A DNA stretch of 64,000 nt from Erodium maritimum (taxonomy: Eukaryota > Streptophyta > Magnoliopsida > Geraniales > Geraniaceae). The notes under the pieces are model-generated. The model saw only the letters and a program-made list of their open reading frames with translations, was not told the DNA's origin and made no database searches. Both the position numbers and the translations under genes were made by a program. The stretch spans positions 23,005,432-23,069,431 of the forward strand of contig OY997592.1 of the NCBI GenBank assembly GCA_963921825.1. The letters are read 5' to 3'. Within the stretch, counting starts at the first letter, position 1; the number at the start of each line of letters is the position of its first letter. This document shows positions 1 through 64,000 of the stretch, piece after piece.

Positions 1-1233
1 CACAAGCGCCTTGGACATATGAGTGAACATAGCATGACAGAGTTGATCAAGAGAGACTTACTTGATGGCTGCAACATGAGTAAGTTGGAGTCTTGTGAGC
101 ACTGCATTTTTGGTAAGCATAAGAGAGTTAAATTCAATGCTTCCGCTCATACCACTAAAGGGGCATTAGATTATGTGCATGCTGATGTTTGGGGACTTTC
201 CCGTAAAACTTCTCTTGGTGGTGCAAGTTACATGCTTACTATTATTGATGATTACTCTAGAAAAGTGCGGCCTTATTTTCTAAAACATAAATCTGATGTG
301 TTTGATGCTTTTAGGAAGTGGAGAGTTATGGTAGAGAAGCAAACCGAGAAGAATGTTAAAGTGCTTCGTACTAACAATGGTATGTAGTTTTGATCAAATG
401 ATTTTGATTACTATTGCAGCAACGAAGGCATTGTAAGGCACCACACCATCCCGTCCACGCCTCAATAGAATGGTGTGGCTGAGTGCATGAACCGAACCAT
501 CATCTCTAAGGCTCGGTGCATGCTTTCCAATGCTCGTATGAGCAGACGTTTTTGGGTTGAAGCAGCTTCCACCGCCTGTTACTTAATAAACAGGTCACCA
601 AGCATTCAACTTGATAAGAAAACTCTCATTGAGGTATGGTCTAGTTCACCTGCTGATTATTCATTGTTGAGAGTTTTTGGTTGCACTGATTATGCACATG
701 TTGATAATAGAAAGTTGGAGCCTAGAGCTGTCAAATGTGTGTTTATTGGTTATGGTTCAGGAGTAAAGGCATATAAGTTATGGAATCCTGAAACTAAAAG
801 AATTTTACTGAGCTGAAATGTTGTTTTTAATGAGGCTGTTATGTTTGATGATAGTTCCTCTATAGAGGGCTCTTATGTTTTTGATGTTGCTAATTTTTTT
901 GATGATGAGCAACATAGGATAAGCGTGCAGGTGGAGCACCTAGACGAAAAAGTAAATGAGGTTGCTGAAAATACTGAAAATAATGATGACATTGATGTTC
1001 AACTTACACCACCTGTTTTGCAGCAAACAAATAATTCCATTGCTACTGATAGACCGAGTAGAAACAAAGGTCATCGCCCTCGTTTAATTGAACAATGTAA
1101 CGTTGTTCATTATGCTTTTAGTTGTGCTGAACAAGTGGAGCATGATTATGATAATCCTGCTGATATGATGACAAAGCCAGTTCATGTTGCTAAGTTTGAG
1201 CTTTGCTCAAGCTTAGTTGGTATAACTGTTTAG
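1..1233 (+). pseudogene. Ty1/copia polyprotein remnant (integrase; RT/RNase H deleted)
   Basis: One reading frame can be followed through the region, broken by stops at 385-387, 391-393, 466-468 and 814-816. The first part holds the GAG-pre-integrase start (KRLGHMSE, CEHCIFGKH) and the integrase core with first acidic residue in YVHADVWG and the second near LRTNNG. The part from 475 holds the integrase C-terminal section (NGVAECMNRTI, FWVEAASTACYLINRSP, FGCTDYAHV). From 841 the frame reaches the segment that normally opens the RT region (NVVHYAFSCAEQVEHD), then jumps directly to the extreme RNase H end (NPADMMTKPV, KFELCSSLVGI). RT and nearly all RNase H are therefore missing by an internal deletion near 1143. 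The 5' half lies outside the window. A non-functional copy. Confidence 0.9.
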
Positions 1234-1332
1234 TCATAGTGGTTGTTTGGCACCGAAAGTATTTTCTTTGTTTGTTCAGGGAGATGTCTACTGCTTTATG
1301 CTACAATGAGGAATTTGTCTCAAGGTGGAATT

Positions 1333-1753
1333 TGTTGAAGTTGATCCAAATTCAAGCTATTGTGTGGCTTTGTTACTAATCAAACAAATTAGGGAAGTGT
1401 CTTGGCTTGATTTTCAAATGATCATTATAAGGAAGCCTATGTCTTGTTGTTCAAGTAAACAAGTATTAGGAAATTGGGTTTTAATTGTAGAGATTTTTTG
1501 TTTCCCTATTGTGTATGAAGTATCTCTACACCACCCCTATAAATACCACTTGTAAGCTGCCATGAGGGAGAAGTTGAATCAGTGTAAATCCACGGCATTG
1601 TGTAAACACTTCCCTTATAGTGAAGTTTTGCTGGTTAGTGCCCGTGGTTTTTTTCCTCTCCGTTGTTTGGAGGGTTTTTCCACGTTATATCGTTGTGTTC
1701 TCCGCGTTTTGGTTTTTGATCTATTTCGTTTTATTGTCCATCGTTTTATAACA
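1333..1753 (+). mobile_element. 3' LTR of the truncated copia element
   Basis: It begins TGTTGAAG directly after a purine-rich tract (CAAGGTGGAATT, 1321-1332), the usual copia polypurine tract position, and ends ATAACA at 1753. A TATAAAT box at about 1538-1544 fits an LTR promoter. No second LTR is in the window, so no TSD can be checked; the right end is inferred from the CA terminus. Confidence 0.75.
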
Positions 1754-2184
1754 TGAAGCAGGTCTATGAATCCACACTGAGAGATCTCATCTTGTTGGTG
1801 ATACGATACATATTCATTGATTCTCCGCCGAAAAATGGGTATGACAAGTTTCTCGACGGCATGGAGTTCTTATTCCAAGAGGAAGCTCCCCGAGAGGAAT
1901 GGGTGCTTGGCTAGTCAGCAAAACTGAGCAACCAAAGTTTAGACGCCAATAGGTTAGACGGAAGTGACATGAATGACCAACCATGCTCATAAGAGGGATG
2001 GCAGAAGCTCTGGGATGGTACTGATACAACGCTCAGGTGCATGTCAGGCATGAAATTGGAGGTAATTAAATCATTTCCTCCGAACTTTTGCTATCATGAT
2101 TTGGTTGTTGAGTGTTATGGGTTTGTACTTTGGCACACTGGTATTGGGACAGAAGGTTCTGGGGTTGAGTGTGTTCAAGAGTAG

Positions 2185-2580
2185 AGAGTGAGTATTGGAC
2201 GGGTTATTGATATGTATGTGAATTGTGGGGAATTTTGGAATGCACATAAGGTGATTGATGAAAGGTCTGTGAGGGATCCTTCATCCTATAATGTTTTCAT
2301 TATGGAGCATATGAAAGATGGGGTAGTGGGTGCTGCTGAGGACTTGTTTTGGAGAAGGTCCTGTAGTAATTGTGTTTATGGGACGGCCATGATATCAGGA
2401 TATACCCGAAATAGAGTTGTGGAACAAACTTTGGGCTTATTTGAGGAGATGTTAGAAGAGGGTACTGAAGCCACATCATGTAATTCCCAACCCTTCTTCA
2501 ACATCAAGACATTAAGGTTGCTGAACATAAGCATGACAGTGGGTTTCGCATTCAAGTCTACATGTCCTAAAGGAGCCTGA
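2185..2580 (+). pseudogene. PPR-repeat protein remnant
   Basis: The open stretch reads like degenerate pentatricopeptide repeats: IGRVIDMYVNCGEFWNAHKVIDE, YNVFIMEHMKDGVVGAAEDLFW and VYGTAMISGYTRNRVVEQTLGLFEEMLEEG match the 35-residue PPR pattern (LIDMYxKCGxxxxAxxVFDxM, xxWNxMISGYxxNGxxxxAxxLFxEM). PPR proteins bind organellar RNA. Only about three repeats are recognisable, there is no good start, and the frame ends soon after in unrelated sequence. It is a fragment of a PPR gene or of a retro-copied one. Family assignment is from motif memory. Confidence 0.6.
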
Positions 2581-2604
2581 ACAACGGGAGAGGGGCTGAG
2601 CTTT

Positions 2605-3156
2605 TTGTTGAAAAATATTGGGACTAGCTCAGGGGATGATATTATTACTGCAACCTTTGAAATGATGGAGCTCAAGAATAGTGTTTCCAGTTTTGGAAAG
2701 CTCACCAACTATCAACTAATGTTCTGTTTAACCTTAGCATTCATAGGCTTGAGGACAAGCTTATCACAAGAGGAAGGTAGTGTACACGAGGGAAAAATGA
2801 GTTGGAGGGTCGAGGCAATGGCTCAGATTGGTTGTGATGATTTGGTAATTGCTGAAATCAAATAGGTGAAGTTGGGTTGTGAGTTAGGATTGCTTCAGCT
2901 GGTTAGGATTCAAGAGTTTAATACCACACTACTAGCTACTCTCTTTGAGGAGCATGAAGAAATGGACGAGTTATTATATACACTGGGTTCTCAAATGAGG
3001 AGTAAAATGGATGATCATGTTAGTCATTCGTTAAAAGGCTTGGCTGATTGGCATGGGCTTAAAGCTCCTATAGGTGAGGTGCTTGATACGCGTACCCTAA
3101 ACAAACTGATATCTAGCCTAATGGTAAAAGTTGTTTCACTCTTGCTTGTAACATGA
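2605..3156 (+). other. Two unassigned open stretches downstream of the PPR remnant
   Basis: Frames 2605-2865 and 2866-3156 abut with only a stop between them and read as one frame. The second contains a hydrophilic helix-like stretch (LFEEHEEMDELLYTLGSQMR) that could be a decayed PPR E-type C-terminus, but I cannot support that firmly. There is no promoter or intron structure I can see. The sequence 3157-3371 after it is AT-rich with no gene. Confidence 0.3.
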
Positions 3157-3663
3157 GTTCGAGTCTATTTGTGCGTGACTTGTTTTACTGGATGTTGTCT
3201 TTCATTTTGGGATCTTAATAGACTTCTATGGGCTGCAACTAATCTGTCCACTCTCCTTTTGTGGGCTTTAAGTAAATTGAGAATACAACTTTTATTATAT
3301 AATATGATTAAAAATAAAAACTAAACTAACCTTTTTCTGTTTCCGGATTCGGTACAGTAACGCTCCCAAACAATAATAGCTCTTCCTAGTATTTACCGAA
3401 CACACAAGATGTAGTTAACTGCTAGGGTTTTTTCTCTCTAGTCCTAGCTTTGACCAGCCATAGTGTTAGCCTCTGTCTCCATTGTCGACATGCCCCAGGC
3501 TTCGCTTGGAGTCGTTGTCCATGTCGGTGCCTGCCTTTCCGTGGTGTCTTATCCCTCACAGACCGTGCTCGGATAAGGGGTTCAAGACCATCATTGGGAT
3601 CCGAGAGAACCATTGTTCTCGCTCTCTTCTTCCTCTCCGTTTGCGATGTAGAGCCGCTACCTG

Positions 3664-4299
3664 ATGGCTCCAGCGGACGTTTTCTCTCCCTCCTTGGGAC
3701 TTCGTCTTACGGGACAAGGATCGGTGGGGGATGGACTTTGGTTTGCTTCACCCCCAAGAAACGGGATTACCTTTCCTCTGAGCATTCAATTGTCGGTCGT
3801 TCGATTACCCCATTTCCTTGCTTTGGGTTCTCTTTCGGGAGGCGTGAGAGCTGCAACGGGAGCTACAACGGTGCCACGCACCCTACCTCCCCTATCACCA
3901 TTGTCACCGCCTTGGAAGGCCACCTTGAAGCCACCACCGCCGCCGTCCTTCAAGACGCCACTGAAGCAGTCATCGCGGTCCCCACTTCCCGGGCCCCCAC
4001 CGAGGCATGCGAGGGAGAGGAGGAGCCAATACAAGGTTTTGAGAAAGGCATGGTGGAGGCGTAACCCTAGGAGACGCGCCGCCCGAGAGAGGGCTAGCCA
4101 GAGCACGGTCGTAGGAAATTTGGGCCGGCGAACTAGGGTTTGGATGAAGGAGTATGGGGCGAGAATTGGTTGGAGAAGAAGCAATCGAGGATCGTTGCGT
4201 GAACTATTCGAGTCTTGGTTTGAAGACCATGGTCGGGGAATTGTCGCCGCTACCGTCCAGTCAGTTTTTCTAGGCTCGGTGCCTACTGAACAGGGAATC
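3664..4299 (+). CDS. Unrecognised open frame in E1, continuing at 7075-7263
   Basis: An open frame runs from 3664 to the solo-LTR insertion point. When the LTR and one TSD copy are removed, the same frame continues at 7075 and ends near 7263, about 274 codons in all. It is rich in Pro, Arg and Ser with no domain I know. A second frame (3450-4064) is also open over part of the region, so GC-rich composition alone could explain the openness. Function unknown and coding status uncertain. Confidence 0.3.
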
Positions 4300-5184
4300 T
4301 GTAAGAACCTCCCCCGGTCGATCCCGATCGAACCGGTGATTTCTAGCCAAGTTTGACTTTCGGCCAGAAAAGTCAACCGATGACTCAGGAAGTCATTCGG
4401 GACCTTTCTGGGGCCCAAAAAGCTTAGCCGTCATCACGGCTAGCTTAGTTAGGCCATTTCCTTCAGTTTGACTGTAATATTGTACCGGTCAACTCTGGGT
4501 CAAAATTGGACTTTTTATCGACTTTTTACGACCTAAATTTGGACAGCTGAAATTAAATTAAGAGAAAGTAGCTCCTACAATGCCACATGGCATTAGAGCC
4601 TTGGATGAGAAGAAATGGAGTTAAAATGACCATTTACCCCTCCCAAATGCCTTTAATTGGATAATACTTGAGAGGGTTTTTGGTCATTTATCAAACTAGG
4701 TCTTTTAAAGCATTGGATTGAGACAATTCAGCTATTAATTTGGTGTAGCAGCCGAAACCCACCAAGGGAGATAAGAAAGGAGAAGTTCCATTTCTTGAGG
4801 AAGAAGAAAGAGAGGAAAGCTAGCAACTTTGGCCTTGTTCTTGACCATTTCTTCTCCATTTTCCTTCCATCTTCATCATCTCGTCTTCCTAAAGGTATGG
4901 ATGTTCTAAACTTCTCATTTCATCCACTTTCAAGTTTTAGGTTTGTGGGTTTTGGCTTGAAGTTGAAGAACTAGTTTTATGGATTATTGTTTGAAGAAGG
5001 AATAGTGAAGTTAGGTTGTTTTGATTGTGTTGGTTGAAGTTTTGATGAAACCCATTGAGGGTATTGAGATTTAGAGGGTTTTGATGATTGTTTTGGAGTT
5101 GTTTGGAGCTAGAAATGGAGTTTTTTATTTGATTTTCGTGAAATCCGAGTTGGGGAAGAAGTGGAAGCTCTGGTCTGGTTCGGC

Positions 5185-5445
5185 ACGGAACGGGACCCGG
5201 AACGGTCCTGGTGCCGGCACGACGTGCAGCACGGAACGGGTGGAGTACCGGCACGGTATGCGACGCGGAACGGTCCAGACTCCGGCACGGGACCTCGCAC
5301 GGTCCGTGTCTGATTCCGGACCGGTCTGTGGCACGGTCCGTGTCTGATTTCGGACCCGTTTGTGGCACGGTCCGTGTCTGGTACCGGGCCGGTCTATGGC
5401 GCGGTCCGTGTCTGGTTCCGGCCCGGACCGTGATACGTTCCATAT
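5185..5445 (+). repeat. GC-rich degenerate tandem repeat in solo LTR
   Basis: Variants of CGGCACGGTCCGTGTCTG recur about every 30-35 bases, roughly eight times. The equivalent tract in the chromovirus LTR lies at about 46290-46520 on the other strand. The repeats are CpG-rich in an otherwise AT-rich setting. Confidence 0.7.
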
Positions 5446-6159
5446 CAGATTCCGGGCTTGAGCTCCTGAACCTAAACCCTTTCTTTTTTAGTCCAATTCG
5501 ATTCCAAGATCATTCCTTTAGCTCTATTTCCGTTCATTAAGGACTGTTCTATAATTCTAGTTGAAGATTACTCCATTGAGTTACTAATTTTGGTATTATT
5601 GTGGTCCAAAACCGTGGAACAAAGCTCGGAGAAGAGACGAGGATTTTGGACCCGTGAGCAGACGACGAGGAGACTAGACGGACACCCACAGCAGAGAGTT
5701 TTAGAGATAGACCGCAAGGTAGGGGAAATACTAAACTCCTCGTGCACTCTAATATTTAGTATGCCTATTAGGTTAATAAAATCGGAAAGGTCTAGTTACA
5801 CATAGGAATCACTAGAATAAACGCTTTTCATTTGTTAATAACCGGAAGTGTCTCGTATGCATGCTGAGGATGTGAATCACTAGTATAACTCGCTTTCAAT
5901 ACTTGGGAATTGCCGTGCTGGTAGAAGGTCGAGATGAGCCATAGGATTGGTTGTGGTTGATTCACATGCTTTCTTGCTTAGCTTTTAGGATAAAGTAAGA
6001 GTCTAACAAAACTAGATCAATTGTATGCTTGAATGATGAATGAATGCTTAAAGGTTTGAATGAATGATTGAGTGTAACTTTTTGTGCTAAATGGTACGAT
6101 CGGGTGAGTGGTAGACCGATGGATCGAGATCGGTAATCCGGTAGTATCATAGCCTTGGA

Positions 6160-6315
6160 ATATTGATTGGTGGACCCTGCGGGGCATTGGTTGGTTGATC
6201 CTGCGGGATATTGGTTATGGGACCCTGCGGGGCATTGATTATTGGACCCTACGGGGCATTGGTTATTGGACCCTGCGGGGCATTGGTGGTGGACCCTGCC
6301 GGTAAACTGGATGGT
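6160..6315 (+). repeat. About 24-bp minisatellite in solo LTR
   Basis: Tandem units of the type TTGGACCCTGCGGGGCATTG, about six copies with small length changes. The same unit is arrayed in both chromovirus LTRs (36577-36712 and 45326-45463, opposite strand). Confidence 0.8.
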
Positions 6316-7564
6316 TTACCTTGCGGGGAATGGTTATGCGTTGTTTTTCACCCTGGGTGTATGCGTCCTGCGGGAGCATACCCAGAAGTTTACCCTGTTT
6401 TTCCTCGATGACATATGATCCTTTGAGGACGTTTCAGGGGGTACCGATGATATGTGTTCCCTCGAGAGCGCTTCCGGTAACCCGATGGTATGTGTCCTCT
6501 CTGGATCGAGGGGAAATCCGACATGATACAAGATTCTTGTAGATCGGAGTGTCGAGGCTTAACTCTTGTACTATGATATTTAATGGTTCTTCCTTTAATT
6601 TCTCGGTATTGATTGTTACCTTCTTAAAATGCAGAACGTTCGTTCATTCCTCTATTTTGAGTATATCTTGAGTGATGCAAATCTTTGAAATTCGAGTTAA
6701 TTGAGTTATTCCTCTTTATTAAAGTTGTTAACCGATGTTTGCTATTTTCCCTACTGAGCGTAAGCTCACCCCTACTTGTTTATTTATTGTTTGTACAAGC
6801 GTACTTGATGTCTAGTGGATTCGAGGCTCGGGAGCTTCTGGTTGTATTGAGGGTTGTTTTAGAGACGTGGTGGTCTATGTTGTTGAACTTTATTTATCTA
6901 TTACTTCATGTTGAGCTTTGACTCTTTATTTGAGATTTTGGATCATATTATTTGAGAAACCGATTGGAACTCATTTGAGCTTTAAAGGATTTTATTACTG
7001 CTTTACTATTTTCTCTCTCAATTCAAGTCACGTCTCGAGTCCGGCCAAAACCGGATTTAGGGCGTGACAGAATCATGGATTCCCCTAGGGAGGGGAGCAT
7101 CGGGGACTGGCCCAGCGAGGGGTCCCCAGACGATGCTTGCCTCCAACCATCACCATTACTATTGAGGTCTTTACTGATCTCCGGTACCCAACCCCCTTTT
7201 TCCATCTTCTGTCCTCTCCCATGGGGCAGCGATTCAACACCGTCAAGGACGGTTCTATTGTGAAAAGAACTGCGAACAATACTACATGTTCTATGTCTGT
7301 TCTTCGTGGTCAGAGAGTCTCTGATGCACTCTATTGTATTGAAACAACTTTTTTTTTTGATAAGCTCGAATTTTTTTATAGATAAGACCGAATCTAAAAA
7401 GGGACGGAATGCCCTGATTCAAGAAGAAGCAGGGTGAAGAAAAGACGCTTACAAAGGAGTTCTGCTAAGGGGGAACTATAAGGATTGACCTTAACCCAAA
7501 ACAGACCACCCAAAACACAACAAAACAAAACCGAAAAAAACAAAAGGAAAAGAAAACATCCACA

Positions 7565-8085
7565 ATTAAAGAGCGGAATTATGTCGCGCCTTATGAGATG
7601 ATTTCCACAAAGTTGAAATGGGGGGTGCTGTCTTCTTATTACGTTCCCTAGTCAAAGAACGATTTCTCGAACGAGTAATAACAGTATAAGTAGAAGGTCG
7701 GCTCTGACGAGGCTGAAACCGAACTTTTCACCACATCTTTCTTAAAATCATTCCCAACCGGGCTGGACAGAACCGTACAGCCCATCTGCCCTTTGGTTTC
7801 AATTTCCGACACCACAGGTAAGGCTGAACAAGTTGGATCAATAGCCTTACAAAGATGGACTTCAAACGGGCCCCCAACCTGATCCACACCAGCATCAAAG
7901 CCCAAACCAAGAACAAAGTCGGAACGCGTCTCTGCATCCAAACCCATCTCTGTTACCAAACACGCCTCTGAATCCGGATTCACGGCACGAGTCGTTGCTT
8001 GATTCTGTAACTGATCCAAAGACGCCAAATCCGCAAGAGGAACCGAACGGGATTGTGATATTTGCGCCCGGATCTCCTCCCTCAG
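7565..8085 (-). pseudogene. C-terminal remainder of R1 RRM protein beyond the TAG
   Basis: After the TAG the same frame reads LREEIRAQISQSRSVPLADL and stays open to a stop at 7648-7650. In another frame a short tail, ISTLWKSSHKARHNSAL, ends in a stop. The nearly identical ISTLWKSSYKARQKSAL and stop occurs in copy R4 at about 35070-35120, so this is probably the real C-terminus reached through a frameshift. The TAG can be explained by a single C-to-T change. Confidence 0.6.
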
Positions 8086-9630
8086 CTAGTCAACCACCAG
8101 CGTCGATCTCCGATCACCGGCAAGCAAAAGCGTCAACATCTTCCCATCCTCCAATTTGACCATCTTCATCTGCTGCATCGATGCGTCCGGGCCTCCATCA
8201 GCCACACTCTGTTTTTGAACAATATCACAGCTCGGATTGGAAATTTGAACCCGATTCTCCAGCTCCAAAGAAACAGAGTCAGCCATGCTATGTTTTGAGG
8301 ACGCAGAACCTTTAACCGGGAACGGAGCTTTTTCCCGGCGAGCTAAGGCCACAAAAAGAACGTACCCCTTGTATTTGAGACCATCAGAGGCTTCAATGGC
8401 TTTCAAAGCGCTAGAGGGTGAGAAGAAATCCACGAAACCGAAACACCGACCTTTCGTATTCGGTCGCTTAATCGCGATCGCTGCTTTAATGTCTCCAAAA
8501 ACCCCAAAAAATTCCCGAATCCAATCACCTGTGGATCCAAAGGGAATGTTATATACAAAGATCTTTGTACCCAAAAATCGTGTATCAACCTTCCCCGGGA
8601 AATCAACTGAGGTCTCCTTTGCCGGAGGTAAGATCGCTCCATTCGCACCATCACAAGCTTGTTCCGTGGCCAAAGGAAGGAACTGAGACATGTGGGCTTG
8701 ACTGGCCCCAATAATCGACCCATTAGCCACAGCCCTAACAGCTTCACGATCTGGGCTTCGACCTTGGAAATCCGGCCCACAAAGTGGCCTAGTCTTCCCT
8801 GAATTAACGCCCAAATCTCTGGCTTGAAGAGGAACAACTGAAATCACGGAACTCCCCAAATCTCTGACGTGATCCGAATCAGAAGTATTCGAAACCAAAT
8901 CAAATCCCAAAACTTGAGGAGCATCATCCCGAGATTTCGTACCTTCCGAACTTCTGATCTCCACCACAGACGTGGTCGCCGGAGGAGTCAGAGATCTCAC
9001 CTGATCGGAGCTCTGTTTTGTCTCCGGACGAGCTTTCCAGTGCCTGGCTAAACGAATGAACAATGGGAGGCCATTTAATTTCATGCCATTCAGGCTGGTA
9101 ATGGCCTGTCTCGCCGCTTCCGAAGAACTGAACATTACGAAACCAAAAAATTTCCTCTTTCGATTCGGCCGAGACGGAACAGAGACTGAGAGTACTTCCC
9201 CAAAAACTCCGAAAACATTTCGTACCCATTCAACTTTGGTTTTGGCCGGAAGATTGCACAGGTAGATTGTGTCTGTTTGAGTTTCCGGCGTCAATACTGC
9301 TCCCCGAGAAACTACGGAACTGCGAACTCTACCTTCAGACTTGTTCGGCCTCGCCACGTTTCTGCCTCTATTCTCTCCTGGATCGACTTCCCCTTTTCCT
9401 TTCATCGAAGCCGTGGAAAATCTATTCTTGGCAGAGCTTTTGCGTTCCTTCTTAGCCGAAGAAGAACCCGATCTCTTCAAACTCCTCTTACCAGATACTA
9501 TTCCACAGTATCTGTCATAGAGGGAGAGGAGCTCGGAGCAAAAGATGGGAAAGGAGAGCATGTAGCCTCTGCATAATTCCTCTGTCAGCTGCATGATTTG
9601 GTCACTGGATTGGCCGTTTCGGATACTCAT
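8086..9630 (-). CDS. Two-RRM protein of retroposon R1
   Basis: 514 codons from the first ATG (9630). The N-terminus holds the family motif LSFPIFCSELLSLYDRYC (about residues 25-42), followed by a basic, Ser/Lys-rich linker. RRM1 spans about 120-196, with RNP2 IYLCNL and RNP1 KFFGFVMF. RRM2 spans about 355-431, with RNP2 IFVYNI and RNP1 RCFGFVDF. RRMs bind single-stranded RNA, so the product could coat its own transcript as LINE ORF1 proteins do. The frame ends at a TAG (8086-8088), but the same frame reopens and stays open to 7648, so the original protein was longer. It is the best preserved member of the family here. Role inferred, not shown. Confidence 0.85.
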   Translation of the reverse strand: MSIRNGQSSDQIMQLTEELCRGYMLSFPIFCSELLSLYDRYCGIVSGKRSLKRSGSSSAKKERKSSAKNRFSTASMKGKGEVDPGENRGRNVARPNKSEGRVRSSVVSRGAVLTPETQTDTIYLCNLPAKTKVEWVRNVFGVFGEVLSVSVPSRPNRKRKFFGFVMFSSSEAARQAITSLNGMKLNGLPLFIRLARHWKARPETKQSSDQVRSLTPPATTSVVEIRSSEGTKSRDDAPQVLGFDLVSNTSDSDHVRDLGSSVISVVPLQARDLGVNSGKTRPLCGPDFQGRSPDREAVRAVANGSIIGASQAHMSQFLPLATEQACDGANGAILPPAKETSVDFPGKVDTRFLGTKIFVYNIPFGSTGDWIREFFGVFGDIKAAIAIKRPNTKGRCFGFVDFFSPSSALKAIEASDGLKYKGYVLFVALARREKAPFPVKGSASSKHSMADSVSLELENRVQISNPSCDIVQKQSVADGGPDASMQQMKMVKLEDGKMLTLLLAGDRRSTLVVD

Positions 9631-9793
9631 GGTGGGTTTTGAAGTAGAGTATTGAAACAACTTGATTAATGATTAATGAAAGGTACCTTTTGCTCAAAAA
9701 AAATAATAGCTCTTCCTATACTTCATATTGGTTGGTGATTTTTTCAGCTTTCTCCCTCAATTTATTTATTGAAAAACTGAGACTTAATTTCTT

Positions 9794-10618
9794 TTTTTTT
9801 TGAAACGGGTAACCGGGGAAGTGCATTAATGCAAAAAAGAAATCATACATGGTAGAGCGTAACCGCCCTTGATTCCAGATATATGTCTGGGCCGACCGTA
9901 GCAAGCCCAACGCTCATAGACCCATAAAAAATAGCCTACTTGACATCGTAGACAATAACTCAGGACATCCCCTTACCGACGTCCCAAAACAACGAGACAT
10001 AGTGAAAATTGTCCAAAACAAAACAGAAAGCAAATTGTTCCAACGAAAAACATAATAATCGAAAAGCGACCAGAAATAAATAGTTGTGGTTGCAGGCTTC
10101 CTGAGACCTCCCAGCACTCGAGGTGACCGGCTTTGGTTGTCGAGGCCCTCCTCCCGGGTCCCATATCAAGAGAGCCTTCAGGATCGCTCCAGTCACTGTC
10201 ACGGTGGTGTTCGGGTGTGATTGACTCTGCCCTGGAGCTACGTAGGGCCAATGCCTAGGCGGCCCTATCGGTGATTGCACCTCATTGCCGAAATCGACGT
10301 CGTGGACTCCGGTCGTTCAAAGGAGGGTGCGGCCCGAACGGGGGGTAGTTGACTGTCGGGAGTGATGCGAGACGGTGGCACACGTCAATCGAATTCATGA
10401 TCGGCGACGGCGAGAGGTCGACCCTAAAGGGAGTAAGGAGAAACCCCAAAAAGGGTAAGGAGAGACCCCAAAAAGGGTAAGGAGAGCGCTTTGTGTTGTG
10501 AGCATAGGGAGAGGGACCATGGCAAGGACCATGGCCATGGCCATAGCCTGCGGCTTCATGGAGGAGGCAGAGAGGGTGCGGCTGCGGTTAGGTTTTTTGT
10601 AATTTCCTTTTTCTTATC
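9794..10618 (-). mobile_element. Short poly(A) retroposon without recognisable ORF
   Basis: A T-run at about 9791-9801 followed by GAAACGGGTAACCGG reads on the minus strand as a 3' end with poly(A). Flanking copies of AGACTTA(A/G)TTTCTT at 9780-9793 and 10619-10632 form a 14-bp TSD with one mismatch. The body is GC-rich near its 5' end and contains three tandem copies of a 19-20 bp unit with AAAGGGTAAGGAGA (about 10428-10490). Open frames inside show no known domain. Probably a SINE-like or LINE-derived non-autonomous element. Confidence 0.7.
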
Positions 10619-10632
10619 AGACTTAGTTTCTT

Positions 10633-11596
10633 AATTCCATTGTTCTAAGTTTGAAACTGAGACTCAAGTATTATTTAGATGGTTTTGTAATCTTTTATGT
10701 CCACATACTTAAACTTTAATAAACAATTTCTTCTGAGTAATTAGTAAAAAGATAATATCCATTATTTACTATTTTAACATATCTTTCCTCCATAATTTTT
10801 TGTATGAAAGATCATATATTTAGGCTTTTGATTCTCAATAAATAATTACCTTACATATGAAATAAGTGTTATTAAAATGGTATTGGTTAGAGAGTCTACA
10901 CCTGTATTGGATGGTTCTTGTTGGGAAGATTTTTGAATGGTATTGGTGTTATTACAATAATAATATTTTTTTTCAATTTGAGAGGAATCTCCGATTATTT
11001 TATTGATGTAATTTAAAATTTTAGTATATTTGATTATGTACTAGTCAAATATTTTGGTATATTTGATTATTTTATTTATCTTTAATAATTATTAGTGGCA
11101 TACCCTAAAATGAATTTTTGGATCCGCCTCTGTTGACACGGTCTACCCAAATTCCCCAGAGAGGTATCATTGGTACACTTATAAGCTTTGAAATCATCTA
11201 GATTATGATGTTAAAGCTGCTTCTGTGATTATCATGTTGACTCTATGCTCAACTTTCATTGATGATGATTGGCATGCAAGAGCACAATGTTGAATTCATA
11301 GGTGTAGATATGCAAGCCTATTACAATTGGGAACATTATCCAAAGGCTAAGGAAATGCATGATCAAGCTCTGTTATGTTTGGTGTTGGGAAATGGCCAAC
11401 GGGAATAGGCACTCTCATGAGCAATGATCATCTAAGGGAGGAGGCATGGGTGTCAAAGGAGCTTGAAAGCAATAAACGAACTTTGCTACTGTTAAGAACA
11501 TTTGGAGTTACACATTGATCTATTATGCAGTTCAAGCTTCTAGTTTCAACTTCTATGACATGCTTGAGGAAAAGCATGTTGTACAGGGGAAAGCAA
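10633..11596. other. AT-rich intergenic stretch, no gene found
   Basis: To about 11100 the sequence is AT-rich without features. From about 11140 to 11596 it resembles decayed internal sequence of an LTR element: it ends in a purine tract (AGGGGAAAGCAA) immediately before the LTR at 11597. No domain can be read. Confidence 0.5.
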
Positions 11597-11944
11597 TGTC
11601 AGGAACTCAAGCACCATGACACTAAACGGTGTCGTTAAGAGGTTACGAACCTAAAGGCTTCTAGAAGAGCACGTGGCAGCCATTTAACAAGTTGTTAGAT
11701 GTTAAGTGTCGGTTAGAGAAGTGGTTAGTGGTATAGCTTGTGTGTGGGTTCAAGGGGAGGTATAAAACATAGAGGTTAGGGAGAGGGAGGGGATTATTGA
11801 TCATTTGTGTAATTGGGTAGTGGAGAGAGTTTTTCTTGGTTGTGGAGCGAAACACAGCAACCGTATCACAAATCATTCATCAATAACGCTTTGATTAGGC
11901 TTATTCTTTTCCAATTCAAGTCAGGATTTATTGAGATCCTGACA
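11597..11944 (+). mobile_element. 348-bp LTR with 8-bp inverted ends
   Basis: It starts TGTCAGGA and ends TCCTGACA, a perfect 8-bp terminal inverted repeat. It contains a TATAAAA box (about 11761) and a transcript-start-like region. A polypurine-like tract lies just upstream, which would make it a 3' LTR. I see no matching TSD, so the boundaries rest on the inverted repeat alone. Confidence 0.55.
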
Positions 11945-12053
11945 GAAGTGAGCAGGGTTTCGGTCAAGAGGTTGACGGATGAGCCAAAACCTTCCAAGAT
12001 GGGATACATACATCCTTTAAGAGAGGCTCTGTGAGCTTGGGGAGATAGTGGGT

Positions 12054-12065
12054 TCATCATCATCG

Positions 12066-12101
<36 letters not shown>

Positions 12102-12252
12102 GAAGAAGAAGAAGAAGAAGAAGAAGAAGAAGAAGAAGAAGAAGAAGAAGAAGAAGAAGAAGAAGAAGAAAAAGAAGAAGAAGAAGAAGAAGAAGAAGAA
12201 GAAGAAGAAGAAGAAGAAGAAGAAGAAGAAGAAGAAGAAGAAGAAGAAGAAG
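12054..12252 (+). repeat. Compound triplet microsatellite (TCA)n(GAA)n
   Basis: About 16 TCA units (12054-12101) run directly into about 50 GAA/AAG units (12102-12252) with one interruption near 12170. Poly-Ser/Glu/Asp open frames over it on both strands are by-products of the triplet repeat. Confidence 0.98.
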
Positions 12253-12257
12253 ACGAG

Positions 12258-12296
12258 AGTTGGATTGAGCAGAGAGTTGGATTGCTCAATCCAACT
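12258..12296. repeat. Perfect 14-bp inverted repeat
   Basis: AGTTGGATTGAGCA (12258-12271) and its exact complement (12283-12296) are separated by 11 bases. It lies between the microsatellite and the LINE target site and could form a hairpin. Origin unknown. Confidence 0.8.
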
Positions 12297-13650
12297 AGTA
12301 TATATTTTTTAAAAAGCCAAACCTCCATTGTGTCAGTTTTCTCTCCCAAGCTACAGTGTTTCTGGTTTTTGAATTCTCAACAGTTATGAATTGGAATCTC
12401 GCCGGAGTGTGTTCTTGTTTTTCAGTGGTGTAGTGTTCAGGGTGACTAAGATCACCGAACCACCATCAAGTGCGATTACATCAGGTTTCATCTGAGATTG
12501 ACTTTATCTTTCTTTGTTTCTCGGCCTAACTATCTGTTTCAACTCCAATGACATCATCTGGTTCAACGGGACCTCCTCCTGGATTTGAAGTTAGAATGGG
12601 AAATCAAAGTGTTGGGAAAGATCAGAGGGGAAAACTAAAGTCTATCATTGTTTCTCAACAAGGATTAGATGCTTATCAGCAGCCTCCACCACAGGCTCAG
12701 AATGTGGTGGGAGGAATGGATCAACAGTTCAGAGCTTTTGTTCATAATTTACCACCAGGAACTTCAAACATCTGGTTAAGAAATTTGTTCTTAGAATGTA
12801 GAGAGATTAGAAGGACGGAGACACCTTCTGGCCCAAACAACAGAGGAAAATGGTTTGGCTTCGTGTCTTTTTCTACAGATTAAGGTTTACAAAGGGGTAT
12901 ACAAACTTTCAATGGGTTTATTCTCAAGGGTTTCAAGTTGTTTGTGGTAAAAGCTTGGGACAAGAGATCGGGACCTCAATTTTCTAGAGACAGAAGTATG
13001 TGGAAAAGAAAAGAGCCGGAAGCTAATACTTTTCAAAAGTTAAGAGCCTCTGAGGAACCTATCAAACCAATCAAAGGTGTGGTGGCAGAGGTAAATAGGA
13101 AGTGGGTTAACAAAGGGCACTTGGCCCTTTTGCACAAGCTTTGCTTGTCACGCCCCAATTTCTATAAACCGAACTCGGGACGTGAACCTTTAAAACAATA
13201 AAACATTTTGAAACCTTTTACATTAAACCACTTTGAAAACGCCATTTGTTCAACAAAATAATATTTACAACTTAAAATGCGTCCCAACAAGTGGACAAAA
13301 GTATGGTATCCGTCGCTAGACTCAAAATAAACTCAGAATCCCGCTCCTAGCTCTTCAAGCTTCAGAAGCTCACCTAGTCCAACCTGCGACCGGTACCTGT
13401 AGGAAAAGCAGCTAGGGGTGAGCGTTCGCTCACCACCACGGATAACAGACTGACTACGGCATACTTAGCAGACAATGCCGATAACACTAACAACCAACTC
13501 AACACCGGGGATCACTATCCCCCAAACTCAGGTAACCCGACTGACACACACACGCCGTTACTTTCCTCAACCGACTCAATACTCGGACACGTAAAGTAGA
13601 CCCGACACAACGATTGACGACCTCCTCCAAGGACACGACAGACAACCACG

Positions 13651-13731
13651 CAACACCCAAGATCACAAAGGATCGCACACCAAACAAGATCACAGAGGAT
13701 CGCACACCAAACAAGATCACAAAGGATCGCA
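13651..13731 (-). repeat. 27-bp tandem repeat, three copies
   Basis: Units containing AAGATCACAAAGGATCGCA repeat three times with one or two substitutions inside the solo LTR. Confidence 0.85.
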
Positions 13732-13754
13732 TACCAGCTGCTCAGTAACCATCT

Positions 13755-13970
13755 CTGTCTCTCGCCCTTTCCGATCCAGGTCGGGCCAGGCGGTCGACCT
13801 GTCACGCAACTTCTCCCGATCCCAGTCGGGAGGCTAACCCACAACCTCTCCGCTTCACCCGATCCCAGTCGGGTGGTTAGCCACACCCGCGCGTCTTTCC
13901 CCCGATCCCAGTCGGGGAGCTAGCCCACAACCTCTCCGCTTCTCCCGATCCCAGTCGGGAGGCTAGCTAC
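13755..13970 (-). repeat. About 43-bp tandem repeat built on a palindrome
   Basis: Five units, each centred on CCCGATCCCAGTCGGG. The inner palindrome is extended by flanking bases that change in pairs between units (C-T-CCCGA with TCGGG-A-G; C-A-CCCGA with TCGGG-T-G). The first unit is degenerate. Confidence 0.85.
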
Positions 13971-14052
13971 ACCACACAACCTCCACCATGATCAAGTAAC
14001 CAAACACAATCACAAGCAAGTTCCACAAATAGCAACAACACAGGTTCAACAC

Positions 14053-14485
14053 TACACAGGCACTCATGGCCACCCAAGACGCCAACAGTAAAACACGGAC
14101 TCTACAATCCCACGGGCACTCACGGCCACCCAAGACACACCGACAAAACTCACGGGCTCAACAACCCCACGGGCACTCACGGCCACCCAAAACACCAACA
14201 GTAACTCACGGGCTCAACAACCCCACAGGCACTCACGGCCACCCAAAACACACCAACGGTAAAGACACGGGTTCAACAACCCCACAGGCACTCACGGCCT
14301 CCCAAGACACACCAACAGTAAAGACACGGGTTCAACAACCCCACGGGCACTCATGGCCACCCAAGACACAAACAATAAAGTAACACGGGTTCAACAACCC
14401 AACAGGCACTCATGGCCACCCAAGACACAAACAATAAAGTAACACGGGTTCAACAACCCAACAGGCACTCATGGCCACCCAAAAC
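14053..14485 (-). repeat. About 59-bp minisatellite, seven copies
   Basis: Units of CAGGCACTCACGGCCACCCA followed by a variable CACCAACAGTAAA and CACGGGTTCAACAACCC repeat seven to eight times, each 50-62 bases long. The open frame over it (14066-14383) is a by-product of the repeat. Confidence 0.9.
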
Positions 14486-17239
14486 ACACCTTTTAAGTAA
14501 GCAAGCGAAACCCGAATTTAAAGAATTAAACGCCCAAACTCAATCCCGACAATGTCGATCACTCCCAAACTTCCCAATTACTCGACATTGTCGATAATGG
14601 GCTCGGAAAAGCCCGATTCGCCCGACATGGCGAATCTGCCAAGGTTTTGAAAACGCCCTTCCGGGGCTCCGAAAATTCCCGTTTTCGTTTCTACGGTCTT
14701 AGAATAATTCAAGGGTTCCTAGGCATTCGACGGAATCAAATTCCGACTTCCGAGTAATTTAATTCGCGTTTAAAAGTTTCTAAACCCGTCAATTACAACT
14801 TTCACAATTTAATTCCAAATTTCGATCCGGTTGAAGATTAATTACTTGGGGAACGTTCTAAACCACCCGAACACGAAAACCCGATACCCGGGCATGTGGG
14901 CCCCACACGGACACAATGGAAAAATTCCCTTTTTGCCCCAAAATGTTCCTAACGAACCCCAAACCTCAACCCTTCATCTTTAAACCAAATCCAACCAAAA
15001 CCCAACCATATTTGAATCGTTTAAATTCAAGCCCTAAAATTCAAACGTACCAAAACAAAAATCGGTTGAGTGCTCACCGTAGAGAATGTCGATGTGAGCT
15101 CGATTCTTTTATCGTTGAGACGATCCACCGGACGGATCGTCGGGAAAATAGCAAAACCTTAAACTTTCTCTCCTTTTCTCTCCACCTTCTATCCTCCTTC
15201 TATCCCCTTTCTCTCTCTTCAAACTCACCATTTTCCCCTTTTTTTGAAAGTGGCCGAGACCTCACATTTTCTCTTCCTTTTGTTTTGTTTTAAAACAATA
15301 ACAACTAATACTTAAATTGTAAAACTAACCATCAAGTCTTCCTTTGTTTTGTTCAATGTTACCTAACACCACCACATTGGTGACATGTGGCAAATAGGTC
15401 CCACACCTTTTTGGAAAATATCTCCTAGATATTTTCCAATCAGATTCGCGAAATTCGGACGTTTCGGGCCCCGAACGGGCACTTTTTCCAAGAAATTACG
15501 AAACTTCACGGGCTACAAGGAAACGGCTCAACTAAGACCGCTGCGACGATGGCTAAGCTTTTTGGATCCAAAACGGTCCTTGAATGGACCAAAACGTCGC
15601 CCGATTGACTTTTCCAACGAAAAGTCAACTTTTCCCAAATTGATCAGAAAGTTGCCCTGAGTCCCCCGGGACTCACTTTGGTCAATATCGGGATTAACTT
15701 ACGTCCGGTATGACCCTCAGAGTCAGTTTTAGGTTTAATTAAGTGTCTGACCAAAAATTTTAAATTTTCCCGTTTTTCGCAGGTTTGACTAGCGTTGACC
15801 AGGAGTGGTTATTACATTGCTCTTTGGAAGCCATCATGGAAGACTTTAAACTTGAAAGAGGAGTGGAAGTCAGCATAACTGATTTGGGGAACAGAGTGGT
15901 TTTGGTTTATTTTGCTGATGAACAAGCTGAGAATGAGGCTTTGAAAGATGGAAGCACCTGGTTAAGCTACTGGCTTACTTGGCTGGATGATAAAAGCAAT
16001 TTATGCAAGTATGGGGGGGAATTTACATGGGTAGCACTCCATGGGATACCCATTTTGGGTTGGTGCCAAGAAACTTTTGAGGCAGTGGTAGTTGATCTTG
16101 GAAATTTTGTTTGTGCTCATCCCAAATCTCTTAAAGGGAACTCTTTTGAAGTGGCTTTCATACTCCTTCATTCCCAAGAGTATCTGAGAGTCTTTAAAGA
16201 AGATACTCTTGAATTGGAAGGGAATAACTACAATTTCATGGTCAGTTCTGTGGAAGTAAGAGTGATCCCCAATTGTGAAGCTCCCACATTTATTGCCTCA
16301 CCTACCCCTTCTGATAACGTGGCTGCAGAAGAATCTTTGTCCTCTGACTTTAATACTTTAAGTGCTAAGGAGAATGTGGTTGAATCTCCTACTTTAAGAA
16401 GGACTGATTCTGATGTGGTGTTGGGGGGGAGATCAGTCAGTTGTTCCTGACTCCTTATCTGAAGAAAACCAGATCATGCAACTCTCTAATTTCCCAGCAT
16501 TGCAGGCTCAACCAATTCAATGTCCCCCTGTTGTTTCTTCTCCACCCTTGCATCAGATGAATTTTAAACAAGTTTTATTATCTGAAGAAGTTCAAGGTAC
16601 TATTCATACTGAAGTACTGAGTACTGTTCCGATGAGCTCTTCTCAAGGTTTTGGAGAGGATGATGGGACTGAGAAGGAAGCACAAGTACAAAATGTTACA
16701 TGGGAAGATGGTCGTATTAATGGGGATGAGACCTCAACTCTCCCATCCACTGTTTTGGGGTCCCAGTTGCAGACACCAGCTTGCACTAATCTTTTGGAGG
16801 GAAGGATTAATTTGAATTCAAGTGGTAAGAAATTGGTGTTAGTTGATTATAACAATGAAGAAATATTAACTTGTCAAAAAGGAAAAAAGACAACTACAAA
16901 GGTGGACACCACAGTTACTTATAACACAAGATCTAGGTCAAAAATTCAAAGGCCTAAGGAAAATACACTTGGTGAAATTGGCTTGAGGAAGAAGGAACCA
17001 CAAAAATTCAAAAGTGGAGGGGCTGGCACATGGGATTTTTGTAAAGCCTTGGGGCTTGAAGCTTTCATTGCAGATGATCTGGTAGCAGCTCAATTTGTCA
17101 ACTTGGAAAATGAAATTAATCAAACAGTGGACTTGGAAACCAACTCTGAGGATGAATATTGTGATCTGGATGATCTGGATGAGGGTGTAGCAGTGGAGGA
17201 ATCCTGTCCCTCTATCTCTACTTTGAGGCTTGCTTCTCC

Positions 17240-20200
17240 ATGAGAATTATCTCATGGAACATGAGGGGTGCCTCCTCAACACAAAAGAGGAGGGCTCTTA
17301 GAAATCTGTGTTCTAAAAAACAAGTGGTGATGGTTCTAATATAAGAAAAAAAATTGGAGGAGTTACCAGTTTACTTCGTCTCTAGCTGTGGCTTCTCTCA
17401 GTCGTGGGAGGTGTTAGTTGTCCCTGCCATTGGCAATTCTGGTGGTATCATGACTCTATGGAACAAAGACTTTTGTCAAGTGCAAACCTCATTCATTGAT
17501 AAGCATGTTATTTATTGGTCTGGTTTTTTTTACAGAGGAGAATGCTTCATTCACAGTCATAAATGTTTATGCACCATGCTCAATACCTGCTAGAGGAAAT
17601 TTGTGGAAAGATATTGAAGTTAAGGCCCTTCAGTATACTAATCCTTTGGTGATAGCTGGAGATTTTAATGCTATTCTTGATCCTAGTGAGAAAACAGATT
17701 CCAATTTCTCTACAAAGAGCTCCAGAGATTTTCAGAAGCTACTGGACAACCTTGGTATCATTGATCTCCAACTCATTGGTGGTAAATTTTCTTGGTTTGG
17801 GCCTAACTCTTCAGCCTCAAGACTGGATAGGTTTCTAATTTCTCCTCAGGTCTTATCTTTCTGCTCATGTCTAATCCAAGAAGGGTTGCCTAGAACCATT
17901 TCAGATCACAAAGCCATCATCCTCAGTAACCCAAGGATTGATTGGGGGCCTAGGCCCTTTAAATTTATTAATGCTTGGATTGATCATCCTCAGTTCTTCT
18001 CCCATTCTAAACTATTTTGGGAATCTATTCTGGTGCATGGATCAGCATCCTACAAGTTGTGGTATAAATTAAAGGCTTTAAAAGGTTTTTACAGGAAATG
18101 GAAAATTGAGGTCTTTGGATGGGTGGAGAATGATGTGGAATCTCTGACTCTGGAGATCAAAGCACTAGATAATATTCTTGATGTTAGAAATCTACTCCCA
18201 CAGGAAATATCTCAGAGAGCCCTACTCAAAGCTCAGCTTATACAAAAAGTAAAAGTCCAGGCCAAGATATGGTGTCAGAAAGCAAGGCACAGATGGTCCA
18301 AGGAAGGGGACAGATGCTCTAAGTTTTTTCACTTGGTGGCAAATTTCAATGGGACTAGAAAAAGAATTTCAGAAATTATGGTTGATGGGGTATTCTATGG
18401 AAAATCAGCTGAGATTAAGCATTGGGCAAAAAAACATTTCCAAGAGAGGTTTTTGGAGAATAACTCAGTTTGTATTAAGCTTGATTCTCTCCCTTTTAAT
18501 GTCCTTTCCTCCTCACAGTCTTTGGCCTTGGAAACACCTTTTACTGAGGTTGAAGTGTATACTGCAATTAAGTTATGCAATGGGGACAAAGCCCCTGGAC
18601 CTGATGGTTACTCAATGAAATTTCATCAAAAGTGTTGGGAATTCACAAAATTTGATATCATGGCTTGTTTGGAGCATTGTTTTCATGGAGGGGGCTTGGG
18701 AAAGGGGCTTAATTCCTCTTTCATTACTCTTATACCCAAGTCTGGCTCCCCTCAGACCTTTGAGGATTTTAGGCCAATTAGCCTTATCAGCAGTGTGTAC
18801 AAAATTCTCTCAAAGTTGCTAGCCCTCAGACTCAAAGGTGTTATGAATCATCTTGTACATGATGTACAGTCAGGCTTCATATCAGGTAGACAAATAATGG
18901 ATGGGATTCTTATTGCATCTGAACTTCTTCATTCCATCAAAACCTCAGGGCAGGAGGTGATTATTTTCAAAGTTGATTTTGAAAAAGCTTATGACCACAT
19001 TAATTGGGGAGCTTTGTTAAATATTCTGAGATCCATGGGATTTGGAAATAAATGGATATCTTGGATGGAAATGTGCATTGCAGCTTGGTCTTCAGTTCTA
19101 ATTAATGGATCACCCACAGAAGATTTTCCATTACTGAGAGGTCTTAGACAAGGGTGCTCTCTATCTCCCCTATTATGTGCTCTTTTGGCTGAGAGCCTTC
19201 ACCAACTGATGTGTCAAGGGATCAGCTCAAATATGTTTGCAGGTGTGAAATGTAACTCACAGGGCCCTGAGATATCCCATCTTCAGTTTGCTGATGATAC
19301 ATTATTATTCATTGAGGCTGGTTTACAACAGGCTACCAACCTTAAGCACCTACTCAATTGTTTACAGAAGGCCACAGGTTTAAAGATAAATTATCAGAAA
19401 TCAAAAGTTATGATTATGAATGCATCTAATGTATCTATACAATAAATCACTCAAATCTTTGGCTGTGCATCAATGGAAATTCCCTTTGACTACTTGGGTT
19501 TTCAGTTGGGAGCCAATCCTAGGAGGAGGAAGACATGAGACCCTGTGATAAACAAATTCAAAAGAAAGTTGAATCTCTGGCAAGCCAAGGCCAGGTGCTT
19601 TGGGGGGAGGATCACTCTCATTAAATCCTCCCTCAGTTCTCTTCCATTATTCTATATGTCCCTATATAAAGCTCCTAAATGTGTCATAACTGAAATGGAG
19701 AAGTGGCAGAGGAGGTTTTTATGGAATGGGTCAATAAATAAGAAGGTTTTACACAAAATAAGGTGGAACCTCATCTGTAGACCCAAATCAGTTGGAGGTT
19801 TGGGTATAAAAAACCTACATATCATGAACAAGGCTTTATTAGCAAGGTGGTGGTGGAGATTTGCTTTAGAAACTGATTCACTATGGAAGAAACTCTTGTG
19901 TGCTAAATTTGGGTGGGAAATTGGAGCTTGGGATTTATCTGACTTCTGCTTACAAAATGATCAAAGCTTCATCAGACATTTGGAATCATTACTACTTTGT
20001 CCTAAATTTTCCTCTGCTTTTGGAGCTGTGGGGATCTCTTGGACTGTTAAATCAGGGAATAGGGTAGTATTTTGGGAGGACAAATGGCTGATTGAGGCTC
20101 CTCTTAAGTACCAGTACAATAGGATATATCATCTATGCACAGATAAAAAGGTTGTGGTGTCTGCTTTCTGGTTTGAAGGGAATTGGGAGATAACATTCAG

Positions 20201-20902
20201 AAGAGACTTGAGAGGGTGGGAAAAGGATCAGTCAACTTATTATGTGATGCTCTTAACTCTCATCATCTATCAGAGGGTAATGATTTAGCTGGTTGGGTGT
20301 ATGATCACAAGGGTTTCTCAGTCCACAAAATGTATGAGATCTTAGATGAGAATTGGGATGCTTCTTTGGAATGGCCAGCTTTGCTATGGGCTCCCAATTT
20401 AACACCTAAAGTGGCTGCCTTTGCCTGGTTAGTTTGCATGAAAAGAGTACCTACAAAATGCTTCCTTTTGGCTAGGGGTCTGTACAATGGCAACATTTGG
20501 TGCCCTTTATGTTTTGAAGAACCAGAAGATTTAGATCATCTATTTATAGGTTGCAAAGTTACTACTTTGGTCTGGTATTATTGTCTGGAATGGTGGGGGA
20601 TACAAACTGCTCTATCAGACACATTCCTGAGCTGGTTTACAAGCTGGAATCATTTGGCCCCAGTTAGGATCAAGAGAAATTGGAACATGATATCTTCTCT
20701 AGTCATTTGGAGGATTTGGTTAAGTAGAAATCAGGCATGTTTTCACAACAAGTTTCTCTCCCCACTTGATATTTTCCTCCAAGTTCAAAATGATTCTTAT
20801 CAGTTATTATGGGCTAATTTTAAAGATGGACAAGCTTTCTCTTTTGTCTCATGGATTAATACCCCTTGGTTTTGCTCCCCATTAAAAAGGAGGCTACTGT
20901 AA
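17240..20902 (+). pseudogene. LINE ORF2: endonuclease, reverse transcriptase, zf-RVT
   Basis: It starts MRIISWNMRGA at 17240, overlapping the ORF1 stop. The APE-type endonuclease is recognisable from VINVYAPC, AGDFNAIL, SRLDRFLIS and ISDHKAI. RT motifs follow in order: KAPGPDGYSMKFHQ, LIPKSGSPQTFEDFRPISL, VDFEKAYDHINW, GLRQGCSLSPLL and the catalytic FADD near 19291. A zinc-binding zf-RVT tail lies in 20290-20560 (FSVHKMYEIL, CPLCFEEPEDLDHLFIGC). Lesions: TAA at 17342 (QETK expected, so C to T), a frameshift in a T8 run at about 17523, stops at 19443-19445 and about 19537, and a frameshift near 20185-20220. It would nick the target and copy RNA, but this copy cannot. Confidence 0.93.
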
Positions 20903-21677
20903 GAGTTCTTGGGTTATTGTTATTCTTGGGTTGGATAAGGGTGGTTTGTTGGGTGGCTGGGGGAGAGTGTGAGACTAGAGGTGAGGTAGGACTCTGTTGG
21001 GGGGAAACTAAATCTGAATTTCTGAGTGGGGGTACTGATTTTGTTTTGTGCTGTTTGCTGGTTTTTTTTGGATTATCACAGGTTCTGAAGCAATTGTTTT
21101 GGCAACACTCTTTGCTTGGGTTTGGTTTGCTGCAGTATGTCATTGGGTGGGAGATGTTCTCAGCTGCATTTTCAACAGCTACCTTCATCTGCTGCATATC
21201 CCAATCCACTCTGCTGCTGAAAATCCCTTGCATTTTGAAACAGTTTTGAAAAAATTGGTAGAACAAAGGTTGATCTATGCTGCTGTATGGGTAACGTGCG
21301 TCACAAGGAAAGCCGTAGCTTGGGGTTTCAAAATTGATTTGGGTTCCGTGACTTACAGGTCAAGTTTGCTTGGGAGGGAAGTTTTTTAAAGTGGAGGGTT
21401 ATCTTGTAGTACAAGTCTCTTTAATGCTTTGCTGATTTTCTTGTTTAATTTGGGTGGTTTCCTTGTATTTTCAACCCTTGTTGTGAACTTGGTTCAACTT
21501 AAGGTTTTTGTTTAGTCTTGGTTGCCTTGTTTTGCAATCAAGTATAGTTAAGGTTGTTAGAAAATCTAGTTTGTAACAATTTGGAGGGTTTACCCTTGAT
21601 CTTTTCTTCTTCTTTGAAGATTTGATTTATAACAAACAAAAATTTGCTGATCAAAAAAAAAAAACTAGTATATATTT

Positions 21678-22344
21678 CTCATCTTCTTATAATATTCATT
21701 TTTATGCTTGCCTTGTACCCATTGTTCTTGAGATTTTTGCTCCATAACTATAAGAGCTTGAATCCATAGCTATGAAAATAAAAACAATGTGTCGTTAGAC
21801 TAAATATATTAAATAAATTAACTTATTGTTTGTGTTTAATTGATGATTTTGAAGACTATATACGTGGATATTGTTTTTGTTGCTCAAAATCCATGTTCAC
21901 ACATGTGGATTGGATGAGAGTAAAGTTACGTGATCGGTTATGTAATTGGCAATTTAATTTCTCAATCGTATAGTTAAATGGTTGAATCAAGGCTTATTGG
22001 GTTGAATAAAATTGTTTTTATTGCAGATAAAAAAGGCATTAATGATCCAATTTCATGATTTAGGAGGTATGATATTGGGTCTCGCTAATAATTTGTGACT
22101 TCTTGACTTATAGACTATGTAATTGGTTCCAAGTGTAAATTTATATTAATTTGGTTATAATTGGTAATGGAATGTAGCCAATTGAGTAAAGACCAAGGGT
22201 CCAACCAATTAAGTAAATCTCAATGATGAAATTGAATTAATTAATGATGTTATTTCAGGTAGGTAGTCTTGGTAGTGAAATAGGGAGTAATGAACTAATG
22301 TTTTGCTACTTGTAATAATCTCTTAACATGAGATGTTAAGTTGT
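21678..22344. other. AT-rich intergenic stretch, nothing identified
   Basis: Unique-looking, AT-rich sequence with no open frame of note, repeat or element boundary. Confidence 0.6.
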
Positions 22345-22607
22345 TTCGAAACCCGATAGAAAGTATTTGAGCTCTAGCATTACACCTCCAAGAATTTGGG
22401 TTAATTGGGGTAGTATGTGCGCCATTTTATTTTCCGAAAAGGACGAGACAAAGATGGGATCCAGGCAAGCACTTGGGGTTGTTGAAGATTGGGGTGTACT
22501 CTTCTGGACATATGAAATTGACCCGGTTGAGATCAATAGACGTAGAACATGCGATGCTGTTTCGATTTGGGCACAGAACGAACAAATCCTCACCGTGGAT
22601 GCCGAAA

Positions 22608-22927
22608 TGTCACGTTTCGGCTTTGGGCCGTTTGGGCAGTTTTGGGCAGATAAGCCCAAACAAGAGAAAACGACACCGTTTCTCTCGTTCAGTGTTTCTT
22701 TCCCAACCATCACGCACAAAAGGGCATCGCAGGAGCTGTGGAGAGGCATCGAATATCAGACTGGTTTTTGTTATCTCTGTAGTTTCATAGCTTGGTTTTC
22801 TATTTTTGTAGACCAGAAGGGCCATCAAGGCTGAATTGATCTGTAATTGGAGTTCACAGTAATCTATTGAAGCCTTTTGCTCCTATTTTCTTATTATCTG
22901 AGCTTCGAATAGAACAATATTGTTACA
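22608..22927 (+). repeat. 5' LTR of the cargo element
   Basis: 320 bp, TGTCACG to TTGTTACA, directly followed by the PBS at 22930-22943. Confidence 0.93.
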
Positions 22928-22958
22928 AGTGGTATCAAGAGCCTTCAATCCCGCGACC

Positions 22959-23411
22959 ATGGATGATTTTGGAGTAGAGAGGGGTTCTCAAGGAGGAGCA
23001 ATCTCAGAAGTTCTAGGTCTGGAAAAACCGAGCCAGACACTATTTGGAAAAAAAGAGGAGACGGCACCCATGGCTGACTTTTCCATGGAAGACGAGGAAG
23101 TGCGCCTCAGACCTGTCAGACGCCCACCGGAGCTGCGAACCCAACGACTACGCCTGCTGGAATGTAAGATCGATCAACTTGATCGGAAGCAGAGTCTGTT
23201 AGCCAGAGAGTATGACCAAAAAATGGAAACGGTTGGTGCTTTGTGTCCACAACGGAGAGGATCGGAATGGGTATTTTTCAGAGTTGAGATGACTACAAGG
23301 CTAGAGCAACTTGAAGCTCTGAGATATACTGAGTTTGAGTTGAGGGATGAACTTAAAGTTCATAATCTGATTCATGAGAGAATTTTGGTTGAACAAGATG
23401 TTTTGGCATAA
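22959..23411 (+). CDS. Gag-like coiled-coil leader ORF of the cargo element
   Basis: It begins MDDFGVERGSQGG just after the PBS and runs about 150 residues, charged and helix-prone (LRLLECKIDQLDRKQSLLAREY, TTRLEQLEALRYTEFELRDELK), as in the coiled-coil start of many plant gypsy Gag proteins. A single TAA (23409-23411) separates it from the next frame, which continues with MQQLVECEKQEVQQQQGQK. I see no nucleocapsid zinc knuckle. Identity as a gag remnant is inferred. Confidence 0.5.
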   Translation: MDDFGVERGSQGGAISEVLGLEKPSQTLFGKKEETAPMADFSMEDEEVRLRPVRRPPELRTQRLRLLECKIDQLDRKQSLLAREYDQKMETVGALCPQRRGSEWVFFRVEMTTRLEQLEALRYTEFELRDELKVHNLIHERILVEQDVLA

Positions 23412-23438
23412 CAACAAGTATCTATTGAGAACCATATT

Positions 23439-25001
23439 ATGCAGCAGTTAGTTGAATGTGAGAAGCAGGAAGTGCAGCAACAACAGGGTCAGAAACTAAG
23501 GGTTGAACATACCATATTCTATGCGCCAAAAGTGTTCGATGAAAGGCCAAGGAGAACTTTGTGGGATAAAATTCAGGTACATTCATCTTTACCTGAATTT
23601 TGTTCACATATCTTGTTTATTCACTATAATGGGACTGTTAAACTGCGTACTGGTATTGGCACTCTACAACCAACTATGTGTAAGAGAGGAGATTATGGAT
23701 GGATAATCAAGCTGGGTTTAGATGAAAGAGTGGCTATGAATGGTGTTGTTAATATGAAGCTAGTAAATGAGTTCTTTAGCAACCTGAGCCTTACAGAATT
23801 TGAAGTTGAGTCATCTATTTTGATTGTGGTTGATTTTTCTGCGAATGAAAATAAGTTCTTGAGACATAGCAATTGCTTTTCGGTTACTGGGGTTGAGTAT
23901 GCTGAACCAATTCGTATTATTGTGGAAGCTCTGTATATTATTCATCTCAGCAAAGAAGACCAAGAAAGTGGTGCATTTTTCCAAAGGGAATTTAGTCCAA
24001 GTGAACAAGTTGGAGATCATATTCTTAATGGACAGGCAATTAGAGTGATGGGAATGGATTTCAAAGCTTGTGGGAGTGGTATTGGTACCTTGCTGAGTAT
24101 CAATAAATTCTTGGTGTGTTCATTTATGAAGTTGGAATCTTGTATGCTGAGAATTGAATCTTATGGGGTTGATATACATGTAATAGTAAAGAGTTTCATA
24201 TTTGATACTACATTGAGGAAGCTTGTGGGGAATTTATTGGCAGAAGTTGTGATCTTAACAGTGGAGGATCTCTTGAAGAAGAAGTTGTTGAATCTGAGGT
24301 TGCTTTATGGTGTTGCTTATAGACACTCATGGTTCGGTAGATGGGGTTACAGATTCATCCAGAGAAGCGTATGGGTCTTAGGGCAAGGCAAGAAGTTTAG
24401 AAGTGATGTTGATGGGAAGCCTGCATGGTTGGATACCGTCGAGGTAAATTCTCTCTTGATTGAATTATGCTCAACATTGCACTTTTTGAAAGTGTTGAAT
24501 GTTATTATGTTCTACACTAGCTTTATATATAACAATGTGAGGGATGAAGTATATACACAAATTGTCCATACATATTTAAGGTTTGACATGCTTGTGACTA
24601 GAGAAGATGTAATTGGAGAAGTATATGAAACTGGAGTATATGATGAGACATCTACAGGCTATGGTTTTTATATTGTCATGAAGGCCTTGAATGGATTGAA
24701 AAAGCATGGAAATTCAGGCAACGATACCATAAGAGGAGCCTTGTCTGTGTATGAATTACTAGAGTTTGTGGGGAGTGTTAAAATGAAATGGGATCCGGGC
24801 ATATCACATCTTCAACAGAGCAATGGCTTGTTACTTTCTGCTATTGGTGATGCTACTACACCTTGTTATGTCGTTGAGGAAGCTCTGAATATTATTAATG
24901 TTAGCATAGAGAACCAAGAGCGTGTAATTGTCATGTCGGCTGGATCATGTCGGTTGGATGCAACTGTGAAATTCAAGCTGCAGATTCAATCTTGGCTATG
25001 A
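23439..25001 (+). CDS. Captured host gene fragment, PHD-finger (MMD1/MS1-like) mid region
   Basis: 520 codons open. The first about 250 residues are unassigned. From about residue 275 the protein reads LTVEDLLKKKLLNLRLLYGVAYRHSWFGRWGYRF, then a VDGKPAWLD segment and LVTREDVIGEVYE. These are patterns I associate with the conserved region ahead of the PHD finger in plant MMD1/MS1-type PHD proteins (male meiosis and tapetum regulators). The PHD finger itself (Cys4-His-Cys3) is absent. The frame is uninterrupted over 1.5 kb, unlike the decayed retroelements around it. Family assignment is from memory and needs a search. Lying between LTRs, it would be transduplicated sequence. Confidence 0.5.
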   Translation: MQQLVECEKQEVQQQQGQKLRVEHTIFYAPKVFDERPRRTLWDKIQVHSSLPEFCSHILFIHYNGTVKLRTGIGTLQPTMCKRGDYGWIIKLGLDERVAMNGVVNMKLVNEFFSNLSLTEFEVESSILIVVDFSANENKFLRHSNCFSVTGVEYAEPIRIIVEALYIIHLSKEDQESGAFFQREFSPSEQVGDHILNGQAIRVMGMDFKACGSGIGTLLSINKFLVCSFMKLESCMLRIESYGVDIHVIVKSFIFDTTLRKLVGNLLAEVVILTVEDLLKKKLLNLRLLYGVAYRHSWFGRWGYRFIQRSVWVLGQGKKFRSDVDGKPAWLDTVEVNSLLIELCSTLHFLKVLNVIMFYTSFIYNNVRDEVYTQIVHTYLRFDMLVTREDVIGEVYETGVYDETSTGYGFYIVMKALNGLKKHGNSGNDTIRGALSVYELLEFVGSVKMKWDPGISHLQQSNGLLLSAIGDATTPCYVVEEALNIINVSIENQERVIVMSAGSCRLDATVKFKLQIQSWL

Positions 25002-25079
25002 AAGCTCATTTTTCCTCCACATTCTGGGCTCTATGTTGCTGGAAATAAGAAGCAAAAATTTTATATAGATCATGAAGGT

Positions 25080-25673
25080 GTGATACATGAGGATGATGTG
25101 TCTTTCCTAATAGCCAAATCGTTGTTGAAATTCAGAGTTAGCTACGAAAAGGTACTACTAGTCTTCTTGAATGTATACTCTTATCATTTAGCTAGACAAG
25201 ATTATCGTAGGCGAATTCAATATCAAAGCTTGAGGACAATCTTTTTCTATGGGAGGTGGAGTACCATGGGGTTAATTGGGGATGATGTAGGGAGAAAGAA
25301 TGACAATGAGGTGGCTATAGTGATAGATTATACTAGCAAAATTAAACTGCTGCAAATTTTCGCTACTGAGGTTAATATGTATCAAAGAGCCTTGAATGTT
25401 TTGGATAGGAAGTCACAAAAAAACCCGACAACCACACTATTTTTTCTGGAATTGTTTGCTCAGAATATTTTGACTATAGAAGAATTGTTGGATTGGGTTA
25501 TGGTGGTTCTGAGACTTCATGATTGGACTTGTAGTGTTATGTGGCGGAAGAACATGTTTTGGCTCTTCAACATGTCAGTGAATTGTATGATATGGGTGCT
25601 GGCTTTATATTATGAGTGGGTAAAACTATGGGGTTATTTTTCAAGAACAAGCTTGAGGACAAGCTTGTCTTAA
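25080..25673 (+). CDS. Unrecognised third ORF of the cargo element
   Basis: About 197 codons up to the polypurine tract. No domain is recognised. It is rich in Leu, Val and Trp near its end, where it overlaps the non-coding 3' leader. It could be another part of the captured gene (after a frameshift or intron loss) or chance openness. Confidence 0.3.
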   Translation: MIHEDDVSFLIAKSLLKFRVSYEKVLLVFLNVYSYHLARQDYRRRIQYQSLRTIFFYGRWSTMGLIGDDVGRKNDNEVAIVIDYTSKIKLLQIFATEVNMYQRALNVLDRKSQKNPTTTLFFLELFAQNILTIEELLDWVMVVLRLHDWTCSVMWRKNMFWLFNMSVNCMIWVLALYYEWVKLWGYFSRTSLRTSLS

Positions 25674-25685
25674 GGGGAGTGTATT

Positions 25686-26005
25686 TGTCACGTTTCGGCT
25701 TTGGGCCGTTTGGGCAGTTTTGGGCAGATAAGCCCAAACTAGAGAAAACGACACGGTTTCTCTCGTTCAGTGTTTCTTCCCCAATCATCACGCACAAAAG
25801 GGCATCGCAGGAGCTGTGGAGAGGCATCGAATATCAGATTGGTTTTTGTTATCTCTGTAGTTTCATAGCTTGTTTTTCTATTTTTGTAGAGCAGAAGAGC
25901 CATCAAGGCTGAATTGATCTGTAATTGGAGTTCACAGTATTCTATTGAAGCCTTATGCTCCTATTTTATTATTATCTGAGCTTCGAATAGAACAATATCG
26001 TTACA
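25686..26005 (+). repeat. 3' LTR of the cargo element
   Basis: 320 bp, same length as the 5' LTR, preceded by a purine tract and followed by the TSD. Confidence 0.93.
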
Positions 26006-26516
26006 CGAAAATAGCATTGTTTTTCCAAGCTTCGTAGCTAGAGGGTAGATTCAAGCTTTTTGTTGATTCCCCACCCCTCACCAAGCTATCCATCCACTCA
26101 TCCGATTCGGAATCGCCTCCCAGACCATCGTCGTCAGAAATGAACTCAGTGAACCATAACCCACCCACAAAATGCTCCAACTCTAAGTGGAGAAAAGGGA
26201 AGTTGACTTCTTGGATCCCATCTACGCATCTCCCCCCGCCTTCTCCATCTCCCTTTCTCGTCGTAGATTGGTTGGCGTTCTCTCTAGAGAGCAACCAATT
26301 GCAAATGAAAGATCACTCATTTGTCACGATTAGGTTATTTAGGTTAAAAGTGTTAACCATAATAGGTTAATTAGGTTATTTAATTATTTTCTTAATTTTG
26401 TAATAAAATGGGTATTTATGAGATTTCAATAATATAATACTACTTGCGCAAGCCCTAGGGGAATGCGCTCATCCTCATCCACGCGCCCCCCTCTTTCTGG
26501 TCTGACTCGGAGTTCC

Positions 26517-26615
26517 CCACCCTGGAGGGTCATCGCCGTTCTCGCAGGTAGTCCCGGAGGGTCATCGATATTCTCGTAGGCGGTCCCGGAGGGTCATCTC
26601 CGTTCTCGCAGGCGG
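26517..26615 (+). repeat. About 32-bp tandem monomers in the R2 5' UTR
   Basis: Three tandem units of GGAGGGTCATC-NNN-TTCTCG(C/T)AGG, with a fourth degenerate one at about 26636-26672, sit upstream of the ORF. The arrangement recalls the promoter monomers of some LINE 5' UTRs. Confidence 0.75.
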
Positions 26616-27059
26616 TGTTCTCTTCTTCCTGGTTCGCTGAAGGGTCATCGACGGTTGTCTCGCATGCGGTGTTTCTTCTCCTGAGATCGTTGTTCTCTCT
26701 CTAGGTGTAACTGGATCTGAACGACTGGTAAGCAATCGCGGCGGTGGCTGTTTTTCCATTGCTATTGGTCGCTCTACACCATAGGTCCGATCAATTTAGG
26801 ACCTCACCTCCGGGAGCCGCCTCACCGTCAGTTACAACCGCCGGTTTGCTTTGGGACATTTGGTTCAGGTATTTCTCTGCTATCCAGTGGGAGCGAGAAT
26901 TTTGGCCGATCTCCGGTGAGCTTCTTCTTCGAATTTTGGCCCTTTCCGTTTTGGTGCTACGGTGGTCCCTGCGTACTTGACCTGTGTTCTGGTCAGTGGA
27001 TTTGTTTCTGGTCAGAGGATTTTCTATAGCATCGTGTAGCTGCTTATGCTTCGGAAATC

Positions 27060-28494
27060 ATGAGGAAGGAGCAATCCTTGTCTTTTTCTGCTTTTTGTTC
27101 GGTTCTTCTATCATCTTATGATTCCTACTGTCGTATTGTGAATCGTCGGACTGTCTCCATTAACCAGGGCTCCAAAGATTCAATTAAGGTTAATTTGGGT
27201 CGAGGAGGTTCTCAAAAGAAGAAAGTACAGAAACCTTCGAAGAAGAAGCAGGTCGTTCTAGAAATTGTGCAGGAAATTAGGGATCCTGTTGCCTCTCAGG
27301 AAACTGGTGAGTTAGAGCATCCTAGAGTCGTTGTAGATACAGATAGGAATCAAACGTTCACTCAACCAGCCAATAAGGAGAGTACATCGGAGAACGTCGG
27401 AACAGCGTGATCTACCGATGTGTTTGTTTGCAATCTCCCTTTTGGATCCACGGAGGAGTGGATAAGTAACGTCTTCAGCGCCTTTGGGTCCGTCTGTAGG
27501 TGCTCTATTTTGATGCGTTCGAACAAGGGAGGGAGATTTTTTGGTTTCATTTCCTTCTCGACGTGTGGTGAGGCTTCTCAGGCTATTTTGGGATTAAATG
27601 GATTCAAACTGAATGGGCATATACTTCTCGTCACTTTGGCTCATCCCAGAACACACCACCGTGAAATCAGAGCTTTCGAAGCTTGGTTTCCTCGTGGGGA
27701 CCCTCGTGGTGAGGCGCAGGTTGATGGGATCCAAGGTTTTGGCTTTGGTACGAGTGGGTGTACTCCGTCAACTCAGAAAGTCCTGCAAAAACGCGGTCTA
27801 ATCCGGGTTCAGTTGATGGTGGAGAAGATCACGTGAATGATCCGATCATTGTTGGCGATAAGTCTGGTGAGATTCTCGGGGTTGGTGACTCGTTCGCAGG
27901 TGCTTTGGTTGTGAACTGGTCTCATGCCTCTGAAGGTGTTGGTCGGACTGTAGATGCAGCTCAAGTGTGTGGGTGGACTTTACAGGCCATAGAGATTTCA
28001 GAACAGCTCCAAGGGCTTGGCCACGGTCCTGTGGTGGCGGTGTTTGGTGATGGACCTCGGATTGATGTTTCAATCCCGGGTGTCGATCAAGGGAGCCCTT
28101 GGAAGGACGCTCTGACTAAATCCCCGAATCTTGAGGCTTTACCTCAACCAAAGAGGGGGCGTGGATGCCTGAAAAAGGGACAACCTAAGAGGAGTGTTCC
28201 TCCAGTTGTCTTTTATCATTCAAGAGTCGAGACTTATGTCGATACATGAGTCATTTCGGGAGGCTTCACTGTCTATATTGCTAAAAAGGATAGTCTGGGT
28301 GCTTGGAGTTTTAGCAAGAAAGTTGAAAAAAAGGCAGTCGACCTTGCTTCTTTGGCCCTTGAATGTGGAGTCCTGCAGGATGAAAACGTCGAGGCTAGTG
28401 AGAACGAGGATTACCCTGTTCCGACTATAGTAGGAGATCCTATTCTGGTTCCAGTGTCTAACCGGTTTCTCTGTTTGAACTCGAGTAGGAAGTA
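27060..28494 (+). pseudogene. RRM protein gene of R2
   Basis: It starts MRKEQSLSFSAFCSVLLSSYDSYC, the family N-terminal motif. A TGA at 27408-27410 (CGA expected) is followed in frame by an RRM: RNP2 VFVCNL, RNP1 RFFGFISF, ending GFKLNGHILLVTLA. A frameshift lies between about 27640 and 27760, after which frame 27758-28249 carries the SPWKDAL motif. A second TGA (28247-28249, again CGA expected) is followed in frame by VYIAKKDSLGAWSFSKK and the C-terminal motif ILVPVSNRFLCLN, ending about 28494. Only one RRM remains. Product: presumed RNA-binding ORF1-like protein. Confidence 0.8.
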
Positions 28495-28927
28495 GTTGTT
28501 TGCTTTCCTGCTTGGGTGTTTTGTTGCTCTTTGTAGCTGTTTTGGTATGGGGAAATGGTCTTTCTTGTGGATCGTTTTCCAGTTTTGTTTTACTTTCTTG
28601 TAGAACATTTGCTTAATAAAATATTTAGCTTATAAAAAAAAGAGATTTCAATAGGCTCAAATGAGGGTAAAATGGTATTTTCAAATGAGTAAGAAAAAAA
28701 ATCATCATTTTACTCTCCACTTAATAGGTAAATGGGTCACATGACTAACACAATAAAATATTTCGTCCATTTTTAATAACAAAAGCCAGTAACCAATACA
28801 TTAGGTATCGTATTTAACACTTTTAAACAATGAATAGATTAGTGTGTCCAAAACAAAAGGGTAGGTTTCGATCTTTTCCCCTTTTCATAATATTCCATTA
28901 ACTTTTAGACTCCATGAGAAATCTTTG

Positions 28928-30055
28928 CTAGTCCCATGGTCCTAGCTCCTATGTAGGTTTAGACATGCATTGCGTGGGTGTCCTAGCTCCTATATAGGTT
29001 TAGACATGCCTTGCGTGGGTTTTAATCCCCTCATTTACTTCCCTATGGAAAAATTGTCATTTTTGTTTTTATGGAAATGATGTATAATCAGTGTTTCTTA
29101 GCCTCTGAATTTATAGCTATGATTACAATTTCAAGTAGTAGGCTAGGGACTTGTGATTCTTACGGCAAATTAATGTATTGTGTCAAAAGTTTGTGGACTT
29201 GTCACGGCACTACTAAGACTCAATTATCTACCAAGGTTTACTAGCCGTGGTATATTATGGATATATATGGTGGTGAAATTCCTACGAATCATCTATATTG
29301 GACCATAGAGCTTGCTTTCTATTCAACTTACGCATATTTCAATTTTGATTTATATAATATTGTAGTAACTATTTAACTCCGTAAGATAATGAGAATTATG
29401 TGAAAATTAACTAGTCCCATGATCTTATCTTTTATGTAGGCTGAAACAAGCATTACGTGGGTTTTAAGCCCCCGATTTACTTTCCTACAGAAAAACTGCC
29501 ATTTTTGTTTTTATGACAATCATGGATGATTAGTGTTTTTAGGCTCTAGATGTATGGCTACGATTACAATTTCAAGTAGTAGGCTAGGGACTTGTGATGC
29601 TTATGATAAATTACTATACTGTGTTAAAAGTTTGTGGACTCGTCACGACACTAGTAAACCTCAATTATCGCCAAGGTTCACTAATCATGGTATCTTATGG
29701 ATATTTGTGGTGATGAAACTCCTACTAATCATTCATCATGGTCCATAAAGCCTGCTTTTTAATCAACTTACGCAGATTTCAATTTTAATTTCTATAATAC
29801 TGCATTTACTATTAAACTCCACAAGATATTGAGAATTATGCGACAAATAGCTAGTCCCATGATACTAGCTCCTATGTTGGTTTATACATGCATTGCACGA
29901 ATTTTAATCCACGCATTTACTTGCCTATGGAAAAGTTATCGTTTTTATTTTCAAGGCAATCATGGATAATTAGTGTTTCGTAGGCCCTAAGTTTATAGCT
30001 AAGATTACATATTCAAGTAGTAGACTAGGCACTTGTGATGCTTATAGACTAATTA
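28928..30055 (+). repeat. Tandem repeat of about 440 bp, 2.5 copies
   Basis: Units starting CTAGTCCCATG at 28928, 29411 and 29851 are clearly related along their whole length (shared blocks such as ATTTCAAGTAGTAGGCTAGG and CAACTTACGCA). Unit 1 is 483 bp because it has an internal duplication of about 41 bp (TCCTAGCTCCTAT...GCGTGGGT); unit 2 is 440 bp; unit 3 is partial. A short partial unit may precede the first. No coding capacity. Confidence 0.9.
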
Positions 30056-31047
30056 GTTTATACCACCATTTCCTACTATTCGATTACGTGTAAAATATCA
30101 ACATGTGGATAACCATATTAGAATGGTGACAACTTTACTTTATGTTTTGCCTTAAAATAGTTTGTAGGGTTTTGTGCCCTAAGACGAGCCACCATCTATA
30201 CAATATTATTTGTGAGTTAATAATAAAATTGGAAAACATTTTATTATCATTAAGTTATAGTGTTAATGAAACCATGAATAGAACTCTTTCTAAGGCATGA
30301 AGGAGAAGCTCCCCGATAGTAGAAATTTTAGAAACAAAATAATGAGTCTATTCATTTGTCCCTAACCTAAACCGATAGTTAGATCTAGTGTGATCATTGA
30401 TTAGAGGATCATATTTTACTGATCATGATTATAGAGATAGGCGTCAACGTCACAAATGTCGAAGAGTTTTCCATTAGATGACCTACCTTGAGAATACTCC
30501 ATAAAACATATGAGATGAGTATTTTTCAATTACCAAAGTAGATCTCAGGCCTATGATAGTGACATCAACAGACTATATAGATATGTATTGATTCATGTCT
30601 TGACATAACTAAACCCTACTCCTGACCAGATGACTATTAAGGTTATGCTCAGATATGGGTTCGCACAAAATTGCTATATGGATGGTGGTCATAGGGACTT
30701 GTCATTTGTATTCATACAAGTTAGATGTCACTAGAGCCCCTCTTGATGAGTCGAGGATTGTAAAAGAAGCATGACCATGTGTGTGATTTGTCCCCTATAA
30801 TCCGAACTAAAGATCAAGAAAATGATGGACTGAATAGAAAAGGGATGATGCTTCTATGCCCTTTGTTCAATTATGACATCGCCAAAACGACAAAATATAA
30901 TATCACTTATGGTAACAGGATTTGACAAAGATAAAGTCAAGATTTCATATGACAGGTAGTTATGGGCCTTGTTAGGAGTTACTTATAACTTGTGGAGGAA
31001 ATTTTTATTTCCGTCTTAGTGCCAATGTCATATGAAATCCTAAAGGG
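30056..31047. other. AT-rich stretch, no gene found
   Basis: From about 30170 it has the look of decayed copia LTR or 3' non-coding sequence (TTTTGTGCCCTAAG near its start), but I found no boundary, partner LTR or TSD. Confidence 0.45.
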
Positions 31048-31590
31048 TCACACACATAAAGTAAAGACAACAACGAAGTGAACGTTGTTTAAGCACATAA
31101 ACCGATTAGAGACCGAAACAGGGATTAGAGCTTTTTCTGTTAACGGTTCAGGGTATGCCTTGTCCTCACTATCCTCGACGTCCTCCTCAGCCACAATACG
31201 CTGCGTGACGTCTAAAGACTGATCGAGCTGTTGGAATTCTAGGGAGAAAAACGCAAAGGAAATTAAAACTTTTCCCTAGAATAGCATCAGGATCCATGTA
31301 ATTCCGAGTAAACCGATAAACAAAATTAACCTCTTTCAATTTTTCAGCTAGGTTCGAGACAGGGACCAACTTGCAGCTCGTATATCTCAGCAACGAACCG
31401 TTGGAATACATATCCCTTCGGTCAGATTGAAGACCAATATGTTTAGAACGTTCACTCCAAAAACAGAAAGATCGGACCTCGGATGAACCTCCGATCGAGC
31501 TCTTTCCAGCGGCTGGTCGGACAGAAACTGGGCGGAAAAATCTGGGCAGATTTTTCTCTTCTTTTTTTAAACCAAGAACACCCAAAACAA

Positions 31591-33248
31591 TTTTTTTTTG
31601 ATAAGCAATGGATTTATTTATCTTTGGAATTTGAGAAAAATTACAAAGATGGAGACGACCCACCCGAAGGAAGGACGTCCTGCAACTGAAACGCTTTTCC
31701 AAGGAAAAGCGAACAAAACACACTCAAAAACAAAACAAAGACTACCAGACAACTTTGGAAGGGATTCTAGAGAGATTCAGTCACCAACTTCCCAGTTTTG
31801 ACAAACTGTCTCCATATCTCATTCCTACGCTGCGCTGCTATTTGTTCTTGTTCGCTCTGAGTAGTAGTTCGTGTTTGAATAGAGTATGAACAACCCTTTT
31901 TCCCTTTCATTATCTGAATCGGTGGCCGAAAAATTGGAGGGCTGAGAAGAGCGTCCTTCCATGGACTATCCCTACAATATTTGACCCATCCTCCAGTTTC
32001 AACCAAACATGAATCTAACACTACAACATTTATGGGCTTCTCCTCCACGTGGACATGCTTAACTGCAAGCATATCACCTGGACTAGGACTGTTCACCACA
32101 AGCCCAACCGCTAAGGATACTTGGGCCTGCGCTTGAGTTAGTCCCACCTCCATATTAACTATATCTTGCGGTCTTTTTATGCCCACAGACTGATACGCGA
32201 CCTGCTGATGTTCCAAGAAAGTAGGCCCATTATCGTGTGATACCACAACATGTACTGGACCATAATTTATCGCAGGCGGAGCCGATTCTACACTGATCGC
32301 AGATCCCAAATTCGCAGGCGTAAATTTCTGAGAGTTTACTTGATCTGTTGTAATTGGTAACGAATCCAAATTATAGATGGCGAATCGCGAATTTGGAGAC
32401 TCAAATCCCGGGTTTTTAGGTGACATCCCTTGACTGCTTTGAGTTCCAAAATTTTGGTTGCAGCCATCGCAATCCAGCACCGGCGTTTCCTTCCCCATCG
32501 ATCCCTGCGACGTCTTGATACGAGCTAACGCCACCAAGAGCTTAAAACCATTATACCTGAACCTATTGTAAGCTTCAATGACCTTTGATGCTGCAATAGG
32601 GGATGTAAAATCAACCAGGCCATAATAAGACCCGCGACGGGTTTTATGAATGGTGATTGACTCGATCTCGCCATACACCCCCTGAACACTTTGGACCCAA
32701 TCACCAGAAGTATTAGACGGCAGATTATGTACAAAAACCAAGGTGGCCGATGTCTCAACTACCTTGCGCATCAACATCGAAGGCGGAGCTTTTCTCTGCT
32801 TCGTCGGTGCACCACAAACCGTCTCCGGAGTTGTCGTATCTTTAGAAGACGTCTGACGTTCCTGAACGTTGTTACCAGCATCTGAAGTTCCACGAAGTAC
32901 ACCGGGTCATCTCTTCTTTGTCACTGGTTTTGTGACGGACTTGTTAGGAACAAACGCACCGGACTTGCGACTGCGATCCTCCCTGACACAAACACCAGTG
33001 CCCTTTGCAGTCTCTTGAACGCAACTACTTCGATTGGCGCCTCCACCAGATTGCATAAGATTGTCGATCCGGTGCGAAACCTCTGATGGAGCACGATCAG
33101 AAACCACCTGAACTTCTTTCCAACATTTCCCCCGGCATGTCTTGTTGGTGACAGAACGAACAACCTTACAATATGCTTCATAGCTTGAGATCAAGGTAGA
33201 GCAAAAGGCCGAGAAAGAGAGAAGCTATGGCTTCATCGTTGGCATCCG
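31591..33248 (-). mobile_element. RRM-only retroposon R3
   Basis: A minus-strand element with 13-bp TSD (ACACCCAAAACAA at 31578-31590 and 33249-33261). The 3' end is TGCTTATC plus poly(A) (T-run 31591-31599). 1.66 kb, holding only the RRM gene. The 5' end is about 12 bases before the ATG, as in R1. It sits inside the copia solo LTR, so it is younger than that LTR. Confidence 0.92.
31767..33236 (-). pseudogene. RRM protein gene of R3
   Basis: ATG at 33236. An in-frame TAG at 33225-33227 is followed by LLSFSAFCSTLISSYEAYCKVV, the family N-terminal motif. A second stop, TGA at 32907-32909 (CGA expected), interrupts the basic linker. The frame then stays open for 336 codons: RRM with RNP2 LVFVHNL and RNP1 SYYGLVDF, a Gln/Ser/Pro-rich spacer, the DSPWKDALLSPP motif, and the C-terminus RNEIWRQFVKTGKLVTESL. 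All in one frame with no frameshift, so the protein was intact until recently. One RRM, in contrast to the two in R1. Confidence 0.82.
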
Positions 33249-35021
33249 ACACCCAAAACAAATTGATTTGGTGGAAACAAATTGATTTGGTGGATTGAGT
33301 GTGAGTTGAGACGATTCCAAAAGGATTCGTCCTCTACCGGTATCCACACCAACAAGATATCCCAAATTGCTTGTGTGCTAGCACAAAGGAAGAACACTTC
33401 TTCCCCTCTTTCTCTCTAACTCGTTTTCTTTCTCTACCCTTTGAGAACCATTCTCAACACAATGAAAAATCTGATTTTTCTTCTCTCTCTTGCATGCATA
33501 TATCTCCCAACAAGACCACATTATTTTATTTGGAAAAACCCAGCACTTGGACTTCAATATTTGACAAGTGGCTTCTTAAGGCTTTGCATGACTCCACTAT
33601 GTCATTTCAAGCAAGCCCAACTCTTGGACTTTCTTTTATGACAAGTGTCTTATTTTAGGAGTAGTGTTCATGCAAAAATACTCTCTTTGAATTTTTAAAA
33701 TTCAAGAGCCATTTTTGCATTTTAATTGCCCAACATAATCTTTATTATATTGGTAATTCGAAAAACGAGTTTAATGAATAAATAAATATTATATCGAATA
33801 TAATATATTATTTTATTCACTTGAGGGACTTCAAAAGTCCAATTCGATTTTGGGCTCGTTGTTGTGTGCGACCCTATAGGCTCATAACACGTGTTGGCAG
33901 TGGGCCCGAAATCCTCGTTTCGTCCACATGTCATAGTTGGCCTCTAGCAAGGCATTATGACTACCCAAACGTTTATGATGATCGTTAATCCGACTTAAAC
34001 TTTACCCGCTAATATGCTAACCCTTCTGTCAACGATATCTCGATCGAATAAGGCATAGGGCCGTCATCCTTATTTTATTCGATCGCTGTTTCTTGATCTT
34101 AAGTAGACTGCCAGTGATAACTCTTTATCAAATCGCATGGCCATGCTTTTCCTGCAGTCCCACTTATCAAGGGTCCCAAACGATATCTCTCATATTTGTA
34201 TGAGTGACAGATCCCTTATCAGTCAACCATATCTCTCACATAGACACTTATGCACCCAATCAAAGCCTTCATAATTGTCCGATTAAAGACAACGTTTAAC
34301 TGTGTCAAAGCACACAGCCACCTATGCAGAAATCATGATGACTATAAGGTCAGAGGACTTAAGTCATATTACGGTACTGAGAATTACTTATGATAGTTCC
34401 TATGTAGTATTCTCACAGTGGGTCATCCAATGTCATTTCCCTAAATGACATCTATGATTTGACTTCATATCCAATATGTATGATCAGTAAAACGTGATCA
34501 TTAGCCAACATGATACTAGTCTTAGTATATCAGTAAGACCAGGGATCAAGTGAATAATACTCTATTACTTCTAAGAGTTTTACTATCAGGTATTGAACCT
34601 GATGATCTTAAGAAAGAGTATCACTCACACTATTACCATTTCACAAATGATAATAGTAGTGCCATTTATGATAATGTCATACAAGATCAAGATTGGCCTA
34701 GGGCACAAAAACCAACACGAGCACCAAAGGATAAAGGTTAACAGCCTTTTTTCCAACTTTATTGCTATAAATCCACTCACCCGAGCTATCCTTCTTAGCG
34801 ATATCAACAATGAAGCACCCCAAATTGTCTCCTTTATCGGTAGAAGTTTTAGCTCTGGTTCGATAAAAAAATAGTTGGAGGAGCACTCGCCTTTTTTTTT
34901 ATAAGCTTGAAAAATTTATTAAGATAAGCCCTAATTCAAGAAGAAGCAAGGTAAAAGGTCAGAAGACCAGTACAACGCTTACAGAGGAATTCTGCTATGG
35001 GGATAACTATAAGGATAGACC

Positions 35022-35752
35022 TTAATCCCCAAAACAAGAACCCACGAACACAACAAAAAAAAATACTAAAGAGCCGACTTCTGCCGAGCCTTGTAGGACG
35101 ACTTCCACAAAGTCGAAATGGGAATGAGCTAGTGCCTCTGCCACTTCACTCTCAAAACCATGCACTTGGGACTTAACAGGTTCAGTCAAGCCCAAGCCCG
35201 GTGCTGGCTGAACTTCGTCTTCATCGGTTAAGGCAGCAGAATCGCAGGGATTTGCATCCCGCGAATCAAGTGATTTTGAAACGAGATTTGCATCTTGAAA
35301 ATTTCGTGCACAATGGAAATCAAAGCCCATTTAATCAGGAAAGGATACACGAGCCACGGATCCTACGCCTACCGAAATATGCGCCGGAAGCTTGATGTAC
35401 CGACCACCATCCTCACGGAAAAGACATACAAGCTAGGTTCTCCCTTAGCTTTAGGTCAAGCCATAGCTACTAGCAAAACATGACCACCAGTCTTAGACAC
35501 ATTGAGGCTCTTCACGGCCAAAGGCGCACCGAACGATGACGAAAACGATATAAAGCCAAAACGTCTTCCTCCTCTATTAAGCTAATTAATAACAGAACAT
35601 AAACTAATCTCTCCTAAGACCCGAAAAACTTTCGGACCCAGACCTCATCAGTGACAAACGGGAGGTTACAAACAAAAAACCTCATTGGAATTTGATTGAT
35701 TTGCAAACAAATCCGTCGGAGATGCACCCGAGCTAGAGCCTTGCTCGGGACG
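35022..35752 (-). pseudogene. R4 RRM protein, C-terminal part
   Basis: Reading from the junction: ARVHLRRICLQINQIPMRFFVCNLPFVTDEVWVRKFFGS, then RNP1 RRFGFISF and HVLLVAMA, i.e. one RRM (about 35470-35700) with an in-frame stop and shifts. The tail ISTLWKSSYKARQKSAL with stop at about 35070-35120 matches R1. The RRM of R4 was split from its N-terminus by the chromovirus insertion; the frame is continuous across the GGACG target site. Confidence 0.7.
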
Positions 35753-36872
35753 TGTAACGCCCCAAATCCGGTTTTGACCGGACTCAAGACGTGACTTAAG
35801 GAAGAAACAATTAAACAATAAAATATCATAAAACCAATAAATCCTCCGAGTTGAATTCAATCAAAAATGCTCAAGTAACAACTTGTGATCAATCCTTTAA
35901 CAAAAGGTTCATAAAACTCATAGTAAATCCCTTAACAAAAGGTTCATGACCAACAAAAAAATAATGACCAAACGTCTCTAAAGGATAAACACCCGGACCA
36001 TAGAAGCTCCCGAGCCTCGAGTCCACTACTCATCACGCAAACCTGTAAAACAGTCATAAACCGATAAGGGTGAGCTTACGCTCAGTAGGGAAAATGCATG
36101 ACAAGGACATCCTTTTAGTTTAACAAATAAGATTTCACAATTTTAATTCGAGTCTCAAAATACGAAGAACTAAGAATACATTGAAATACAGGAGTAAAAC
36201 GAGTGTTTAACACTTTCAAAGAGTCAGCAATAATCATAGGAAAATAAGAGGATCAATGTTATTCTTAAATAATCAATAGAGGATAGGGCGTTCAATTAAT
36301 GTCGTGGGACATGAAGTCACCACCCTCCGATCCACAATACTCGTTGTGTCATGTCGGATTTTCCCTCGATCCAGAGGAGACGCATGACATCACAAAGACA
36401 TATAACGTCGAGAATACCGGTAACAACCCCTGAGGGCGCTTATCGTCGGGATTCTCGGAAACGTCTCCAAAGGACCATATGTCATAGGGAGCCAAGGTAA
36501 TGCTCCCGCAGGATGCATACACTCGGGTGAAGCAACAAGTAATTCATCCCCGCAGGGTAAACCATCCAATCGCCCCGCAAGGTCCAATAACCAATGCCCT
36601 GTAGGGTCCAATAATCAATGTCCCGTAGGGTCCAATAGTCGATGCCCCGCAGGGTCTAATAATCAATGCCCCGTACGGTCCAATAATCAATGCCCCGCAG
36701 GGTCCAATAATCAAACTGAAGGAAACGGCCCAACTAAGCTAACCGTGATGACGGCTAAGCTTTTTGGGCCCCGGAAGGGTCCCAAATGACTTCGTGAGTC
36801 ATCGGTTGACTTTTCCGGCCGAAAGTCAAACTTGTCTAGAAATCACCGGTTCGACCAGGGGTAGTTCTTACA
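35753..36872 (-). repeat. 3' LTR of the chromovirus, 1,770 bp deleted
   Basis: Collinear with the 5' LTR except that sequence equivalent to 45467-47236 is missing. The junction falls in CAAACT (36712-36717), a hexamer present at both deletion ends (45461-45466 and 47231-47236). Confidence 0.95.
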
Positions 36873-36890
36873 GTTTACCCCCTTAAAGGA
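36873..36890 (-). promoter_or_regulatory. Chromovirus polypurine tract
   Basis: Minus strand reads TCCTTTAAGGGGGTAAAC immediately before the 3' LTR. Confidence 0.85.
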
Positions 36891-36921
36891 ATTTCATCCT
36901 CGAAATTAAAAACAAAGTACC

Positions 36922-38155
36922 TCAATGGTCGAACTGGTGGGGGTACTTCTCCCGGATCTCGTCCTCTCGCTCCCAGGTCGAGTCTGCTCCCTGGTGCTTC
37001 CATTGCACTCGTACCGAAGGGATAATAGTCTTCCGTAGGACCTTCTCTCCCGTATCCACAATCCTGACGGGCTGCTCCTCGTAATAGAAATCATCGGCCA
37101 CCTCGATATCTGCCCACTCGATAACATGAGAGGGATCTGCTGTGTACTTCCGCAATTGGGACACATGGAAAACGTTATGCACGTTCCCAAGATGCGGTGG
37201 CAATGCTAACCGATAAGCTACGACTCAAACTCTATCCAAGATCTCAAACGGTCTAATGAATCGTGGTGACAGCTTGCCTCCGCCGCGGTTGAACCGCAGT
37301 AGGCCCTTCTTCGGGCTCACCCTCAGAAATACATGGTCTCCGACCAAGAACTCAAACGGTCTGCGACGTCTGTCTGCATAGCTCTTATGGCGACTCTGTG
37401 CGGTCTTCAACCACTCTCTAATCAATGCGACCTTCTCGGTCGTCTCTCTGACCATATATGGCCCAAGTAAGCTCTGATCCCCTACCTCGGCCCAACACAC
37501 AGGAGACCTACACAGTCTGCCGTACAAAGCCTCAAATGGTGCCATCCCAATGCTCGATTGATAACGGTTGTTGTAGGCAAACTCTGCTAAAGGTAGGTGA
37601 TCCTCCCATGATCCCCGAAAGTCCAGCACACAAGCTCGAAGCATGTCCTCCAAAATTTGTATAGTGCGCTCTGACTGTCCATCTGTCTGTGGGTGATAAG
37701 TTGTACTAAGCAGCACCTCAGTCCCCAACGCCTTTTGTAGGCTCTCCCAAAATCTGGATGTGAAGCGAGGATCTCTATCAGATACAACTGACACCGGTAC
37801 TCCATGAAGGCGAATAATCTCTCTAACGTATAACCGGCTCAACACAGCAACAGTGTCGGTCATCCGTATGGCTAAAGAGTGTGCCGACTTGGTCAGCCGG
37901 TCAACCACAACCCAAACAGCATCGTGCCCTCTCGGCGACCTCGGTAACCCAGAAACGAAGTCCATAGTAACATGCTCCCACTTCCACTCGGAGATCGGTA
38001 AAGGTTGTAACAAGCCGGCGGGACGCTGATGCTCGGCCTTCACCTGCTGACAGGTGAGGCACCTCGAAACAAAATCTGCGACTGCTCTACGCATCCCGTT
38101 CCACCAGAACTGTCGTCGGATGTCTCTGCGCATCCCTGCGGGTTTAAACGCAAAC
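36922..38155 (-). pseudogene. Chromovirus integrase and chromodomain
   Basis: Integrase with the zinc-finger end CLTCQQVKAEH and the D,D,E core: MDFVSGLPRS, VSDRDPRFTS and YHPQTDGQSERTIQ. A GPY/F-like segment follows (SPKKGLLRFNRGGGKLSPRFIRPFEI). A TGA at 37225-37227 is followed in frame by FHVSQLRKY and the chromodomain (VRVQWKHQGADSTWEREDEIREKYPHQF), which directs chromoviruses to heterochromatin. The N-terminal HH half of the zinc finger was lost at the insertion junction. Confidence 0.92.
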
Positions 38156-38159
38156 TTAA

Positions 38160-39897
38160 GCACGGTAAGTGCACCGGCCGTCAAGTAGTAATCGGATTTG
38201 AAGTCCGGAATATCGAGCCCAAAGGAGAAATAGACAATCACTTACTATTTAAAGTTTGTAGCTAAGCTGTTTCGGTAAAAATCGAGTTTTTTGTGTTTTG
38301 AAAATAAACCTATAACGACTAGAAAGAAAATACAGAATTTAACAGAGAGTTTTCTTAGCTTGAATCAAATGATGAAAATTCTAGGATATCGGGTTCATAG
38401 AGTTCATTCCATAAATTCAAATATACTCGATTGTTGTGATGAAGACTTGATTTAGAGGCAACGAGTCATCTCAACTCTAGTCCTAACTTCTTTCGGACGA
38501 TTCGGACCCTAATGGGATCTAACCACCGTGTTCTTTCGAATCACGATGTAGGAAGACCCAAAGCGTTAAGCTCTATGAAAACTTCTAACTTTCGACCAAC
38601 CAAGTCTATAGCTATTGCAATTGTATTCACCCCGCTAGTTCTAGCTAGGATTTAAATCCAACCTATGATCGATTTTTGACTTAATTAGAATCCTCCTCTT
38701 TCGAGCGACGAAACCTAATTCGAAACAATTACCAAGCCTACACGGGAGGTAAAGCATTAAGCACAAATCAATCATAGACACTAATACAAATCATCAATCA
38801 CCATAATCGAAGCATTCAAAATATAGAAATCCCTACTCTAATCCCCCATAGCCCTAGAAATTGGGGGTTTAGGTGTTCATGGTGTGAAAATACAAGAATG
38901 AAAAGAAACAAACAATTAAACTCATAATCAAGATGAAAGTTGAGATACAATCACCGAATTAGTTGTCCAAAGCTTGTTCTTCTTCTCCTCCAATCTCTAA
39001 CCTTGATGCTCTTGAAAAATCCACCAAAAGAAACCCACTTGTGTAGCCAACAATGAAGCTTCTCTCCAAAAATCAACACCCAAATAAATCTCAAATGATG
39101 CTCTACTCACAAAATATAGATTCAATATAATAAACTCTCTTACAAACTCTAGAAAAAAAAGAAAAAAAAATGCTGTACAAAAATGGTGCTTCTCGTGTTC
39201 GTGTTCTTTGTGTAAAAAATGGTGAAGCAGCAGATCCCCCTGGCTGCGGCGCTGCAATGGATAAAATAGGGTTGGATGTGAGTGGTACAGGTGGCAGGCA
39301 GAGAGAGGGGAGCTGAGCTGGGACGCGTGGCGCGAGGAGGGAAAGAGACGGCTGGGGGCGGCTGGCTTGGACAGGTGGCGCGAGCAGGAGGACTGGCGGC
39401 TGGGTGGACGCCACGTGTATGAGGCAGGAGGGCTGGCGGCTGGCGCTGGGACCCGCACGGGACAGATGTCAAGAGGAGGGAAATCGGCGGCGCCACGTGG
39501 CGCAGAGATGGCGGCCACGCGCGCTGATGAGTGGGACCGGGAATGCCATGCGTCAGTCTCTGATGGGCTGCTCTACTTTTGCTCCCTTTCCGCTATTTTG
39601 CTCGCACCGGCTTCGTTTGAGCTCCGATTGATCTCGTTCTTGCGCCAAAAAATTCCTCTTTTCAAGACCTACAAAACAAGACCAATCATGAATATATTTC
39701 AGAGAGAACAAAATTGACCCTGTTGATGGTCCACAAGCACGAAACACCCAAAATGCATCGGAAATCCATCGAAACACCGAACATATCGATAAAACAGGTT
39801 ATTCATGCTAAATCTAAATATATGATAGAAAATCGGGACCAAAATCCTGTATAACTCGATATAATGTGGCTCTTTCACTTGTTAAAATGCACCCGCA
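38160..39897 (-). mobile_element. Non-coding insertion in chromovirus between RNase H and integrase
   Basis: The pol frame is lost just after QPTLVARV (39898) and resumes at about 38155 with an integrase that lacks its first portion, so about 1.7 kb replaces some 50-60 codons. The insert has no known domain. Its two ends carry the similar direct sequences AAGTGCACCGGC (about 38169) and AATGCACCCGC (about 39884). I cannot classify it (a decayed non-autonomous LTR-type derivative is possible) and found no clean TSD. Confidence 0.6.
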
Positions 39898-41784
39898 TCA
39901 CACCCGAGCAACCAACGTGGGCTGAGCCACTAATGCATACAAAGCCATATCATCCGTGACCTCCTCTAGATTAAGTCTGAATGAGCTCAACTCCTTCATC
40001 ATGTCCCACTCTCGGACAACCATGCTGGCAACGTAAGGAGTCGACTTCCTACTCAGGGCATCGGCGACGACATTCGCCTTGCCCGGATGATAGAGCAGCT
40101 CGAAGTCGTACTCCTCAAGTAACTCCATCCATCGCCTTTGGCTCATGTTCAAGTCACGCTGGGAGAAAATATATTTGAGGCTCTTTTAATCCGAGAACAC
40201 CCTAAAACGCTCACCGTACAGATAGTGTCTCTAGCTCTTCAGAGCAAATACCACTGCTGCCAACTCTAGATCATGGGTCGGGTAGTTGCGCTCATGTACC
40301 ATCAACTGTCTCGAGCCATAAGCAACTACCTTCCCGGATTGCATCAGTACGCATCCCAATCCCTCGCCTGAGGCGTCACAGTACACATCATAACCTACTC
40401 CTCGCTCCGGTACAATCAACACTGGAGCGGTAGTCAATCGAGCCTTTAGCTCGGTAAAGGAGTGTTCACACTCATCAATCCATAGAAACTCTAGTCCCTT
40501 GCGGGTCAGCGCTGTCATAGGCGCGGCTAGACGCAAGAATTCCTGAACAAAGCATTGATAATATCCTGCCAATCCCAGAAAGCTGCGGATCTCAAACACA
40601 TTCTTGGGCCTTGCCCACTTTGAAACTGCATCGACCTTCGCTGGGTCAACTAGGATACCATCTCGGGACACAACATGTCCGAGGAATTTCACCTCTGCGA
40701 GCCAGAACTCGCACTTCTCCAAGTTCCCGTACAGCTGGTGAGTACGTAACAAAGTCAATACTATCCTCAAGTGCTCCTCATGTGCCTCTTCACTAGGCGA
40801 GTAAATCAAGATGTCGTCAACAAATACTACGACAAATTGGTCCAGATACGTTCTGAAAATGCCATTCATCAAATCCATGAAGGCTGATGACGCGTTCGGC
40901 AATCCGAATGACATCAGCAGAAACTCAAAGTATCCGTACCGTGTTCGGAATGCTGTCTTCTCCACGTCCTCCTTTCGGACTCTCAACTGGTAGTAGCCTG
41001 ATCTCAGATCAATCTTGGAGAAGCATGTCGCTCCCCTCAGTTGATCGAACATATCATCGATCCTCGGCATCGGATTGCGGTTCTTCACCGTAACCCGATT
41101 CAACTTCCGGTAATCGATGCACATCATCAATGCTCCACCCTTCTTCTTCACGAAGAGGGTGGGTGTTACCCACGGAGAAACACTCGGGCGGGTGAAATCC
41201 TTCTCCTGCAGCTCTTCGAGTTGTCGCATCAACTCGACTAACTCAGCTGGTGCAAATCGATATGGTGTCATCGAGATCGGCGCTGTACCTGGGATCAAGT
41301 CGATCCGAAACTCTATCTCGCGCGCTGGCAGTAAGCCTGATAGCTCTTCCGGGAACTCACACACTACTCTCGGTAGGTCTCTGCTACCCTGCACGATCTC
41401 TGTCTCAACTCCCGTAGTCAAGGCGGACAGAAGGACTCCGCTCTTGCTACCCAAAACACAAGTAATGACTCGGTCGCCCGACCTCATAGTCACCTGACGT
41501 CGATAGCAATCGATCGTCGCTCGATATCTAGCGAGCCAGTCCATAACCAAAATCACATCAAAACCAGTCATATCTAGGACGAGTACGTCACCAATAAAGG
41601 GGAAATCCGCAACCCTAATCACGCAATCCCGACAAACAGTCCTCAACACTACCTCTCCCGTCACAGGGGTATCCAAACAAAGGGGCCGACTCAACGTCTC
41701 CACCCGCAAACCCAAAGAAATAGAAAAAGAAGAAGAGATGAAAGAATGGGAAGCTCCCGTGTCAAACAGAAAAGATGCCCACAA
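39898..41784 (-). pseudogene. Chromovirus pol: protease, RT, RNase H
   Basis: Protease with DTGAS at residues 8-12; RT from about residue 190 ([44 protein letters not shown]) with catalytic FVDD at 321-324; RNase H from about 460 ([41 protein letters not shown]). Stops at 40231-40233 and 40186-40188 are followed by the RNase H end ([29 protein letters not shown]). The 517-codon central frame is otherwise intact. RT here carries FVDD rather than the more usual YVDD. Confidence 0.93.
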
Positions 41785-41991
41785 ATTATACAGTAAACAC
41801 GTACCCTGAGTGGCCTCATGGCCGGCGTACGATCCCTCAACTCTAGCATCAGTAACTGCATAGACTTGGCCCTACCGTGCCGGGGGTCCTCCTCTCGGTG
41901 GTGGTGGAAGTGCCACCTACTGTACAACCCTCGGCTGGTGTCTCTGAACTGCTGCTCCCGCCGCCTAACGCGAAACTCTCTGATGCTGTGC

Positions 41992-43335
41992 CTAAAGTGG
42001 TCGGCCAGGAAGTGCTTGACGAGCCTGAGCCTGCTGAGGTCTCGGCGCAGGTGCTCCTCCAACGCGATCAGGAAAAACATGGGCAAGGTGCCCCTGTCGG
42101 CCACGCTGGTAGCATGACCTCTCATCAACCCGTTGTCTATCTCCAACCCTCTGTGGGTAATCAATCTGTCGCTCTGCAGGTTCGCTGCCCCTCGGACAGT
42201 CTCGGGCTAGGTGGCCCTGCTGCCCACACAGAGGACATAGCTGTGCCACCGGGGCGGGTCCAACTGAAGCTACAGCCCCTGCCCGGCGCATGCCTCCAGA
42301 CTGAAACTAAGGCTGAAAGGATCCAGAAACTCTCTGCTTGCGCTGCTCGCGCCTCTCGGACTGTCGCAGGAAGCCACTCGGCCTCGGCCTTATCTCCCGC
42401 ACCCTGGCCGTCTATCTGAAGTGCCTCTCTATGGCTAAAGCCTGATCCAGGAGTGTGGAGTACACATCGGTCCTGAAGGCGATGACCCTGTCAGCAATGG
42501 ACGGGATGAGACCGTTCTCGAATCGCCTGCAACGACTCTCCTCAGTCTGCACCAGCTCCGGTGCGAAACGGGCCAAGGAAATAAATCTCACTACATACTC
42601 AGAGATGCTCAGTCCTCTCTGACGCAGTTCTAGGAACTGTTGGCGTCTGTCATCTCGAATGGATCGAGGAAAGTATTGCTCCAGGAACAGCCTGCTGAAT
42701 AACTGATAGTCATCCCCAACACTAGTCTGCACTGATTGTCACCAAAAATAGGCCTCTCCCTCGAGCTGAAATGTAGCGAAGGATACTCTCAGATGTCCCT
42801 CAGATACTCCAGAGGTATCGAGGTTGCGGGTAACCCGCTCAAACCAGCCTGCGGCTGCCTCGGGGTCTGCTCCCCCGGAGTAGACCGACGTGCCGAGTCT
42901 ACGAAAATCCATGAGGGACTGGGCCGTGGAGCTGTCAAGCTGGCCTGGCCTCTCATTAGCGACTGCTGCGGCAGTAGGCACGGGCTCTGGTGCCGGTGCT
43001 GCAGTCCCCTGCTACGCGCTCATGGCTGCCAGCACTGCACGAATCACCTCCTCTAGAGGGGTCGTCTGAGTCGGCTCATCGACTGGAGAAGTCCTGGGTG
43101 GTAACTCTGATGGTCCACCCTCAAAACTCTGGTGCTCTGTAAAAGCAGCACCCTGGGCGTCATCTTCCCTTGCCTGCTCAGGGGCAGGTGTCTGACTCGA
43201 GCCCCCAGCTGGGCGGCTCCTGGTACCCCTCGGAACGTAAATACGAGGCATGTCGTCTACCCGCCTGCACGGATAACGCACATGTTCAGTTCCCAGTTTA
43301 GAACAAACGATTCGATCAAACACAAGGACGTTCAC
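41992..43335 (-). pseudogene. Chromovirus gag
   Basis: One frame with stops at 43012-43014, 42739-42741, 42412-42414 and 41992-41994. It reads a Pro/Ser-rich N-terminus, the retrotransposon gag core (WFERVTRNLD, EGEAYFW, FLEQYFPRSIRDDRRQQFLELRQRG, YVVRFISLARFAPELV) and a CCHC zinc knuckle CPLCGQQGHLARDC. A second, degenerate knuckle (CYQRGRQGHLAHVF) has lost the second and last Cys. It would form the virus-like particle. The same frame leads into pol without a shift, as in other plant chromoviruses. Confidence 0.88.
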
Positions 43336-44480
43336 GCGCGTCCCTCAAGGGTCGTACAAGACCAACAAGACTTAGGCTCAATAGGTATATATAATACTTT
43401 ATATATAGGCAGACAAGGCCGCATCTCAATGCGTCTCATAACAGCAGTCAACGGTTCAATCAAATCAATCAATCAACTCCCACCGGAGGGTTCAATCAAA
43501 TCAATCAGTCAACTCCCACGGGAGGAAAAATCTCAAGTAATTCACACAATGCACAAGGAAACAGGCATACCCCTCGACCGGGTATCTTCCCAACACGTGG
43601 GGTCTAGCATCGTAACACGATTAATTTCATCAAAACTTAGCATTTCTTTTCTTTCCACAGGTTCTCAACACTTTAACTTTTATCCAACCTTCATGTCAAT
43701 CTCGCGTCGTTACAACCCGATTCAGGCGTCCCCGAATCTCGTTGTAACCACTTGACATCCAACTATCACGCTCGACTACAGTGGCGCCCCTGAGTCAACC
43801 CGTGATAGTGCAACATTTCAGTTCTACAGAAATTTCGGCATGACCTATTCGTATTCTCCACTAACCCTCCGCTTAAGCGGGACATTTACCAATCAAATTC
43901 ACAAGGTAAACAGTACGCAGAGTTCTCATGCTCAGCCAAGTACACAACACAATCAGTACACAGAGTTCTCATGCTCCGCAAAGTACACAATACCATTAAA
44001 AAGAGTGCAAGAATACTCGGGTTCTACTCTTTATTTGTTTAAACTCCCGTTCTTGGGTCAACTTTCAACTTTAATTCTCAAGTTACGGTGGTCACTTAAA
44101 CAATTTAACAATTGAACAAGTCAATACTTCAAATTGAGAAGTTAAAAAACGGCTAACCAAAGTGCCAATAAAAATGACTCACTCAACAACCAATTCACAA
44201 TAGTTCGATCAACGCTCGTTGGACCAACCTTGATCTCAACCATCGGCATCCCAGATCACTAAGGCATAGCAAATAGAGCTTACAACACGCGTAAAACAAA
44301 TCACCTAATATCAAAAGTTCCAACCTTTATCAAGGCGTTCAAATCACAAGGACTGTTATTGTCCCAACTCTACGTCTCGAATAATTCCGACTACTTCACT
44401 AAGTACCACGATTCAGACCACCTAACTCTACCCACCTAATTGACGTCGGTCCGAGGTTTTGAAAACACGTTCAAAATGAA

Positions 44481-44497
44481 ACCAGGCTCTGATACCA
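44481..44497 (-). promoter_or_regulatory. Chromovirus primer binding site (initiator-Met tRNA)
   Basis: Minus strand reads TGGTATCAGAGCCTGGT immediately inside the 5' LTR, complementary to the 3' end of initiator methionine tRNA. Confidence 0.92.
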
Positions 44498-44500
44498 AAT

Positions 44501-47401
44501 TGTCACGCCCCAAATCCGGTTTTGACCAAACTCAAGACGTGACTTAAGGAAGAAACACTTAAACAATAAAATATCATAAAACCAATAAATCCTCCGAGTT
44601 GAATTCAATCAAAAATGTCTCAAGTAACAACTTGTGATAAATCCTTTAACAAAAGGTTCATAAAACTCATAGTAAATCCCTTAACAAAAGGTTCATGACC
44701 AACAAAAAAACAATGACCAAACGTCTCTAGAGGATAAACACCCGGACCATAGAAGCTCCCGAGCCTCGAGTCCACTACTCATCACGCAAACCTATAAAAC
44801 AGTCATAAACCGATAGGGGTGAGCTTACGCTCAGTAGGGAAAATGCATAATAAGGACATTCTTTTAGTTTAACAAATAAGATTTCACAATTTTAGTTCGA
44901 GTCTCAAAATACGAAGAACTAAGAATACATTGAAATACAGGAGTAAAACGAGCGTTTAACACTTTCAAAGAGTCAGCAATAATCATAGGAAAATAAGAGG
45001 ATCAATGCATTTCTTAAATAATCAATAGACGATAGGGCGTTCAATTAATGTCGTGGGACATGAAGTCACCACCCTCCGATCCACAATACTGGTTGTGTCA
45101 TGTCGGATTTTCCCTCGATCCAGAGGAGACGCATGACATCACAAAGACGTATAACGTCGAGAATACCGGTAACAACCCCTGAGGGCGCTTATCGTCGGGA
45201 TTCTCGGAAACGTCTCCAAAGGACCATATGTCATAGGGAGCCAAGGTAATGCTCCCGCAGGACGCATACACTCGGGTGAAGCAACAAGTAATTCATCCTC
45301 GCAGGGTAAACCATCCAATCGCCCCGCAAGGTCCAATAACCAATGCCCTGCAGGGTCCAATAATCAATGTCCCGCAGGGTCCAATAGTCGATGCCCCGCA
45401 TGGTCCAATAATCAATGTCCCGCAGGGTCCAATAATCAATGCCCCGCAGGGTCCAATAATCAAACTTGGAAAGACACACGTTCATCAATACACACCACAC
45501 GTGATTCATACCCACAATTACCTTACACTTACCAATTACTTACCAATCGCACTCCATCGGTCTATCATTCACCCGATCATGCACCATTTAGCACAAACAA
45601 TTACACTCAACGTTCATACAATCATTCATCCAAGCATCCGATCAAGTAAGCATTCAAGTATTCATGTTTGACATTCGAATAATCTAGTTGTATTAGACTC
45701 TTAGCTTATCCAAACTAGGCAACCAAGCATGTGAAGCAAACACAACTAATCCGAGGGCTCATCACGGCCTCTCTACCAGTAAATCAATTCCCAAGTATTG
45801 AATGCGAGCTACACTAGTGATTCACATCCTAAGCATGCTTACTAGACACATCCAGTTATTAGTAATTGAAAGACATTTATTCTAGTTATTCGCATCCTAT
45901 ATGCAATTCTAGGACCTTTCCGATTTTATTAACCTAATAGGCATACTAAGAGTTATTTAAATGAGGTGTTAGGACTTTCCCTACCTTGAGGTCTTCCTCT
46001 AATGATACTCTGTTGTAAAGTTTGGTTAGCCTCTCCTCCGTTCTTCACACGGGTTCCGGCGTGGTCTTCGTCCCTCTAGCTCGGTTCCCAGCCCTTTCGT
46101 CCTTTCGAGCTCGGTCTCACGGTCTTGGACCACAACAATACCAAAATTAGTAACCCAACGGAGTGCTCCTCAACCAAAAATACTGAACAGTCCTCAAGAA
46201 TAGAAACAAAGTCAAAGGAATGATCTAGGAATCGAAATGGACTCAAAAGGAAGGGTTTTGGGTCTGGAAATCTGATCCGGAAGGCGTTCCAGACCGTGTC
46301 ACTGGCCGTGCCGGAACCTGGCACGGACCGTATCACAGACCGTCCCGGTAACCAGCACGGACCGCGCGACGCACCGGCCCTGAGTCTGACACGGACCGTG
46401 TGAGGTACCATGCCGGACTCTCGCCCGTTCCGTGCCGCGTACCGTGCCGGTACCAGACCCGTCCCATGCGGCCTGCCGTGCCGGCACATGGCCCGGTCCG
46501 GGTCATGTTCCGTGCCAGACCTGACCAGAGCCTTCCCCTTTCTTCCCCAACTCGGATTCCACGAAAATCACTCCCAAAGCTCCATTTCCAGCTCTAAACA
46601 ACTGCAAAATACTCATCAAAAGCCTCCAATCATCAACACCCTCAATGGGTTCCTCAAAACTTCAACCAAAACACAATCCAAACAACCTAACTTTACTAAT
46701 TCTTCTCCAACAACAATCAAAAAAGCTAGTTCTTCAACTTCAAGCCAAATACCCACAAAACCCAAAACTTGAAAGTGGATGAAATGGAGTTAAGAGCATC
46801 CATACCTCTAGGAAGATGAGATGATGAAGATGGAAGGAAAATGGAGAAGAAATGGTCAAGAACAAGTCCCAAAATGCTAGCTTTCCTTTATTTCTTCTTC
46901 CTCAAGAAATGGAACTCTCCCTTCTTCTCTCCCTTGAAGATTTTCGGCTGCCACAACAAATAATGAGCTGAAGTGTGTGCTCCCTTTGCTTTAAATGACC
47001 TATTGTGTCAAATTACTTAAAGGCCCTTAAGGTCTTATCCCTTAAAAGGTAAGTTGGGAGGGTATAAGGGTTAATGGAAGCCCCTTTTTCATCCTCCAAG
47101 CCAAAAATTCCAAGTGTCAAGTGGGGTCACTTTCACTTAATTAAAATTCCAGCCTTCCAAGATTATATCGGAAGAATAACCGATAAAAAGTCCAAGTTTG
47201 ACCGAAAGTTGACTTAACCAATATTACAGTCAAACTGAAGGAAACGGCCCAACTAAGCTAACCGTGATGACGGCTAAGCTTTTTGGGCCACGGAAAGGTC
47301 CCGAATGACTTCGTGAGTCATCAGTTGACTTTTCCGGCCGAAAGTCAAACTTGCTTAGAAATCACCGGTTCGACCGGGATCGACCGGGGGCGGTTCTTAC
47401 A
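44501..47401 (-). repeat. 5' LTR of the chromovirus
   Basis: TGTAAGAACC to GGGGCGTGACA on the minus strand. It includes the 24-bp minisatellite (45326-45463), a GC-rich CGGCACGG tract (46290-46520) and a TGAGC/GCTCA hairpin (44820-44833). Confidence 0.95.
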
Positions 47402-47825
47402 GGACGTAAGCTGTCCCTAGCCTCACCCGACGCAAACCAGGAGCAACAGGCTTCGAAAGAGGCTCATTCCCCGATGCTCCATCCACCCCCAGGTTCGCCA
47501 CCGCCACACTATGTTTTGCTGGGTTTAAAACAGGGGATGTCGAGGCCCTATTAACTGTGACATCGATCTCACCTGCTAAACCCACCGGAGTCGCAACTTT
47601 GGTCGGACGAAACTGAACGTTGCCACCCCTCTTCTGATCCTTCCTTTAGACCTTCTCCTTCACCTTAGACGTAGCACCCGAAAGAACACACAGGGATCGA
47701 TACTCTTTGTACAGAAAAAACTACTTCGTGCAAAAAGTGAAAAAAGAAAGAATCTCTTCGTCCTGATTCTCCTTTCGGCGAGCAACCTTCCGACGAACCG
47801 ACTTTCGAAGAACATGAGCGGTCAT
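47402..47825 (-). pseudogene. R4 RRM protein, N-terminal part
   Basis: From an ATG at 47825 the frame reads through a basic segment (RRKVARRKENQDEE) into ILSFFTFCTK, a stop, then FFLYKEYRSL, a decayed version of the family motif LSFSAFCSxLLSSYDxYC. It continues with VGLAGEIDVTVNRASTSP and GTAYV to the chromovirus junction. Two or more stops make it non-functional. Confidence 0.65.
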
Positions 47826-47879
47826 AAATCAGTAAAGTTACATTTGATATAACAAAGATTATTTTTTTAATCAATTGCT

Positions 47880-48570
47880 CGTGGGATAAAGTGTTTACTA
47901 GTATTTAATTATTGTCTTGCATGATTAAATATAAAAAATAAAAGGACCTAAAATATATAAATTAAAGGTCTTTGACAAACACCTCTACCGGGAAATAAGA
48001 GTATTCGGCCCACCCATCAATAAATAAATATATTTGTTGTGTTTTCTTTGTCAAATTGGAATTTAGGGAAATCCTAAATATTTTAGAAGGTTTAGACATA
48101 AAATGGATTCTAGTCTGTCTAGGTCAAAAGGAAACAAGACACCTTCTTTTGCTAGGTTACCTAATTCTACTTGGATTGGTTTAGGGTAAATCAAGTCCTA
48201 TATATATGACACTAGAGGGGACGAAAATTATAACCTTCATAGCTGAAATTTTTGGCCACATCTATAAAGAGAAAAGAGTGAGTTTCGTTCAAGGCTACTA
48301 GAAAGTCAAGTTGTGGATTCATCTTTCTCGTGTGGATACAATTAGAGGGCACACAATTGGGTTCTTCAGCTAATCTTTTCAAATGTCTTCTTCTCGAACC
48401 AACAAGCACCAAAGTAGCCTATAATATATTGAGGTAATCCATTTACATATATGCATAAATTGGTTTTAATTGATTCATGTGGATCTAGGCTTTTCTAGGA
48501 TTACCCGACAAAAAATTGTTTTTTCTTTTCCGCCGTGTTAATGTAACCCGTATTCCTACATAGTTCACAC
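47880..48570 (+). mobile_element. Probable copia LTR fragment
   Basis: TATATATGACAC (about 48200), then AAAAGAGTGAG, GTGTGGATACAATTAGAGG (about 48330) and a T-rich stretch before TTCCGCCGTGTTA (about 48528) follow the same order as in the copia LTR at 51641-52023. Ends and TSD not resolved. Confidence 0.45.
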
Positions 48571-50494
48571 GACGCCTCCTTGTGAGATCAATTGATATGC
48601 TTAGCGTTTTATACTTGATTGTCTGTGTTTTGACGCATGTAGTGATACAAGATTTTTTTGGCGTGGCCTTGTTTTTATTATTACTTATTTGTACCTTTTA
48701 GGATTGGACTTTGTGTCTTAAGTGATGCATCATCCGACGCAGTGAATCTATATAGATAAAGTTCTTATAGTCCCATGGTCAACTTGTCATCACCCATTAA
48801 GAGGGTAAGGTTATTCATCAACATGGTGAAGACGAGGTTTTTGGTAACCTTAAAATACGTGCTTTTGGACACGGTCGTTCAACCAATACAAATCTATCGA
48901 CTAAGTATTGATCGATCCCACAAAGAGTAGTGATATCGTTAATATCTGTTCTAAAATCCAGGTAAGTGGACTATCACAACCACGTCTCCAAAGGGAAAAT
49001 GCCTAAAAACATTAAGGTAAAAGGTAGATGTTTGAATAAGAAAGACAAAAATATACATACTATCACTTCAGATACATAGACTAGGAGTCACACAACAAGT
49101 CGGTCATGGGTACAAGTATACACGGTTTCAACTAATGTATAGAATTGGCTAACGATAGGTAAAATCGAAAAATTCTTTCCTTAAGGTCTTAGAACATTGA
49201 AGTTCTTATGTGTGTGGTGTCATATTCATGGAGAGCGAGCACAAGACCATTGTGTGGGCCTACATTCACATCATCAATCACCAAAGAAAAAATGAGATAT
49301 AGTTCTATGATCTTGAGCAATTTTTGGTTAATCCTTGAACAAAAAAATAACAATAATAAAATGCATGAAAATAGTGACGAACAAGGATCAAGCCAAAAGG
49401 AGGAAAATGAACTTAAGGAGGTAAGTTAAGATTTACTTAACCTATACTAAGTCCTTCTGGAGTCATGAATCCATTAATGGCCACCTTAAGAACAACCCTA
49501 CACCAAGAGCACCCAGGGTAAATGAAACTTGCAGAGTACCCTAATTATTTACTCCAACACTCCCCAAGGAGAGTGATGTGCATCCAGTTGTCGGTCCAAT
49601 TACCAAGGATAATCAAATGATTTGTCCCCTGCAACAACACAAACTTGACGGGAGCATGTCGTTGTCAAAACTCTCAATCAATATTATAATATGCGCAAAG
49701 GGGATAGAGACTCAAGATGGACATTCACAAAAGTTAATCAAACGATTTAACCTAGAAACCTATGCCAACTTGATAGGGAGCGTGTCTTTCTCGGTTTAAA
49801 ATAGCCGGAAAGTATTCCCTAATCAAGCATATGTTGAGGATGACACTCTGACTCAATGTGTCCCAACCAACACGCACACTAAAGTGTAATGACTGATGAA
49901 AAGCAACTTTATAGGGGTATAATATTCTCAAGTCTTTTTACAGTTATACAAAACTATGTTTTAAAACTGAGGCTCTTGGCTTGCGTTTCATAAACAACGC
50001 ATACACAAATTATTATTAACTATGTTATTTTAATTCTTGTGCCTCTTCTAAAATGTTTTGGGCAAAGATGGATCAAGAGAATTTGAACCCTTTAGAATAG
50101 CCTTAGGTTGTTTTAAGATTAAGGACTAAGTTTCTGGACTATACAAGACGTTTTTACTTAGGTAGGCATACCCCATCAGGAATTTTATAAAATTGTTTTG
50201 ATTATGGTGTTATATAGTGAATCAAGAAGCATGTCTTAATCTTGTCAAATTTACTTCATATACCCTTTTGGAGCAATTCATTTGGTAGTTGAGCATGATG
50301 ATATTCGAACAACTCAGTATCATGCAAAGGCCATAAGATGCCTTAATACGAGACATGACACATTTAGATTATGTCTTCATATTCTATATGCTTGGCCAAC
50401 CCAATTTCGAATACCACTGGCATTATGGTTATCTACGATATCATTTTTAACACGACTTTAATCATGGTAGGTTTTAAGGGATCTTCGCGTGACT
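48571..50494. other. AT-rich stretch, no gene identified
   Basis: No open frame, repeat or element end that I can support. The part around 48840-49060 has the look of decayed non-coding retroelement sequence. Confidence 0.5.
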
Positions 50495-51640
50495 AACGAC
50501 CATGACCAAAGTTTTGATGGTAAACTATTCTGCACTAGCAGATTATCTCTCTCTAGAAAACGCTCCCACCTCTCTTTAGCTTCAGCAAACCCTACTTTGC
50601 TACACCACCGCCGGCGCCCGATCTGGTCCCTTTTGGGGCCGGTGAAGACGCCGGTGGTTTCCTCCCTCTTCGTTTTATTCCTCACTTTTCTCCTTTCCCG
50701 TTTTTTCTCATCCTTACGTCTTCAACCGCTCCTCTTTGGACTCCGGTGAGCGTGGCTCTTCAGATCTACATGTGGGAGGTGTTTTCTCCACCGTTCCAGG
50801 TGGAGATCGTCGTAGATCTGTAGCCTTGCCGCAGATCTGAAGCTTTCCTGGTCCTGTGCGTGCTCCAACCCCAGATCCACCTTTCGCTCCCTCTGTTTTC
50901 GGTTTGCTGGGGTTTCGACCCTCGCCGGAGAAAGTGGACTACCGGCGAGGGAGTTGGCCTTTTGGCTTGGGTTCTGATGTTTATTTGAAGTGTTGGAGGG
51001 GTTCTCATAGTCGACTGTGCTTGGATCTGATGGTGTGGTGCGGGTATTGGCTCCGGTTCGTGGCTTTCTTCAAGTAGGTTGTTTGGTGCGCTCCAGATCT
51101 CGGAGACCGTGGCTTTCTTCTTCCCTTTGGTGGCTCTAGCTCGCTCGTGGTCCTTTCGTCTCGTCGCTCTCGTCCTCCCCGAGACTCTCCTCCGATTGCC
51201 CCTCCTTACCCTGTAAGTCCTCGTTTTCCCTTGTATGGGGCCCCGCCGCCGATGGGTTGTCGGCCGTGGGGTGGTTCACCAGTGGTTACTAGTTCTAGGC
51301 AAGGTTAGGGTTGGTCGTTGTCGGAGTGTTGGGGTCCGGTTGTGGTTTTAGATCCTTAGATCTAAGCCATACCTCGTTTTGTTTGGTGCTGGCCAACGGC
51401 GAGCTAGGATTGGTTTTGGGGAGGCCACCAGAATCTTATCTCCTCTATCCTTCAACTCTTTTGTGGCTTGGCCGAACTCGAGACCATTTCCTTTCTCCTG
51501 TTCGTTTTCCGGCGAACGGGTTAAAGTTCGGGTGGTCTCGACTCCCCTTAGGGTTGTTCTGTGGTGTTGGCCATGGACGAGTTCCATTCGGAACTGAGCA
51601 GTGTTCGGAGGTCCTTAGATTTGGGAGTGCAGGGTGGATT

Positions 51641-52023
51641 TGTTGGGTTTTGCCCTAGGCACAATCGGGTTTTAAGCCCAATTGAGTCTTGGACCCAATA
51701 ATTAGATGTATATAAGAGCATATTAGGGTTAAGAGAAATGATAAATCAGATCTATTTTTCTCTAGCCTCCTTTTTCTATTCTCTCCCAAACAACCAAAGA
51801 GAAGAATCGTTCTTCTCGTAGCCGTCTCAATTGTTGAAAGCATCAAATCGTTTCTCGGTGTGGATACACTAGAGGCTTCGTAGTTTCGGAGCTATATCGG
51901 TTTTGTTCTACACATCAAGTAAGTAAACGTTCTAATTTTATCATTGATTCAAATGCAAATAGATCGTTTTTGGATCGAATCTTTTTATTCCGCTGCGTAC
52001 ATATGATGTTTTTCGATCCTTCA
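51641..52023 (+). repeat. 5' LTR of the copia element
   Basis: TGTTGGG to CCTTCA, with TATATAAG at about 51710. It ends directly at the PBS. Confidence 0.96.
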
Positions 52024-52040
52024 ATTGGTATCAGAGCCTT
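52024..52040 (+). promoter_or_regulatory. Copia primer binding site
   Basis: ATTGGTATCAGAGCCTT directly after the 5' LTR, complementary to initiator-Met tRNA. Confidence 0.93.
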
Positions 52041-52425
52041 GGTTTTTTGCATTTAAATCATATGTAAAATTGTTTTATATATATATAATGAATATGTATA
52101 TGTATATACATATCACCTGTACTGATTTGGAGAACTAGGCAATGAAGTTAATTTTTTGTTTTGCCTCTATCCGTGAGCATATGAAATGGATAGTGATATA
52201 CTTTTTGACCATCAATATATATATATATATATGGATATATATGTATATTTACTGAATGTATATGTGCAAATATTTTATGACATGCATATGTGATGAAATA
52301 TGCTTTAATTTTTTGACATATTGATGACTGTTAAATGTGTTCACATACATTTAACATAATGTTGGTTCATAACCTGTTGTCTATACAGCGTATAAATTAT
52401 TGATATGTGTGGGACATGTATATGT

Positions 52426-53127
52426 TTTTTCATATGATGAAAAATTGTATTGAAACTGTTTTAATATAAATAAATCTTGACCTTTTAAAATTATTGAGTT
52501 TTAATTGATAAAATATAAGATATTTTATCAAAGGCTTTTTCATCGAAGTAGATAAATAAAATTGATATTCGTTTACAAGGAACGATCTGACAACCAGGGG
52601 ACTTGTAGTTCGGAATAAAATTATCTTTGTTTACAAGGAACGACCTGACTACCAGGGGACTTGTAGTTCAAAGATAAATGTTATTTTTTCTCTATTGCAT
52701 ATGATGAAAATATACAAATTTATTTTTGTTTACAAGGAACGACCTGACTACCAGGGGACTTGTAGTTCAAAGATAAATGTTTCTCTTTCTTCGTTGCATA
52801 TGATGCAAGTATAATATGTATAAAATTTAAATTTTGTTTACAAGGAACGACCTGACTACCAGGGGACTTGTAGTTCAAAGATAAATATATTTTTGATTGC
52901 ATATGATGCAAATGGAAATGGAAAGTTATCTAATATTGTACTTATAATCTGGACTACCCAGAGGGTATAATATTAATTAACTTTGGGAGGAGATGGTATA
53001 TTCTGTTGCATATGATGCAAGTGAAATTAAAATTATTTAATGTTATACTTATAGTCTGGACTACCCAGAGGGTATGCTGTTAATTAATTTTTGGAGAAAA
53101 TTAATTTATTCTACTGCATGTGATGCG
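52426..53127 (+). repeat. Second hairpin class with ATG loop, interleaved
   Basis: TTGCAT-ATG-ATGCAA occurs at 52794-52808, 52897-52911 and 53006-53020, with variants at 52695-52708 and 53115-53127. TTTTTCAT-ATG-ATGAAAAA at 52426-52444 has a different but fully complementary 8-bp stem. ACAT-ATG-ATGT also lies at the LTR end (51999-52009). From 52.7 to 53.2 kb these alternate with the ACWAC hairpins. Confidence 0.75.
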
Positions 53128-53356
53128 TGAGTGAAGAAAAAATTATTTGATTTTACACTTATAGTCTGGACTACCCAGAGGGTGTAATATTAACTGGTTT
53201 TATGTCACTAGGATGGATAAACTCAAATATACTAATAGGACCGACCTGACAACCAGGTGACTATGTAGTATATAGCATGTTGTGATTTTATGTAATAAAA
53301 TCAGGGAAAACTTTAATTATGTATGAGAAACGACTTGACAACCAAGGGGCTCATTC
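52570..53356 (+). repeat. Array of nine ACWAC-loop hairpins in the copia leader
   Basis: Inner hairpin cores at 52587-52597, 52644-52656, 52743-52755, 52851-52863, 52948-52962, 53055-53069, 53165-53179, 53244-53258 and 53334-53346. Each has a 3- to 5-bp stem and a 5-nt loop ACTAC (six) or ACAAC (three). Around each core is a second stem whose sequence differs between copies yet stays complementary: TACAAG/CTTGTA (four copies), GTAC/GTAT, ATAC/GTAT, ACAC/GTGT, ATAG/CTAT, ATGAG/CTCAT. In six copies (the first four and the last two) the internal loop is exactly 6 nt on the left (GAACGA, GACCGA, AAACGA) and 3 nt on the right. It lies between PBS and gag, in the transcript leader. Confidence 0.88.
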
Positions 53357-53449
53357 ATGTTTTAAAGTTTGTATTATCATTTTGATGAAGTCCATGTCTT
53401 AATGATGTATGATTGTGCTATTTTTTGTTTTCCTTTATAGTTATTTTCG

Positions 53450-54235
53450 AAATGACTATTTTTTCTCTACGTGACATACTGGATGCTAACAAAATGTCTG
53501 GTAGTAATTTTGATATGACTAGTACTGAAACCTAGAATTGTTCTCATGCATGAAAAGCTTATCGATGTGATCGATAATCCCGCCATGGAAGCTCCTATTG
53601 AGGGAATGACTATTGTAGTTGCATTAGATGTATATTTGAAGTACTAGGAACGAAGTACTACTACTCAGTGCATCATTTTGGCTTCCATGAGTCTTGTCTT
53701 TAAAAGGAAACATGAATCTATGAATCCACCACAGATAATAGAACATCTTAAGAAGATGTAGGAGTATCAGAATATGAATGCTAGATATCAGATATCTAAG
53801 TCTCTATTCATGTCTGAATTAAAACTCTATGAACTGGTGCTTATCCATGTTCTAAAGATAATTGATCTTATAGAATAACTTAAGAAGTAAGGATGCACAC
53901 TTATAGCAGGATTTGATCTTGCAGTCTCTTTATGATACTCATGTTATGTTAATTTTAACATGAACATGGTGAATTGTGATATTCATGAATTGCTCAATAT
54001 GTTGATCAATTATGAAAAACAATTCACATCGAGAAAAACGAAAGTATCAAGATCTGTGCAGTTGATTGATGAATCTTTAAAGAGTAAGTGGAGAGGCAAA
54101 TGGATGCCTGAGAGAAAACCGCTTGCACTTGAGAATGATGTTATGAACACATTCAATAAATTAAAGATGAATATTGATCAATGGGATGTTGGACGTTTCT
54201 TTTGTAAGAAGTAAGGACATTGGAAGAGAAATAAT
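53450..54235 (+). pseudogene. Copia gag remnant
   Basis: Short open pieces only. The clearest, 53960-54214, reads IHELLNMLINYEKQF, KSKWRGKWMPERKP and FFCKK, stop, GHWKRN, the start of a nucleocapsid CCHC knuckle. Within about 40 bases the sequence passes to the pre-integrase motif FRLGHINEKRVDKL. The protease region (usual D-S/T-G motif) that should lie between is absent. Confidence 0.75.
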
Positions 54236-54249
54236 CAAACAAATCAAGG

Positions 54250-55260
54250 CTACTTTTAGCTTTTTAGGCTTGGTCATATCAATGAGAAAAGAGTAGACAA
54301 GTTGCATAAGGCAGTGTGTCTTAAGTAGTATGATTATGAATCATACGATACTTTTGAATCTTGTCTCATTGGGAAACTGACAAAATCTCCTTTTACTGGA
54401 ACTGGAGAAAGAGCTAGTGAACTTTTAGGACTCATACATACTGATGTATGTGTGCCAATGAAAGTTCGAGCTAAAGGTGGATATTCTTATTTTGTTACCT
54501 TCGCTGACTATATGTCGAGATATGATTTTATATATCTCATGAGACATAAGTAAAAATCTTTTGAAATGTTCAAAATATTTAGAAGGGAAGTTGAGAAACA
54601 AACCAGTAAGAATATCAAGGCACTAAGATCTGACCGTGGGGGTGAGTATCTTATAGATGATTTTATTGATTATTTTCCATAAGGAAGGATCCTATCATAG
54701 TGGACTTCGTATCTTATTAGATATGGTACGATCGATGATGGGATTTATAAATCTTTCTATCTTCCTGTGGGGATATGTTTTAAAGGCTGTTGCATGTTTG
54801 TTAAATAAGGTTCCCACTAAAGCAGCTGTTGAAACACCATATGAGATATGGAAAGGATGGAAAGCTAGCCTTAAACATCTATAGGTTTAGGGTTGTCCAA
54901 CCAATGTTAAGTGAATGCAATCAGACAAGCTTGAGGCTAAGTCTAACAAATGCAGATTTGTTGGTTATCACAAGGTGACTATGGGATACTATTTCTATCT
55001 TCCTTATGAACACAAAGTATTTGCGGGTAGGAACACGACTTTTCTTTTAGAAAAGAAGTTCCTTGATATCGGAAGAACTGGGAGTAGAAATAGATCTTGA
55101 TGAAATTCAAGATACCAATGAGTCAGCACCGACTCAAGAGCATGAGATGCATATTGAGCGACCTTTTCTTGATGTCTTACAGTTGCCATTGAGGGTTCCA
55201 ACCTCAAATGTTGAGGTAAATGATTTGGTTAATGAACCAATTCAGGAACAATGGTAACAA
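54250..55260 (+). pseudogene. Copia integrase remnant
   Basis: Pieces in more than one frame: LGHINEKRVDKLHKAVC, ASELLGLIHTDVCVPMKVRAKGGYSYFVTFADYMSRYDFIYLM, KALRSDRGGEYL, then (frame 54657) LLNKVPTKAAVETPYEIWKG and KCRFVGYHKVTMGYYFY. Stops include 54328-54330 (TAG) and 54553-54555 (TAA), and there are shifts near 54650 and 55060. Inactive. Confidence 0.85.
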
Positions 55261-55379
55261 CAAAATCAAGAAGTACAAGAGCCTCCTAGAAGATCAATTA
55301 GAGAACGTCGTGCACAAAATAGGATTAATCTATTAATGTGCGATAATGAGGACAATCATATTGATGATGACCTTATTAT

Positions 55380-56880
55380 TAAAGACGATCCTAAGTGTTT
55401 CCAAGAGGCAATGACTATGTCCAGACCATGAGAAATGGCTAGCTGCCATGAAATCCGAAATAGAGTTAGTGGAAATCAATAAAGTATGGACTTTAGTTGA
55501 TGACTCTAAGGACTTAAAACCTATTGGGTGTAAATAGAGTTTTAAGAGATAGATTAGAGCGGAGGGTAAGGTTGAAACCTTTAAAGCCCGTCTGGTTGCT
55601 AAGGGGTATAATCAAAAGAAAGGTATTGATTCTGAAGAAACGTTCTCCCCTGTAGCAATACTCAAATCTATTCGGATTTTGCTTGCTATTGTTACATACT
55701 GTGATTATGAGATTTGACAAATGGATGTGAAAATGGCTTTCCTTAATGGTGAGCTCAAGGAAGATGTCTATATGACTCAACCTGAAGGTTTCACATTGTC
55801 ACTTGCTCATATTAAAGTATGTAAGCTACAACGATCCATTTATGGATTAAAGAAAGCTTCTCATAATTGGAACATTCGTTTTCACACGACAATCGAAAGG
55901 TTCGATTTTGTGCGTTGTGAAGAGGAGTCATGTGTGTACAAGAAGGTTAGTGGGAGTGTTGTCATTTTCCTAGTGTTATATGTAGATGACATATTGTTAA
56001 TAGGAAATGATGTGTCAGTAATGCAAGAAACAAAGGTTTGGCTATCTGAAAACTTCTCCATGAAAGATATGGGAGAAGCAACTTATATTATTGGAATAAA
56101 GATCTATAGAGATAGATAAAGGAAGTTGCTTGGAATCTCTCAATCTATGTACATTGATACTATCTTAAGGAAGTATCACATGGATAATTCCAAAATGGGG
56201 TACTTACCTATTGGAACTGGAGTTTCTCTTTCTAGGGGGATATTCCTAAGACTCTAGAGGAAAGAGAACACATGAGTAGAATCCCATATGTTAACGCAGT
56301 GGGAGCTATCATATATACCATGAGATGTACGAGACCGGATGTTTCCTATACGCTAGGAGTAACAAGTAGGTACCAGGGGAATTCGGGTGAGGAACATTGG
56401 AAAGTTCTCATACATATTCTTAAGTTCTTGAGAAGAACTAAAGACCAATTCCTCATTTATGGAGATAATGAGCTTAAATTGTTAGGCCATATTGATATAA
56501 GTTTTGCATCAGATTAGGACATAGCAAATCTACCTCTGGTCATGTTTTACCTTAAATGGTGGGGCAATTTGTTGGAAGAGTTCCAAACAAGCTACCGTAG
56601 CTAATTCAGTAACCAAAGCAGAATACATAGTTGCATGTGATGCTGTTGAGGAAAGTGTATGGATAAAGAAGTTCTCAATTGAGCTTGGTGTGCTTCCTTC
56701 AGTAAAGGAAAGTGTTCCTTTATTATGTGACAATAAGGGGGTTATTGCACAAGCCAAGGAGCCAAGAGCACACCAGATATCCAAACACATTTCTCGGAAG
56801 TTTCTTCTTAGTAAAGAAATAGTCGAACGTGAGACGTTCAAATTTTGAATTTGGAAGGAAAGGAAAACGATGCAGGTCCT
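55380..56880 (+). pseudogene. Copia reverse transcriptase and RNase H remnant
   Basis: The RT core frame 55721-56119 is intact for 132 codons: MDVKMAFLNGELKEDVYMTQPEGF, LQRSIYGLKKASHNWN and YVDDILLIGND (catalytic YVDD at about 55978-55989). Upstream RT is broken by stops. RNase H pieces: PYVNAVGAIIYTMRCTRPDVSYTLGVTSRYQ (56272-56517) and VTKAEYIVACDAVEESVWIKKF, CDNKGVIAQAKEPRAHQISKHI (about 56605-56800). Order and spacing fit Ty1/copia pol. Confidence 0.9.
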
Positions 56881-56934
56881 TTCACTAAGGTGTTTGGTTC
56901 AAAGGAGTTTGACAAGCACAAGTGGAATATATGA

Positions 56935-58065
56935 TTGAAATTCATGAATGTTTGGCTCTAGTCAAATGTTAATCTTCATGAAACATTTTTGAGCACATTT
57001 TATATCATGTTTTTTTCTTATTAGTGGTGACTAATATAATGGCTTTTATTGTTATCATATATGAATGTTTAATGACATTGGATATGATAAGTCCTTGATT
57101 AAACTGATATACTTGTCATCATAATAGGGATTATGATAATGAGAGTCAAGTATTATAGAGTTTGATCTAAATGTGTTCTTGGTCATAGGATCATCCTACT
57201 GGGACTAAGGTGAACCGGATAGACCAATATATGTATAACAGTACTCATTGGATGAGTATTAATGGATCTCATTCATTAAATTATAATATAGATGATGCAT
57301 ATAGTGGATATGATCATTGAACTGACCAAAAGTGGGATTTCCAAATGGTTGAGTTTACCTATACTGTCAATGTGGAAATTTTCTTAAGGAGCAAATGTAT
57401 ATTGTTTTGTCCTTTGACCTGAGATCACCATAGTGATTAATAGAATGCTTGTTATACTTTGATATCGGACACCTAGTGTGTAAAAATGCTAGTTGAAAGG
57501 TCATTGGGTATGATTGAGTACCTATATAATCAATGGTGAGTCAAGAGGGAATCCATCAACTCAAGGTAATGAGTTTGAACTCTATGTTGTTATGAATCTT
57601 ATGGTTGAAAAGATCCTTGGCCAAGGCAGAAGACTGATTTAAGAAATGAGTTTCTTAAAGTCATTCAACAACCAGTAACGATCAACATGAAACATAGTGG
57701 TTATCTATTACGGTTTGACAGTCAAACCATACCCTAGGATAATCCGGAGTTGGAAAGATGGAAGGAAAACAATTCATCATCCTTAAACCAGGTTCGTCTT
57801 TATTGGATATTGATATTCACGTTATCCGGCCGTCGAGGAGTGTTGTTAGACGCCAACCTCGATTAGTAGTTAATGAGATTAATTACTACCGGTTTAGCGT
57901 TGAACCTATGTGGTCACACACTTACGAGTGATGTTTGATGTTTAAGATCATTTAATTTATTATGAGATAATTTATTGAAATGATCGAGATGGCATATTTG
58001 TTATATCTTCTGCTAACACAGAAATATAATAAATATTGGAATTCTTGACAGATTGGATCTAGGTC
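56935..58065 (+). other. Copia 3' non-coding region
   Basis: Sequence between the end of RNase H and the PPT with no long open frame. Such 3' non-coding tracts of about 1 kb occur in several plant copia lineages. Nothing else seen. Confidence 0.6.
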
Positions 58066-58076
58066 AAGTGGGAGAT
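58066..58076 (+). promoter_or_regulatory. Copia polypurine tract
   Basis: AAGTGGGAGAT, the standard Ty1/copia PPT, immediately before the 3' LTR. Confidence 0.93.
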
Positions 58077-58459
58077 TGTTGGGTTTTGCCCTAGGCCCAA
58101 TCGGGTTTTAAGCCCAATTGAGTCTTGGACCCAATAATTAGATGTATATAAGAGCATATTAGGGTTAAGAGAAATGATAAATCAGATCTATTTTTCTCTA
58201 GCCTCCTTTTTCTATTCTCTCCCAAACAACCAAAGAGAAGAATCGTTCTTCTCGTAGCCGTCTCAATTGTTGAAAGCATCAAATCGTTTCTCGGTGTGGA
58301 TACACTAGAGGCTTCGTAGTTTCGGAGCTATATCGGTTTTGTTCTACACATCAAGTAAGTAAACGTTCTAATTTTATCATTGATTCAAATGCAAATAGAT
58401 CGTTTTTGGATCGAATCCTTTTATTCCGCTGCGTACATATGATGTTTTTCGATCCTTCA
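58077..58459 (+). repeat. 3' LTR of the copia element
   Basis: Same length as the 5' LTR with two substitutions, preceded by AAGTGGGAGAT. Confidence 0.96.
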
Positions 58460-60008
58460 GGATTTCCTCGGTGGTGTTGGTGTTCATGGTGGTGGTACTT
58501 GAGCCCGGAGGTGCTGGTCCGCTCTGGTTTTGGTTGGTTTCGGTTCCTGTCTTCTGGCTATGGTCACTTTAGCTTCTCTTGGTAGGTAAGCCTTGATTGT
58601 TCTTTGAGGTAGTTGTTTCTGGTTGTACTTCAACTTGGTTTTTTTGGGTACTAGACCCGACATTTGTTAGTTTCAAAGTTCAGTTCTCCTATTGTTGTAA
58701 TGTGGGTGTTAGACCTTTGGTTGTACCTTGAAAAGGGGTTTGGAGTTCTAGTTCTAGTTCTGGTTTGGGTGTCTTGAAGACATGCCTGTAGTTTGTTTCT
58801 GGTGGGTACATCCCATGGCCTTCTTTTCAGTTCGAAAATTTGGTCCTCAATAAAACATTAGCTGATAAAAAAAAAACAACCATGACCCGCAAACCCTATA
58901 TGCTTATCTAGTACAACCTCGACTGCTTGTGTCTATGTTGATGAGTAACCACTTATCTTTATATGTTTTAATAGGGAACTAATGATACTTCTTTATATGT
59001 AGTAGTAGGAAGTGACTCACGTTGTTGCTGAACCTGAGCATAATACAACATTTACATAATCTAAGAGTGTTGTAACAACCCGTAGGAGAGCATCAAATTT
59101 CATCCGTATTCGCTACGAATCATCCAGCATCATTGTGACCGTTGCGTGTCTCTACTTGGTCCAACGAAGCATTCATCTAAGCCAAGCATGTCAAAGAACC
59201 GTGGCTACCCAAGATCATGCAAAAGTGACATAACCAATGCATACCATACGTGCATGAAATCTTGGGACCATTACTTTACTTATGTGACACACGTCAACAA
59301 GCTCACATATGGAGATGAGACATCCAGCTTCTAGAATCTTCATAAATGAAGTGGATTGGCCTCATGCACGGAGGAACTAAACGGTCATTACTAGAAGCAT
59401 CTTGAGTGGTCATGAATCAATGCTTCGAGAATCATCTTGATTGATCATGGATCAACCATCACCACCAACTTTAGAAGTGTATAAATACCCGTAGGTAGTT
59501 CATAGGTAGGACATATATAGACATACACATATAGATTGATCCCTTAGGAAACTAATCATCTCTTTGATAAATCCATCCATTGTAAAACTAGTTGGAATAG
59601 TTATACTCGTAGCATTTGTAATATACTCTTTCCTTTTTAATGCCAAACAAGTGTTAAGCTTAACCGTGCCTTGTTTTTGATATATTTGTGGTGTTGTTAC
59701 ATTGATTATTCTCTCGGTTTGATAATGTTTACTTCCGCAGCTCGACAATCTGAAAGGCTAAGCTTGGATCAAGATAGTCCAAGTTTCGGGCGATCTGAGG
59801 GATTCAGACCGAGTTCTCTCGGGCCATATATAGTTGGTATCAGAGCGGGTCGACCAGCGTGACCTTCAAACAAGGAGAACTCAACAAGGCAACGACGATA
59901 TACCAAAGACCCAAGGTGACTCAAGAATGAGTCGGGCGAAAGAGCGTGGGAGCGTCCAAGGTGCTGATCCACAAGAAAATATGGATGCCATACTGGAGGC
60001 AAAATCAG

Positions 60009-60190
60009 GACGAGGGAAAGTCTGAGGCAATTGCCCAAAGGTGTAGGTGGACACCGTTTTGGCGATAGAAGAACGAGGAAACGTCTGAGGCACCATCCCA
60101 AAGGTCTAGGTGGACACCAGCGTGGCGGAAGAAAGACGAGGGAATGTCCGAGTCACCGACCTGAAGGAGTATATGGACTCCATCATGGGA
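60009..60190 (+). repeat. About 63-bp tandem repeat, three copies
   Basis: Units beginning (GA)ACGAGGGAA(A/T)GTC at 60009, 60071 and 60135, each containing CCAAAGGT(G/C)TAGGTGGACACC or a decayed form. Confidence 0.8.
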
Positions 60191-60252
60191 AAACTTCTTC
60201 ATTTGTGATGGGCCACATTGGGAGAAGGAGTTCCTATTGCGAGGGAAACTTA

Positions 60253-61149
60253 GAGCACCCACACCAAGAGGGGGGTGATGGCGAGGCAGGGGCATAAGGG
60301 GAAGGGGTTCGAGATTCAGGGTTCTCTTGATGTAGGAAGGGGGGAGTGAGGGGAGTGAGGGGCAAGAGGCAAGAGGCATGGGGTAAGGGTTCGGGGGGGA
60401 GGGGCGCAAATCCTAATTCAGCCCCTTGCCTCGCTGCCCCTCTGCCTCTCTGTTGTTCACTAACAGCGCGCCACCTATCCAAGCCAAAAAAAATAAATCA
60501 AATGAATATATATATTTGTTAATTATATGATTTATATATATAAATATAAATATATATTCAATAATTAGGTTTTAATAAATATATAAACAAATAAATATAT
60601 GTTTTTGATTTTAAAAATTAGTTTTAAATTTTAAAAATCAGTTTTTTATTTTAAAAATCATTTTTTTGTTGCGATAAAAAATATCCGACGACGAGGCTCA
60701 AACGTTATTATCAAGAAGAGTAACTGTCAGTGTTTCAAAAAAATATATATGGTATTAGTAACGGTCATCAAAGAATTCATCACTGTAGAAGCTTATGTCG
60801 ACCAAATGAATTGTCAATTTGAATTATGTATTTTTTTTATTTAATTAATCTTTTTTTATTTTTTTATTTTATTAATGAACTTTTATTTCTATTAATGAAA
60901 TTTTATTTCTATTAATGAAATTTTATTTCTATTTTATTTAGTAGTTGTCGATTTGAAAATAACGTTAACAATTCAGTTAAAAACTTAATTCATTACACAG
61001 TCAGCATTTCTGAAAATCATGCCCCTCACACTTGCCCCTCTGATGTGCAGCACACTTTTTTTAGGGGGGCAGGGGCCTAAACCCTGCCCAGTCAGCAGAG
61101 GGTTCTGCCTCAGGGTTCAGGGTTCTGCCCCCCACTGATGTGGATGCTC
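60253..61149. mobile_element. MITE, PIF/Harbinger-like, TSD TTA
   Basis: Terminal inverted repeats GAGCACCCACACCA and (complement) GAGCATCCACATCA match at 12 of 14 positions, with TTA duplicated at 60250-60252 and 61150-61152. 897 bp, AT-rich centre, no transposase. The size and TTA target suggest a Harbinger/Tourist-type non-autonomous DNA transposon. Confidence 0.8.
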
Positions 61150-61590
61150 TTAGTGCCAAACTCAAGGACAAGGAAGTGCCGATTGAGCATTCCAAGATGG
61201 GAAAGGTAGAACATGGAAGGATGGATCGTTCTATTCACAAGGAGGTGTGGCAGCCGAACACACAAGAAACAGAGACGTCCTCCCGAGAGTATTGCGTGGA
61301 GGAAGGGACATACGAGATGGATGTGTGCCTGAAAAAAGAAGTCGTCCAAGTCGAGGTGACAACGGTGGACGAGGACATTCCCAGTTGGGATGCATGCTCG
61401 GGATAGAGTAAAATACGAACGCATCCGGGGCAGCGGAGGGCATTGTGAGGTGACCGGGTTTGCCTACAGAGAATCGATCACAAACGGATGGTATGCGCAC
61501 GGGGCGTAAGGACACGAGCTAGTCAAGAGCATGGAGCCGCCATCACGTAAGTGACGTGAGGCACAAAAGTGTGTGCTGAGGATACCTTAA

Positions 61591-61860
61591 AGGGTGGAGG
61601 ACTCCTTACTACAGTTGTGGGAGCTTCCGGATCCTTCAAGGGTGAAGGACGTGCAACCGAGAGTGTTGCTAGAATCTCCAAAGGTGGAGGACTCTATGTC
61701 ATAGTCGGGGGATCTACTGGATCCTTTGAGGATGAGGAACGCAGAACCAGGAGTGTTTCCAAAGTCTCTAAAGGTGGAGGACTCTTTATTGCAGCCGGGT
61801 GAGCTGTTGGATCCTTTAAGAGTGAAGGATGATGGTTGTGTGCAACCGGTGGAGTTACTG
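61591..61860 (+). repeat. About 90-bp (30-codon) tandem repeat, three copies
   Basis: Units starting AAGGTGGAGGACTC at 61591, 61681 and 61772. Two repeats stay in one open frame, giving SKGGGL...GSFEDEERRTRSVSKV-type peptide repeats (61569-61802). Coding status uncertain. Confidence 0.75.
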
Positions 61861-62980
61861 GATGATGGGGTCATCCAACCTCATGGATTTTATTGTTCGG
61901 ATGCTTGCACTCTTGAGGTGAAGAGTTGCAAGTTGGATTTTAAAAGTTGTGCCTGTATGGCACAAAGGCGAGTGTTGGTGACAGTACACAAACTTGGTGT
62001 GCCATTGGAGGATCCGAATGTGGTCCTTTTTGTCCCATGTCGACGGATAGCAAGGAGGAGTACCAATATGGACAGAACGTTAAGTCCTCTGGTAATACGA
62101 GGAGGCGAGTTTGACCGAAGTGTTGGCGACGATACAAAGTCTACCATCATTGGAAAATTCGTTATAAGCACTGGTTTGAAAGTACTCACCTAGGACGGAA
62201 AGATCATAGGCAGGGAGGATTCTAAAGACCTCGTACGAGCGCATCAAAGTTCCACTGTATTTGCTGTGAATCATTCAAAATTATTGTGACTGTGGCATGT
62301 CTCTACTTGGTCCAACGCAGTATTCATCTAAGGCCAAGCATCTCAAAGAACCCTGACTACCCAAGATCATGCGAAAATGACATAACCAATGCATACCATG
62401 CATGCATGAAGTCTTGGGGCCATTATTTTGCTTATGTTGCACACGTCAACAAGATCACACGTGGAGATGAGACATCCACCCTCTAGAATCTTCATGAATG
62501 AAGTGGATTGGTCTCATGTATAGAAGAACTACACGGTCATTACTAGAAGCATCTTGAATGGTCATGAATCAATGCTTCTAGAATCATCTTGATTGGTCAT
62601 AGATCAATCATCACCACTGACTTTGGAAGTGATAAATACCCATAGGTTGTTTATAGGTAGGACATATAGACATACACATATATATTAACCCTTAGGAAAC
62701 CAATCCATCTCTTTGATAAATGCATCCATTGTAAAACTAGTTGGACTAGTTGTACCCGTAGCATTTGTAATATACTCTTTCCTTCTTAATGCTAAAGAAA
62801 TGCTAAGCTTAACCGTGCCTTGTTTTTTATATCCTTGAGGTGTTGCTTCGTTGATTATTCTACCGGTTTGATAATGTTTATTTTCGCAGTGCGACAATCC
62901 GAAAGGCTGAGCTTGGATCAAGATAGTCCAAGTTTCGGACGATCCAAAGGATTCAAGACGAGTTCTCTCGGGCCGTCACA

Positions 62981-64000
62981 ATATACATATATAGATGGTA
63001 ACCAGGCACAAGATTCTGAGGCTACAGCGTACATGGATTCTTCCCCTCAACCGCATACATACCTAATTACCTTCCAATAAACACTTTTCACTCACTCAAA
63101 GAACACTAAATTATAGGAGAGAAGATAAGCGTTGTCTTTTTGCTAGTTGCAATAGAGTTGTACTAATTTTTTTCAAGTTGTAGGCAAGGTGTCACAACCT
63201 CATTAGTTGTAACGCACGACATGCTAGGAGATACGTCGAGCTTTCTCGTCAAATCCTTCCTGGATGACGATCATTGACAAACATTCTGAAATGAAAATTG
63301 ACGTGTGCTAATCAATGTATTCACTAATTCGAATAACAAATAAGTTATCCCTCTCTAACCATTACAAATGCTATTACCTACTACTTCCCTTTGGGTCGGG
63401 GTGGCAAAGGTTAACAATGGGTTTCATACATTGTTCTTTGAGTCAAATGTAAGGGTGTGCATGGTCGGTTAACTAGCATTGACGACCCTAGAAATAACTG
63501 AACCGACAATATTGGTTTTAGGGGTTTCATAACCGACATCAATGCTCAATATTTCTCTAGTTATTAAGTAGAAAAAATCTTTATCAATTATTGGTTATAA
63601 GCCAAGTCGTGGAGATTTTGGATTTGGAAAACATCAACGAGATAAAAATCGTTACACAACTTGTCAAGGATCTGAGAGACAGAGTGATGATCGATTTTCC
63701 TGATATCCAAGACACAACATCGTCAAAGAAGGAAGAATAAATAGATCAAAAGTGTCGTAATGCAATAACGAAGTATAAGAGAGAAATGCATGCCAGCACG
63801 ATCTCTAACGACAAAACAATGAAAGAGAAATGAGAGTCGAGAGAATCATGAATCCAAAAAAAGATAAGGAAAAATATTGGAAATGAAGACTAGGACCTGT
63901 GTATGAAATGAGAAAAAGAAAGGGAGTTACATTAAGACTAAAGGTAATAGATCAAGCTTTTTTATTTGAGAGGGCTTGGCACTTATTGGGTTTGGTTACA
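62981..64000. other. No feature identified
   Basis: Flank of the LARD-like element. It contains a weak PBS-like ATGGTAACCAGG at about 62994 but no gene, repeat or element boundary I can support. Confidence 0.5.

Follow-up and report, generated by a model that had tools for sequence, protein, structure and literature searches.

A tandem array of two-stem ACWAC hairpins in the leader of a copia retrotransposon family of Erodium maritimum: a candidate mark of genomic RNA

The leader of a copia-type retrotransposon family in Erodium maritimum carries a tandem array of hairpins that share one two-stem design and one loop motif (ACWAC). Comparison of the units with each other and across sister copies in the host genome leaves the hairpin structure, and the constraint acting on it, well supported. 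Our best explanation of its function is that the array is a multivalent cis mark of the unspliced genomic RNA, probably for packaging or dimerisation by Gag; we put the probability of this reading at roughly 0.45, a little short of even.

Results

The retrotransposon and its leader

The element lies on the forward strand of the window (the whole stretch of 64,000 nucleotides that was analysed), and has paired TG...CA LTRs with a target-site duplication, a primer-binding site (PBS) and a reverse transcriptase (RT) of the RVT_2 type, which together identify it as Ty1/copia:

51641-58459, + strand: copia-type LTR retrotransposon, young by its LTR pair
51636..51640: target-site duplication GGATT (second copy at 58460-58464)
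51641..52023, + strand: 5' LTR, 383 bp, TG...CA
52026..52037, + strand: PBS, TGGTATCAGAGC, adjoining the 5' LTR and presumably of the initiator Met-tRNA type
53452..54211, + strand: presumed gag remains, with ATG at 53452 and a stop at codon 28
55718..56116, + strand: RT piece, open, copia-type RVT_2 (PF07727), E 3.5e-34
58077..58459, + strand: 3' LTR, 383 bp

The two LTRs are 99.5% identical (2 mismatches in 383), and the polyprotein frame is split into many stop-to-stop pieces. Near-identical LTRs around a broken polyprotein make it most probable that the frame was already dead when the window copy inserted. The stretch at 53452..54211 is taken to be gag from its position and general likeness; its piece at 53936-54211 has no Pfam match, nor do the pieces at 54329-54881, upstream of the RT, which by eye are integrase-like. 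The leader (52024-53451) is 1428 nt long and contains 55 ATGs before the gag ATG, compared with an average of 48 in dinucleotide shuffles. All data on the family come from one host genome (763 Mb, 40 contigs).

Other features of the window are Ty3/gypsy-like remains on the minus strand (37225-42164; RVP_2, RVT_1, RNase H, integrase and a Tf2-1-like SH3 domain in two ORFs), LINE-like ORFs on the plus strand (15785-20902, where the ORF at 17496-19445 matches endonuclease and RVT_1), two minus-strand ORFs with RNA recognition motifs (8086-9660 and 31767-32777), and tandem repeats of 63 nt (59998-60186) and 90 nt (61590-61859), both multiples of three. A second copia family in the host genome has more than a hundred RT matches that are nearly identical; the majority lie in 1350-codon open frames, and some recur about 7264 bases apart.

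Nine hairpins of one design

The hairpins of the window belong to four classes, A (4 units), B (3), C (1) and D (1):

52573..52608, + strand: hairpin U1, class A, loop ACAAC at 52590-52594
52631..52666, + strand: hairpin U2, class A, loop ACTAC at 52648-52652
52730..52765, + strand: hairpin U3, class A, loop at 52747-52751
52838..52873, + strand: hairpin U4, class A, loop at 52855-52859
52934..52972, + strand: hairpin U5, class B, loop at 52953-52957
53041..53079, + strand: hairpin U6, class B, loop at 53060-53064
53151..53189, + strand: hairpin U7, class B, loop at 53170-53174
53228..53271, + strand: hairpin U8, class C, loop ACAAC at 53249-53253
53321..53356, + strand: hairpin U9, class D, loop ACAAC at 53338-53342

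A preliminary description of this DNA had claimed nine two-stem ACWAC hairpins, and this is borne out: all nine ACWAC pentamers in the leader are the loops of stems of at least 4 bp, whereas 1000 dinucleotide shuffles average 0.08 such loops and never exceed 2. Elsewhere in the window, such stems are found at 2 of the 126 plus-strand ACWAC pentamers and at 2 of the 158 minus-strand ones. The inner and outer stems are as described there, as is the 6x3 internal loop in six units (GAACGA/GGA in four, and GACCGA/TGA and AAACGA/GGG). When folded singly, all nine units form the two-stem hairpin; in the minimum free-energy (MFE) structure computed for the array in its entirety, 9/9 units have the inner stem and 8/9 the outer one, the first unit being rearranged. 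Per-unit free-energy z-scores range from -1.0 to -4.9, and that of the first unit (-1.0) is unremarkable. Some units have an extra basal stem that, like the second hairpin, the predicted splice sites and the sister copies treated below, was absent from the preliminary description. The four A units are near-identical and the three B units similar, and both sets look like tandem duplicates, so that the nine hairpins represent about four independent stem types rather than nine.

Comparison with the Rfam covariance models identified no described family; its 14 weak matches are all far below the gathering score. A K-turn, which consists of tandem sheared G-A pairs beside a 3-nt bulge, was considered for the internal loop and rejected; by eye, the class A loop (GAACGA/GGA) could form G-A pairs, but class B and the usual class D (GGG) cannot.

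A second hairpin, H2, alternates with the ACWAC hairpins:

52794..52808, + strand: hairpin H2, TTGCAT-ATG-ATGCAA, between main units
52897-52911 and 53006-53020, + strand: further H2 copies
52695-52709 and 53114-53128, + strand: H2 variants

The C-D spacer of the window (53284-53302) contains, by eye, an 8-bp hairpin, GATTTTAT-GTA-ATAAAATC.

Sister copies in the host genome

With at most 2 mismatches allowed, the A core matches the host genome at 1175 places, compared with 573 for its reversed control, and the D core, with at most 3, matches at 1285, compared with 559; genome-wide, several hundred core matches thus exceed the control, although several A cores can share one element. The sister set consists of 89 loci, made up of one stretch from each of 49 clusters distinguished among the listed A-core places, and of 40 of the 100 listed D-core places (C3-C6, window excluded). 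Two or more units are found in 89/89 sister leaders, a count that gives no rate of retention because every locus entered the set through an exact match to the A or D core. Together they contain 687 units, or 696 with the window (A 295, B 229, C 87, D 85). The arrays mostly have the form A(2-5)B(2-3)CD, and usually comprise 6 to 10 units, with a maximum of 12. The four commonest orders (AAAABBBCD, 32; AABBCD, 27; AAAAABBBCD, 9; AAABBBCD, 7) cover 75 of the 90 loci, window included, and other orders account for the remaining 15. Arrays evidently grow and shrink through unit duplication. Three loci of group II (defined below) have extra B-C units by local duplication (L056, AAABBBCBCBCD; L074, AAAABBBCBCBD; L089, AAAABBBCBCD).

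In the MFE structures of 51-mers, the inner stem is formed in 228/295 A units, 218/229 B units, 82/87 C units and 84/85 D units. H2 is present in 110/110 A-A, 83/83 A-B and 130/136 B-B sister spacers of at least 20 nt, and in 0/84 B-C spacers. An H2-like variant, its stem made up entirely of A-U pairs, occurs in 24/80 C-D spacers, at the site of the 8-bp hairpin of the window.

In 49 sister loci (best match only), the greater part of the array is usually matched without a break, while the best local match to the leader upstream of it is mostly limited to the last 75-160 of 537 nt. The leader's first ~400 nt (52024-52460) have no best match in most of the 49 loci, although the array and the start of gag match well. 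In viral contigs, scans with an exact 21-base pattern and scans based on the RT found no relative, and 16-mer matches in four viral contigs were taken as chance. A search of genome contigs yielded a single weak locus, which lies in a deltaproteobacterial MAG.

Covariation between and within unit classes

Covariation is present between the unit classes, and in two classes it is also seen, less strongly, within the class. Compared with class A, class B has 6 double compensatory changes in ten pairs (P 0.0000-0.0007 for the three B units), class D has 3 (P 0.0013) and class C has 2 (P 0.047). The count of paired positions alone gives P values of 0.0001-0.0024 for B, and is weak for D (0.039) and C (0.092). 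The change from ATAC/GTAT to ACAC/GTGT, previously described as a double compensatory substitution, is real. In the nine-unit alignment, 15 cells are changed on both sides (5.3 in shuffles; 1-8 in slid controls), and with the pairs in the A register 79.8% of cells are paired (65.7% in shuffles; 26-51% in slid controls). A measure of further standard pair types in the same nine rows is not above shuffles, 369 of 500 of which reach the observed value. RNAalifold, which had been suggested as a check, predicts the inner stem from alignment A2 but not the outer one, at least partly because the outer arm of class B is shifted by one base.

Within classes, the covariation is seen in two pairs, numbered from the loop. 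The (-14,+10) pair of the last B unit (B_last) is either C-G or T-A except in 2 of 84 loci, one of which has a wobble, so that 83/84 are paired (P 0.012 when the two sides are taken to evolve independently on the tree). The (-15,+12) pair of class D is A-U, G-C or G-U, and is paired in 80/85 loci (tree-null P 0.064); the G-U intermediate occurs in 17/24 loci of group III. In H2, one pair in the A-A spacers is C-G in 77 and T-A in 33, with 0/110 unpaired, and the outermost pair in the B-B spacers forms in 41% only. Non-Watson-Crick states of core pairs that are common to at least five loci comprise 11 G-U, 2 A-C and 2 others, although some of the 11 are one pair counted again in duplicate units and are not independent; the rare states comprise 41 G-U, 39 A-C and 70 others (Fisher 0.034 for the contrast of inherited with rare). 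Among inherited alternative states, those that pair number 19/30 for all proposed pairs (10-16 of 27-33 in slid controls) and 9/14 for core pairs (3-6 of 11-17), and four are both doubly changed and paired (1-3 in slid controls). Some inherited outer variants of class B are unpaired, namely A-A in the first B unit (22/78) and T-C in the middle one (16/49), and extension of the stem beyond ~17 nt from the loop has no family-wide support.

Constraint on the hairpins

The ACWAC loop is kept in 649/696 units, some of which served to choose the loci. In the two units that were not used in locus selection (B_last and C), mean column diversity of the loop and inner stem over 79 loci is 0.034, compared with 0.088 for spacers and 0.138 for the start of gag. 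Permutation of columns over the 79 loci gives P 0.025 for hairpin cores versus spacers, and 0/10000 for hairpin cores versus gag. Within single groups the difference between hairpins and spacers is not significant (II, 0.074; III, 0.22; I, 0.37), and that between hairpins and gag is significant in groups II and III but not in I (0.20).

A quite different account is that the units are non-functional tandem repeats, whose paired changes arise by templated correction of one arm during reverse transcription and not by selection. The changing size of the arrays through unit duplication would suit it, as would the switches between C-G and T-A in B_last and H2 with few or no intermediates, and the unpaired outer-stem variants that are nevertheless inherited. 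Arm templating cannot explain a conserved loop, however, and the G-U intermediate in the class D pair, the bias of inherited wobbles to G-U, and the lower divergence of cores than of spacers over all 79 loci also weigh against this account, which we consider improbable. The tandem inverted repeats might instead be a small-RNA precursor or act at the DNA level, as a cruciform or a site of protein binding. In that case one would not look for conservation of the loop and internal loop, rather than of one arm, nor for 11 inherited G-U wobbles (duplicate-unit counts included) versus 2 A-C, and this is the least probable of the explanations that we weighed.

Selection on RNA structure, as proposed in the preliminary description, is thus supported by the retention in sister copies, by covariation and by lower divergence, with the unpaired outer variants as exceptions. 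That description had also named pairing-breaking stem changes in other family members as contrary evidence; the core-selected sister leaders keep their hairpins, but some of the outer pairs are broken.

A predicted leader intron

The sequence around the array predicts an intron, which extends from a conserved donor in the U5 region of the 5' LTR to an acceptor just before the gag ATG:

51919..53440, + strand: predicted leader intron, CAA|GTAAGT ... TTTATAG|TT, holding the PBS and all nine hairpins

The donor at 51919 is the best-scoring of 51641-53500, on a simple plant-like weight table with approximate weights, and the acceptor richest in pyrimidines in the same interval has its end at 53440, which leaves 11 nt to the gag ATG. 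In 41/46 loci the donor 9-mer is unchanged. Over 44 loci it has a mean identity of 0.985, a value reached by 4 of 115 nine-base windows, compared with 0.833 for the remainder of the LTR tail; for the PBS, mean identity is 0.998 across 44 sister loci, which were themselves picked by a PBS motif. The acceptor AG is present in 44/85 loci. With a transcription start assumed ~32 nt past the TATA box, no ATG lies between start and donor in the window, and among 21 loci, including the window, 11 have none, 8 have one and 2 have two; in group III none is found in 6/6 measurable loci. Splicing, if it occurs, would strip the PBS, the array and every leader AUG from the mRNA.

These features bear on a third possibility raised in the preliminary description, a translation element; it could serve the gag mRNA as an IRES or as the landing structures of a ribosome shunt. 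Ordinary scanning would fail in the unspliced leader, with its 55 AUGs before that of gag, which speaks for the idea. The predicted splicing would remove the AUG problem, however, and the array persists in groups in which every member examined has a dead gag (below). With the array inside the predicted intron, behind so many upstream AUGs, and retained without a working gag, we regard a role in translation as very unlikely; of the roles first proposed, packaging or dimerisation is favoured, as the gag-dead groups keep the array.

Three groups, two with dead gag

A midpoint-rooted tree of 85 loci, based on 420 nt after the D hairpin, was split by eye into group I (19 loci, including the window), group III (24) and group II (42, which are all the others and perhaps not one clade). 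Gag was read for up to 110 codons, and over this length it is open in 17/24 loci of group III, 0/19 of group I and 0/42 of group II, and 17/19 group I loci have the stop at codon 28 in common. Groups I and II carry the array despite their broken gag. The shared gag stops of group I and of many group II copies are found at many chromosomal sites, which implies that these copies multiplied while lacking a functional gag themselves, probably by means of proteins supplied in trans. An element kept by lineages with dead gag would be one that proteins or host factors read in cis during replication, in packaging, dimerisation, export or priming.

The acceptor AG is found in 20/24 loci of group III, 19/19 of group I and 5/42 of group II. 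Open gag occurs in 15/44 loci with an AG acceptor and in 0/31 with GG (Fisher 0.0002), but the loci are related, so that the association amounts to a few events. Midpoint-rooted parsimony would make GG the older acceptor state and AG a gain, and does not support loss of the acceptor. With the acceptor mostly missing from group II, splicing would not be universal in the family, and it may be derived.

The main rival to packaging is nuclear export or control of splicing, in which a host factor bound to the array would let the intron-containing genomic RNA escape splicing and reach the cytoplasm. The array does lie within the predicted intron, and binding of a host factor would likewise last in groups with dead gag. 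The MPMV CTE is a structured export element of unspliced retroelement RNA. It is an animal element, as are the IAP RTE and the MusD MTE, and all three are likened to the plant array by description only. The parts of a 2025 review that concern such elements describe the RTE and MTE of mouse IAP and MusD as structured cis elements of unspliced RNA that act in export, and also the CaMV leader as recruiting export factors (PMC12786077). Group II keeps the array with an acceptor AG in so few loci, and would have less need to escape splicing, which argues against export; we judge it unlikely, and prefer packaging or dimerisation.

Discussion

A possible mechanism

The array is best viewed as a cis-acting RNA element of this copia family, in which repeated two-stem ACWAC hairpins alternate with H2. 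The array and the PBS lie inside the predicted intron, and would then be carried by the unspliced genomic RNA only, while translation would start at the gag AUG on the spliced RNA. An array of six to ten like hairpins that share one loop suggests a single protein that binds it multivalently. This protein, most likely Gag provided in trans, could bind the repeated loops cooperatively, and genomic RNA could in this way be selected and packaged, and perhaps dimerised.

A more specific form of this proposal is that the genomic RNA is marked by an intron-borne, multivalent array of equal Gag-binding hairpins that the spliced mRNA lacks, and that this array is shared by gag-less parasitic groups, one of which mostly has no splice acceptor. 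We consider this form doubtful, because parsimony does not support loss of the acceptor and because plant LTR retrotransposons are described as generally without introns, though with exceptions, in the relevant part of the 2025 review (PMC12786077). If it is true, the array of the gag-less groups would isolate the code that directs encapsidation in a plant LTR retrotransposon.

Comparison with known systems

Retroviral packaging signals (psi) are required in cis for encapsidation and are composed of a few unlike stem-loops, which in HIV-1 and MLV are located around the splice donor and gag, with GACG loops in MLV; in some retroviruses psi is confined to the genomic RNA, which may be compared with the placement of the array in an intron. 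The copia array, with its candidate packaging role, differs in having 6-10 copies of one design. The retroviral signal is near the 5' end of the genomic RNA and is bound by Gag, and the 5' RNA of Ty1, which belongs to the copia superfamily, is preferred by Gag in competition assays (PMC8396678). The 5' pseudoknot and proposed packaging region of Ty1 involve long-range pairing in a pseudoknot rather than a series of like hairpins.

A precedent is BARE2, the gag-dead partner of BARE1 in a pair of barley copia elements; according to the sections consulted, it lacks the splicing signals, but its signals for packaging and dimerisation are conserved and its packaging takes place in trans (PMC3735527). 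Here, too, a copia family has a gag-dead group that carries a candidate packaging element, and the gag-dead copies of group I have multiplied with a shared defect. As to splice signals, the acceptor AG is missing from 37/42 loci of group II and present in 19/19 of group I, and the intron itself differs: that of BARE is 104 nt within gag, whereas the one predicted here is in the leader. The same sections of that paper mention no tandem hairpin array (PMC3735527).

Structured cis elements in retroelement leaders are already known, and it is the tandem design that is new. The preliminary description knew of no plant copia leader of this kind, and we likewise found no published counterpart: four hairpin sequence strings had no match in 5.39 million papers, and no tandem-hairpin copia leader was found in the literature within our scope, which takes in few subscription papers. 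The parts of the 2025 review that cover RNA pools and granules name no plant packaging RNA motif (PMC12786077).

Selection of their own RNA by plant LTR retrotransposons is little known. With its compact repeated hairpin, natural compensatory variants and gag-dead copies, the present family is a ready test object for it, and a covariance model of the hairpin could be used to seek the same design in other plants.
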